IMG/VR virus record: IMGVR_UViG_3300046459_000067 | Span: 1-35,076 of that record | Length of the DNA stretch: 35,076 nt | Direction: 5' to 3' (one strand) | From: a virus | Shown here: positions 1-35,076 of the stretch, one piece after another | Layout: each line of letters begins with the position of its first letter | Numbering within the stretch: position 1 is the first letter of the stretch | Made by a program: the position numbers and the translations under genes | The notes under the pieces: model-generated | What the model was told of the DNA's origin: nothing | The model's database searches: none | Seen by the model: only the letters and a program-made list of their open reading frames with translations

Positions 1-427
1 TGATGATCTGGACGTCGTTCAGGTAGGCCGTAACGCCACCACCGAAGCCCTCGTAGCTCGAGAAGGCACCCTTGACCTTGATGGTCGAGCCAGCGATGCG
101 CTGCAGGCCTTCCGTGTTGCGGATCGGGTTGCCCTTGGCATCGAACAGCTTCGGCTTCTTCTTGCTCTTGAACGTGAAGGTGACCGTGTCGTCATCGTTC
201 TCGACGAACGGCATCTTGATACCTTCCGGCATCACAACCTTCTTGGTCTTCTTGTCGAGGACAGCGAGTTCGTTTGCTTCCTCACGCGCCAGGTCCATGA
301 GGGACTCGGCTTGCGCTGCCGGGATGGTGATGCTCGTCTTGTACTTGCCCTCGGCATCGAACTTGGTGTCCGGAGTGACGAGGTTGGAATAGCCTGCAGC
401 GCCCTTCGGCGTCGTGAAGTTTTTCAT
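1..427 (-). CDS. ssDNA-binding protein, T7 gp2.5-like (partial, 3' end outside)
   Basis: The leftward frame opens with MKNFTTPKGAAGYSNLVTP and stays open for 142 codons to the window edge. It resembles T7 gp2.5, the OB-fold protein that coats single-stranded DNA and recruits the phage polymerase and helicase. Seen: a KYKTSITIP strand near residue 30, MPFVENDDDTVTFTFK near residues 72-87 (T7 has MPFFDNGDGTTTFKF), and a later GSTIKVKGAFSSYEGFGGGV block matching the T7 GGSKLKVKYSLVPY region. The acidic C-terminal tail that T7 uses for protein contacts would lie outside. It follows the 45-residue gene by 23 nt and should be read from the phage promoter at 660-682. Assignment is from recalled family similarity. 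Confidence 0.8.
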   Translation of the reverse strand, partial: MKNFTTPKGAAGYSNLVTPDTKFDAEGKYKTSITIPAAQAESLMDLAREEANELAVLDKKTKKVVMPEGIKMPFVENDDDTVTFTFKSKKKPKLFDAKGNPIRNTEGLQRIAGSTIKVKGAFSSYEGFGGGVTAYLNDVQII

Positions 428-450
428 GAAGTGTGGTTCTCGGGGTTGGG

Positions 451-588
451 TCAGTCGTTGAAGTAGGGGTCTTGCGGGATGAAGGCGTTGCGGCCTTCGA
501 GGGAGTTGAGGTCGTAGCCGAGGGCCATGAAGCCCACAGCAACGTCCAGGGGCATCGGGTCAGCGGTGCCGAATTCTTGGTCGTCCAT
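451..588 (-). CDS. Small hypothetical protein (45 aa)
   Basis: A short leftward frame starts MDDQEFGTADPMPLD and ends in IPQDPYFND. I recognise no family. It is acidic and soluble-looking, with no membrane segment. It is the first gene after the phage promoter at 660-682 and lies 23 nt upstream of the gp2.5-like gene, so the two are probably co-transcribed. No clear Shine-Dalgarno sequence is visible. A longer overlapping leftward frame (282-686) has arginine/threonine-rich shadow composition and is not preferred. Confidence 0.6.
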   Translation of the reverse strand: MDDQEFGTADPMPLDVAVGFMALGYDLNSLEGRNAFIPQDPYFND

Positions 589-604
589 CGTGTGTTCCGT
601 GATG

Positions 605-627
605 TTGTACAAGATCGTGTTGTACAG
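605..627. repeat. Two TTGTACA(A) motifs in the leader
   Basis: TTGTACAA lies at 605-612 and TTGTACAG at 620-627, 15 bp apart. They sit between the phage promoter start (665) and the 45-residue gene. A third copy, TTGTACAG, lies at 719-726 just beyond the RNA polymerase stop codon. No good -10 box is placed to make these -35 boxes, so they may be protein-binding sites. Confidence 0.4.
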
Positions 628-659
628 AAAAACAAGCGGGCCGGAATTGGCCGGGTCTT

Positions 660-682
660 TCTTTCTATAGTGCGTCCTAAAT
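660..682 (-). promoter_or_regulatory. Phage RNA polymerase promoter, leftward
   Basis: On the minus strand the sequence is ATTTAGGACGCACTATAGAA, with the predicted +1 G opposite base 665. From -7 to +1 it equals the T7/SP6 core CACTATAG. The ATTAGG block at -16 to -11 is the SP6 arrangement. It matches the two rightward copies at 3390 and 3458 almost base for base. It should drive the 45-residue gene, the gp2.5-like gene and the replication genes beyond the window. A terminator lies directly upstream. Confidence 0.9.
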
Positions 683-684
683 GC

Positions 685-705
685 AAAAAGGCCCCGTAGG
701 GCCTT
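685..705 (-). terminator. Rho-independent terminator after RNA polymerase gene
   Basis: Read leftward: stem AAGGCCC, loop TACG, stem GGGCCTT, then a T run (A tract at 685-689 on the plus strand). It lies about 20 bp past the RNA polymerase stop and ends just before the phage promoter at 660-682. It therefore separates the polymerase transcript from the next unit. Confidence 0.8.
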
Positions 706-727
706 GTATTACGTGGTGTTGTACAGA

Positions 728-3232
728 TTATGCGAACGCGTACGGCGACTGCTTGATCAACTGCAGGTCCAGGGTGCCCTTCGCGGGGAGGCCTAGCTTA
801 CCGAGGTCCTTCATGCTCTTCTGCAGCTTCGTCATGACAGCAGCGTCCTCGCACGTCGAGACCAGTTCCATCATGTCATCGACCGCATTCGTCAGCACGC
901 CCTCGAGCGGCTCGTTGTCTTCGTACATCTCAACGAACGCTTCGCGGATCATGCGATTGAACTTGGGCATCTGATTAGGCAAGGCCGCGAACGAGTCGTG
1001 GATCAGCAGGAAGTCGTTGATGCCATTGTCGACGCACTTGAGCACGCTGAGGCCCAAATGCGCACCATCGAGCGAATGCACGAAGTTCGGGGCGCACGAA
1101 TTTCTGCACTTGTGCTCCAAAAGCTCCTTGGTGTAGCCCATGACAATCTGCGGGTCATAGCGCACCGGGACGTTGACATCACGGCTCCACAGGGTCATCT
1201 TCAGGCGCTTGACGTTCGGCTTGTAGTACGCGTTCTCCACCGGGAGGCCGAGGGGGGTGACCCATCGCATCGGGATGTTGTGACGCGCCAGGATGCCTGC
1301 GACCTTCTGCAGCCATTCCATCGCATCAGCAGCGGCCTTCACGGTCTCCTTCACAGCCGCCATGATGTGCGCAGCCAGGTAGTGCGCAGCCGGTACTTGC
1401 TCTGCCCACTCGGTGCCGAAGATCTCGCGGCCTTTACCTTCAACGTCGATGATGTCCTCGACCAGCTGGTCCGCGAAGCCTTTTTGCTTGCTCCCGTACA
1501 CGAACGTCATAACGGCACGCTTGCAGACCTTGCGGTCGATGCCGTAGTCGATCCACTTCTGCGCCCACTGGGCCTTCTCCGGGTCCATCAGATCAGCCTG
1601 GACCAGCGGCAGCACGATGGTCGATGCCTTGCGGTAGACGTCCTGCGGGAGTTCCGAGGGCAGCAGGTTCACATAGCTGCCACCTTCCGGGTCACGGAGG
1701 AGGGCAGAGAAGTGCTGCAGGCCCGAGCACGAACCGTCGACGGCGACCGGGATGTGACACACGTAGCCTTCGGGATCCTTCATGTAGCCGTCGAGCGCCA
1801 GGCACGCGGCCAGGTAGCAGAACGGGCTGTCAGCGCCTTGCCACAGGGGCAGTGCAGCCAGAGGGTCTTCAGCGATAGCGCGGACGGTCGACAGGTTCTC
1901 GTCAGTCCACTGCACGCGACGGTCGTGAGAGGCCTTGTCCATGGCGAGACCATCCACTTTGAACGCGCCAGTCGTGGCCACGTGCCACTTGAGCCAGTAG
2001 ACGCCGTCCTCGTTCAACACCTCGCCTCGGGCCAGTTCATACAGCCCCTTCGCGAAGTCCGCTCTCTGATGATTTAGACCCGGACGCGCATAAACGCGAC
2101 CACGCCAATCGTCCGTATGCGGCTGCCATAGCGGAGCGCCAACATACTGCTTGGCTTCAGCGATGGCCGACCGGATTGCGTTGCGCTTGGCGCGGATGGC
2201 CGCGTTGTCCTTGCGCATCTTGACGGCCTTCTTCGGCTCCTCGTCCTTGGCGATCTCGAGCGGCTTGCCCGGGACCTTGCCGACAGCGATGCCCGACACG
2301 AAGCAGTGCTCGAGAACCTCGAGAACCTTCGCATTGAGCATCAGGGGCACGTCCTGGACAGCATTCAGGGCACGGACGAACGGGGCGTTAGCTTTCGCGG
2401 CCTCGTCGATCAGCTTGCGGACCTTCTTGTTAGGCGTGGACACAAGCGGGACCGTCTTGGCGACCCGTTGGTCATTGTAGGCACCAGTGTCGAGGGCGGT
2501 CCAAGGGTTCGGACGCGTAACCATGGGCTGGTAGACCGGGTGCATGAACTGCTGAATCTCAGTCATGTTGTCCATCTCGGTCTGCGCGGCCTCGGTGAAC
2601 TTCAGGGTCGTGCCACCAGTGAACTCATCGCCTTCAACCGTATGGAACATGTCCATCGCGGGCAGGGCAATGTTGATTAGGTTCAGGCCAACCTTGATGA
2701 ACTCGTCGGGCGTGCGCTCTTCGCCAGCAGCCTCGAGCAGGTCGACCCCTTTCTTCTCGCCAGAGCGGGCCGAGGTGACCTTGCGACCGACCAGCTTCTG
2801 CAGTTCGGCCTTGGCTCCCTTGTCCTTCTCGGCCTTGGCTTGCTCCGCGAGCTTCAAGCTGGCCATCTCGGCCTCGACCTCGAAACCGATGGTGTGCGCC
2901 ATGTCCGTGACCGTGCGGTCGATGGCCGCGCCGTTGAACAGGGTACGCAGGGTGATCGCCGTGAGAAGCTCATGGTCGACCATCGCCAGCACAGCAGCGT
3001 GAGCCGCAGGGCGACCACGGCCCTTGGCAGCAACCTCGGCAGCAGCCGTAGCGAACGCCACGACAGCCTTCTGGAAGGCCGAGGAGAACAGCTTGTTCTG
3101 GTTGCGAGCGATGTCCCCTGCATACAGGGCACGTTCGTTGTTGTCGGCGTAGCGTTGGGCACCACGCTCGATCATCGACGCTTCGAGATCAGCCTGGCGG
3201 GCGTAGTTCAGATCGAGATCAGTAAGGTTCAT
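728..3232 (-). CDS. Single-subunit DNA-dependent RNA polymerase (T7/SP6 type)
   Basis: An 834-residue polymerase, full length (T7 has 883). Motif A is VAVDGSCSGLQHFSA with catalytic Asp499. Motif B is DRKVCKRAVMTFVYGSK with Arg567, Lys571 and Tyr579. NFVHSLDGAH is at 716-725 and the second catalytic Asp746 is in IHDSF. The C-terminus SPYAFA matches the conserved FAFA-type foot. The promoter-specificity loop should fall around residues 676-708 and differs from T7, as do the promoters. The ATG at 3232 has GGAG 7-8 nt upstream. A sigma-70-like promoter (3266-3294) and a variant phage promoter (3320-3343) precede it, suggesting early host transcription followed by self-activation. A terminator follows directly. 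Confidence 0.97.
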   Translation of the reverse strand: MNLTDLDLNYARQADLEASMIERGAQRYADNNERALYAGDIARNQNKLFSSAFQKAVVAFATAAAEVAAKGRGRPAAHAAVLAMVDHELLTAITLRTLFNGAAIDRTVTDMAHTIGFEVEAEMASLKLAEQAKAEKDKGAKAELQKLVGRKVTSARSGEKKGVDLLEAAGEERTPDEFIKVGLNLINIALPAMDMFHTVEGDEFTGGTTLKFTEAAQTEMDNMTEIQQFMHPVYQPMVTRPNPWTALDTGAYNDQRVAKTVPLVSTPNKKVRKLIDEAAKANAPFVRALNAVQDVPLMLNAKVLEVLEHCFVSGIAVGKVPGKPLEIAKDEEPKKAVKMRKDNAAIRAKRNAIRSAIAEAKQYVGAPLWQPHTDDWRGRVYARPGLNHQRADFAKGLYELARGEVLNEDGVYWLKWHVATTGAFKVDGLAMDKASHDRRVQWTDENLSTVRAIAEDPLAALPLWQGADSPFCYLAACLALDGYMKDPEGYVCHIPVAVDGSCSGLQHFSALLRDPEGGSYVNLLPSELPQDVYRKASTIVLPLVQADLMDPEKAQWAQKWIDYGIDRKVCKRAVMTFVYGSKQKGFADQLVEDIIDVEGKGREIFGTEWAEQVPAAHYLAAHIMAAVKETVKAAADAMEWLQKVAGILARHNIPMRWVTPLGLPVENAYYKPNVKRLKMTLWSRDVNVPVRYDPQIVMGYTKELLEHKCRNSCAPNFVHSLDGAHLGLSVLKCVDNGINDFLLIHDSFAALPNQMPKFNRMIREAFVEMYEDNEPLEGVLTNAVDDMMELVSTCEDAAVMTKLQKSMKDLGKLGLPAKGTLDLQLIKQSPYAFA

Positions 3233-3265
3233 GTGGTGCTCCGTGGTGTTCGTTGAGTTGTTGCT

Positions 3266-3294
3266 ATCTTACCGTGCGTCACCGCACAATGCAA
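3266..3294 (-). promoter_or_regulatory. Sigma-70-like promoter of the RNA polymerase gene with internal inverted repeat
   Basis: Leftward: -35 TTGCAT (3289-3294), 17-bp spacer, -10 TAAGAT (3266-3271). Inside the spacer is a perfect inverted repeat, GTGCG-GTGA-CGCAC on the minus strand, which looks like an operator between the promoter boxes. A TTGTACAA palindrome lies just upstream at 3302-3309. This would give host RNA polymerase access to the phage polymerase gene and a point of repression. Confidence 0.65.
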
Positions 3295-3301
3295 CACGAA
3301 G

Positions 3302-3309
3302 TTGTACAA
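3302..3309. promoter_or_regulatory. TTGTACAA palindrome upstream of the RNA polymerase promoter
   Basis: Perfect 8-bp palindrome between the host-type promoter (3266-3294) and the variant phage promoter (3320-3343). Identical copies occur at 605, 6632, 7124 and 7610, all between or at the start of genes. It is a candidate regulator-binding site; the protein is not identified. Confidence 0.4.
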
Positions 3310-3319
3310 GAAAAAGGTT

Positions 3320-3343
3320 GCGGTGCTATAGTGCGGCCTAATT
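3320..3343 (-). promoter_or_regulatory. Variant phage RNA polymerase promoter, leftward
   Basis: On the minus strand AATTAGGCCGCACTATAG, with +1 opposite base 3326. It differs from the other three phage promoters at -10 (C instead of A), and its initial transcript is GCACC rather than GAAAG. It would drive the RNA polymerase gene itself and may be a weaker, autogenous site. Confidence 0.75.
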
Positions 3344-3389
3344 CCAACCCCTTGATTTTTCGTGAGATTCGTTAGAGAGCCTCTGGGTG

Positions 3390-3412
3390 AATTAGGACGC
3401 ACTATAGAAAGG
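3390..3412 (+). promoter_or_regulatory. Phage RNA polymerase promoter, rightward late P1
   Basis: AATTAGGACGCACTATAG with +1 at 3407, followed by AAAGG. It is identical to the copy at 3458 from -17 to +6. The downstream RNA begins with GGACCC-TTCG-GGTGTCC, a hairpin with one bulged U and a stable C(UUCG)G tetraloop. It points toward the virion genes. Confidence 0.92.
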
Positions 3413-3457
3413 GGACCCTTCGGGTGTCCTTCGGACGCAGACCAGCAATGAAGAACG

Positions 3458-3480
3458 AATTAGGACGCACTATAGAAAGG
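3458..3480 (+). promoter_or_regulatory. Phage RNA polymerase promoter, rightward late P2
   Basis: Second copy of AATTAGGACGCACTATAG with +1 at 3475 followed by AAAGG, 68 bp after P1. Its transcript can fold GACCCC against GGGGTC near the 5' end. No further copy of this promoter was found to the right, so all 26 kb of late genes seem to depend on this pair. Confidence 0.92.
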
Positions 3481-3924
3481 AGACCCCATCAAGGGGGTAG
3501 GGGGTCCTTAGAGACCCTAGGATCCTTAGGGTTATTCCTAGGACCATAGAACCTGAGAGTGTTTTTCATTAAGGGTGTTTTTCTAGGATCAACCTAGGGA
3601 CACCTGATGTACCTTTGGATCACCACGAGAGTCCCCAGGACCCTACACACACCGAGGCGACACAGCGCCAACAGCAACCATAACTATGGTCGCCCTCGGG
3701 AATACTAGGGACTCCCGTGATGGTCCTTTTTCCTGTACAACACCGAACAATACAACATGGTGTCGTGTACACACAAGGATGTCAGTGACTGACGAGAGCC
3801 ATGGAGTCACCGGTGGTGTGCAATGCCCCACAGAATTCCCTCCAGTTTCCTCTACAGAATCTTCAGTAGATACCGTAAACTCCTGGTACACCACGGAACA
3901 CCAAAGGTCACTGGGGAGACCAAC
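3481..3924 (+). other. Long late leader, no convincing gene
   Basis: About 440 bp downstream of late P2. It holds three CCTAGG palindromes (3516, 3537, 3593) plus a near copy TCTAGG at 3582, the direct repeat GTGTTTTTC near 3559 and 3576, and the phrase GGATCACCAC that recurs near 7249 and 7275. Open frames here have no good ribosome site or protein-like composition. It may be a structured leader. Confidence 0.4.
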
Positions 3925-4056
3925 ATGCACTTCATCATCGGCTTCGTTCTACTCGTCCTGGCCTTCGGGTTGTTCCCGAGGGTAGCCCTGGCCTTCACGG
4001 TCCTTGGTGCAGCAGGTATCGCAGCGTTCTTCGCTGTGCTCCACTTTCTACCCTAG
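3925..4056 (+). CDS. Small hydrophobic membrane protein (43 aa)
   Basis: Starts MHFIIGFVLLVLAFGLFP and is hydrophobic throughout, enough for one or two membrane segments. GGGGAG sits about 8 nt before this ATG, which is why I prefer it to an upstream in-frame ATG at 3823 (77 residues, weak ribosome site, basic N-terminus). It is the first gene after the tandem late promoters. Function unknown; small membrane proteins of phages often act in lysis or superinfection control, but nothing here shows which. Confidence 0.6.
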   Translation: MHFIIGFVLLVLAFGLFPRVALAFTVLGAAGIAAFFAVLHFLP

Positions 4057-4256
4057 CCCTCCCATACCAGCCGGGAGGGTCCCCCAAGACCATGGTGCAA
4101 CGCCATGGCCTCGTCTACCCGCAATAGGTAGGCTCGAGCGTGCCCTTTCGATTGTTCGGCCATCCACCGTAACCGGATACTCTCTCTCGCTCCCGAGAGG
4201 GCACCCTCAAGCCAATTTTCCAGCAACGTGAAAATGGTCTTTTCCCAAAGGGCCAA
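4053..4256 (-). CDS. Possible small protein (67 aa, TTG start)
   Basis: The leftward frame starts at TTG as MALWEKTIFTLLENWLEG and ends GGPSRLVWEG. It looks more protein-like than neighbouring frames, with an amphipathic helix-rich middle. It has no visible Shine-Dalgarno sequence or ATG near the start. Its stop overlaps the end of the convergent 43-residue gene by 4 nt. A GAAA-loop hairpin (GGGCTAC-GAAA-GTAG with a bulge) lies just upstream at about 4270-4290. It may be spurious. Confidence 0.25.
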   Translation of the reverse strand: MALWEKTIFTLLENWLEGALSGARESIRLRWMAEQSKGHARAYLLRVDEAMALHHGLGGPSRLVWEG

Positions 4257-4811
4257 AGAATTTTTACGGGGGCCTACTTTCGTAGCCCTAAATTTCTGGA
4301 TTTTCCCCTACGGCCTCACGCTCTGCCCTCAGGGGCACCGTGGGGTTATCCTTCCAGTTCTCAGCCCGCCTCGGGCACACCCCCTCAGATCACCGGAATT
4401 CACCCCTCGTCGTGCGTCACCGAGCCTCACGGCAGACGTCAGGCCCCCTACGAAGCACGGATAGGGTTTGCAAGGCCTCCAATGGCCCGCCATGCCTCCG
4501 CTAGGGGTCGGTTGGTAGGGTAGTAGCCAAACCATCGGCAGGCCCTCAAAAGGGCTGTAAGAACTCCTGTGAAGCTTAATCGCCATTCGCTTCCTCGCTT
4601 GTCTACAGGCCTGTAGAGCGGCCCGCAGTGTGCCAAGCTATGTCGGCACCTCCAGACCCTCACGAACCCGTTAAACGGCCCTGTAGATACCCTGCATCAC
4701 GTATGCACGGACGAACGCCTACAGCCCTGAGGGTTCCCAGGGTCTAAGGAGTACGGACGAGTGCCTACAGGCCCGCATGGAGCCTTTCTTTCTAAACCGT
4801 CGACAAATAGC
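4257..4811. other. Gene-poor control-like region with CTACAGGCC repeats
   Basis: About 550 bp with no supported gene. From 4552 to 4774 a CTACAGGCC-type word recurs in both orientations: 4552-4561 (inverted, degenerate), 4603-4611, 4608-4616 (inverted; these two form the 14-bp palindrome CTACAGGCCTGTAG), 4677-4686 (inverted), 4718-4726 and 4765-4773. The last two belong to a longer imperfect direct repeat starting ACGGACGA at 4707 and 4753. It could be an origin, packaging or regulatory region. Confidence 0.4.
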
Positions 4812-4834
4812 AAAAGCCCCGCGTATTGCAGGGC
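4812..4834 (-). terminator. Terminator of the 4840-7131 leftward cassette
   Basis: Leftward: stem GCCCTGC, loop AATAC, stem GCGGGGC (one G-T pair), then TTTTG. It begins 6 bp past the stop of the last cassette gene. On the plus strand there is no T run, so it should not stop the rightward late transcript. Confidence 0.7.
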
Positions 4835-4839
4835 CTCAG

Positions 4840-5037
4840 CTATTGACCGTCATGGCCGCGAATGATCCGGATTTTTCCAGGTAGTTCTATGGTGACTGTG
4901 CCTCCCATGGTTGACGATAGCTCCAATGCTAACGCCTGGGTCAGCGCGTGGACTAACTCAGGCGTGGGCTTGATTGCCCTGGCGTATGCCTCCAGGGCTT
5001 GCGATACGGGTTTAACGCTGGGGCGCATTGTTGGCAC
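4840..5037 (-). CDS. Hypothetical protein (65 aa), last gene of leftward cassette
   Basis: Starts at GTG (MPTMRPSVKPVSQALEAYA), one base after the TGA of the upstream gene, the typical look of translational coupling. An ATG three codons later is the alternative. The product is a helix-rich N-terminal part followed by a short beta-like tail (TVTIELPGKIRIIRG). I recognise no family. A terminator follows directly. Confidence 0.6.
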   Translation of the reverse strand: MPTMRPSVKPVSQALEAYARAIKPTPELVHALTQALALELSSTMGGTVTIELPGKIRIIRGHDGQ

Positions 5038-5038
5038 T

Positions 5039-5281
5039 TCAGTAGTGGATTACCTGTCCGTCGAGCTTGTCACACGCAGCGCCGAAGTTTGATGCGCTGC
5101 CGCTAAGTTTATCGACCACAAGCATTACCTTGTCTTCTGACACACTGCGACGCAAATCAACAATGGTCGCGCAAATGCCCCCTTCGTCATAGAGCTTGTA
5201 CGAATTCCCGTGGTAGGGCGTTACTTTAAACCCGGCCTTACGGATGAATTTCTCAGCGGCTGTATTTGCGGGGTTTTTCAT
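5039..5281 (-). CDS. Hypothetical protein (80 aa)
   Basis: Starts MKNPANTAAEKFIRKAGF, with AAGG 8-10 nt before the ATG. The ATG overlaps the stop of the 39-residue gene upstream (ATGA), and the next gene starts one base after its stop. The pattern FIRKAGFKVTPYHGNSYKLYDEGG resembles small alpha-beta proteins, but I cannot name a family. Probably cytoplasmic. Confidence 0.7.
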   Translation of the reverse strand: MKNPANTAAEKFIRKAGFKVTPYHGNSYKLYDEGGICATIVDLRRSVSEDKVMLVVDKLSGSASNFGAACDKLDGQVIHY

Positions 5282-5397
5282 GCGGACACCTTAGCGGGTT
5301 GATACGTGGCGAACGTACCGTTAGAGTAACTCGCGCCATTGAGACCGGACGTTACCCGCAACACCTGCAGGGCGTGGATGATTTGGTCTAGGGTCAT
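5278..5397 (-). CDS. Small coupled protein (39 aa)
   Basis: The frame MTLDQIIHALQVLRVTSG to TYQPAKVSA fills exactly the space between two larger genes. It begins with an ATGA overlap at the stop of the 70-residue gene and ends with an ATGA overlap at the start of the 80-residue gene. The perfect fit at both ends is the main evidence; the start looks like an amphipathic helix. Function unknown. Confidence 0.65.
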   Translation of the reverse strand: MTLDQIIHALQVLRVTSGLNGASYSNGTFATYQPAKVSA

Positions 5398-5606
5398 ACA
5401 GCCCCAACAATTTCGTTTGCAGGGTTATCCAAGTACCGCACTGCCGCCTCTTCGCTTGCGAAAAACAGGAGCTTACGGGTCTCCTCATCCTGCGCGAGAG
5501 CCCCTGAGCTAAACCACCGGATGGAGTAGCTATCGTTGTATGGGGTAACTGAAAACTTCCTACGGCCCCTGGTTACTACTATGTATCCGTTACGGTCTCT
5601 TTGCAT
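5394..5606 (-). CDS. Hypothetical protein (70 aa)
   Basis: Starts MQRDRNGYIVVTRGRRKF, 5 nt after the stop of the 33-residue gene, and its stop overlaps the next ATG. A longer start at 5645 is possible but has no ribosome site and would overlap the upstream gene out of frame. The product looks like a small beta-rich domain with a terminal helix (FASEEAAVRYLDNPA). No family recognised. Confidence 0.65.
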   Translation of the reverse strand: MQRDRNGYIVVTRGRRKFSVTPYNDSYSIRWFSSGALAQDEETRKLLFFASEEAAVRYLDNPANEIVGAV

Positions 5607-5611
5607 GATGG

Positions 5612-5713
5612 TCAGAGATAAAGAGTAAGCAACAGCCCCGCGCATCCCGCAAGGCAGAGAAAGACAGCCGCACCTAAAAGGAGCGCGGCAGGGTCGATTC
5701 GGTTAGCGATCAT
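5612..5713 (-). CDS. Single-pass membrane microprotein (33 aa)
   Basis: A leftward frame starting MIANRIDPAALLLG and ending LLLTLYL. Its ATG overlaps the stop of the 254-residue gene as ATGA, and it ends 5 nt before the next ATG. Residues 9-33 are a single hydrophobic stretch with two cysteines (FLCLAGCAG), long enough to cross the membrane. It explains what would otherwise be a gap in a tightly packed operon. Role unknown. Confidence 0.65.
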   Translation of the reverse strand: MIANRIDPAALLLGAAVFLCLAGCAGLLLTLYL

Positions 5714-6474
5714 CGGCGCACGGTCTCAGGAAACATCTCAGCCGTGAACGAGCAACGCACGGGAGCGTGGACGTAATCCGGATCGTCTTCACGGAGTTCC
5801 GCTTCTTTCTCGTCGCGTGCTTCTTCGCACAGTTCATCGAACTTCGCCCAATCAACGCAGTCCTGCCAAGCGTTGTAAATGTCCTCATAGAGGTTTTCGT
5901 AAAGCTGCATATCCCATTCGCCAGCTTCTTCGCCTGTGGCGCGGATTGCCGCACGGATGAGTGTTTCGAATTGGTTGTGATCCCATTCGCTAACGTCACC
6001 CCAGGTTTCCCATTCGGGGCTGTAGAAAGAGTGGAAACCGTCACGTGACGTGTGGCGCTCCCGCGCTACTTCATCCATGGCCTTGCGGTTGATACTCGCG
6101 AACAGATCGCGGATTGCGCCAAGGTCAGCCCAGGCATACACGCGGTCCGTAGTGAAGTTGTATTCACGCGGTGATTGCATGCCTTCGAATTCCAGGGAAA
6201 GCCCCGGAAACACGTTGTGCTCGAACGCATCAGCGAACACGCCAACGTACGCCTTAGCGATGTCTGCATGTGCCTTGCTGTAGTCAGCACAACGCCAGAG
6301 GATGTCCGCAACGTCCGCTTGTTCCAGGCGCAATTCAACGGGGACGCACTCTTCAACTTGGCGATCTTCCGTGTAGTACTCTGCTTCGCGCTCTTCAACG
6401 GAATCCAGTTCCGAAGAGAAAACGGAGTTGTACATGCCAGCAAACGGAACTTGGACGATCACTCTTTCGGACAT
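5710..6474 (-). CDS. Acidic hypothetical protein (254 aa)
   Basis: Starts MSERVIVQVPFAGMYNSVFS; AAGG lies 8 nt before this ATG, which I prefer over an upstream in-frame ATG at 6501. It is conspicuously acidic with few lysines, rich in Trp/Tyr/Phe, and contains SPREYNFTTDRVYAW near residues 100-115. I recall similar hypothetical proteins in other phages but no assigned function. The acidity would suit a DNA-mimic inhibitor (antirestriction type), but that is only inference. It heads a coupled operon with its own promoter and an unusual leader. Confidence 0.75.
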   Translation of the reverse strand: MSERVIVQVPFAGMYNSVFSSELDSVEEREAEYYTEDRQVEECVPVELRLEQADVADILWRCADYSKAHADIAKAYVGVFADAFEHNVFPGLSLEFEGMQSPREYNFTTDRVYAWADLGAIRDLFASINRKAMDEVARERHTSRDGFHSFYSPEWETWGDVSEWDHNQFETLIRAAIRATGEEAGEWDMQLYENLYEDIYNAWQDCVDWAKFDELCEEARDEKEAELREDDPDYVHAPVRCSFTAEMFPETVRR

Positions 6475-6493
6475 GGTTGCACCTTGGTTGGTT

Positions 6494-6540
6494 GGTCTCA
6501 TCAGTCAGCGCCTTACGCTGAGACCCTCATTAGAGGGTTT
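6494..6540 (-). promoter_or_regulatory. Leader with two mutually exclusive hairpins
   Basis: In the leader RNA of the 254-residue gene, hairpin 1 is ACCCTC-TAAT-GAGGGT (plus-strand 6523-6538). Hairpin 2 pairs GGTCT and CAGCG with CGCTG and AGACC (6494-6525), with a short bulge. The GGT of the 3' arm of hairpin 1 is also in the 5' arm of hairpin 2, so both cannot form fully. No strong T run follows, so control of translation is as likely as attenuation. Confidence 0.4.
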
Positions 6541-6610
6541 CGACCTTGGTTCCCTTAGCCGATCACCGATGCACTAGTGACCGGCGGATGACTCTTCTGG
6601 ACATTTTGAT

Positions 6611-6639
6611 CCTGTATGACAGTGTGATGTGTTGTACAA
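6611..6639 (-). promoter_or_regulatory. Sigma-70-like promoter for the 254-residue gene
   Basis: Leftward: -35 TTGTAC (6634-6639), 17-bp spacer, -10 TACAGG (6611-6616). The -35 box is part of the palindrome TTGTACAA (6632-6639), two bases past the stop of the upstream gene. The -10 is weak, but spacing and context match the promoter at 7103-7131. Confidence 0.5.
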
Positions 6640-6640
6640 G

Positions 6641-6889
6641 TCACATGCGGACCATTGCGGCCTTTATGCTCGAGACAGAGTAGGGAGCGCCGTCAGGGGT
6701 CTTCGTGATCCCTGCCGCATGCAGTTCGCGCAGCATGGCTTTTGCGCACTCTTCCTTACTGTACGAACGCTGTTTGAAGATCACGTAGTTGCGGGCCATG
6801 TTATACAGCGTCTCGTCATTGTTGATCCACACCGACACATTCCAGTGATTCCAGTTTCTGTGGCCGTTGTACCCGCTGCTCTTTGCCAT
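6641..6889 (-). CDS. Conserved hypothetical phage protein (82 aa)
   Basis: Starts MAKSSGYNGHRNWNHWNVSV with GGGGA before the ATG. I recall the N-terminal YNGHRNWNHWNVS-WINNDE block from small unnamed proteins in many phages. The rest looks helical (SKEECAKAMLRELHAAG) and ends in SVSSIKAAMVRM, reminiscent of a small DNA- or protein-binding helical domain. It is the second gene of the leftward cassette. Function unknown. Confidence 0.75.
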   Translation of the reverse strand: MAKSSGYNGHRNWNHWNVSVWINNDETLYNMARNYVIFKQRSYSKEECAKAMLRELHAAGITKTPDGAPYSVSSIKAAMVRM

Positions 6890-6936
6890 TTTGTTTCCCC
6901 GTGGATTCGTTGAGATTCGTTAGTGTTCGTTACTGT

Positions 6937-7065
6937 TTAGAAGTACATGCCACTGAAGATTCGGGCTGCGAGGAGGCGCAGGGTTGACCACTGGATCACT
7001 TCGCACAGTTCATTAGCTGCGTGGCGACTGCGGACTTCGTTAAGCTTCGTTGCGGTCTTGCTCAT
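6937..7065 (-). CDS. Small protein (42 aa), first gene of leftward cassette
   Basis: Starts MSKTATKLNEVRSRHAANEL, with a strong AAAGGAG ribosome site 7-8 nt upstream, and sits about 40 bp downstream of a good sigma-70-like promoter. The longer in-frame opening (to 7266) includes the promoter and is not used. Basic and helical; no family recognised. As the first product of a host-read early operon it is a candidate host-takeover protein (inference from position only). Confidence 0.7.
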   Translation of the reverse strand: MSKTATKLNEVRSRHAANELCEVIQWSTLRLLAARIFSGMYF

Positions 7066-7102
7066 CTCGTTACTCCTTTGTGTTCGTTGCTGCGATGGAT
7101 GA

Positions 7103-7131
7103 ACTATAGCAAAGCGTTTTGAGTTGTACAA
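7103..7131 (-). promoter_or_regulatory. Strong sigma-70-like promoter of the leftward cassette
   Basis: Leftward: -35 TTGTAC (7126-7131), 17-bp spacer, -10 TATAGT (7103-7108). The -35 is embedded in the palindrome TTGTACAA (7124-7131), so a protein bound there would block it. This is the best host-type promoter in the left part of the window. Confidence 0.75.
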
Positions 7132-7609
7132 GTAGGTACAGCAAAAAGATTCGTCTGCCTGTCGAAAACACGCCACGGTCAATCCCAGGCAACTATTTTT
7201 AAACCTCGGTCCCCTGTATCCCCCACGCCACGCACACATCACTAGAGGGATCACCACAGGCACCAATGCACCACTGGATCACCACAGGCCCTAAACGCCT
7301 GCAGATCACGCCTGATTCCATGTCCGTCAGATAGCCCATCTGATCGAATCCGTTACGAATCAATGGGTTGCAAAGGCAAGGCACACGGCGCGGCTCGAAT
7401 CCCCCGCCAGACAGTACCCCCCATGGTCTCTATGGAAGGCTTTCCAAAACTCCGGTAAAGCCTCAGCCGTTGTTGTTGTTGTTGAGGATTGCTGAGTGGT
7501 GGCTTCCGCCCAAAACACAGACCCCCCCTAGGGTCCCCCACCGGTCCCTAAACTGACCTGCCCCCTTTTTACTACAGGTACCCCCCGGACCCCCGGAGGG
7601 TGCCCAAAG
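7132..7609. other. Intergenic region ahead of the late genes
   Basis: About 480 bp with no supported gene. It contains the direct repeat GGATCACCACAGGC (7249-7262 and 7275-7288), a GTT-triplet run near 7467-7480 and C-rich tracts near 7520-7590. No phage promoter core occurs here. A TTCGAATCC-like phrase near 7383 is not a tRNA. Confidence 0.35.
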
Positions 7610-8011
7610 TTGTACAACATTCCCCCCACGCAACCCATGAAGAACGTCCACAAGTACCTGGCACACCCATGGGGCCGCGAGGTTTGGTTCACTCAGGACC
7701 CCAAGGCCCTAGCTGCCCTGGGCAAGAAGTTCAGCCTGAATACCGGCCCCGAGATCACCACGGATTCCATGGGCCTCTGTTGGGGCACCGCGACCCGAGT
7801 GCTCGTCATCTGGGTACGCCCAGGGGCTGACGTGTCCGTGCTCACCCATGAGTGCTGCCACGCGGCCCTGGACATCCTCGACTACGCAGGGATGAACCCG
7901 GCGCATTCCAACGGGGAACCCATGTGCTACACGCTCCAGCGAATGATTGAAGCGTTCGCACCCCATCTCCTCCCTCCTCCGGAAACGGAGACTTCATCTC
8001 AGAATTATTAA
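7610..8011 (+). CDS. Putative zinc metallopeptidase-like protein
   Basis: A VLTHECCHAALDILDYAGM segment carries the HExxH zinc signature of gluzincin-type peptidases. A GEPMCYTL stretch about 20 residues later could supply the third ligand. GGAGGG lies about 10 nt before the TTG at 7610 (MYNIPPTQPMKN), while the ATG at 7637 has no ribosome site, so I prefer TTG. That TTG is the first half of a TTGTACAA palindrome. It is the first main late gene; similar small HExxH proteins occur in other phages beside tail genes. Activity and substrate are unknown; it might process a virion protein or simply bind metal. Confidence 0.7.
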   Translation: MYNIPPTQPMKNVHKYLAHPWGREVWFTQDPKALAALGKKFSLNTGPEITTDSMGLCWGTATRVLVIWVRPGADVSVLTHECCHAALDILDYAGMNPAHSNGEPMCYTLQRMIEAFAPHLLPPPETETSSQNY

Positions 8012-8012
8012 G

Positions 8013-8027
8013 GTGCCCTAGGGGCAC
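8013..8027 (+). other. GTGCCC/GGGCAC hairpin between late genes
   Basis: Perfect 6-bp stem with a 3-nt loop directly after the peptidase-like gene stop. There is no T run, so it is more likely an RNA-stability or processing element than a terminator. Confidence 0.35.
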
Positions 8028-8044
8028 ACATCCCCAAGACCCCC

Positions 8045-8764
8045 ATGGCACTCGAAACTGGTACATACATCTCGGACCTGGTAGCCACCAACCCGGTAGG
8101 CTCCGATCCCATCGCATACGCAGACGATCACCTCCGTCTCATCAAGTCGACGCTCCTGGCTACCTTCCCCAAGGTCAAGGGAGCGGTCTCCGCTACGCAC
8201 GAAAACCTGTCCAACGGGACCCCGGTGGGTCTCATCGCCATGTGGTCGGGCGGCTCGATCCCGGCAGGTTGGGCACTCTGCAATGGCCAAACAGTGGCTA
8301 AGGCAGATGGGTCGGGCAACATCACCACGCCCGATCTCCGTGACCGATTCATCGTCGGCACCGGGGGTTCCTACGGGGCAGGGGCCACAGGCGGTGCAGC
8401 AACCATCATCCTCTCGGTAGCCCAGCTTCCCCCGCACAGCCACCCCGCCTCCACGGATTCCCAAGGTAGTCACCAACACACTGGACAGACAACCACCAAC
8501 GAGGATCACGTCCACACGATGCCGAACCTCGGCTCCGTGCAAGCTGGTTCGGACAACGGGGGTGCGAACGTACCGGTCAGTACCGGGTACGGCTCGAGCC
8601 GCTACATGTCCCCTACGGATCCCGCAGGGAACCACTTCCACACCTTTACCACGGACCCTGTAGGCCCTCACGCCCACAACGTGTCAGTGGGCAACACGGG
8701 CAGTGGCGCGGCCATCGAGAACCGTCCCCCTTACTACGCCCTGGCGTTCATCATGAAGATCTAA
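8045..8764 (+). CDS. Tail collar domain protein 1 (239 aa)
   Basis: Residues 60-105 contain the Phage Tail Collar signature (PF07484): GSIPAGWALCNGQ, then TPDLRDRFIVGTG. A His-rich, Gly-rich C-terminus follows (QLPPHSHPAS, GSHQHTGQ, GPHAHNV) and it ends ENRPPYYALAFIMKI, typical of fibre tips that trimerise around metal ions. It should be a short fibre or spike component of the tail. The N-terminal part (TGTYISDLV...SDPIAYADDHLRLIKS) is shared with the next gene, showing a tandem duplication. Confidence 0.88.
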   Translation: MALETGTYISDLVATNPVGSDPIAYADDHLRLIKSTLLATFPKVKGAVSATHENLSNGTPVGLIAMWSGGSIPAGWALCNGQTVAKADGSGNITTPDLRDRFIVGTGGSYGAGATGGAATIILSVAQLPPHSHPASTDSQGSHQHTGQTTTNEDHVHTMPNLGSVQAGSDNGGANVPVSTGYGSSRYMSPTDPAGNHFHTFTTDPVGPHAHNVSVGNTGSGAAIENRPPYYALAFIMKI

Positions 8765-8767
8765 GCC

Positions 8768-9313
8768 ATGGCCATCGAATCCGCTCAGTACCTCAACCAA
8801 CTCGTCGCGGCGAACCCGCTGTCGACCGACTCCGTGTCCCAGGCTGACGACCATCTCCGGATGATCAAGTCAGTACTCCTCTCCACGTTCCCGAACCTGG
8901 ACAGCGCGGTCACCGCAACCCCAAAGCAACTGAACAACCCGGTGCCCCAAGGGGCCGTGATCCTGTGGTCTGGGGCGCTAACAGCGATCCCCACGGGATA
9001 CGCGCTGTGCGATGGGACCCAAGGGACCCCGGATCTCCGGAACAAGTTCGTCATCGGGGCAGGGGACCAGTACGCGGTCTCCGCAATCGGTGGTGACGTT
9101 TCTACGGGCTTCAGTGGTGCTCACACGCACACTGAGAACCAGTCCACGGCAAACCTGCAGGTCTCCTCTCTCGCAGTCGCTGCGGGTGCTGGTCAGTCTG
9201 TGGTCTCGTCCGTGGTGGCCCAAGGTCACGTCCACACGATCAACCAGGTGGGCGACCACACGCACTCCTGCCTCCCTCCGTACCTGGCTCTCGCCTACAT
9301 CATGAAACTGTAA
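8768..9313 (+). CDS. Tail collar domain protein 2 (181 aa), paralogue
   Basis: Same plan as its neighbour: SAQYLNQLVAANPLSTDSVSQADDHLRMIKS at the start, collar signature IPTGYALCDGTQGTPDLRNKFVIGAG, then a His-rich end and PPYLALAYIMKL. It is about 60 residues shorter, losing part of the His/Gly region. It starts 3 nt after the first copy. The pair probably arose by duplication and could be alternative or co-assembled receptor-binding tips. Confidence 0.87.
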   Translation: MAIESAQYLNQLVAANPLSTDSVSQADDHLRMIKSVLLSTFPNLDSAVTATPKQLNNPVPQGAVILWSGALTAIPTGYALCDGTQGTPDLRNKFVIGAGDQYAVSAIGGDVSTGFSGAHTHTENQSTANLQVSSLAVAAGAGQSVVSSVVAQGHVHTINQVGDHTHSCLPPYLALAYIMKL

Positions 9314-9316
9314 CCA

Positions 9317-9559
9317 ATGACTCCCGAAAATTTCACATACTGGCTAAATGGTTTCGTAGAGTTGACAGGGTCGATACCTCCGTCTGAGGGGCAGTGGAAG
9401 TCGATCTGCGAACACCTGTCCACAGTGTTCTCCAAGGTAACGCCACCTGTTCAGGTAGCCGGTGGTGCCAACAACCTGCAGCAACAGCAGATGCAGATGC
9501 CACGCCTTCAGGACTACTGGACACCCGCGTTCCCCGGTCAGATGACCGTAACCTGCTGA
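9317..9559 (+). CDS. Conserved hypothetical protein (80 aa)
   Basis: Starts MTPENFTYWLNGFVELTGS and continues PPSEGQWKSICEHLSTVFSKVTP. I recall this pattern from small proteins in many proteobacterial phages and prophages, without a known function. The C-terminus is Gln/Pro-rich and disordered-looking. It lies between the collar proteins and the nozzle-like protein, so a minor virion or assembly role is plausible. Confidence 0.7.
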   Translation: MTPENFTYWLNGFVELTGSIPPSEGQWKSICEHLSTVFSKVTPPVQVAGGANNLQQQQMQMPRLQDYWTPAFPGQMTVTC

Positions 9560-9566
9560 TTAAATT

Positions 9567-11276
9567 ATGGCCAACCTCCCGCTTCGCCAATTGGGGGGCG
9601 TGGGGGTAATCACCGACGCCAGCCCGTATGACCTTCCGCCCAATGCTTACTCGGCGGCGAACAACGTCATCTTCTCCGAAGGCCGCGTGCAGCGTGCCCC
9701 GGTCTTCAAGCAACTCTTCACCCCGATCCGCTCGACGCTCTCGTACGATGCGGCAGCAGGGACCTACGATGCCAACACAGCCGTCTACAACTCTGCGGAG
9801 GGCGGTAGCTCTAACGCTTCTCGCTTTGTCGGTAGCTACACCGACCCCACTGCTGGTGAGACGGTATTCGTTGCCGACAACGATGGAACAATCCGTGCCT
9901 ACCCTGGCAACGTGATGTCCTTCCAGACCCCGACCACGGGGACTGTATCCAACGACAACGCCTGGTCTCACGCCCAGGTCGCCGGTCTGTCCTTCCTGGC
10001 CCGCAAGGGCATGCGCCCGTACGCTCGGAACATCAAGAGCGACTCCCAGTACTCCCTCATGGGCGGCGACTGGGTGGCCACGGACCAGGCGAGCATCGTG
10101 CGGGGCTTCAAGGGCTACTGCATCTGCCTCGGGATCAACAAGAACGGCACCGACTACCCCACGATGGTGAAGTGGTCGAACCCGCTTCCGTACTCCACGC
10201 CGGTCTCCGGTCTCCAGTGGGACCCGAGCAACACGAACTACGTGGCCGGTGAGAATGTCATCGGTGATATGAAGAACCCGATCCGTGATGGTCTCTCCCT
10301 TGGCGAGGCCTTCATCATCTACTCCCAGAACCAGTTGTGGCTCATGGAGTACTCGGGCGACCTGAACGTCTTCAACTTCCGCAGGCTCCCCTTCGAGGGT
10401 GGCATCATCAACACGAACTGTGCGGTCGAGGTCGAAAGCAAGCACTTTGTATTTGGCGACAATGACATCTACGTCCATGATGGCATCAGCCGCCAGTCGA
10501 TTGCGGATGGCCGCGTCCGTCGCCGCATCTTCAGCACACTGGACCGCAACAAGCAGCAGTTCTGCTTCGTGGCCCACGACTCCGTGTCGAAGCTACTGCA
10601 CTTCTGCTACGCGACCTTGCAGGACGAAGCGCCCTTCGCAGGCACCCAATTCTGCAACCAAGCAGCCACGTACAACTACAAGTCGGACACCTGGTCGTTC
10701 ATGGACCTGCCGAACATCGTCGGTGGGGCAGAGGCCAATGCTTCGCTCGTTAAGAACTCGTTCCCGGACGTCACGAACAGCTACACCCTGTTCAACACGG
10801 CCTATTCGAGCTTCTCGGGTGGTGGAACGCCGAAGCTGTCGATCATGCTCGGGGTATACGACCAGTCCAAGGGCCTTTCGGATTCCTGCGTATATGCCGT
10901 CGACCTTCCTACAGTCGGCCTGGTCAATCTCCCTGCCAACACCGAGACGCTCAAGCCCGCCTACGTGGAACGCGTGGGAATCTCCCTGGATACCCAGGGC
11001 CTCCCGCTGCGGTCTTACAAGACGGTGCAGTGCGCGGTCCCGGAGTCGTTCTTCGACGACAGCACAGGGACGTTCACGTTCGAATTTGGCTCCTCGGATC
11101 TCCCGGAGCAGACGCCGAACTATCGGTCCAAAGCAACCTTCAACCCGAGCAGCGACTACAAGCTCGACATGATGGTCTCCGGGCGCTACCTGTCCTACAA
11201 GGTCAGCACCCCCTCGATCTCTAACTTCCAGATCTCTGGCATGGATGTCGAAGTCAAGTCGCTGTCCCGGAGGTAA
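9567..11276 (+). CDS. Probable tail hub/nozzle protein (569 aa)
   Basis: Starts MANLPLRQLGGVGVITDASPYDLPPNAYSAANNVIFSEGRVQRAPVF in outline: the LPPNAYSAANNV...GRVQRAP opening is typical of podovirus tail proteins that form the lower tail tube (T7 gp12/P22 gp10 roles). The body is beta-rich with many aromatic and glycine residues, no membrane segment and no enzyme motif. It is followed by the ejection-protein genes, consistent with a tail-tube role. The start has no clear ribosome site. Confidence 0.65.
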   Translation: MANLPLRQLGGVGVITDASPYDLPPNAYSAANNVIFSEGRVQRAPVFKQLFTPIRSTLSYDAAAGTYDANTAVYNSAEGGSSNASRFVGSYTDPTAGETVFVADNDGTIRAYPGNVMSFQTPTTGTVSNDNAWSHAQVAGLSFLARKGMRPYARNIKSDSQYSLMGGDWVATDQASIVRGFKGYCICLGINKNGTDYPTMVKWSNPLPYSTPVSGLQWDPSNTNYVAGENVIGDMKNPIRDGLSLGEAFIIYSQNQLWLMEYSGDLNVFNFRRLPFEGGIINTNCAVEVESKHFVFGDNDIYVHDGISRQSIADGRVRRRIFSTLDRNKQQFCFVAHDSVSKLLHFCYATLQDEAPFAGTQFCNQAATYNYKSDTWSFMDLPNIVGGAEANASLVKNSFPDVTNSYTLFNTAYSSFSGGGTPKLSIMLGVYDQSKGLSDSCVYAVDLPTVGLVNLPANTETLKPAYVERVGISLDTQGLPLRSYKTVQCAVPESFFDDSTGTFTFEFGSSDLPEQTPNYRSKATFNPSSDYKLDMMVSGRYLSYKVSTPSISNFQISGMDVEVKSLSRR

Positions 11277-11279
11277 CCC

Positions 11280-11444
11280 ATGGCAGTCACTTTCACCGTA
11301 CCCCTTCAGAACTACGTCCGCGCAGCACAGCCCCCATTAAAGGGATCCGAGGCCCAGTGGCTTCAGGAAGAGCTAAAGAAGCTCGAGCGTTCGGTCGCCG
11401 CTATCAACGCGGCACTGACGCAACTTGCTGCGCGGGTCACGTAA
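11280..11444 (+). CDS. Small coiled-coil protein (54 aa)
   Basis: A short frame MAVTFTVPLQNYVRAAQP to AALTQLAARVT with GGAGG 6 nt before the ATG, starting 3 nt after the nozzle gene stop. Residues 25-52 (AQWLQEELKKLERSVAAINA) form an amphipathic helix with heptad-like spacing. It is probably a minor structural or chaperone protein; no family recognised. Confidence 0.72.
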   Translation: MAVTFTVPLQNYVRAAQPPLKGSEAQWLQEELKKLERSVAAINAALTQLAARVT

Positions 11445-11463
11445 CCCTTCAACCGAGAGAGTA

Positions 11464-12081
11464 ATGAACTTCAGTCTGATCGCTGACGACCTCAACGTCC
11501 AGCCGCTCCAGGACCGCATGGTCCAGCACCCCGAGCTTTTCGGTCTCTACGACTTCCGCAAGGCTCACCCCCAGTCGCCGCATCGAAACATGACGGACAT
11601 CTGGCTCCACTACAACGACATCCGCCCGTTCATCGAGCGCGGTGACTTCACGGGCCTCAACGACCCGCATGAGCCGATCTGGTATCCCGTGGCGTTCGAT
11701 ATGCCCGAGGTCTTCCCGGTGGTGATGAAGGTGATGGAGTGCGTCGGGGCCAAGCGTCTGGGGTTCGTCCTGATCACGAAGGTGCCCCCTGGTGGTCGCA
11801 TTGAGCCGCACGTAGACCGTGGGTGGCATGCAGGCTACTACGACAAGTACTACGTCCCGATTCTCAACAAGCCGGGTTCCACATTCAACTTCCCTGATGG
11901 GGTGATCGCTCCGAACGAAGGTGAAGCATGGTGGTTCCGGAACGACGTGCCTCACTGGGTCATCAACGACTCGGACACAGACCGCATCGCAATGATCGTC
12001 TGCATCGAGCCTAACGACCGATTAGCCCATGACTACCGTAACAAACCTCTTTCACGAAAGGAAGGGGACATTCGAGTTTGA
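11464..12081 (+). CDS. Aspartyl/asparaginyl beta-hydroxylase-like 2-oxoglutarate oxygenase (205 aa)
   Basis: Has the jelly-roll iron site of PF05118-type oxygenases: HVD (His116, Asp118) in GGRIEPHVDRGWHAG, distal His164 in DVPHWVINDSDTDR, and Arg174 as likely 2-oxoglutarate ligand. Such enzymes use iron, oxygen and 2-oxoglutarate to hydroxylate Asp/Asn or small molecules. GAGAGAG precedes the ATG at 11464; an in-frame ATG at 11425 overlaps the previous gene and is not preferred. Sitting among virion genes, it may modify a phage structural or host protein. Substrate unknown. Confidence 0.82.
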   Translation: MNFSLIADDLNVQPLQDRMVQHPELFGLYDFRKAHPQSPHRNMTDIWLHYNDIRPFIERGDFTGLNDPHEPIWYPVAFDMPEVFPVVMKVMECVGAKRLGFVLITKVPPGGRIEPHVDRGWHAGYYDKYYVPILNKPGSTFNFPDGVIAPNEGEAWWFRNDVPHWVINDSDTDRIAMIVCIEPNDRLAHDYRNKPLSRKEGDIRV

Positions 12082-12382
12082 CCTCCTGACCAAACACTTC
12101 TTCAGTGACGGCCTTTATGCGAAGCAGATGACGCTTCCTAAAGGCTGCATGGTCGGCACGCACGCTCACACGTACAACCACCTCAGCATTCTCTCCTCGG
12201 GCCGCGTGACAGTCCGCACGGATGACACGTCCACCGACTACTCGGCCCCGGCGTGCATCGAGATCGCTGCGGGAGTCCACCACAGCATCCAGGCCCACGA
12301 AGACGCGGTCTGGTATTGCATTCACGCCACCGACTGCGCTGACCCCGATAAGGTCGACGAAGTTCTGATACAGAAGGAGTAA
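12029..12382 (+). CDS. Cupin-fold protein (117 aa)
   Basis: Contains the cupin metal motif HAHTYNHLSILSSGRV (His45, His47, His51), and GVHHSIQAHEDAVWYCIHA as the second motif. Cupins of this size are small metal-binding enzymes or sensors. The ATG overlaps the end of the oxygenase gene by 53 nt in another frame; the next ATG is at residue 34 and would cut into the domain. Adjacent and similar in fold class to the oxygenase, the pair may act in one modification step (inference). Confidence 0.72.
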   Translation: MTTVTNLFHERKGTFEFDLLTKHFFSDGLYAKQMTLPKGCMVGTHAHTYNHLSILSSGRVTVRTDDTSTDYSAPACIEIAAGVHHSIQAHEDAVWYCIHATDCADPDKVDEVLIQKE

Positions 12383-12384
12383 AC

Positions 12385-13545
12385 ATGCCAGCAGGTTGGG
12401 CAGCAGCAGGCGCAGCAGCTATCGGTGCCGTAGGCTCCATGGCATCAGCGTCGACCGCAGCAGACGGTCAAAAGGCGGCGGCGGAAGCCGCAAACAGCCC
12501 CTGGTCCCAGGCACAGCCCTTCATCAGTGGCGAGTTCCAAGGGTCCCAAGACGCGCTCCACAATGCCCTGGGCATGGGAACGTACAGCGGACCCCGCGTA
12601 GCTGGTCTGAATCCCTACCAGACCCAAGGAGCCGACCAGACCGCATCCTACGCGAACGGTAACGGCATCAACACGGCAAACCAGTTCTACAACACTGGTA
12701 TGGGCCTCACGCAGACGGGTTCGCAGTATGGCACCAACGCCCAAGGACTCCTAGCGCAGGCACAGCAGGACCCGACCCAAGGGTTCATGAACTACGCAAA
12801 CGGACTGGCGAACAGTGATATGGCCACGCAGATGGTCAACGCAGCCAACCGCGATGCCTCACGGAACCTGAACGAGTCGCAGCTTCCCTCGCTGGCTGTA
12901 ACGGCTGCAGGAAACGGTAACACAGACTCCACACGTACCGGGGTGACCCAAGCGATCCTCCAGCGCAACGCTTCGGAGCAGATGGCCGACACAGCGGCAC
13001 AGATCCGAGGCCAGCTTTTCAACACGGGCCTCCAGACGGCGCAGTCGCAGTACAACGCCAACTCGGATCGTGCCCTCACGGCGAACAACCAGATCGGCAA
13101 CGCGTACCAGATGGGATCCTCGGCGCTCCTCAACGGTCAGCAGGCGAACGGCAACAACTTCGACCAGTTGAACGCAGCGGGCGGCCTGTACCAGAACCAG
13201 CAGCAAGCCCAGTACGGAGCAGCGCAGCAGCAGTTCCAAGAGCAGCAGTCCACCCCGCTGAACCTTTACGGCCAGTACATGAACGTGATCAACGGGAAGT
13301 GGGGCGGTCAGCCAGTCAACCCGATTGGGCCTTCAGTCGCAGGTGCGGGACTCCAAGGTGCGGCGGGTGGCGCAATGATGGGCGCGGGTATCTACGACAA
13401 GCTCGGTGGATACAGCAGCACAGGCGGCACCAACTTCAACAACAGCGGCTTCACGATGCCTGGCGGCAACGACTACACCACACAGGCCACCACGGCGATG
13501 AACGCATCACAGGCCCCCGCAGGTCTCAGCGCGTTCGGCTACTAA
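12385..13545 (+). CDS. Probable internal virion / DNA-ejection protein 1 (386 aa)
   Basis: The N-terminus is hydrophobic and Ala/Gly-rich (AGWAAAGAAAIGAVGSMAS). A long Gln/Asn/Ala-rich region follows, then a Gly-rich hydrophobic patch near 325-345 (GAGLQGAAGGAMMGAG). The section NSPWSQAQPFISGEFQGSQD is familiar from ejection-type proteins of other podoviruses. Such proteins leave the capsid and build a channel across the envelope. AAGGAG precedes the ATG. First of three consecutive genes of this kind. Confidence 0.65.
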   Translation: MPAGWAAAGAAAIGAVGSMASASTAADGQKAAAEAANSPWSQAQPFISGEFQGSQDALHNALGMGTYSGPRVAGLNPYQTQGADQTASYANGNGINTANQFYNTGMGLTQTGSQYGTNAQGLLAQAQQDPTQGFMNYANGLANSDMATQMVNAANRDASRNLNESQLPSLAVTAAGNGNTDSTRTGVTQAILQRNASEQMADTAAQIRGQLFNTGLQTAQSQYNANSDRALTANNQIGNAYQMGSSALLNGQQANGNNFDQLNAAGGLYQNQQQAQYGAAQQQFQEQQSTPLNLYGQYMNVINGKWGGQPVNPIGPSVAGAGLQGAAGGAMMGAGIYDKLGGYSSTGGTNFNNSGFTMPGGNDYTTQATTAMNASQAPAGLSAFGY

Positions 13546-13555
13546 GGAGGCCCCA

Positions 13556-14887
13556 ATGGCTTACTCGTTTGACATGCCTCCGGGCATTGACCCGCGCGAT
13601 GATGGGTCCCACAGCCTCCCGGCGTACCTGGGGCAGGCACTGCAGTTCTATGGGACCGACAAGTCCACGGACCTGCCGTACTACCTCAGCTACCCGATGA
13701 ACAACCAGGCCGGACAGTCGATGTTCGGCGGCGGCGCTCCCATGCAGTCCCCCGTGGCGCAGGCAATGGCCCCGCAGCAGGCCCCGCAGACCCCCGTGGC
13801 GCAAGCCATGGATCCGCAGTCCCCGCAGACTCCGATCACCCAGGCCATGGGCGGCTACCCTAACTCCGATGCCATCCAGGCGATGTTCGCAAACCAAGCT
13901 ACGAACCCGTCGATGTCTATGGACAACGGTCTGATCGCAGCCGGTTCCGCGATGATGGGTGGCAAGGACTTCAAGACGGGCATGGCTGACGCAGGTAAGG
14001 CGTTCAATGACAACTTCGACTCGACGCTCAACCAGCAACGCGAACTGAACACGCCCAGGGTCACCCCGGTGGGCCAGGACGGCGCGTTCTCGATGGTCCA
14101 GATGCCTGGCCAGCAGCCGCAGGTTCTGCCGAACAGCCAGGTCCAAGACTACGTCCTGGGCAAGGTCAGAGCGCAGAAGATGCTCGAGATGAACAACAAG
14201 ATCGGTGAGAACACCATGGAGGCGCAACGGGCCGCCATGAAGCAAGACCAGACGAACGGTAATGCTGCGATCCCGGTGCTCACGAACCTCCAGCAGTCTC
14301 AGGCGGGAATGGACGCTGCGCGGAACCTCACGGAGACGCTCAAGACCGACTCGAGCCGCGCTGGGTACCTCAAGGCTTACTCAGCGCTCCCTTCGATGGC
14401 CCAGCGTGCTGCAGCGGCGGTGGGTGGCGGCTCGATGGCGCAAGCGGCTGCGGACTACAACACTCTGAATAACGCCAAGATTGACGGCGCGAAGATGGAA
14501 GTTGCAGGCCTCAACGGCTCACTCAGTAATGACGAGTGGACCCGCGCAGTTGGATCGGTCCCGAGTCCCTCGGATTCCCCGGCTGTCTGGGATGCGTATT
14601 ACGAGCGTGCCAACCCGATCCTCAAGAGCCGCATGGACTTCTATACGGGAGTCGTTAAGCGTGGCAGTGAGGCGGCAAACCGTCCGATAACCCCGTACGG
14701 CTCTAACGGTCGTCAGGACCTCGGTGTCCCGCAGGCCCCTGCAGCGCCCCAAGCAACTCCTCCTACCAGGTCGTCCACCGGCGCTGGCTACCAACCCGTG
14801 CAGGTATCGAGCTTCGCGGAAGCAAGCAAGCTCCCGAGCGGCACGATCTTCACTGACCCCAACGGTAAACAAAGAAAGGTTCCTTAA
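13556..14887 (+). CDS. Probable internal virion / ejection protein 2 (443 aa)
   Basis: Starts MAYSFDMPPGIDPRDDGSHS with GGAGG before the ATG. Residues 60-100 hold a short repeat of P/V-AQAM units (SPVAQAMAPQ, TPVAQAMDPQ, TPITQAMGG). The rest is helical and Gln/Ala-rich, ending in a Pro/Ser-rich tail. I recognise no enzyme motif. Position between ejection protein 1 and the transglycosylase protein supports a capsid-core role. Confidence 0.6.
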   Translation: MAYSFDMPPGIDPRDDGSHSLPAYLGQALQFYGTDKSTDLPYYLSYPMNNQAGQSMFGGGAPMQSPVAQAMAPQQAPQTPVAQAMDPQSPQTPITQAMGGYPNSDAIQAMFANQATNPSMSMDNGLIAAGSAMMGGKDFKTGMADAGKAFNDNFDSTLNQQRELNTPRVTPVGQDGAFSMVQMPGQQPQVLPNSQVQDYVLGKVRAQKMLEMNNKIGENTMEAQRAAMKQDQTNGNAAIPVLTNLQQSQAGMDAARNLTETLKTDSSRAGYLKAYSALPSMAQRAAAAVGGGSMAQAAADYNTLNNAKIDGAKMEVAGLNGSLSNDEWTRAVGSVPSPSDSPAVWDAYYERANPILKSRMDFYTGVVKRGSEAANRPITPYGSNGRQDLGVPQAPAAPQATPPTRSSTGAGYQPVQVSSFAEASKLPSGTIFTDPNGKQRKVP

Positions 14888-14890
14888 ACC

Positions 14891-17800
14891 ATGGCAGATT
14901 CCTGGGACTCGTTCCCTATCGCAAGCCCGATGGACATTGCATTGGACGCAGAGGGTGCGAGTCCCCAGGACGCCGCAGTTGCCCGCAGCATCTATCAGCA
15001 AGAGTCCGGAAGCGGCAAGAACACGAAGACGTCCAACGCGGACGCCCACGGCGGGATGCAGATTATCCCCGCGACGTTTCACTCCGTGGCCGACAAAGGA
15101 TGGGACATCAATGACCCCGTCGACAATGCTCGAGCAGGTGTCCGGTACATCAAGCAGTTGTCGGAGAAGGCCGGGGGTGACCCCGCGCTGACAGCCGCAG
15201 GCTACTACGGTGGCCCCGGTGCAATCGACAAAGCACAGAAGGGCATCGCAGTCAGCGATCCCCGCAACCCCAACGCCCCGACGACCCTCCAGTATGGCCA
15301 GCAGGTCGCTGGTCGGATCGAGAAGGGGAACTGGTGGGACAACTTCCCGCTAGCTGATGCTTCTTCCGGTGCGTCCACAGCGCCTCAGCAGGCCCCGCAA
15401 GACGCAGGCAATGCCCAGGTAGCCTCAGGTGCAGTACAGGCCCAAGGAGCGCCCTCTGGACAGCCCACGCAAGCTGCTTCCGCCCCCGCGAACCCGGACC
15501 CTAACGGATACGGCGCACCTCCCCCGAGCGACAACATCCAGTTCGCTCTCCCAGGCCAGAAGTCACCGGCGCAGATCGCAGCCGAGCAAGCAGCCCAACA
15601 GCCGCAGAAGGGCTGGTTCCAACGCGCTGCGGACGAGGCCACCGACTCCCCCATCGAAGCCCTCGGTAACGCGGCTCACGGTGTGGTTGATGGCCTCACG
15701 TTTGGTATGGCCGACAAGGCCGGTGCAGCCCTCAACGCGGCGGTCAACTACCAAGATGGCGGCTCGTTCTCGGATCGCTACCATAACGTCCTTGGCCAAG
15801 TGCAGGACTACGAGGACAAGTCTCCGGCGTTCCTAACTGGCCAGATCGGCTCGGCCTTCGTGCCTGGTGCGGGTGACATCTCCTTGGTCAACAAGGCCAT
15901 CGAAGCCGTTCCCACGGCCTCCCGTGCTGCCCGAGTGATGGCCGGTGGTGCCGCAGGGATGACCGAGGGTGCCGCACAGGTCCTCGGCCACGCAAACTAC
16001 CTCGACGACGTCACCCCAGGGCAGCTTGCAACTGGCATGGGCCTGGGAGCGGTAGGTGGTGGTCTTGGTGGTGCTTTCACAAAGGCTACCGACAACCAAC
16101 TCTCAAACTCGTTCCTGCTGAAGGCAGGCAGCGTCGAGGGTGGGCAGCGTGACGCCCAGATCCTATCCGATCTCCAGTCCCTGGCAAGCCGCGCGACACA
16201 GGATGGCACGAAGCTCGGCCCTGCCGATGCCAATGCACTTGCTCGCCGCTACACGCAGGAAGCTGCCGACCAGCTTCGTCAGATGCCGAAGACGGAAGAT
16301 CGTCAGGCGCTCCTGAGCGCCCTCAACCGCGCTCGGGGACTCAGCGACGACCAGATCAGCGCTCTGCGCCAGCTTCCCAATGGCGATGCGGTGGCGGATG
16401 CGATCCAGATGCACCAGCGGACCCTTGCGCTGACCTCCCCGACCCCAGCGAACCTGGGGAAGGTGGCCAGCCTCGCCCGTATGTTGGTCGACAACGGTGC
16501 TCTGCATGCGGTCTCCCATGTGGTCCCTGGTGGGAGCCTTCTCACGCTCGCCCCGGTGCGTCACTACGTGATGGGCGCGCTGCTCGGTGGGCGTACGAAC
16601 CGTACAGCGAACATCGCGTCGGCTCTGCAGCAAGGCCCCATGGCCCAGGCGTTCCTCAAGCGCTTCGGGCAGGGCACCGCTAACCAGAGCGCCCAGGACC
16701 TCGCTCAAGCCGCTCAAGCGGCCCAAGCAGCCCGTGCAGCAGCCCAGACGGCAGGCCAGGACGCCCGAGGATTCAAGCAGGGCGACAGCGCTTTCCAACG
16801 TGCCCAAGCAGCGGCCCAGCAGGCACGCCAGCAAGCCCAAGCCGCAAACCCGTTCACCCCAGAGGCCCAAGCGGCAGCAAGGGACTACATGTTCCGCGCT
16901 CAACAATCTGGACAGGCGAACCGTGCTGGTATGGCTCAACAGTCCCAGCAAGCCGCGCAAGCAGAGGCGTCCGTGGGTCCGCAGATGAACGCAACCCAGG
17001 CCAAGGCAGCACAGGCTTACGCCAAGCAGCAGGCCGAGCAGCTTGCGGCCCAGATCGGCCCTCAGGTCACCCCCGCTCAGCGTGCGGCGCTCCAAGCCCA
17101 AGAGGCAGCGAACGCAGCCGCGTCGAAGGAGTCCCTGAAGACCCAACTGGCGCAGAAGCAGGCCCTCGCGGACCAGTTCCACAGTGATCCGACCAACTTG
17201 CTTGGTATGTCGAACCAGTTCGGCCCTCCACGCAATGCGGATCAGATGTCCGAGTTCTCGAAGGTCATGCGGAGCCAGGCCGAAGCTGCCGCCATGGGTC
17301 CCCAGGCCCCAGCGTCCCCGGCTCTCCAAGCGGCCCAAAAGGCCCAAGCGAAGGCTGAGGTGGCTACTCCAGGCAACGTCGCGGTGTGGCGCAATTCCGA
17401 TACGGACATCCCGGTCACGGTAAAGCACGTCGAGCCGCAGCCAGGCCCAGATGGGCGCACGTACGTCCGAGTCGATCACAACGGCCAGGAGACGTTCGTC
17501 CCCGCAGACGAGCTTCAGCCCGCAACGAAGGCCGCACAGGCTCACGTTAAGGCGCAGGCTGCGGAGCGTCGTCTCACCAGCGTAATGGACGGCAGCTTCA
17601 ACGCTCCCGGCCTGGACACTGGCCACGGACGACTCACGGAACTGATGTCTCACGTCGGTACTCCCGAAGGTCCCATCAGCAACGCCACGGGTCTCCCGAC
17701 CCTGCAGCGGATCGCCAACGATCATCCCACGCTGGCCCCGAAGATCACCCAACTGATGACCTCAGGAGCCAAGGAGATCGACCGTGCATCGTTCTACGAG

Positions 17801-18181
17801 ATCCAGCGCCTCCTCAAGGCGGAGCATGGTGATCGCACGCCGCAAGCGCTCGCTGAACGGGACGCACGGAGGGCCGCTCAAGCTGCTCCTGCAGGCCCGT
17901 CGCCCATCGCACAGGCCACTGGGGACATCCAGAGCGTTCCCGCGTGGAACTCGGCCAAGGAAAGCCGCCAGATCATCCAGAAGCAGGCATTGGCGCAAGC
18001 CCAGGACCCTGAAGTTCAGAAGCTGGTGGCCAAACTGATCGACACGAAGAACGTGAAGACTGCTAAGGACCCCAACGAGGCCCGCCAAAAGGCATTCGAT
18101 GACTTCATGAAGGGTGCGTCTACCGACCAGCAGATTGAAGCGAAGCGCGTTGCCGAAACTTTAATCCGCTACGGAAAATAA
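14891..18181 (+). CDS. Large ejection protein with lytic transglycosylase domain (1096 aa)
   Basis: Residues 20-125 are an SLT (PF01464) domain: catalytic Glu38 in YQQESGSG, then GGMQIIPATF and NARAGVRYIKQL, ending AAGYYGGPGAID. This domain cuts peptidoglycan glycan strands, letting the ejection channel cross the wall. The centre is predicted membrane-active, with Gly/Ala-rich stretches near 355-400. Residues about 600-860 are a very long Ala/Gln coiled coil. Size and domain order parallel T7 gp16 and phiKMV-type inner core proteins. It should be packed in the capsid and ejected with the DNA. Confidence 0.88.
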   Translation: MADSWDSFPIASPMDIALDAEGASPQDAAVARSIYQQESGSGKNTKTSNADAHGGMQIIPATFHSVADKGWDINDPVDNARAGVRYIKQLSEKAGGDPALTAAGYYGGPGAIDKAQKGIAVSDPRNPNAPTTLQYGQQVAGRIEKGNWWDNFPLADASSGASTAPQQAPQDAGNAQVASGAVQAQGAPSGQPTQAASAPANPDPNGYGAPPPSDNIQFALPGQKSPAQIAAEQAAQQPQKGWFQRAADEATDSPIEALGNAAHGVVDGLTFGMADKAGAALNAAVNYQDGGSFSDRYHNVLGQVQDYEDKSPAFLTGQIGSAFVPGAGDISLVNKAIEAVPTASRAARVMAGGAAGMTEGAAQVLGHANYLDDVTPGQLATGMGLGAVGGGLGGAFTKATDNQLSNSFLLKAGSVEGGQRDAQILSDLQSLASRATQDGTKLGPADANALARRYTQEAADQLRQMPKTEDRQALLSALNRARGLSDDQISALRQLPNGDAVADAIQMHQRTLALTSPTPANLGKVASLARMLVDNGALHAVSHVVPGGSLLTLAPVRHYVMGALLGGRTNRTANIASALQQGPMAQAFLKRFGQGTANQSAQDLAQAAQAAQAARAAAQTAGQDARGFKQGDSAFQRAQAAAQQARQQAQAANPFTPEAQAAARDYMFRAQQSGQANRAGMAQQSQQAAQAEASVGPQMNATQAKAAQAYAKQQAEQLAAQIGPQVTPAQRAALQAQEAANAAASKESLKTQLAQKQALADQFHSDPTNLLGMSNQFGPPRNADQMSEFSKVMRSQAEAAAMGPQAPASPALQAAQKAQAKAEVATPGNVAVWRNSDTDIPVTVKHVEPQPGPDGRTYVRVDHNGQETFVPADELQPATKAAQAHVKAQAAERRLTSVMDGSFNAPGLDTGHGRLTELMSHVGTPEGPISNATGLPTLQRIANDHPTLAPKITQLMTSGAKEIDRASFYEIQRLLKAEHGDRTPQALAERDARRAAQAAPAGPSPIAQATGDIQSVPAWNSAKESRQIIQKQALAQAQDPEVQKLVAKLIDTKNVKTAKDPNEARQKAFDDFMKGASTDQQIEAKRVAETLIRYGK

Positions 18182-18184
18182 CCC

Positions 18185-18472
18185 TTGAAACTCATCGACA
18201 TTATCCACTTGCTGCGTGCCTTCGACCGTGTGTGGGAAGACGCAGCGCTCACAAACGAGGAAAAACTGGCATGTGGGGAGGAGGTCCTCTTCCAACTCCC
18301 CCATTCCCACCTCGTCCCAACCACCCAGGCGACCCTTTTGGCCGCTCAGAAGTCCATACGGACTCGCCTGGACACCATCGAGAAACCCAGTGTCGCAAGC
18401 ACCGAAACCGGACGCTCGAAAGGGCCGAAAAAACCCGGGAAGTCACTTCGCGAAGCTGAGTCAGACGCCTGA
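18185..18472 (+). CDS. Hypothetical protein (95 aa, TTG start)
   Basis: Starts at TTG, 3 nt after the ejection gene stop (MKLIDIIHLLRAFDRVWEDA). The N-terminus is helical; the C-terminus is basic and Pro/Gly-rich (GRSKGPKKPGKS). Its last 83 nt overlap the proposed start of the small terminase in another frame. There is only a weak GGA upstream. No family recognised; position suggests an accessory packaging or assembly factor. Confidence 0.5.
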   Translation: MKLIDIIHLLRAFDRVWEDAALTNEEKLACGEEVLFQLPHSHLVPTTQATLLAAQKSIRTRLDTIEKPSVASTETGRSKGPKKPGKSLREAESDA

Positions 18473-18845
18473 AGGCCGCGCTCAGTTAGCTGAGTGGCGT
18501 TCCCGGAGAAAGACTACCCCCAAACGGCCCTTCGGGGCCAAGGCGGGGTGGACCAAACACATGCGCCAGAAGGTTATGGCACACGCCATGGCTGAAGCCA
18601 AGCAACTAGTGAACATCATGGAACAGAAAGGCTACAACATCCCCAAGGACGAGTACGCCCGTGAAGGTATCGAAGCAGTGGTAGCCATGGTGCGTCTGAC
18701 GGACATCAGTCCCAAGGACCGCCTTGCTGCGGCCCGCACGCTCCTCGACTTCACGATGGCGAAACCCGCCACCGACACCAACCTGAACGTTAAGAAGGCC
18801 GAGGATTTCCTCGCTGACCTGGCGAAAGATATGGACACCGAATGA
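18390..18845 (+). CDS. Probable terminase small subunit (151 aa)
   Basis: Lies directly before the large terminase and overlaps it by 4 nt (ATGA), the usual place for the DNA-recognition subunit. The frame has no ATG before residue 58, so I place the start at GTG 18390 (MSQAPKPDARKGRKNPG). The basic N-terminal region (RSRRKTTPKRPFGAKAG) would contact DNA. A helical middle (VMAHAMAEAKQLVNIMEQKG) and a C-terminal helix (AEDFLADLAKDMD) suit oligomerisation and TerL binding. Function is inferred mainly from position. Confidence 0.65.
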   Translation: MSQAPKPDARKGRKNPGSHFAKLSQTPEGRAQLAEWRSRRKTTPKRPFGAKAGWTKHMRQKVMAHAMAEAKQLVNIMEQKGYNIPKDEYAREGIEAVVAMVRLTDISPKDRLAAARTLLDFTMAKPATDTNLNVKKAEDFLADLAKDMDTE

Positions 18846-20407
18846 GTATTGACGCCGTGCGAAAGCGGCTATTCGAGGACTTCGAGTACTACGCCAAGCA
18901 CGCGCTCAAGATTCGAACGAAGGAGGGGACGGTCGTTCCCCTTGTCCTCAACGACGCCCAAAAGATTTTCATGAAGACTGTCATCCGACAGCTTCAGACA
19001 ACCGGCAAGGTCCGCGTGGTGGTCCTCAAGGGACGCCAGCAGGGCCTGTCGACCATCATCGAGGGGATCATCTACTGGTGGACGAGCCAACACAAGGCCG
19101 TCAAGTCCATCGTTATGACCCACCTCGGGGAATCCACGAAGGCCCTGTTCGACATGGCCAAGCGGTATCACGAGAACGTCCCCGAGATCCTCCGTCCCCA
19201 TACGAAATACTCGTCCCGCCGCGAACTCTCCTTCGACCTGCTCGATAGCTCCTACATGGTGGCTACGGCAGGCGGTGAGGGTGTCGGTCGAGGCGAAACC
19301 ATTCAGTTGGCCCACCTGTCCGAGGCAGCGTTCTACCCGCCCGCCACGGCCAAGGACAACATCAACGGCCTCATGCAGGCCATCCCGAGTTCCCCTGGCA
19401 CCTTCGTGTTCGTCGAGAGCACGGCCAACGGCATCGGAAACCCCTTCCACAACATCTGGACCTCGGCGGTCGAAGGAAAGTCCGACTTCGAGGCTGTCTT
19501 CATCCCCTGGTTCGTCCAGAAGGAGTACCGGTCCCCGGTGTCCAAGGGTTTCTCCAGGACCCCCAAGGAAGACGAGCTAGTCAAGCTCTACGGTCTCGAC
19601 GACGAGCAGCTTATGTTCCGTCGACACAAGATCGCGATCAACGGCGACGAGATGTTCATGCAGGAGTATCCCTGCCACGCCGACGAAGCCTTCCTGACCT
19701 CAGGTCGCCCGGTATTCCACACGCAACAGATCCACGGACTCATGCAGATCGCTCCGGACATCAAGGTCCGCATGGAGTTGATCGGCGAGTCCCTCGAGGA
19801 AGCCCCTCGCGGCGACCTCCTTCTCTACCGCCTCCACGATCCCGGCGAGACGTACTACATCGGTGCGGACGTGGCTATGGGCTACAAGGGCGGGGACTGG
19901 TCTGTAGCACAGATCCTCGACTCGCAGAAACGACAGGTCGGCGTCTACCGATCCCAGGTACACCCCGACTACTTCGCAACAGTGTTGGACAAGATCGGCC
20001 AGTTCTTCAACACGGCCAAGATCGGCGTGGAAAACAACAACCACGGCATTCTCACAGCAACCCGCCTAGGCAAAGACCTCTCCTATCCTAATTTGTACTT
20101 TGAGACGCACGTCGACAAAGAGACAGAGGATGAGACGGTCGTCTATGGCTTCCGCACCACCGTCAAGACCAAGCCTCTCATCATCGACAAGCTCCGCGCT
20201 TCGTTCCGTGAGAAGGACATCGAGGTCAACGACAAGGTGACCCTCAGGGAACTCATCACTTACGTGGTGACCGACGAGGGGAAGATGCAAGCGGAACCCG
20301 GGTGCTTTGACGACTGCGTAATGTCCCTCGCAATCGCGAATTTCATCCACGAAGGTCGCTTTACTCCTGTTGAGAGTACAGATGACTTCTACATCGAAAT
20401 GATTTAA
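18842..20407 (+). CDS. Terminase large subunit (521 aa)
   Basis: The DNA-packaging motor. ATPase: Walker A-like KGRQQGLST at 63-71, Walker B followed by catalytic Glu161 in IQLAHLSEAAFY, coupling motif ESTANG at 192-197. Nuclease: Asp343 in YYIGADVAMGY, Glu397 in IGVENNNHG, Asp490/491 in CFDDCVMSLA, an RNase H-fold metal site. Length is normal for the family. The ATG overlaps the small subunit stop and its own stop shares a base with the portal start. Confidence 0.95.
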   Translation: MSIDAVRKRLFEDFEYYAKHALKIRTKEGTVVPLVLNDAQKIFMKTVIRQLQTTGKVRVVVLKGRQQGLSTIIEGIIYWWTSQHKAVKSIVMTHLGESTKALFDMAKRYHENVPEILRPHTKYSSRRELSFDLLDSSYMVATAGGEGVGRGETIQLAHLSEAAFYPPATAKDNINGLMQAIPSSPGTFVFVESTANGIGNPFHNIWTSAVEGKSDFEAVFIPWFVQKEYRSPVSKGFSRTPKEDELVKLYGLDDEQLMFRRHKIAINGDEMFMQEYPCHADEAFLTSGRPVFHTQQIHGLMQIAPDIKVRMELIGESLEEAPRGDLLLYRLHDPGETYYIGADVAMGYKGGDWSVAQILDSQKRQVGVYRSQVHPDYFATVLDKIGQFFNTAKIGVENNNHGILTATRLGKDLSYPNLYFETHVDKETEDETVVYGFRTTVKTKPLIIDKLRASFREKDIEVNDKVTLRELITYVVTDEGKMQAEPGCFDDCVMSLAIANFIHEGRFTPVESTDDFYIEMI

Positions 20408-22461
20408 TGGATAAGGCTTCCAAGAAGTTCAAGCCTGTGTCGGAATCGGAACTCAAGGCTCTCGTCGAGAAGTACTCCACCTCCAGTGTCGAGTACTACT
20501 CATCGAAGCTGTCCGACGAGCGCAAGAAGGTCATGGAGTACTACCATGGCGAAAAGCCCGCTCCTTCCCACGCAGGTAATTCGAAGTACGTCTCAATGGA
20601 CGTGTTCGATGCTGTGGAATCTCTCAAAGCTGTCTTGCTCGAGACCTTCAGCGCAGGCAACAAAATCGTATCGTTCGATCCGCAGACCGACAATGACGTC
20701 GAACCCATGCGGATCGCAACGGAGTACGCGGACTACGTGATCCACCGTCAGAACGACAGTTACGGCACGTTCGCCTCGGTGATCCAAGACGGCCTCATGG
20801 CCCGCACGGGCATCGTAAAGGTGTTCTGGGACAAGCGTGAGGAAGAGCAGGAAGAGGAGTTCAGTGATGTAGACGTCGACTCCCTCGAGATGCTCCAGTC
20901 CCAGGAAGACGTTAAGGAAGTGAAGGCCGAGCACGACCCGGAGACGGGCCTGTTCAGCGGCACCATCACGCGCCTGATCGACAAGTCCCAGGTCCGCTAC
21001 GTCCCCATAGCACCCGAGGAATTCCTCATCACCTCGACGGCCCCCAGCATCGAGGAGGCCCACTTCGTGGCCCACCGGACCCGCAAGACGAAGTCCGAGT
21101 TGATCGCCATGGGCTACGACAAGGATCTGGTCTACAGCGTCGGAACGAACGATGACGACGAGTTGTCCATGTCCCCCGAGCGGCTCGCCCGCTTCGAAGA
21201 CATAGGCACCGGAGTGACCAACCTCGAGGAGGACCAGGACCAGGAGCAGACGGAACACGTGCTCATCACCGAAGCCTACATGCCAATCGACATGGATGGC
21301 ACCGGTGAGGCGAAGCTGTGGAAGGTCACGATGGCCGGTACGGACGTCCTTCTCGACAAGGAGCAAGTCGACCGCAAGCCGTTCATCTGCTTCACGCCGC
21401 TCCCGCTCCCCCATGCATTCTATGGTGGCAACTATGCGGCCCGCGTCATCCCGACGCAGAACGCCCGCACGGTGCTCGTCCGAGGCATCCTGGATCACAC
21501 GGTCATCACCAACAACCCGCGCCTCATGGTGGTCAAGGGTGCCGTGCAGAACCCCAAGGAACTCCTCGAGAACCGAGTCGGTGGCCTGGTCAACGTGTCG
21601 CGCCCAGATGGCATCCTCCCGATGCCGCAGTCGGGCCTGAATCCCTTCGTATTCCAAACGATCCAGATGTTGGACGAGGACAAGGAAGAGGTGACAGGTG
21701 TGTCGCGGTTGTCCCAAGGGTTGAACAAGGACGCCATCTCGAAGCAGAACTCGCAGGCATCCCTGAACGACATGGTCAGCCTGTCGCAGCAGCGCGAGAA
21801 GATCATCGCCCGCAACTTCGCGAACCACTTCGTCAAGGAGTTGTACCTCGAGGTGTACCGCCTGGTGCTCATGAACGAGAAGCAGACGAAGGTGGTCCGC
21901 ATCGCTGGCAACTTCGTGCGGGTCGATCCGACGGAATGGTCGGAAGAGGTGACATGTACCGTCGAACTGAAGCTCGGATACAACGAGCAACAGCAAGAGG
22001 CGATGAAGTTCCTAACGATCCACTCGACGCTTGCCGCTGACCCTGGTAACGCACGCCTCTACACCGAAGCCAACCGATACGCCGTGTTCAAGACTGCCCT
22101 CGAGAAGACGGGCATCAAACAAGTCAACCAGTTCCTCACCGATCCGAAGACCCTGCCGCCCCCGCAGCCTGACCCGTTCAAGGTCCAGGAGATGCAGTTG
22201 GAGCAGCGCAAGGTCCAAGTCCAGGAGTCTGTTGCTCAAACCTCCGCGAAGAAGACCGACCAACACGCTCAAATCGAGATGCTCAAGCTCCAACTGGAGA
22301 AGATGCAGATGCAGATGGAGCAGGTCATCAAGGGTCGCGAGGTGGATGTGAAGCAGTTCGTGGCCGAGTCCACGGCAGCGCTGCACACGCAAGAGCTTCA
22401 CCTGGCCGAGAAGGAGATGGAGAAGAACCCGCCGCAAACCCAAGCGGTTCTCAGGACCTAA
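20407..22461 (+). CDS. Portal protein (684 aa)
   Basis: Large podovirus-type portal directly after the terminase. Seen: an N-terminal helix pair, VRYVPIAPEEFLITSTAPSI near residue 197 and EAHFVAHRTRKTKSELI, typical of SU10/P22-like portals. A long C-terminal coiled-coil barrel rich in Gln/Lys/Glu spans about 590-670 (KVQEMQLEQRKVQVQESV). It would form the dodecameric ring for DNA entry and exit and dock TerL. Starts at TAATG with the previous stop. Confidence 0.9.
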   Translation: MDKASKKFKPVSESELKALVEKYSTSSVEYYSSKLSDERKKVMEYYHGEKPAPSHAGNSKYVSMDVFDAVESLKAVLLETFSAGNKIVSFDPQTDNDVEPMRIATEYADYVIHRQNDSYGTFASVIQDGLMARTGIVKVFWDKREEEQEEEFSDVDVDSLEMLQSQEDVKEVKAEHDPETGLFSGTITRLIDKSQVRYVPIAPEEFLITSTAPSIEEAHFVAHRTRKTKSELIAMGYDKDLVYSVGTNDDDELSMSPERLARFEDIGTGVTNLEEDQDQEQTEHVLITEAYMPIDMDGTGEAKLWKVTMAGTDVLLDKEQVDRKPFICFTPLPLPHAFYGGNYAARVIPTQNARTVLVRGILDHTVITNNPRLMVVKGAVQNPKELLENRVGGLVNVSRPDGILPMPQSGLNPFVFQTIQMLDEDKEEVTGVSRLSQGLNKDAISKQNSQASLNDMVSLSQQREKIIARNFANHFVKELYLEVYRLVLMNEKQTKVVRIAGNFVRVDPTEWSEEVTCTVELKLGYNEQQQEAMKFLTIHSTLAADPGNARLYTEANRYAVFKTALEKTGIKQVNQFLTDPKTLPPPQPDPFKVQEMQLEQRKVQVQESVAQTSAKKTDQHAQIEMLKLQLEKMQMQMEQVIKGREVDVKQFVAESTAALHTQELHLAEKEMEKNPPQTQAVLRT

Positions 22462-22701
22462 ATGGACCAAACCCTAATGCTCCAACGCGGCACTGCTGCC
22501 GAGGAGCTTCTAGCAAACGAGGCGTTCATCACTTCGGTGAACGAACTCTACAACCAATATTTCGCCGAGATCACTGCAAGCGATCTGAACGCCAAGGAGT
22601 TGCGGGAGAACCGCTTCTTCCAGCTTCGGGCGCTGCAGGACATCACGAACGAACTTCGGAGTTGGGTCACGCAAAAAGACTCGCTCCTTTCCCCCCACTG
22701 A
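22462..22701 (+). CDS. Hypothetical protein between portal and scaffold (79 aa)
   Basis: Starts immediately after the portal stop (MDQTLMLQRGTAAEELLANE). All-helical and charged, with no membrane segment. Small genes at this spot in related phages are usually virion assembly factors, but I recognise no family. Confidence 0.7.
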   Translation: MDQTLMLQRGTAAEELLANEAFITSVNELYNQYFAEITASDLNAKELRENRFFQLRALQDITNELRSWVTQKDSLLSPH

Positions 22702-22713
22702 AGAGTAAACCAC

Positions 22714-23748
22714 ATGACGACCACCACCCAATCGGGCGTGGCTGATGCTGCGCCGTCATTCGAAGCACTAGACGAAGCTGACGCAGCAAATGAATTTCTG
22801 AACCGATGGAGTGAAGAGGACCCGGCAACGGCATCCGAAGACCCTGAGGACGAAGACCCGCGCGACGAGGATGATGAACCAGTCGAGCGGGAGGAAGCCG
22901 ATTCCGAACCGGAAGCGGACGCAGAAGAGACCGAGGACCCTCAAGAAGAGACCGAGGAGTCGGAAGGTGATCAAGAAGGCGAAAGCGAAGAGGAAGCCCC
23001 GAAGAAGGGCAAGACCCTCGACGACGAAGCCAAGGTCAAGATCACCGTCGACGACGAGGAACTCGAGGTATCCGTCAAGGACCTGAAGCGCCTGTACGGC
23101 CAAGAGAAGGCACTGACGCAAAAGTCGCAAGCCGTAGCGGAGCAGCGCAAGGCAGTCGAGGCAGCAAACCAGAAGGCAGCAGCACAGCTTGATCGCCTCC
23201 ACCAGAAGGCCCTGGCCCGATGGGAGCCTTACGCGAAGATCGACATGCTGGTCGCAAGCAAGCAACTGGACGCTGATTCTTTCGCAGCCCTTCGCGCCGA
23301 GGCCCAGGCAGCCTACGAGGAAGTGCGTTTCATCACCCAGGAAGTTGACCAGTTCGTTGCAACTGCGAACGATCAACGCCAGAAGCAAGTCAAGGAAGCG
23401 GCCGCGAAGGCCGTTGAGACGCTCTCCAAGAGCATCCCCAACTGGAGTCCGAAGGTCTACGACGAGATCCGTTCGTACGCGATCTCCAAGGGAATGCCTG
23501 AAAACGTCGTCAACTCGGTAGTGGAAGCTGCCGGTCTCGAGATGATGTACAAGGCAATGAAGTTTGACCAGGCCAAGTCGGTCGTGACCAAGAAGGTCAA
23601 CAAGACTCCCGCCAAGGTCCTCAAGCCCAACAAGGTTGTCTCCTCGTCGGCCAACAAGGTCGACACCACCACGAAGCTCAAGCAGCGCCTGGCGAAGTCG
23701 GGATCCACCGATGACGCTGCGGACTTGTTCATGGCTCGCTGGTCTTAA
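22714..23748 (+). CDS. Capsid assembly scaffolding protein (344 aa)
   Basis: Residues 1-100 are extremely acidic (long Glu/Asp runs). The middle is a coiled coil of Gln/Lys/Ala (QKSQAVAEQRKAVEAANQKA), and the C-terminus is basic (VVTKKVNKTPAKVLKPNK). This profile and the position just before the capsid gene are those of podovirus scaffolds, which guide procapsid assembly and then leave. The basic tail would bind the capsid protein. Confidence 0.82.
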   Translation: MTTTTQSGVADAAPSFEALDEADAANEFLNRWSEEDPATASEDPEDEDPRDEDDEPVEREEADSEPEADAEETEDPQEETEESEGDQEGESEEEAPKKGKTLDDEAKVKITVDDEELEVSVKDLKRLYGQEKALTQKSQAVAEQRKAVEAANQKAAAQLDRLHQKALARWEPYAKIDMLVASKQLDADSFAALRAEAQAAYEEVRFITQEVDQFVATANDQRQKQVKEAAAKAVETLSKSIPNWSPKVYDEIRSYAISKGMPENVVNSVVEAAGLEMMYKAMKFDQAKSVVTKKVNKTPAKVLKPNKVVSSSANKVDTTTKLKQRLAKSGSTDDAADLFMARWS

Positions 23749-23823
23749 CCCAACACTCTCAAGTACCCCAAGGGCAGCACACACATCCTCGCGGCCCTCA
23801 CTCCATCTTTAGGAATACACACA

Positions 23824-24768
23824 ATGAGCAGCACTGCATTCAAGACGTACGATCAGGTCGGTATCAAGGAAGACATCTCGGACGTGATCTCGAACATCAG
23901 CCCGACGAATACCCCCTTCCAGACGTTGGTGAAGACCGAATCGGTCCACAACACGTTGTTCCAGTGGCAAGAAGACAGCCTCGCGGCAGTCGGTTCGAAC
24001 GCTGCAGTTGAAGGTGCAGATGCTTCGGATAGCGCAATGAACGCTACCACGATGCTGTCGAACTACACGCAAATCTTGACGAAAACCATCCGCGTGTCGA
24101 ACACTGCTGACAAGATCAGCACCTACGGTCGCGCCAAGGAAACGGCACTGCAACTCTCGAAGAAGTCAGCAGAACTGAAGCGTGAACTCGAGTACGCACT
24201 CATCGGTACGGCGCAGAACGCTGCGGTCGGTAACGAGACCACGGCACGTAAGTTCGGCAACGTGTTCGGCACGGGTGCCACGGGTGCAGCGCTGATCGAC
24301 GCGGGCAACGTGATCGACCACACGGCAACCCCGGTTGCTCTGTCGGAAAACGACATCCTGACCGCGAACCAGAAGCTGTATGAAGGCGGCGGCGAAGCGA
24401 AGATCATGATGATCAAGCCTGGTGACTCGCTCACCGTGGCGGGCTTCACGGCTGCTGCTGGCCGTACGCGCTTCTTCGATGGCTCGGCAGACAAGACGGT
24501 CGTCAACGTGGTCGATCTGTACGTCTCGCCGTTCGGTGAGCAGAAGGTCGTGCTGAACCGCTTCATGAAGGCCGACTCGGCACTCCTGTTCGCTCCGGAG
24601 TACTGGAAGATCGCTGTGCTGCGTCCGTGGACCCGTATCCCGCTCGCAGTGACCGGCGATGCGAACCGCACGCAGTTGATTGGCGAGTTCTCGCTGAAGC
24701 ACCTGAACCAGAAGGCGTCGGCTGCAATCCGTGGCCTGACGGGTTCGAACGTCACCATCGGCCAGTAA
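23824..24768 (+). CDS. Major capsid protein, SU10 type (314 aa)
   Basis: Starts MSSTAFKTYDQVGIKEDISD and continues VISNISPTNTPFQTLVKT, the recognisable opening of the SU10 major capsid family (DUF5309, PF17236), an HK97-fold group. Also seen: GRAKETALQLSKKSAELKRELEYALIG near 100-130, a spine-helix-like segment, and SPFGEQKVVLNRFM in the second half. AGGA precedes the ATG after a 75-bp gap, room for a strong leader. It would form the icosahedral shell. Confidence 0.9.
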   Translation: MSSTAFKTYDQVGIKEDISDVISNISPTNTPFQTLVKTESVHNTLFQWQEDSLAAVGSNAAVEGADASDSAMNATTMLSNYTQILTKTIRVSNTADKISTYGRAKETALQLSKKSAELKRELEYALIGTAQNAAVGNETTARKFGNVFGTGATGAALIDAGNVIDHTATPVALSENDILTANQKLYEGGGEAKIMMIKPGDSLTVAGFTAAAGRTRFFDGSADKTVVNVVDLYVSPFGEQKVVLNRFMKADSALLFAPEYWKIAVLRPWTRIPLAVTGDANRTQLIGEFSLKHLNQKASAAIRGLTGSNVTIGQ

Positions 24769-24843
24769 TGGCCCTGGGGTCCGTCCGTGACGGGTAAGAG
24801 GGGAGAGGACGTGTGCCTCCTTCCGCCCCTGTAGTTCCCTTCT

Positions 24844-24862
24844 GAGGCCCACTCGCGGCCTC
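24844..24862 (+). other. GAGGCC/GGCCTC hairpin after the capsid gene
   Basis: Perfect 6-bp stem with a 7-nt loop, 76 bp past the capsid stop. A second, shorter GCCG/CGGC hairpin followed by CTTTTTC lies near 24899-24918. Together they may trim or partly terminate the transcript and stabilise capsid mRNA. Confidence 0.35.
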
Positions 24863-24924
24863 TCCAAATTCCTTTACAGCCGGTGCCGGTCCACTCTCGC
24901 CGCGCATCGGCCTTTTTCTTCCCC

Positions 24925-25221
24925 ATGATCCAACTCGACAATGGCGTCAACGTGTCGGTCCAGTCCAACGTGGACGGCCACATCATCGAGACGCATCAAG
25001 TAATCCCCGACTCCCTCCTGCAATCACTGGCCGACAAGCGCCTTGCCTCCCACAACGTGCGGGAGCGCGAAATGATGCACGTAGCCTCCATCCCTGCGGC
25101 CCTCGTAGACAAGTGGTACCGCGATGGATATGACGTGTTCCAGGAGCCGATCAAGAAGACCGTGGCGAAGCTCAAGAACGAGAACCTCGAGTACTTCCTC
25201 GCCACCGAAAAGGCTATCTAA
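24925..25221 (+). CDS. Hypothetical head/neck-region protein (98 aa)
   Basis: Starts MIQLDNGVNVSVQSNVDGHI; I prefer this ATG to a GTG at 24883 that adds a Ser/Arg/Phe-rich, non-protein-like extension. Neither has a good ribosome site. Helix-rich (IPDSLLQSLADKRLASHN) with a C-terminal ENLEYFLATEKAI. Its place between capsid and adaptor suggests a head-completion role; no family recognised. Confidence 0.65.
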   Translation: MIQLDNGVNVSVQSNVDGHIIETHQVIPDSLLQSLADKRLASHNVREREMMHVASIPAALVDKWYRDGYDVFQEPIKKTVAKLKNENLEYFLATEKAI

Positions 25222-25224
25222 GAC

Positions 25225-25836
25225 ATGAACCTTCTACAACTCCGCACGAAGCTCGCAGCGATCCTGAACCGAAACGACGCAACCACGGAGTTGCTGAACG
25301 AGTTCCTCGGAATGGCCCAGACGCGTATCGAGCGCACGCTCCGCATTCCTGGCATGGAGAAGATGATGATCACCCAGGGGACCCAAGACGTTCCCTCGGA
25401 CCAGATTGTCCTACCTCCCGATTTCCTCAGCCTCAAGTACCTCTACAGTGACTGCGGTCTCATGGAGACCAGGGACCTCGGGCACTTCCTGAGGCTCCAA
25501 ACGGCCCCTGGGGACCCACGGTACTACGTGCGTGTGGGCGGCTCTCTCCTCATCAAGCCGACTCTCCCTGCGGGCCACCAGACCACGATGGTCTACCACG
25601 CAGCGCAGCCTCCCATGGTTGCGGACACGGACGAGAACCTCTTCGGCCAGATCGCTGCCGACCTCCTTATCTACGGTGCCCTTAGCTACGCGACGGACTA
25701 CTTCGTCGACGACCGCACGGCCACGTTCGAAGGACGTTTCAACCAACTCTATGGCGACCTGGACGAGCAGGCCCGCATGACTGACATGGAGCAGTCGGCA
25801 ATGGCCGTCTCCCCTGCCTACAACACGGACTACTGA
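25225..25836 (+). CDS. Head-tail adaptor protein (203 aa)
   Basis: Starts MNLLQLRTKLAAILNRNDAT, with LLNEFLGMAQTRIERTLRIPGM then LPPDFLSLKYLY. This is the pattern of podovirus adaptor proteins (T7 gp11/P22 gp4 role, SU10 adaptor family): an N-terminal helix bundle, a small beta domain, then a helix (FEGRFNQLYGDLDEQARM). It would form the ring joining portal to tail. It begins 3 nt after the previous stop. Confidence 0.8.
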   Translation: MNLLQLRTKLAAILNRNDATTELLNEFLGMAQTRIERTLRIPGMEKMMITQGTQDVPSDQIVLPPDFLSLKYLYSDCGLMETRDLGHFLRLQTAPGDPRYYVRVGGSLLIKPTLPAGHQTTMVYHAAQPPMVADTDENLFGQIAADLLIYGALSYATDYFVDDRTATFEGRFNQLYGDLDEQARMTDMEQSAMAVSPAYNTDY

Positions 25837-25843
25837 TCAACAG

Positions 25844-27622
25844 ATGACCACCTCCTTCTTTTCGGGCACCAACGTGGCCCCGGAGGCTGACTCGACCAAC
25901 GCACTGATCGACAACCTCACGTCTCAGGTCGCCACGGTTACCGCAGCGAACTCCCAAGCCCAAGCGGCAGCAGTGCAAGCCGAAGCCTCCGCGAGCAACG
26001 CCGCGATCTCCGAGACCAACGTGTCGTCCCTGGCCCAGCAGGCAACCACCACGCTGAACCAGGCCAACGCCGCTATCGCTACGGCTAACACCGCAGTGGC
26101 CTCGACGAACGCTGCGGTAACTTCCTCGGCAACGAACGCCAACACGGCAACGACCCAGGCAGGCATCGCGACGACTCAGGCCACAGCCGCCTCGACGAGC
26201 GCGACCAACGCGGCCACCTCGGAATCCAATAGTGCCGCCAGTGCAGCAGCGGCCCTTGCCAGCCAGAACGCTGCGAAGACGTCTGAGAACAACAGCGCCT
26301 CGAGTGCGTCGTCTGCTTCCGCTTCGGCTTCCTCAGCATCTACCAGCGCCACCACGGCGACCAATCAGGCATCCTCAGCATCGACGAGCGCCGGGGCTGC
26401 ATCGTCAAGTGCCGCAGCGGCCTCGACCAGCGCCTCAAGCTCGGCTACTCAGGCGACCAATAGTGCGAACAGCGCCTCGGCTTCGGCAACTTCGGCGTCT
26501 CAGGCCGCGACCAGCGCAACCAATGCGGCGAACTCAGCAACTGCAGCCGCTACCTCGGCAACGAATGCCCAAAGCATTCTCTCTTCTGTTATCGGCAAGA
26601 ACCGGATTATCAACGGGGACATGCGGGTTGCTCAGCGTGGCGCCTCGTTCAGCGCTGCCCCCTCAGTCTCGGTGTATGACTTGGACCGCTGGTGTGTATC
26701 CTCGACAGGCACCGGCTGCACGCTGAACATTGTCCAAACATCTCTTACCGATGAGAACGGATTAGCGAAGTTCTTCCGGACTGCAAGCGTTTCCGTTGTC
26801 CCTACCAGCCTAGCCAGTACAAACTCCCTTCAGCCTCATCGTCAGGTTATTGAGGGCTTGAATTGCTATGACTTGGTGGGTAAGCAGGTCACGGTTAGCT
26901 TCACTGCGCGGGGAACCGCCCCAGGGACCTACGCCGTATCTCTTCGTGATGGTGGCGCTACCTACTCGTGTGTCAAGACTTTCAACATTGCCACTACTGG
27001 TGCTGCTGTTCGATATTCCGTTACCTTCCCGACTCTCCCATCGAGCATGACGGTTCCTGAGAGTCCCGCAGCTGGCCTAATCCTGACGATTGGGGCTTTG
27101 AACACAGGTTCCCTTCAGGCATCTTCGGCTAACACTTGGACGGCTGGTAACTTCGTTTCCGTGGCTGGGGTTACGAATTGGTCTACCACGATCAATAACA
27201 ACCTTTCCATTACGGATGTCCAGGTTGAGGAGGGGGCTGTGGCGACTCCCTTCGAGCGCCGTTCGTACGGCCATGAACTCTCACTGTGCCAGCGGTACTA
27301 CGAGAAGTCATACACCGATGGTGTAGCTCCCGGTACTGCCAGTTCACCGGCTGGTGCGTGGGATACGGCGGGCTATAACACAAGCTGGTTCACGGCCCCT
27401 ACCATCCCTTTCCGCGTAACGAAGCGAGCGGTGCCCACGATTGCGTTCTACAGCCACATTAGTGGCGCGGCTGGTAAGTTCTATGACAACAACGCGGGCG
27501 CAGACGTTACCGCTGCAGTCGGCGGGTTTACTGGAGTAAACAGCTTGCAGGCTTATGGCAACAGTTTACTTGTGGCGGGACATGAATACATGTTCCACTG
27601 GACTGCCTCTGCGGAACTCTAA
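25844..27622 (+). CDS. Tail fibre / receptor-binding protein (592 aa)
   Basis: Residues 25-245 are a low-complexity Ala/Ser/Thr/Asn shaft of short heptad-like units (SATNAANSATAAATS), typical of trimeric fibre shafts. Residue 250 onward begins GKNRIINGDMRVAQRGASFS, a common opening of fibre C-terminal receptor-binding domains, followed by a beta-rich carbohydrate-binding-like region with VEEGAVATPFERRSYGHEL near 466. The DNA of the C-terminal domain (from about 26690) uses more T- and A-ending codons than the shaft and neighbours, suggesting a swapped module. Confidence 0.88.
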   Translation: MTTSFFSGTNVAPEADSTNALIDNLTSQVATVTAANSQAQAAAVQAEASASNAAISETNVSSLAQQATTTLNQANAAIATANTAVASTNAAVTSSATNANTATTQAGIATTQATAASTSATNAATSESNSAASAAAALASQNAAKTSENNSASSASSASASASSASTSATTATNQASSASTSAGAASSSAAAASTSASSSATQATNSANSASASATSASQAATSATNAANSATAAATSATNAQSILSSVIGKNRIINGDMRVAQRGASFSAAPSVSVYDLDRWCVSSTGTGCTLNIVQTSLTDENGLAKFFRTASVSVVPTSLASTNSLQPHRQVIEGLNCYDLVGKQVTVSFTARGTAPGTYAVSLRDGGATYSCVKTFNIATTGAAVRYSVTFPTLPSSMTVPESPAAGLILTIGALNTGSLQASSANTWTAGNFVSVAGVTNWSTTINNNLSITDVQVEEGAVATPFERRSYGHELSLCQRYYEKSYTDGVAPGTASSPAGAWDTAGYNTSWFTAPTIPFRVTKRAVPTIAFYSHISGAAGKFYDNNAGADVTAAVGGFTGVNSLQAYGNSLLVAGHEYMFHWTASAEL

Positions 27623-27625
27623 ACA

Positions 27626-28054
27626 ATGACCTACACACTCAATCAACTCGGTGGAATAGTTCGGAACTCCGATGGTGCCTTTATACCCCAAGATGAAGCC
27701 AATTCGGATTACGCTGCGTACCTGCTCTGGGTCTCCCAAGGCAACACAGCGACTCCCTACAGTCCCCCTCAGCCTACCCCGGCAGAACTCCAGGCCCTCC
27801 TAACGTCCACCGTCCAGTCCCTCATGGACGCCAAGGCCCAGTCGTATCACTACGACGACCTCACCACGGCTGTGACATACGCGGACGAACCCTCGGTCCC
27901 TAAGTTCCAAGAGGAAGGCCAAGCGTTCCGTGCGTGGCGGTCTCAGGTATGGAACACGGCCTACAGCATCTTGGCTGATGTCCAGGCAGGGACGCGAGGG
28001 TTCCCCACGGTCTCTGAGGTCCCTGGGCTTCTCCCTCCGTTCCCGCTGGATTAA
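27626..28054 (+). CDS. Tail fibre-associated/assembly-like protein (142 aa)
   Basis: Starts MTYTLNQLGGIVRNSDGAFI with a short fibre-like beginning. The C-terminal half, MDAKAQSYHYDDLTTAVTYADEPSVPKFQEEGQAFRAWRSQVW, is a pattern I recall from small proteins encoded next to fibre genes in many phages. It begins 3 nt after the fibre stop. It may be a fibre chaperone or a small fibre subunit. Confidence 0.7.
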   Translation: MTYTLNQLGGIVRNSDGAFIPQDEANSDYAAYLLWVSQGNTATPYSPPQPTPAELQALLTSTVQSLMDAKAQSYHYDDLTTAVTYADEPSVPKFQEEGQAFRAWRSQVWNTAYSILADVQAGTRGFPTVSEVPGLLPPFPLD

Positions 28055-28069
28055 CCCTCGACTAACGCC

Positions 28070-28291
28070 ATGCAATACCTATGGAACCTCCTGGTCTCTC
28101 TGGACCAGTTCGTTAACACCGTAGCGGGTGGAGACCCCGACGAAACCATCTCGAGTCGCGCAGCGAAAGCTGAGGCTGAGGGGAAGCGTTGGGGCTGCAT
28201 CCTCTGCGGTCTCCTAAACCGGATCCAGAAGGACCACTGCCAGAGATCCCTGGAACCCGACGAGGGCGCAAGGGCCATCATCCCCGATTAA
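28070..28291 (+). CDS. Conserved small protein of the lysis region (73 aa)
   Basis: Starts MQYLWNLLVSLDQFVNTVAG. The pattern LDQFVNTVAGGDPDETISSRAAKAE...GCILCGLLNRIQKDHC is one I recall from unnamed proteins next to endolysin genes in proteobacterial phages. It has three cysteines near 43-46 and 57 and no clear membrane segment. Location suggests a lysis-cassette role, unproven. Confidence 0.7.
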   Translation: MQYLWNLLVSLDQFVNTVAGGDPDETISSRAAKAEAEGKRWGCILCGLLNRIQKDHCQRSLEPDEGARAIIPD

Positions 28292-28311
28292 GCCTCACAA
28301 AGGATTTAAAC

Positions 28312-28767
28312 ATGACATGGTGCGACGAAGCACTGAAACTTATTAAGGAGTTCGAAGGATGCCGCCTCAAGGCATACCCCGACCCTGCGACCGGTGCCGC
28401 ACCATGGACCATTGGGTACGGCGCAACGGGACCCAAGATCGGCCCAGCAACGGTATGGACCCAAGTCCAAGCTGACCAGGATCTCCTGGACCGCGTGGAG
28501 GCCCTCGGGAAGCACATCGACTCCGAGGTCAAGATCGAACTCTCGGACGAAGAGAAGGCCGCCCTGTGCAGCTTCATGTACAACGTGGGCACGGGCAACT
28601 TCGACCACTCGACGATGTTGGCACTCCTTAACAAGGGGGACGTCGAGGGAGCAGGGCACGAGTTCGTGAAATGGAACAAGGCAGCAGGCAAGGTCATGGC
28701 TGGCCTGGTCGCACGCCGTGATGGTGAAATGGCTGAGTTTTTTCTCGGCCTCAAGGAGGTGGCATGA
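28312..28767 (+). CDS. Endolysin, T4-type lysozyme (GH24, 151 aa)
   Basis: Glycoside hydrolase that cuts peptidoglycan at the end of infection. Catalytic triad visible: Glu15 in IKEFEGCRLKAY, Asp24 in YPDPATG, Thr33 in WTIGYGAT. FMYNVGTGNFDHSTMLALLN and GLVARRDGEMAEF follow, as in PF00959. AAAGGA precedes the ATG; an upstream in-frame start at 28189 overlaps the previous gene and is rejected. There is no signal peptide, so it needs the holin. Confidence 0.93.
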   Translation: MTWCDEALKLIKEFEGCRLKAYPDPATGAAPWTIGYGATGPKIGPATVWTQVQADQDLLDRVEALGKHIDSEVKIELSDEEKAALCSFMYNVGTGNFDHSTMLALLNKGDVEGAGHEFVKWNKAAGKVMAGLVARRDGEMAEFFLGLKEVA

Positions 28768-29318
28768 CCTGGACTGATATCGCAGGCGCGGTCACGAACC
28801 TCGCCCCTACCATCGCAGCGGCCATCGGTGGTCCTCTCGCAGGCACCGCAGTCACGGCCCTCGAGCACGTCTTCGGTCTCACCCCGGGTTCCAACGACCC
28901 CGTGGGGCAGCGCCAGGACGCCGTGGCCCAGGCGATCTCCGGAGCCACTCCCGAGCAGCTTGCAGCCGTGCGAAAGGCCGACCAGGACTTCCAAGTGGCT
29001 ATGGCCACGCTGGGGTTCAAGGATGCCGAGGCCCTCGCGGCGCTCAAGGTCCAGGACGTGGCCGGTGCCCGCACCATGCAGACCTCCACGCGCTCCTGGG
29101 TCCCACCGATCCTTACCCTGGTCATCACCATGGGCTTCTTTGGCCTGGTGGCGGGGATGATGTTCCTCAACACCCCGGACGCCAACAAGGCGATCCTGTA
29201 CAGCCTCATCGGCTCGTTGGGCACTGCCTGGCTGGCCACCATTCACTTCTGGTTCGGTGACACGAACTCGAGCAACGACAAGACCACGCTGCTCGCGAAA
29301 GCGCAGCCGATTGAGTAA
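28764..29318 (+). CDS. Holin, 3-TM GTA-type (184 aa)
   Basis: The ATG overlaps the endolysin stop (ATGA). The N-terminal part is hydrophobic Ala/Gly (APTIAAAIGGPLAGTAV), the middle is a charged helix, and two strong membrane helices follow (PPILTLVITMGFFGLVAGMMF at about 112-132 and ILYSLIGSLGTAWLATIHFWFG at about 143-164). This is the layout of the GTA_holin_3TM family (PF11351). It would permeabilise the inner membrane to release the endolysin. Confidence 0.85.
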   Translation: MTWTDIAGAVTNLAPTIAAAIGGPLAGTAVTALEHVFGLTPGSNDPVGQRQDAVAQAISGATPEQLAAVRKADQDFQVAMATLGFKDAEALAALKVQDVAGARTMQTSTRSWVPPILTLVITMGFFGLVAGMMFLNTPDANKAILYSLIGSLGTAWLATIHFWFGDTNSSNDKTTLLAKAQPIE

Positions 29319-29323
29319 CGAAA

Positions 29324-29551
29324 ATGGAAGACAACATCGACAGCCGAGTAGCGAAGCTGGAGTTCAGGATGGACGCACAGGAAGAGAAGCTCGAGGACCT
29401 CGAGGACTCACAGGAGGACTTTGGGACATCCCTGAAGGCCATCGAGAAGGTCCTGCTGCAGATCAAGTGGGCACTGTACGGCGGTGGCATGGTGTTCGCT
29501 GTGAACGTCTTGGGCCTCAAGGAAGTGGTGACGAAGCTCGTCCTCCACTGA
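29324..29551 (+). CDS. Coiled-coil plus TM protein, possible second holin/antiholin (75 aa)
   Basis: Residues 1-45 are an acidic coiled coil (SRVAKLEFRMDAQEEKLEDLED). Residues 47-66 are one membrane helix (IKWALYGGGMVFAVNVLGL), then a short basic end. This resembles XhlA-like hemolysin/holin accessory proteins. It is the last late gene, 5 nt after the holin, and may modulate lysis timing. Confidence 0.72.
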   Translation: MEDNIDSRVAKLEFRMDAQEEKLEDLEDSQEDFGTSLKAIEKVLLQIKWALYGGGMVFAVNVLGLKEVVTKLVLH

Positions 29552-29590
29552 TACGACTTGACGTAATAGAAGTTATCAACTCTTCGGACC

Positions 29591-29620
29591 AAAAGAAAAG
29601 TCCCGCCGAAGCGGGCTTTC
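29591..29620 (-). terminator. Terminator of candidate small RNA
   Basis: Leftward: AAAGCCCGC, loop TTCG, GCGGG-A-CTTT (one bulged A), followed by TTCTTTT. On the plus strand the same hairpin ends in CTTTCCC, a weaker terminator for late readthrough. It fits best as the end of the leftward transcript starting near 29705. Confidence 0.7.
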
Positions 29621-29705
29621 CCGTGTCTAGCCAACCCTTACGCTCACTGGCCCTAGGAAGCTTCGAGCGGTCGTCACATGCGAACTTGAGGAGGGCACAT
29701 GTGTC
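29596..29705 (-). ncRNA. Candidate small RNA (about 110 nt)
   Basis: An orphan sigma-70-like promoter (29712-29740) and a terminator (29591-29620) enclose about 110 bp without a gene. Near its 5' end the RNA can form CACATG-loop-CATGTG, whose 17-nt loop exposes CCCUCCUC, complementary to Shine-Dalgarno sequences. A UUCG-capped terminator closes the 3' end. This is the usual layout of a base-pairing regulatory RNA. No homologue recognised; expression is a prediction. Confidence 0.45.
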
Positions 29706-29711
29706 GCTCTC

Positions 29712-29740
29712 ATTATAGCCAGGATAGCGCCCGCAGTGAA
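29712..29740 (-). promoter_or_regulatory. Orphan sigma-70-like promoter
   Basis: Leftward: -35 TTCACT (29735-29740), 17-bp spacer, perfect -10 TATAAT (29712-29717). No gene lies downstream in this direction before the terminator at 29591-29620. The stronger bidirectional terminator just upstream isolates it. Confidence 0.6.
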
Positions 29741-29790
29741 AAAATACCCCCTCGGGAACCCATTACGGGAACCTTGAGGGGGTCTTTTTC
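29738..29790. terminator. Strong bidirectional terminator between late and plasmid-type regions
   Basis: ACCCCCTC (29746-29753) pairs with GAGGGGGT (29776-29783), followed by CTTTTTC on the plus strand and by ATTTTTTC on the minus strand. It stops the rightward late transcript and the leftward transcript of the lipoprotein/Rep side. Confidence 0.85.
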
Positions 29791-29794
29791 GACT

Positions 29795-30022
29795 TCAATT
29801 GTTGACGAGTGTGGCTCCGCAGGTGGTCGCGCAGAGCTTCAGGGACGAGTTGCACTGGAGCTTCTGGATCCCTGGGGTCAGAGGATTGGACGACAGGCAT
29901 TCGTTGTAGGCGTCCGAGCAGTGCATGGAGCACGAGCGGTCGGCGTAGCGCCAGTCGAAGTCAGGGGTCGCACAGGCCGAAAGGGACAGGGCTGTGGATA
30001 AGGTAGCGATGAGCATCTTCAT
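29795..30022 (-). CDS. Small lipoprotein, Cys-rich (75 aa)
   Basis: Starts MKMLIATLSTALSLSACATP: a signal peptide with lipobox LSAC, so Cys17 would be lipidated. The mature part has six more cysteines in a spaced pattern (CSMHCSDAYNEC, LQC, LCATTC), likely disulfide-bonded outside the inner membrane. No clear ribosome site. A DnaA box lies inside the signal-peptide codons and another just before the ATG. Possible roles are superinfection exclusion or entry exclusion (inference). Confidence 0.7.
   Translation of the reverse strand: MKMLIATLSTALSLSACATPDFDWRYADRSCSMHCSDAYNECLSSNPLTPGIQKLQCNSSLKLCATTCGATLVNN
29993..30001 (-). promoter_or_regulatory. DnaA box 1 (perfect)
   Basis: TTATCCACA on the minus strand, an exact match to the consensus TTATNCACA. 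It lies inside the lipoprotein gene. Confidence 0.75.
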
Positions 30023-30031
30023 TGTGGATAA
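30023..30031 (-). promoter_or_regulatory. DnaA box 2 (perfect)
   Basis: A second exact TTATCCACA, 30 bp from the first and in the same orientation, hence on the same helix face. It directly borders an AT-rich stretch. Confidence 0.75.
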
Positions 30032-30069
30032 CTTTTCTCTATTGTTAAGGTAAACATCTTTCTCGTTAG
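30032..30069. other. AT-rich stretch, possible DNA-unwinding element
   Basis: About 38 bp of AT-rich, T-rich DNA (ACTTTTCTCTATTGTTAAGG at the start) in an otherwise GC-rich genome, flanked by DnaA boxes on one side and iterons on the other. This is where an iteron-type origin would melt. Confidence 0.55.
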
Positions 30070-30173
30070 GGTGTCTTGGGTGACACCTATTCCCGGTGAA
30101 TTGGTGCCTTGGAAGACACCTATTAATTAGTGACAGGTCGCACCCCTGATACGTGTCACCGATGACACCTATT
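30070..30173. repeat. Three 22-bp iterons (plus one degenerate copy) at a predicted plasmid origin
   Basis: Copies start at 30070, 30103 and 30152. Each ends in GACACCTATT and begins with GGTGTC, GGTGCC or CGTGTC, six bases before the GACACC arm, so each is also an imperfect palindrome. A weaker fourth copy (about half the bases) fits at 30129. The last copy overlaps the stop codon of the Rep-like gene. They are likely Rep binding sites. Confidence 0.75.
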
Positions 30174-30741
30174 TCAACTTGTCCCGCAGCTTCTCCCGAA
30201 TCGCCGGGTCCAGTTTGTCCATATTCTCCAGCAGGCTCTGCATGTTGAACTGCGCGGAGTGGTCGTTGAACACGTTCACTGTCAGGTTCTCGATGCTGAT
30301 TATCTTGGCCCCCGCGAAGTCCCCGGTCATCATCACGTGCTTCAGTTCTGCCACAGCATTCTTCACACCATCCGGAACGTAGTCCCACGTAGCGGCAGCT
30401 ACGGGCCTCCCCTGGTCATCCGAGATCCCCACGCGCTCCCGCAGTGTGTAGACGTTGTTCCGCCCTTTCTTCTCTCTGGTGATGTACCCCATGTCCTCCA
30501 GGGTCTTCAGTTCCCTGAGCACCTGGCTCTTGGACAGCCCTGTCTTCGTCATGAGGACGTCGATTCCCGGCCACGCCTTGCCTGTCTTGAAGTTGGTATG
30601 AGACTTAATGGAGCAGTAAGTGAGGAAGGCGTTTCCGCCCATCTTCGCGGCGTCCCCGTTCTCGAGCATCGCCCGGAACAGGTGGAACCACACAGTCTCA
30701 GCCGCGAACATGTCCGCCTGCTGCGGTTCCGGCGCGTTCAT
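30169..30741 (-). CDS. Winged-helix Rep-like plasmid replication/regulatory protein (190 aa)
   Basis: Residues 15-110 form a winged helix: ETVWFHLFRAMLENGDAAKM, then TGKAWPGIDVLMTKTGLSKSQVLRELKTLEDMGYITREKKGRNNVYTL. The C-terminal part (TWDYVPDGVKNAVAELKHVMMTGD) is one I recall from helix-turn-helix proteins on proteobacterial plasmids. Its 3' end abuts iterons, an AT-rich tract and DnaA boxes, so replication initiation is the best guess; a transcriptional regulator of the par operon is the alternative. The ATG overlaps the stop of the RHH gene (ATGA). Confidence 0.7.
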   Translation of the reverse strand: MNAPEPQQADMFAAETVWFHLFRAMLENGDAAKMGGNAFLTYCSIKSHTNFKTGKAWPGIDVLMTKTGLSKSQVLRELKTLEDMGYITREKKGRNNVYTLRERVGISDDQGRPVAAATWDYVPDGVKNAVAELKHVMMTGDFAGAKIISIENLTVNVFNDHSAQFNMQSLLENMDKLDPAIREKLRDKLK

Positions 30742-31085
30742 AGGAAGCCCTCCTCCTCTGCCTTGGCGATCTCCGCGTCCAGGGCTGCCTCTAGGACATC
30801 AGCCACGAACCCCTTGCCGCTCTTGATGCGCCCGAGGCTCTTCAGTGTGTTTAGCTTCGTCCGGATCCGCATGGGGACCTCGAAGTTTACCTTGATCACC
30901 TCGTCCTGCCCCTCCCACGTGCGGCGGCGGATAGCTTCCTTCCTTGCTTCCCTCGAAGTTTCCTTCGTTCCTTCAAAGGAAGGTTCCTTGGTTCCTTGGT
31001 TACTTCCTTCTTTCCTTGGTTCTAGGGCCGCTGGCGCGGCTCCTCCTTTCTGCACCACGGCCCCCAAGGAGATCGACTTAGACAT
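30738..31085 (-). CDS. RHH partition-type DNA-binding protein, ParG-like (115 aa)
   Basis: Residues 1-55 are disordered, charged and repetitive (SNQGTKEPSFEGTKETS). Residues 62-110 look like a ribbon-helix-helix: a short strand (IKVNFEVP) then two helices (MRIRTKLNTLKSLGR, SGKGFVADVLEAALDAEI). A flexible basic tail plus RHH, encoded right after a small ParA and overlapping it by 8 nt, is the arrangement of type Ib partition systems, where this protein binds the centromere and stimulates ParA. The DNA of its disordered tail contains centromere-like repeats. Confidence 0.7.
   Translation of the reverse strand: MSKSISLGAVVQKGGAAPAALEPRKEGSNQGTKEPSFEGTKETSREARKEAIRRRTWEGQDEVIKVNFEVPMRIRTKLNTLKSLGRIKSGKGFVADVLEAALDAEIAKAEEEGFL
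30967..31019. repeat. TTCCTTGG array inside the ParG-like gene
   Basis: Copies of TTCCTTGG at 30984, 30992 and 31012 and a TTCCTT-CA-AAGGAA inverted repeat at 30968-30981. The 13-mer CTTGGTTCCTTGG (30987-30999) is also present exactly upstream of parA (31783-31795). Candidate partition site or operator located in coding sequence. Confidence 0.5.
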
Positions 31086-31722
31086 GTGCCTTCTCCCGCT
31101 TGGGTGGGGCGATGAACTGGCTCACGACGAAGTCCGCCACTTGGTCAATAACGATGGCCCCGGTGCCCTTGTTGTGCTCCTTAAAGACGCCGCCTGGGAT
31201 CATGGCCATCCAGTAGCCATTGAGCTTCGGTACGTTGTGGGGGATCACAGGACCCATAGCGGCTAGATTGCGGGTTGCGTCGAGCGCTACGGCCTTCCCG
31301 TTCGTCTCGTTGAGCAGGAAGAAGAAAGGCTTTCCGAGGCCCTTACACATAGCGACCGTAGTCTTCGCCGCGCGTATGTCATGCGGAGAGTGCTTCACAG
31401 GGATGATGACCATGTCGGCCAGTTTTATGGCCTCCTCGTTGATCGCGTGGTCCTGCGGAGGGGTGTCGACTACACACCACGCGTACCCGGCGCTTGCAAG
31501 CTCTGCGTGTTTCCTGGGGAGGTGTGCCACGTCTTCGACCAATGCAAACGCAGGGGTCTCCTTGGTCCTGTCGTTCCACCATGCCGAGAGGGACCCTTGG
31601 GGGTCTAGGTCCATAGTCACTACGGGGCCGTGCCCCAGGTCCTCTAGAGCACACGCGAAGTGCGCCGAGTGCGTGGTCTTTCCGCTGCCGCCCTTCAGGC
31701 ACGAATACACGATGGTCCTCAT
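31078..31722 (-). CDS. parA: ParA-type partition ATPase (214 aa)
   Basis: Deviant Walker A KGGSGKTT at 10-17 with signature Lys10, Walker A' DLDPQGSLSAW at 38-48, Walker B VVDTPP at 84-89. No N-terminal DNA-binding domain, so it belongs with small (type Ib) ParA proteins. These ATPases ride the nucleoid to distribute low-copy plasmids. GGAG precedes the ATG at 31722; the upstream in-frame extension covers a repeat array and is not used. It forms an operon with the RHH and Rep-like genes. Confidence 0.88.
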   Translation of the reverse strand: MRTIVYSCLKGGSGKTTHSAHFACALEDLGHGPVVTMDLDPQGSLSAWWNDRTKETPAFALVEDVAHLPRKHAELASAGYAWCVVDTPPQDHAINEEAIKLADMVIIPVKHSPHDIRAAKTTVAMCKGLGKPFFFLLNETNGKAVALDATRNLAAMGPVIPHNVPKLNGYWMAMIPGGVFKEHNKGTGAIVIDQVADFVVSQFIAPPKREKAHV

Positions 31723-31729
31723 TCTGGCT

Positions 31730-31795
31730 CCAAGGTAGGAAGGAACGAATGAAAGAATAAAGGAAACTTCCAAGGAAGGAAACTTGGTTCCTTGG
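31730..31795. repeat. Partition-site-like repeats upstream of parA
   Basis: Direct repeat AGGAAACTT (31761-31769 and 31778-31786), CCAAGGAA (31770-31777), CTTGGTTCCTTGG (31783-31795) and CCAAGG (31730-31735). They lie between the parA start and the upstream terminator, where type Ib systems keep their centromere/operator. Confidence 0.55.
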
Positions 31796-31801
31796 TAGAC
31801 C

Positions 31802-31822
31802 AAAGCCCCGACAGAGCGGGGC
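31802..31822 (-). terminator. Terminator/attenuator after the RHH-like gene
   Basis: Leftward: GCCCCG, 6-nt loop, CGGGGC, TTTGG. The T run is short, so it may only partly block transcription toward parA. Confidence 0.5.
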
Positions 31823-31827
31823 ACTGA

Positions 31828-32184
31828 TCACTTCGCCTTGGTGAACCTATCGATCACCGCATCGGCCATCTCGTTTGCCGCACGGTCCAGAAACACCTGC
31901 ATCGACTTCATCCCACCCACGTTCTCAACGATCCACTTGACCTTGAGGTACAACTCCGGTTCCATCTTGAAGTTGTACCCCATGCGCGGCTGCGCTTGGA
32001 TTATGTCTGGGTTTTCCCAAGGGAAGCGGGCCGACTTGGTCGCCTCCTCGCGGGCTAACTCCTGCAATCGGGCGATCTCCGCTTGTGCCGCCCTCAACTG
32101 CTCCTCAACACTCATCGCCGCTTTGTCTGCTGCCTTTGAAGCTACCTTAGCAGGAGCTACACTCTTGCCCGATACTGCGTTCAT
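31828..32184 (-). CDS. Coiled-coil plus RHH-like DNA-binding protein (118 aa)
   Basis: Starts MNAVSGKSVAPAKVASKAAD with GAGG upstream. Residues 26-48 form a short coiled coil (VEEQLRAAQAEIARLQELAR). Residues 65-115 (MGYNFKMEPELYLKVKWIVENVGGMKSMQVFLDRAANEM) look like a strand-helix-helix module of the RHH type. It has its own promoter at 32219-32247 and precedes the parA region. It may be a second partition or copy-control regulator, or an autorepressor. Confidence 0.62.
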   Translation of the reverse strand: MNAVSGKSVAPAKVASKAADKAAMSVEEQLRAAQAEIARLQELAREEATKSARFPWENPDIIQAQPRMGYNFKMEPELYLKVKWIVENVGGMKSMQVFLDRAANEMADAVIDRFTKAK

Positions 32185-32446
32185 TTGGCTGGTCCTCGTT
32201 TGTGTTTTCAGTGCTTGTACTGTACAGGTTCGTGCAGTCCCTAGCAACCTTTACCACTTCTGTTAGTGTGGTACATCTAACACAGAGGCCAAACTCTTCC
32301 CAAGCGTGGTCCCAGGTGCTATAGGAGCACTCGAGATTCCCGTCGATCAGCAGGTGGTGCTGGTGCGACTCGGGGTCTTCCTCGGTGCCTTCGGAGACCA
32401 AGGACACCGTAGTATTATCAGACAAATAGGCAGAGATCAGTTGCAT
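32147..32446 (-). CDS. Hypothetical protein (99 aa)
   Basis: Starts MQLISAYLSDNTTVSLVSEG about 55 bp after a promoter at 32506-32534; longer in-frame starts (32503, 32560) lie at or before the promoter. Acidic, with several His and Cys (HQHHLLIDGNLEC, LCVRCTT). The last 38 nt overlap the next gene, and that gene's promoter lies within this one. No family recognised. Confidence 0.5.
   Translation of the reverse strand: MQLISAYLSDNTTVSLVSEGTEEDPESHQHHLLIDGNLECSYSTWDHAWEEFGLCVRCTTLTEVVKVARDCTNLYSTSTENTNEDQPNERSIGQECSSC
32219..32247 (-). promoter_or_regulatory. Sigma-70-like promoter for the RHH-like gene
   Basis: Leftward: -35 TTGCTA (32242-32247), 17-bp spacer, -10 TACAGT (32219-32224). A TGTAC-TGTACA repeat overlaps the -10 and may be an operator. 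Confidence 0.6.
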
Positions 32447-32505
32447 GTTCTTTGAGGGGTCAAGATTCGTTACAACTTGTTGCAAACGCTTTCGCGGCGG
32501 CATTA

Positions 32506-32534
32506 AATGTAGCATTTGAAGGAAAGGTTTACAA
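32506..32534 (-). promoter_or_regulatory. Sigma-70-like promoter for the 99-residue gene
   Basis: Leftward: -35 TTGTAA (32529-32534), 17-bp spacer, -10 TACATT (32506-32511). Confidence 0.55.
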
Positions 32535-32586
32535 GTAGGATGAATGTGACAAAAACCCAACAGTAAACTTTCCCTAAGTTAGAGGA

Positions 32587-33396
32587 TTACCGCACAGCCG
32601 CCAGCAGGTCCTCGTCCGAGATGTGGGCGTAGCGCATCGTCGTCTGTATCTTACGGTGTCCGAGGAGCTTCTGGACTACCGCGATGTTCCCAGTCCTCGA
32701 CAGCGTCCGGGTTGCGGCGGTATGTCGCAGGGCGTGAAGGACGAAGTCGTCGTCCCCCTCGAGGCCCATAGCCACCTTCAGGCGCAGCCATACAGCCCGC
32801 AGTTTCCCCTCGTCCAGGGCGAAGGGCAGCCCCTGGGCAATCGCATCCTGAGCACGGACGCTGAGGGGCACCGAGCGGGGCTTCTTCGTCTTGTTGACCC
32901 ACAGCCGAACCCACGGTCCATCCACGTTCTTCGCCTCGAGCTTCAGGATCTCCGAGCGGCGCATTCCGGTGTCGATGGAGACCGTAAGGAACCTAGCGAC
33001 CTCGGCCTCTCCCCAGGTGTCCAAGAGGGCGAACATCTGAATTTCTTCGACTTCTGTCAACCAGCGGGTGCGTCCCTCCGTTTCTTCCTTCCATTCGAAC
33101 TTCGGCATCTTGGCGAGCCACTCGCGCTCGAAGCCGTACTTGAGGACCGTGTGGATGTTGGCCAGCTTGCGGTTGACCGTGGCGTCCGCGATGGTCCCTT
33201 GGACCTCCAGGATGAAGTCGTCGATGGTCGTCGTCCGGACGTCCTCGAGGGCCAGGTTGCCGACCACCTTGATGAACTGCTCGACGTTGCGGTAAGCGGT
33301 GAGTTCGTAGGCCTTGCCGCGCCACAGGGCCTTGGCGGCGATCCGAAGGAGTTCGTGGAGGTTCTTGGGAGCTTGTACCGGCTTGGTGGTCTTCAT
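32587..33396 (-). CDS. Tyrosine recombinase / integrase (269 aa)
   Basis: Full catalytic set of PF00589: Arg146 in DTGMRRSEIL, Lys near 171 in NKTKKPRSVPL, HALRH with His221 and Arg224, His247 in LLGHRKIQTTMRYAHI and nucleophile Tyr256. N-terminal residues 10-100 form the SAM-like core-binding domain. AAAGGAG precedes the ATG at 33396. It has a good promoter at 33519-33547. On a plasmid-type element it may resolve multimers (as Cre does for P1) or integrate the genome; no attachment site could be identified by eye. Confidence 0.92.
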   Translation of the reverse strand: MKTTKPVQAPKNLHELLRIAAKALWRGKAYELTAYRNVEQFIKVVGNLALEDVRTTTIDDFILEVQGTIADATVNRKLANIHTVLKYGFEREWLAKMPKFEWKEETEGRTRWLTEVEEIQMFALLDTWGEAEVARFLTVSIDTGMRRSEILKLEAKNVDGPWVRLWVNKTKKPRSVPLSVRAQDAIAQGLPFALDEGKLRAVWLRLKVAMGLEGDDDFVLHALRHTAATRTLSRTGNIAVVQKLLGHRKIQTTMRYAHISDEDLLAAVR

Positions 33397-33518
33397 TCTT
33401 GTTCTCCTTTGGTCTGAAGGTATCTTCTCAGGTTCTTGAGACGACTTCTGTCTCGATCCGCACTGCTGTGTTCGCTTCCGTACACACATTTGTTCAGTGC
33501 GCAATTGCCGTAGATGTG

Positions 33519-33547
33519 ACTGTACCAACTTGTACGACACGATGCAA
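33519..33547 (-). promoter_or_regulatory. Sigma-70-like promoter of the recombinase gene
   Basis: Leftward: -35 TTGCAT (33542-33547), 17-bp spacer, -10 TACAGT (33519-33524). It gives a leader of about 115 nt containing the palindrome GCAATTGC. It sits just past the terminator of the next operon. Confidence 0.62.
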
Positions 33548-33557
33548 CTGTCTGATG

Positions 33558-33586
33558 AAAAAAAATCCCCCGACCGAAGTCAGGGG
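33558..33586 (-). terminator. Strong terminator of the right-end leftward operon
   Basis: Leftward: CCCCTGAC, loop TTCG, GTCGGGGG (one G-T pair), followed by ATTTTTTTT. The 8-bp stem with a UUCG loop and eight T residues makes this the best intrinsic terminator in the window. Confidence 0.9.
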
Positions 33587-33607
33587 AAAACTTACCGCGA
33601 GAGGGGA

Positions 33608-33664
33608 TCAGTTGAACAGGATCCAGAGGACGAGGAAGAGGAGGAGGGTTTCGCCGAAGGTCAT
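33608..33664 (-). CDS. Hydrophobic microprotein (18 aa)
   Basis: Frame MTFGETLLLFLVLWILFN, whose ATG overlaps the stop of the larger gene upstream (ATGA), as all other genes of this operon do. It is essentially one membrane helix. The stop is about 20 bp before the operon terminator, so it fills the remaining space. Very short, so translation is a prediction. Confidence 0.45.
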   Translation of the reverse strand: MTFGETLLLFLVLWILFN

Positions 33665-34173
33665 TCGTACACCACCGCGTCGATGCCATAGTCACAGCCA
33701 TCGTAGATGTAGCCACCACAGCCCCCTACGACCACCGAGGGTCCCCACCAGGCGAACGGGTCGTAGTAATAGACGCTACCACCGAGCAGGAGGATTGCGA
33801 GGATGACCACGGCGATGAAGATCAGCACGTCAGCGCCCGAAGACTGGGCCATTCCACTCGAGGTCACGTAGACCGGAGCGGGGGCCACGTAGGGAACCAT
33901 GGGAGCAGCGACGATCACCGGGGGCCTCGCGACGATCACAGGGCGCGGGGTGTAGATCGGGACCACGGGACGCGCAATGATCACAGGGCGCGGAGCGATG
34001 TAGACAGGGCGTGGGGCCACGTAGACGCGGGCCATCGGGGCCGAGCGGAAGCCACCACCGTAGTAGGCTGCGTTGGCGCTGGTCGTCGAGAACAGGCCGA
34101 TGAAGGTGATGATCGCGAGGAAGCCCAGGAAGAGGGCTGCGTACGGCTTGTGGAACTTGGGTGCAGGGATCAT
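33661..34173 (-). CDS. Membrane protein with Pro/Val repeats (170 aa)
   Basis: Starts MIPAPKFHKPYAALFLGF with AAGGA before the ATG. Residues 10-35 are a signal or membrane helix ending SANAAYY. Residues 48-100 are a repeat of APRPVYI/ARPVVP/TPRPVIV units. Residues 118-138 are a second strong membrane helix (DVLIFIAVVILAILLLGG), followed by an aromatic/Gly tail (YYYDPFAWWGP). The repeat could span the periplasm. No family recognised; superinfection exclusion or envelope binding are possible. Confidence 0.65.
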   Translation of the reverse strand: MIPAPKFHKPYAALFLGFLAIITFIGLFSTTSANAAYYGGGFRSAPMARVYVAPRPVYIAPRPVIIARPVVPIYTPRPVIVARPPVIVAAPMVPYVAPAPVYVTSSGMAQSSGADVLIFIAVVILAILLLGGSVYYYDPFAWWGPSVVVGGCGGYIYDGCDYGIDAVVYE

Positions 34174-34379
34174 GCGAAAGTCCTTGTATTCAGCTTGGTC
34201 ACCCAGAAGCCGTCGGCGTTCTTCGCCATACCCTGGGCATTCATTTGCATCGGTGTGAGGCAGCGGCGGGGGTTCTCTTCGTTCCCGAAGTCCCCACGGC
34301 GATGCTTCTCGAAGGCCACGGTCGAGTTGAAGAACTCGGCGCAGCGCGGGCACTGGTTGCGGTCGCCGGTGAGCTTCAT
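34170..34379 (-). CDS. Zinc-finger-like conserved phage protein (69 aa)
   Basis: Starts MKLTGDRNQCPRCAEFFNST. A CPRC pair, the H in FEKHRRGDF and C in RRCLTP form a likely Cys2-His-Cys zinc site. The end, MAKNADGFWVTKLN, completes a pattern I recall from many phages, where it is unnamed. ATGA overlaps join it to both neighbours. Likely nucleic-acid- or protein-binding. Confidence 0.75.
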   Translation of the reverse strand: MKLTGDRNQCPRCAEFFNSTVAFEKHRRGDFGNEENPRRCLTPMQMNAQGMAKNADGFWVTKLNTRTFA

Positions 34380-34597
34380 TTATGTTTGGTCATCTCGTAG
34401 TGCAGGGTCCACCGGAGCCGCGTGGAGAGAATCTGGATCTCCTTGGCAAGCTGGTAGATGTCTTGGTTCACTTGGTTCGACCGCGTCATCTCGTCGAGCT
34501 TGGTGATTCGCTTGGCCAGTTCGATCTGGAGTTCCACCGAGAGCACCTCGGACCCTATGGCCAGTTCTTCGTAGATTTCGTGGGTGTCCTTGATCAT
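34376..34597 (-). CDS. Small coiled-coil protein (73 aa)
   Basis: Starts MIKDTHEIYEELAIGSEVLS at an ATGA overlap. Entirely helical with heptads (ELAKRITKLDEMTR, YQLAKEIQILSTRL). The longer in-frame upstream opening is shadow of the next genes. Function unknown. Confidence 0.65.
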   Translation of the reverse strand: MIKDTHEIYEELAIGSEVLSVELQIELAKRITKLDEMTRSNQVNQDIYQLAKEIQILSTRLRWTLHYEMTKHK

Positions 34598-34764
34598 TCG
34601 TGGGTCACCGTAATCCGCAGAGCGGTCGCGTAGGGGAAGAAGTGCGTCACCTTGCGGTCGTTGGAGTAGACCGACAGCATCGTGTCCCCGAAGGACCACG
34701 CAAAGTCCCGCCCACTGTACTGGTGCGCGGTTCCGTTGTAGACGTATAGGGTTGAGCGATTCAT
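34594..34764 (-). CDS. Small hypothetical protein (56 aa)
   Basis: Starts MNRSTLYVYNGTAHQYSGRD at an ATGA overlap and ends in one too. Looks beta-rich with many aromatics. No family recognised. Confidence 0.62.
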   Translation of the reverse strand: MNRSTLYVYNGTAHQYSGRDFAWSFGDTMLSVYSNDRKVTHFFPYATALRITVTHE

Positions 34765-34982
34765 TCGACGATCTCCAGGCGCACCTTGGCCACCTGCCAC
34801 TGCCCCCCGTTACCAGCACGGGCCTTGGCCTTCGCTTCGCTGCGGTACAGGTGCGGGGCCGACGAGGTGCCCGAGGGGCCACCCATGAAGGTTCCAAGGG
34901 CTGCCTCGTAGCGCGAGTAAGGCCCGCTCGGGACCGTGGTCTTGACCAGCGCCCAATAGAACTCTTGGTTCTCGAGCTTCAT
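34761..34982 (-). CDS. Small hypothetical protein (73 aa)
   Basis: Starts MKLENQEFYWALVKTTVPSG with AAGGA upstream; the ATG overlaps the stop of the gene entering from the right edge. It contains a Gly/Ser/Pro-rich loop and a short C-terminal strand (WQVAKVRLEIVE). No family recognised. Confidence 0.62.
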   Translation of the reverse strand: MKLENQEFYWALVKTTVPSGPYSRYEAALGTFMGGPSGTSSAPHLYRSEAKAKARAGNGGQWQVAKVRLEIVE

Positions 34983-35076
34983 TGCGTGAGTTCCTTGAAG
35001 AACAGGTCGAAGAAGTCCGCAGGGACCCACGACTCATGGTTGTTGTACGAAGGGATCACGACCTTGTATCCCGGGA
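34979..35076 (-). CDS. Partial gene entering from the right edge (C-terminal 31 codons)
   Basis: The leftward frame reads PGYKVVIPSYNNHESW and ends DLFFKELTQ. The start is outside. It is coupled to the next gene by an ATGA overlap, so it belongs to the same operon. No assignment possible. Confidence 0.55.
   Translation of the reverse strand, partial: PGYKVVIPSYNNHESWVPADFFDLFFKELTQ

Follow-up and report, generated by a model that had tools for sequence, protein, structure and literature searches.

Cluster A mycobacteriophages are siphoviruses of Actinobacteria and, to our knowledge, lack a T7-type polymerase. As far as the source describes them, they carry parABS (sometimes with RepA) at the place that corresponds to the integrase cassette in closely related phages, their parB alleles are diversified, which was attributed to incompatibility, and extrachromosomal prophages were shown experimentally (PMC7157519). 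For P1-like phage-plasmids, transitions to prophages have been described, and their partition and replication genes are exchanged, which may allow escape from incompatibility (PMC10879196). A 2024 review tabulates eight phage-plasmid groups, every one of them sipho- or myophages, and states that phage-plasmids have not been observed to form through acquisition of plasmid or phage genes (PMC11652158). Temperate T7-like phages have also been reported: Rhizobium vTRX32-1, with related prophages, is one example (PMC8631192), and the paper on LUZ100, in which no lysogens of LUZ100 itself were obtained, cites others that integrate (PMC10134795). Because such temperate phages are known, the view of T7-like phages as strictly lytic, expressed in a preliminary description of the DNA studied here, is dated.

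Circular plasmids that share part of the gene content were also found. The complete, circular Vibrio panuliri plasmid pVPan1 (NZ_AP019656.1, 47.9 kb) resembles the element described here in its T7-type RNA polymerase (30%), terminase, portal, capsid, DNA polymerase, tyrosine recombinase (30%) and partition gene, but differs in that partition is of the ParM type, the polymerase is distant, the portal is unmatched by ours, no Rep gene is annotated and there is no perfect DnaA box. Sphingobium plasmid pCFD-1-5 (NZ_CP084403.1, circular, 43.7 kb) shares a T7-type polymerase, terminase and portal, but the polymerase is very distant and its incomplete gene table has no annotated partition or Rep gene. 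Polaromonas plasmid pA29BJ2 (NZ_MN657148.1, circular, 104 kb) shares the parA-partner-rep order; its rep is followed by two perfect DnaA boxes and iteron-like repeats, and its parA is preceded by GTAAAG/CTTTAC repeats, which also occur in the second par type of this phage group. No phage structural genes are annotated within the 10 kb examined. Phage vTRX32-1, the phages cited with LUZ100 and the integrase-bearing Bordetella phage BB8 likewise combine a T7-type polymerase with lysogeny or integrase genes; the former integrate and, as far as the two reports describe them, do so without a plasmid replicon (PMC8631192, PMC10134795). BB8, whose polymerase tops the GenBank phage matches of ours (33%), has T7-like connector and tail genes. 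Precedents thus exist both in the integrase/parABS exchange of cluster A phages and in the T7-type polymerase and ParM of pVPan1. As a correction to the preliminary description, at least one complete public plasmid, pVPan1, already joins such a polymerase to phage genes and a partition gene.

In the window (the whole stretch analysed, 35,076 nt), which is an IMG/VR virus record, a T7-type RNA polymerase and the promoters belonging to it are found together with a virion operon and a par/rep cassette of 1.8 kb. We read the element as a presumed phage-plasmid in which a T7-type polymerase is combined with an exchangeable slot for lysogeny genes. The whole window was contained in a near-identical record of 44,069 bp, and a circular map of 44,837 bp (~44.8 kb) was obtained from records G004 and G001 (the 44,069-bp record plus 768 bp spanned by another record). 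This map includes a T7-like replication module (gp2.5/primase-helicase/DNA-polymerase) seen in near-identical records, and is also compatible with a linear genome bearing terminal repeats. Exact end repeats were found in 0 of 15 records tested, such that no single assembly closed as a circle in that way, as the preliminary description had proposed to check. Both ends of record G002 cover the same genes, yet these ends share only 75–87% DNA identity and G002 therefore does not close.

The gene and motif content given in the preliminary description holds, and the cassette recurred in 14 records. The exchangeable slot occupies approximately 29969–31794. Its flanks (29732–29968 and 31794–33595) were 97% and 95% identical in DNA to those of relative G006, and between them no blastn match of at least 200 bp was found. 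A small lipoprotein-like gene (29795–30022, minus strand) forms the left border. Identity of this gene was 84–100% among par/rep members; of the integrase members, G013 showed 78% and G426 31%, and G017 and G428 gave no match.

Type Ib partition systems, of the ParF/ParG kind, combine a short ParA lacking an N-terminal HTH with an RHH partner that binds repeats upstream of parA. The window's parA (31081–31722, minus strand; start probably the ATG at 31722) encodes a ParF-like partition ATPase of 214 aa without an N-terminal HTH, which matched Pfam AAA_31 and PHROG 164 'ParA-like partition protein', had ParF as its best solved relative (4dzz, E 3.4e-10) and was 40–44% identical to the best plasmid ParA matches. 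Between parA and rep, where an RHH partner had been claimed, lies a gene for a presumed centromere-binding protein of 115 aa (30738–31085, minus strand). This protein had no Pfam, PHROG, NCBIfam or PDB match, and its own sequence and a short match to the par partner of pA29BJ2 (38% over 34 aa) suggest that it is RHH-like. Candidate centromere repeats of the CCAAGG/GGAAAC kind lie upstream of parA (31735–31800), with a second cluster at 30935–31025.

The rep gene (30169–30741, minus strand) encodes a protein of 190 aa with a winged helix (HTH_36, E 1e-11) that matched PHROG 270 'replication initiation protein' (E 1.7e-13), although its best PHROG was 28562 (E 4.8e-28), a family without known function, and it was 34–38% identical to proteins of plasmids pA29BJ2 and pRBH2-3. 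A PDB search by sequence gave nothing significant, the structure model was a winged helix of weak quality (mean pLDDT 66), and a Foldseek search with it gave weak winged-helix matches, none at E ≤ 0.001; the winged helix and the context suggest a role as replication initiator. Three iterons, GGTGTC-n6-GACACCTATT, lie at 30070–30091, 30103–30124 and 30152–30173 on the plus strand (copies 77–100% identical to the reference), and repeats were in excess in this stretch (9 vs 0.64 in shuffles; 0 of 500 shuffles as high). Two perfect DnaA boxes, TTATCCACA, were located at 29993–30001 and 30023–30031 (minus strand). DnaA boxes with one mismatch allowed were at chance level in the window (4 vs 3.86 expected); what exceeds chance is the pair of perfect boxes 30 bp apart (for all of the 44-kb G004, the expectation is 0.12 perfect boxes) and the return of this pair in every one of the 14 par/rep records. 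Rep gene, iterons and DnaA boxes, as in an iteron plasmid origin, are thus all present.

The slot was readable in 19 records, 14 of which carried par/rep (only seven distinct cassettes) and five a tyrosine integrase, while none carried both, so that integrase and par cassettes are mutually exclusive at one locus, as in cluster A phages. Our element differs from these phages in being a podovirus with a T7-type polymerase, ParF-like partition and an iteron/DnaA-box origin, and in being known from sequence alone. Polymerase and cassette co-occur, as the preliminary description had asked of relatives, in 8 of the 14 par/rep records; 3 of the 5 integrase records also carry the polymerase, and the remaining contigs do not reach it. 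A chimeric assembly of phage and plasmid, which a metagenome contig might suggest, deserves almost no credence because the same arrangement recurs in 14 records, with the same junctions in records of different dataset numbers, namely G001–G004 with the window allele and nine others with other alleles.

Between the window and G006, G008, G007 and G018, portals were about 99% identical, yet Rep was only 31–36% and ParA 22–30% identical. Repeats varied along with the Rep type, repeats upstream of parA went with the par type, and exactly two perfect DnaA boxes, both inside the slot, were present in 14/14 par/rep records and in 0/5 integrase records. ParA is under purifying selection in same-type comparisons (dN/dS 0.03–0.32, 14 pairs); values between the window type and other types were 0.56–0.83, at saturated distances. 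Rep dN/dS was 0.06 for a single same-type pair, four Reps lying outside the motif used. The relatives thus indicate what would be a working replicon, and decay of the par/rep genes, raised earlier as an objection, was not seen, the genes being open and under purifying selection where testable. Integrase members G426 and G428 were basal in the polymerase tree, where integrase member G013 was nested among par/rep members (2 changes). In the tree of slot neighbours, a single, weakly supported branch (51/53) could set the par/rep members apart; consequently, an integrase as first slot content is only suggested. G017 was in neither tree, nor in the Fisher test.

One integrase member was integrated in a tRNA-Leu gene of Caballeronia temeraria; the integrated sister prophage has attL at 2338 and attR at 47030, the att core was uninterrupted in two other integrase members (G426 and G017), and the integration site was empty in 7 of 7 related genomes fetched. 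G013 was considered as a circular plasmid cut within its cassette; however, its contig ends are host DNA (an MFS transporter gene and tRNA-Leu), which makes it an integrated prophage. The portal was sought among 84,980 species genomes with a pattern-based search, in which misses are possible, and gave one close match (C. temeraria) and two at 41–42%; tblastn found no slot genes in either of the latter within the stretch examined. Matches were found in 2 of 58 Caballeronia genomes (one closely), and the polymerase in 10 of 398 genomes of the family of C. temeraria (one closely). When 21,077 of the 35,076 bases of the window were compared with phages and plasmids at the DNA level, no near match was obtained. 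For the Rep of G006 type, plasmids gave just two matches, both weak and in Bacillus. Neither the portal searches nor the near-DNA search recovered a par/rep member from a cellular genome or a plasmid record.

Tyrosine recombinases share the residues R..HxxR..H..Y, and these were conserved, in four aligned members, in the XerC-like recombinase encoded at 32587–33396 of the window (minus strand, 269 aa; Pfam Phage_integrase, E 5.7e-21). XerC and XerD profiles were among its best NCBIfam matches (XerC E 3e-22, below the family cut-off), and it was present in 18 of 19 records of both kinds of member, the contig of G007 ending before its position. The phage might therefore also integrate, with this recombinase inserting the genome at a dif-like site and par/rep serving part-time. 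We consider this unlikely, since multimer resolution explains the recombinase equally well, the searches of cellular genomes with the portal found no integrated par/rep member, and the recombinase is no substitute for an integrase: it is probably not the integrase of the window, because it is kept in 5 of 5 relatives that have a separate integrase at the slot.

The remainder of the window is that of a phage. A T7-type single-subunit RNA polymerase is encoded at 728–3232 (minus strand; Pfam RNA_pol, E 5.8e-96; PHROG 414, E 8.4e-197), with a phage-polymerase promoter, TTAGGCCGCACTATAG, upstream of it (3326–3341, minus strand), another before gp2.5 (660–680, minus strand; 0 in shuffles) and two rightward ones (3392–3412 and 3460–3480, plus strand). 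The gp2.5 gene is cut by the left edge of the window (about 1–430, minus strand) and whole in G001 (PHROG 112). A rightward virion and lysis operon spans 7610–29551 (plus strand), including terminase large subunit, portal, scaffold and major capsid protein genes at 18842–24768 (plus strand). As in phage-plasmids, genes for replication and partition thus stand on one element with those for virions, packaging and lysis. Alternatively, the element might no longer be a phage but a plasmid with captured phage genes, as its full replicon and the plasmid relatives of Rep could suggest. This is highly improbable, given that terminase, portal and major capsid genes were open and 83–100% identical across the members compared, and that the phage promoters were kept among members and co-diverged with the polymerase; tail-fibre and internal virion proteins were more variable (down to 45–53%). 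Members of the T7-like family Autographiviridae have a T7-type head-tail connector and virion genes and a single transcription direction. The polymerase and promoters of the window are of T7 type, but its replication and virion genes are oriented in opposite directions, and its portal (Pfam SU10_portal, E 2.2e-176; PHROG 1216; GenBank phage matches including Vicosavirus NV1) is, by sequence, of the SU10/Vicosavirus kind and not T7-like.

It is very probable that the window represents a temperate podovirus maintained as a low-copy plasmid during lysogeny; the plasmid-prophage lifestyle put forward in the preliminary description stands as the best reading, although still as an inference. The genome would circularise after infection. 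In the lysogen, Rep would bind the iterons and, with host DnaA at both adjacent boxes, open a nearby AT-rich stretch, from which the host replisome would be recruited, and ParA and its partner would share out copies via the repeats upstream of parA. Once growth turns lytic, the phage's own polymerase would take over together with its gp2.5/primase-helicase/DNA-polymerase module. Because like replicons exclude each other, rep and par alleles would diversify and reassort under incompatibility, and sister phages with an integrase in the slot would form chromosomal lysogens. As the phage owns a T7-like replication module, par/rep could alternatively act in lytic growth or a short carrier state, as an extra origin or in DNA positioning, and not in stable lysogeny. 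That is very unlikely, considering that the cassette alternates at the same place with an integrase, which has no evident lytic role, and that the allele diversification fits incompatibility. P1-like integrated elements, as far as described, keep P1-like replication and partition genes (PMC10879196), whereas in the window's group the swap with the integrase is clean.

At the right slot border lies RHH2 (31828–32184, minus strand), a conserved DNA-binding-like protein of 118 aa and a candidate repressor, which was 61–100% identical across par/rep and integrase members. It matched the par partner of pA29BJ2 (40% over 35 aa); tblastn of plasmids gave no match, a profile search of the PDB nothing significant and Foldseek of a monomer model against the PDB no match with E below 7.8, so its RHH label stays putative. 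Among the proteins searched, none belonged to a known repressor family. A palindrome, TTGTACAA, lies between the phage promoter and the polymerase start (3302–3309, no strand assigned), with further TTGTACAA/TTGTACAG places at 605, 620, 719, 3733, 6632, 7124 and 7610 and a CTGTACAG place at 32220; TTGTACAR gave 13 strand-matches (8 places) vs 0.83 in shuffles. Tentatively, and with somewhat more doubt than confidence, these observations may be read jointly: through the exchange of cassettes, the slot would toggle between integration into the chromosome and maintenance as a plasmid, the integrase probably being ancestral and the phage-plasmid having arisen from an integrating phage by replicon gain, and RHH2 on TTGTACAA palindromes would silence the polymerase in both states. 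One RHH2-bound TTGTACAA palindrome just downstream of the polymerase-gene promoter would then be a natural counterpart of the laboratory T7lac promoter. The TTGTACAA pattern was not seen in the distant member G428, which counts against a group-wide immunity system.

Since the plasmid kit occupies the slot where sister viruses carry an integrase, viruses of one kind can apparently exchange plasmid life for chromosomal life. A T7-type polymerase needs tight silencing in any lysogen, and here it would reside on a presumed plasmid prophage. Within the group, close relatives differ chiefly in their plasmid alleles or their integrase, which makes the cost, stability and exclusion rules of plasmid and integrated lysogeny directly testable, and the group provides candidate compact replicons and orthogonal T7-type polymerase/promoter pairs.

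Relative to the window, the related virus record G006 was 97% identical in DNA up to position 29,968 and 95% identical again from 31,794, and the stretch between was without a match. This slot was classified in every group record in hand in which it was readable (the window, G001–G004, G006–G008, G011–G014, G017, G018 and G426–G430; n = 19), leaving out contigs that ended short of it, such as G005, G009, G010, G015, G016 and G431. The preliminary description had placed a T7-type RNA polymerase and a par/rep block on one element, and the par/rep part of it recurred: parA, its partner and rep occupied the same slot in 14 of the 19 records (near-copies included; 7 distinct cassettes). The other five slots (G013, G017, G426, G427 and G428) held a tyrosine integrase, with the G427 copy cut by the contig end, and none of the 19 held both. 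The right border, consisting of the DNA-binding-like protein RHH2 (118 aa; 31828–32184, minus strand) followed by a recombinase, was common to par/rep and integrase members. The left-border lipoprotein gene (29795–30022, minus strand) was common to par/rep members, G013 and, weakly, G426, with no match in G017 or G428. The recombinase itself (32587–33396, minus strand) is XerC-like and was retained in plasmid-type and integrase-type members alike. Among nine more distant records (G019–G027; portal 48–53%; mostly fragments), seven had the polymerase and none had a ParA or Rep match.

The window record (35,076 bp) is classed as linear in IMG/VR. Its entire length is included in G004 (IMGVR_UViG_3300046531_000068; 44,069 bp) at 99.5% DNA identity, and both 500-bp ends of G004 matched G001 at 100%, its last at 15,699 and its first at 16,468, with 768 bp between them. 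The map assembled from G004 and G001 is circular, with a length of 44,837 bp; an exact end repeat was found in none of the 15 records tested. Circularity of the map alone does not imply a plasmid, since the picture would be identical for a linear phage genome that has terminal repeats or permuted ends. Beyond the window, G001 carried T7-like replication genes (gp2.5-like protein, endonuclease, primase/helicase, DNA polymerase and exonuclease). The window also encodes a Pro/Val-rich repeat protein (33661–34353), for which a PXPV match was weak and below cut-off.

Judged by their alleles, cis elements, DnaA boxes, parA-upstream repeats and dN/dS, the cassettes appear to be functional replicons. 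Cis elements of a replicon accompanied them. Across seven origin stretches, three kinds of repeat tracked Rep type, namely GGTGTC..GACACC in the window-type origin, GTGTTCA in G006, G018 and G008, and TAGCGTTAC in G007, G012 and G014; in each stretch the repeat excess was above all 500 shuffles. Over their full length, 14 of 14 par/rep records contained exactly two perfect DnaA boxes, the pair lying between rep and the left border each time, and no perfect box occurred in the five integrase records (Fisher test, P = 3e-4 by record, the records being non-independent samples, and 0.008 for 7 vs. 3 distinct cassettes, both calculated before G017 was recognised as an integrase member). Upstream of parA, TGTAAAGA...TCTTTACATCTTTACA was found in all six cassettes of the second par type, including that of G018 (ParA 59% and partner 78–91% relative to G006), and different repeats were found in the window par type.

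Plasmid matches to the window Rep were limited to Polaromonas pA29BJ2 (34%) and A. baumannii pRBH2-3 (38%), in each of which rep was preceded by parA and a small gene; six phage records also matched, the best being an Acinetobacter phage (38%). Similarly to the cassettes, rep of pA29BJ2 was followed by CCCTTA..TAAGGG repeats and by two perfect DnaA boxes (two boxes in 0 of 200 shuffles), and its parA was preceded by GTAAAG/CTTTAC repeats; pRBH2-3 had one box in the stretch read, a number reached in 25 of 200 shuffles. Three further virus contigs of 30–34 kb (L176, L177 and L178) encoded related ParA (~40%) and Rep (~31%), and would represent the same kind of replicon in another phage group; no T7-type polymerase match was found in the two such records searched (G432 and G433).

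The portal was 99% identical among the window, G006, G007, G008 and G018, but Rep was only 31–36% and ParA 22–30% identical. ParA of G006 and G008 differed by one change in 217 residues with Rep at 64%, and G006 and G018 shared 99% of Rep and 59% of ParA; Rep and par types thus reassort. In G007, rep and the resident partner gene are separated by an extra, window-type partner gene (1170–1430), which marks past recombination within the cassette. dN/dS was 0.03–0.32 for ParA in 14 same-type pairs (dS was 0 in the 15th) and 0.13–0.52 for the partner in 15 pairs, with some dS values near saturation; cross-type values (0.56–0.83) were obtained at saturated distances and carry little weight. Window-type alleles (98.7–100% identical in DNA) were too alike for dN/dS, and purifying selection therefore holds for sister cassettes, not for the window's own allele. 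Plasmid lysogeny of the par/rep phages is very probable.

Integration was seen in G013 (Caballeronia temeraria LMG 29319, contig NZ_FCOI02000046.1), an integrated prophage whose slot integrase is 426 to 448 aa, depending on the start codon. The att core TGGTGCCCAGGAGAG occurred at 2338 (attL) and at 47030 (attR, the 3' end of tRNA-Leu CAG), and in 7 of 7 related genomes with the locus fetched the C. temeraria flank ran directly into an intact tRNA-Leu, representing the empty site. The same core lay between integrase and RHH2 in G426 and G017, with phage genes on either side, and its flanks in G426 resembled both G013 arms; these two records represent the unintegrated form. A core variant with two mismatches occurred in G427 and G428. 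In the polymerase tree, the integrase members G426 and G428 were basal, with an outgroup that included the integrase-bearing Bordetella phage BB8, but G013 was nested among par/rep members, a position that requires a minimum of two changes unless the polymerase gene has recombined. The tree suggests that the integrase state may have come first.

The polymerase (834 aa; 728–3232, minus strand), assigned by profile matches, shared ~33% identity with the best of its listed relatives among GenBank phages, including BB8 and T7. The phage-polymerase promoter TTAGGACGCACTATAGAAAGG occurred at 660 (minus strand), 3392 and 3460 (both plus strand), with 0 expected, and a variant lay before the polymerase gene (3326–3341, minus strand). 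Different promoter repeats were present at corresponding places in relatives with diverged polymerases (G002, 21560–24475; G014, 35320–38285; G013, 18507–18668), and G004 had its own set (2833–5651). These promoter sequences co-diverge with the polymerase at matching positions around its gene, and the polymerase/promoter sets of these relatives are candidate ready-made orthogonal pairs. No phage-polymerase promoter was found within the window's slot, and par/rep is therefore presumably transcribed by the host polymerase.

The most over-represented 9-mer in G004, G013, G014 and G002 was GTTGTACAA (7–10 copies vs. 0.11–0.14), mostly outside mapped genes, such as before the polymerase gene and in the early region. 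In all four, one site separated the phage promoter from the polymerase start and a pair 15 bp apart followed the polymerase gene; a site just upstream of RHH2 was shared by these four and G426. The distant member G428 had neither the excess nor corresponding sites. In the window, TTGTACAA/CTGTACAG palindromes (605, 620, 719, 3302, 3733, 6632, 7124, 7610 and 32220) were strongly over-represented, mainly outside mapped genes, at places corresponding to those in diverged relatives but not G428, and are candidate immunity operators that may serve to silence the polymerase. RHH2, its fold unconfirmed, is their natural candidate binder because it adjoins the slot, is retained in both kinds of member and has a site before its own gene.

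In cluster A mycobacteriophages, parABS replaces the integration cassette at a colinear place, and extrachromosomal lysogens have been demonstrated (PMC7157519). According to other reports, integrative prophages have derived from P1-like phage-plasmids (PMC10879196), temperate T7-like phages are known (PMC8631192, PMC10134795), and the eight phage-plasmid groups tabulated in one review are all sipho- or myophages (PMC11652158). The main text of a 2026 survey of phage-plasmid-like elements lacks the terms podovir-, RNA polymerase and integrase (PMC13221032). Among the best matches listed in open-licence PMC, no paper described a phage-plasmid with a T7-type polymerase in its title or abstract start, which is weak evidence that none is in print. 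Two complete circular plasmids, Sphingobium NZ_CP084403.1 and Vibrio NZ_AP019656.1, carry T7-type polymerase, terminase and portal genes and resemble phage-plasmids. The earlier reading of a T7-type polymerase phage with a plasmid replicon was right, and stands more strongly than could be known from the sequence alone. What is new is this combination, together with the slot, in a group of T7-polymerase podoviruses in which integrases and plasmid replicons of several specificities interchange.

Follow-up and report, generated by a model that had tools for sequence, protein, structure and literature searches.

What is a DNA segment with the parts of a plasmid replication origin doing in a phage that encodes a T7-type RNA polymerase? 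The sequence analysed, hereafter the window, spans 35,076 bases and is a linear virus record from IMG/VR. It is a fragment from a soil phage, and also encodes a terminase, a portal, a scaffold, a major head protein and an endolysin. On its minus strand, from ~33.4 kb down to 29.8 kb, lie a tyrosine recombinase gene, a small ORF, parA, an ORF for a ribbon-helix-helix-like (RHH) protein, rep, an array of repeats, and a lipoprotein-like gene (Table 1). Terminase, portal, capsid and RNA polymerase genes are found together with ParA and Rep genes, which is the gene content of a phage-plasmid. T7-like and N4-like phages are for the most part considered lytic. One paper on temperate members of the T7-like group describes phages that integrate (PMC10134795), and the eight well-defined phage-plasmid groups in a recent review are sipho- or myophages (PMC11652158).

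Table 1. Positions of the origin elements, neighboring genes and backbone marker in the window
Feature	Position	Strand	Remarks
T7-type single-subunit RNA polymerase	728..3232	-	Full-length; PF00940, 5.8e-96; phrog_414, 8.4e-197; marks phage backbone
Lipoprotein-like gene	29795..30022	-	75 aa; downstream of origin; absent from some relatives
DnaA box 2	29993..30001	-	TTATCCACA, exact; inside lipoprotein coding sequence
DnaA box 1	30023..30031	-	TTATCCACA, exact; immediately before lipoprotein start codon
AT-rich tract	30032..30071	-	Candidate unwinding element; bounded by CCCTAAC (minus strand, 30065-30071)
Iteron 1	30070..30091	+	GGTGTC-N6-GACACC; half-sites perfect, 0/12 mismatches
Iteron 2	30103..30124	+	GGTGCC-N6-GACACC; 1/12 mismatch
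Iteron 3	30152..30173	+	CGTGTC-N6-GACACC; 1/12 mismatch; covers rep stop codon (30169-30171)
rep	30169..30741	-	190-aa winged-helix initiator candidate; recognition helix GLSKSQVLRELKTL; Pfam HTH_36, E=1e-11
RHH-like protein gene	30738..31085	-	115 aa; candidate centromere-binding partner of ParA, from sequence pattern only
AAGGAA/CCAAGGAACC repeat cluster	30936..31018		Inside RHH gene; candidate partition site
parA	31078..31722	-	Small ParA-type partition ATPase; Pfam AAA_31, 6e-13; PHROG ParA-like, 1.1e-28
CCAAGGAACC/TTCCTT repeats	31737..31796		Upstream of parA; candidate operator/centromere
Small conserved ORF	31828..32184	-	Between recombinase gene and parA
Tyrosine recombinase	32587..33396	-	Integrase or multimer resolvase; Pfam PF00589, 5.7e-21; NCBIfam XerC, 3.6e-22, under cut-off

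An earlier note on this DNA, made from the letters alone, had proposed an iteron origin with DnaA boxes next to a Rep-like gene, and the elements that it listed are present. The two perfect TTATCCACA boxes lie 30 bp apart, start to start, and are the only exact copies in the window, where a first-order model of the window predicts 0.099 copies per 35 kb and, for pairs no more than 60 bp apart, 1.7e-5. The tract beside them, called AT-rich in the note, contains the window's most AT-rich 40-mers (72.5% AT, starting at 30015-30029), and carries TTAACAATA at 30040-30048. The three 22-bp repeats that follow all contain GACACCTATT exactly, as claimed (0.027 expected under the same model), and the last one does overlap the rep stop codon, a TAG on the minus strand. 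Sites that match GGTGTC-N6-GACACC with one mismatch or fewer number three, versus 0.15 expected per window, and no second array of such sites occurs elsewhere in the window. A chance origin of the repeats was considered and rejected, because these counts are far above first-order expectation. The repeats had been described as imperfect palindromes; they are inverted repeats, one with a perfect pair of half-sites and two that deviate at a single position. DnaA box 2 also serves as Leu-Ser-Thr codons in the signal sequence of the lipoprotein. Beyond the lipoprotein-like gene, at 29747-29789, a GC-rich inverted repeat with a run of Ts after it (CCCCCTCGGGAACCC...GGGAACCTTGAGGGGG) is a probable terminator, and similar copies are located 3' of the array in loci L007 and L010.

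The rep product matches a PHROG family of replication initiation proteins (E=1.7e-13), as well as O-like and DnaD-like families. Its AlphaFold model has a confident winged helix-turn-helix (wHTH) and a C-terminal part of low confidence, such that the winged helix alone is reliable. A PDB search retrieved no specific initiator, and the best profile and fold matches were generic winged helices. The Rep_3 (PF01051) N-terminal domain was matched neither in the window, nor in the phage relatives searched, nor in the two related plasmids described below. A search of the RPA family with Rep was negative, RP-C (RepC, PF03428) was reached at E=0.077, which misses the cut-off, with a further RP-C search also negative, and the window Rep did not match the IncFII RepA family. 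Given the PHROG initiator matches and the lack of Rep_3, RPA or RP-C membership, we term Rep an initiator that presumably works like the Rep proteins of iteron plasmids but lies outside those families.

Two scans of viral contigs with Rep produced 21 distinct contigs, and the loci of the first scan recurred in the second. A scan of a genome collection with Rep returned just two distant wHTH fragments from Clostridia, and a DNA-level search of annotated phages with positions 29700-31900 gave 0 matches. The same unit of rep and array recurs in ~12 distinct loci of phages, and one phage-plasmid of Acinetobacter and one plasmid of Polaromonas also carry it. The phage comparison comprised 13 rows with 12 non-identical or near-identical Reps, which share 53-99% identity with that of the window. 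All phage relatives examined have three or four palindromic sites per array adjoining rep, and all 13 rows have a perfect DnaA box ~260 bp or less from the rep stop codon. This box, equivalent to box 1, is the sole perfect box in each locus of 8-12 kb, or one of two adjacent ones; box 2 is common only to the window's closest relatives. The CCCTAAC motif is kept in 12 of the 13 rows. An AT-rich tract separates sites and box in most relatives, and is not the locus maximum in all of them. The distances from site to site are likewise conserved (33 and 49 bp in the window; 27, 49 and 33 bp in L006/L012; 26, 48 and 32 bp in L013/L016). The orientation of the parts can change: the entire cassette of L043 is flipped with respect to rep, and that of L018 is flipped in its AT tract and repeats, with the DnaA box still on the far side. 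The gene 3' of the array differs from relative to relative.

The recognition helix of Rep and the half-site of the repeats correspond one to one: KSQVLR is found with GGTGTC, KAQVHR with GGTCTC, TRQVMR with GGTGAC, and KRQIIN with GGTGCA. The Acinetobacter helix, RATVLR, pairs with GGTATC, and the remote Polaromonas plasmid has DDTVRL with CCCTTA. The L018 Rep shares 77% identity with the GGTCTC group and 63% with the window Rep, yet it has the KSQVLR helix and GGTGTC repeats. The L044 Rep, at 53% identity to the window Rep, is nearer to the GGTCTC group (63-66%), and both its helix and its repeats are of that group's type. Because half-site and helix change together, Rep is likely to bind GGTGTC-type repeats. 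This indirect evidence is strong but not conclusive, since the deep forks of the Rep tree are weakly supported and the independent switches of helix and half-site are few.

The module is carried by several kinds of phages. It occurs on T7-like phages with the window's capsid family (the window, G002, G003, G006, G009 and G010), on phages with a T7-type RNA polymerase and a different capsid (G012 and G014), on N4-like phages (G011, G016, G018 and pRBH2-3), and on contigs with no detected RNA polymerase (G005, G015 and G017). The T7-type relatives encode their own RNA and DNA polymerases, and G002, which is near-identical to the window, has a family A DNA polymerase. G011 and G016 are circular assemblies of 75 and 77 kb with an exact 127-bp end overlap, an N4-type RNA polymerase and the module; a tyrosine or serine recombinase was not matched in either. 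Circularity alone is no proof of a plasmid, because terminally repeated phage genomes also assemble as circles. The contig-end overlaps of L053/L054 (G003) and L067/L068 (G018) are inexact, at 83% and 91% identity, perhaps reflecting mixed strains at the circular join.

Two plasmids carry relatives of the module. In the complete 75-kb plasmid pRBH2-3 from A. baumannii, ParA is followed by a small gene and a relative of Rep, and palindromic sites overlap the end of rep. A 16.5-kb stretch of it aligns over 94% of its length, at 98.2% identity, with the Schitoviridae phage vB_IME_Ab2712. The Acinetobacter array has no adjoining perfect DnaA box, the nearest being ~1.2 kb off. The gene order recurs on the 104-kb Polaromonas plasmid pA29BJ2, together with three palindromic repeats and two perfect DnaA boxes; neither phage structural genes nor a further replication gene is annotated on it, in a gene table that is known to be incomplete. 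A portal search against plasmids gave just remote matches on very large Sinorhizobium replicons, and a literature search for pRBH2-3, Ab2712 and pA29BJ2 found no paper. These occurrences suggest that module-bearing viruses can also persist in the cell as plasmids, with a complete plasmid record only for pRBH2-3, a distant relative. The T7-type relatives bring a DNA polymerase of their own, so this plasmid-type origin probably serves maintenance and not lytic growth. The window phage has a tyrosine recombinase, and so might integrate instead. That gene adjoins the plasmid module and is nearest to the XerC type, and its product may resolve multimers instead of acting as an integrase. Comparison of its flanks did not reveal a clear recombination site, and the window contains no tRNA genes; thus, a tRNA-type attachment site is not suggested. 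Farther on, a 230-aa ORF (33661-34353) has a weak match to PXPV repeats, which is unusual in a phage.

The genes that precede rep resemble a partition system with repeats of its own. ParA matches the NCBIfam ParA_partition model at 2.1e-31, under the curated cut-off. The RHH gene product has no family match and no PDB match. Its linker is encoded by AAGGAA repeats, with nine copies within 200 bp where simulation gave three at most, and the resulting AAGGAA/CCAAGGAACC array resembles a centromere built into coding sequence. A double array of CCAAGGAACC type, upstream of parA and inside the RHH gene, accompanies this ParA type in L010, L011, L012, L017, L043 and L044, and is not found in L006, L007 or L013. 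In L010, the variant repeat CAAGAAA is present in both places.

We consider it highly probable that replication of a phage-plasmid starts at this segment, in a replicon of the order ParA–RHH–Rep–ori that resides on T7-like, N4-like and other backbones. The origin proposed in the earlier note is thus upheld insofar as the unit is conserved on phages and plasmids and its repeats co-vary with the Rep helix. Its description as a textbook iteron layout is not: the repeats are inverted-repeat sites, they lie downstream of rep (which, on the minus strand, reads toward them), and a single DnaA box is the general state in relatives. In the mechanism that we envisage, Rep, probably as a dimer, would bind the three palindromic repeats found where its gene ends, and host DnaA would bind the TTATCCACA box across the AT-rich tract from them. 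Together, the two proteins would open the tract and load the host replisome, such that the segment should replicate autonomously. The phage genome would then be kept as a low-copy plasmid and segregated by ParA and the RHH protein via the separate CCAAGGAACC repeats, and lytic growth would run on the phage's own T7-like polymerases.

Other functions for the repeats can be weighed against the same observations. They might form a centromere, with the wHTH protein as a TubR- or AspA-like centromere binder that acts with ParA, and no origin at the site. Rep weakly resembles TubR and AspA in profile and fold, and rep follows parA in an operon-like order. However, the profile match (E=5e-4) covers only positions 42-103, and the fold matches (E ~0.007-0.02) stand among many to generic wHTH proteins, as expected if the similarity is that of any winged helix. 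Next to the repeats, DnaA boxes and an AT-rich tract are conserved. Moreover, the unit of rep and array is retained in L006, L007, L013 and L015 with an unrelated or only remotely similar ParA, whereas L044 and L043 retain ParA (74% and 72% identity) with different half-sites. Because ParA and RHH genes are swapped independently of the repeats and have CCAAGGAACC repeats of their own, the GGTGTC repeats are probably not the centromere, and we regard this explanation as unlikely. It is less likely still that the palindromes are operators of the wHTH protein acting as a lysogeny repressor, an arrangement that might be expected from temperate T7-like phages such as LUZ100, in which a MarR-like regulator adjoins the integrase (PMC10134795). 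The array lies after rep, and the variable gene beyond it means that there is no constant target promoter for a repressor. The DnaA box would also be left unexplained. We give this possibility almost no weight.

An origin could also serve lytic replication of the phage instead of a plasmid state, with Rep functioning like lambda O. The O-like and DnaD-like PHROG matches of Rep fit this proposal, since such initiators serve lytic growth in many phages. But the polymerases encoded by G002 and the T7-type relatives argue against it, as do the inclusion of partition genes in the module and its presence on pA29BJ2, which lacks annotated phage structural genes. Deletion of repA in phage Miko was reported to leave plaque formation intact and to destabilise lysogens (PMC7157519). 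We regard a purely lytic role as unlikely. Finally, the array is downstream of rep, as is incA in P1, and might be an element for incompatibility or copy control, with the true origin located elsewhere. This is very improbable, given that the window has no other array of such sites and that this one has the DnaA box and AT-rich tract expected of an origin itself.

The origin of a phage-plasmid replicon thus remains our favored explanation. On balance, we also favor the view that it represents a previously unnamed replicon family, characterised by a small initiator with a single winged helix, by palindromic repeats at the end of the initiator gene that it binds, and by a recognition helix that predicts the repeat. 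Such a family would be traded among T7-like phages, N4-like phages and plasmids, and would make phage-plasmids of lineages that are generally considered lytic. If so, a plasmid replicon common to podophage lineages would widen the known range of phage-plasmids, and its small origin could be used as a vector. The natural pairs of helix and repeat offer a ready test of how initiators and repeats change together, and hence of plasmid incompatibility.

The textbook iteron origins of P1, F and pSC101 have direct repeats upstream of rep. Like P1 oriR, F oriS and pSC101, the window segment joins rep, short repeated Rep sites, an AT-rich tract and DnaA boxes, with low-copy partition genes nearby. Unlike in Rep_3 iteron plasmids, its repeats are palindromic and downstream of rep, and its 190-aa Rep is not a Rep_3 protein. 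In IncFII/R1 plasmids, oriR lies downstream of rep and has a DnaA box, an AT-rich tract and palindromic Rep sites. The window is nearer to IncFII/R1 than to P1 or F in the order of rep and origin, the palindromic sites, the AT tract and the DnaA box. It differs from IncFII/R1 in that the phage ParA and RHH genes precede rep, IncFII RepA is not matched, and the array is inverted relative to rep in L018 and L043. As in repABC replicons, a partition ATPase, a DNA-binding partner and an initiator are encoded in one operon in that order, but RP-C is not matched at threshold, ParA is small, and the origin follows the initiator gene instead of lying inside it. Among mycobacteriophages, extrachromosomal prophages with parABS also have a Rep-type initiator beside partition genes, where it serves plasmid maintenance; their RepA is a different protein, of 320-350 aa, their presumed origin region showed no repeated motifs, and their backbone is another one (PMC7157519). 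The window shares with vB_IME_Ab2712/pRBH2-3 and pA29BJ2 the ParA–small gene–wHTH order and palindromic repeats beside rep; these relatives have Reps that are 35-38% identical to the window's and half-sites, GGTATC and CCCTTA, of their own.
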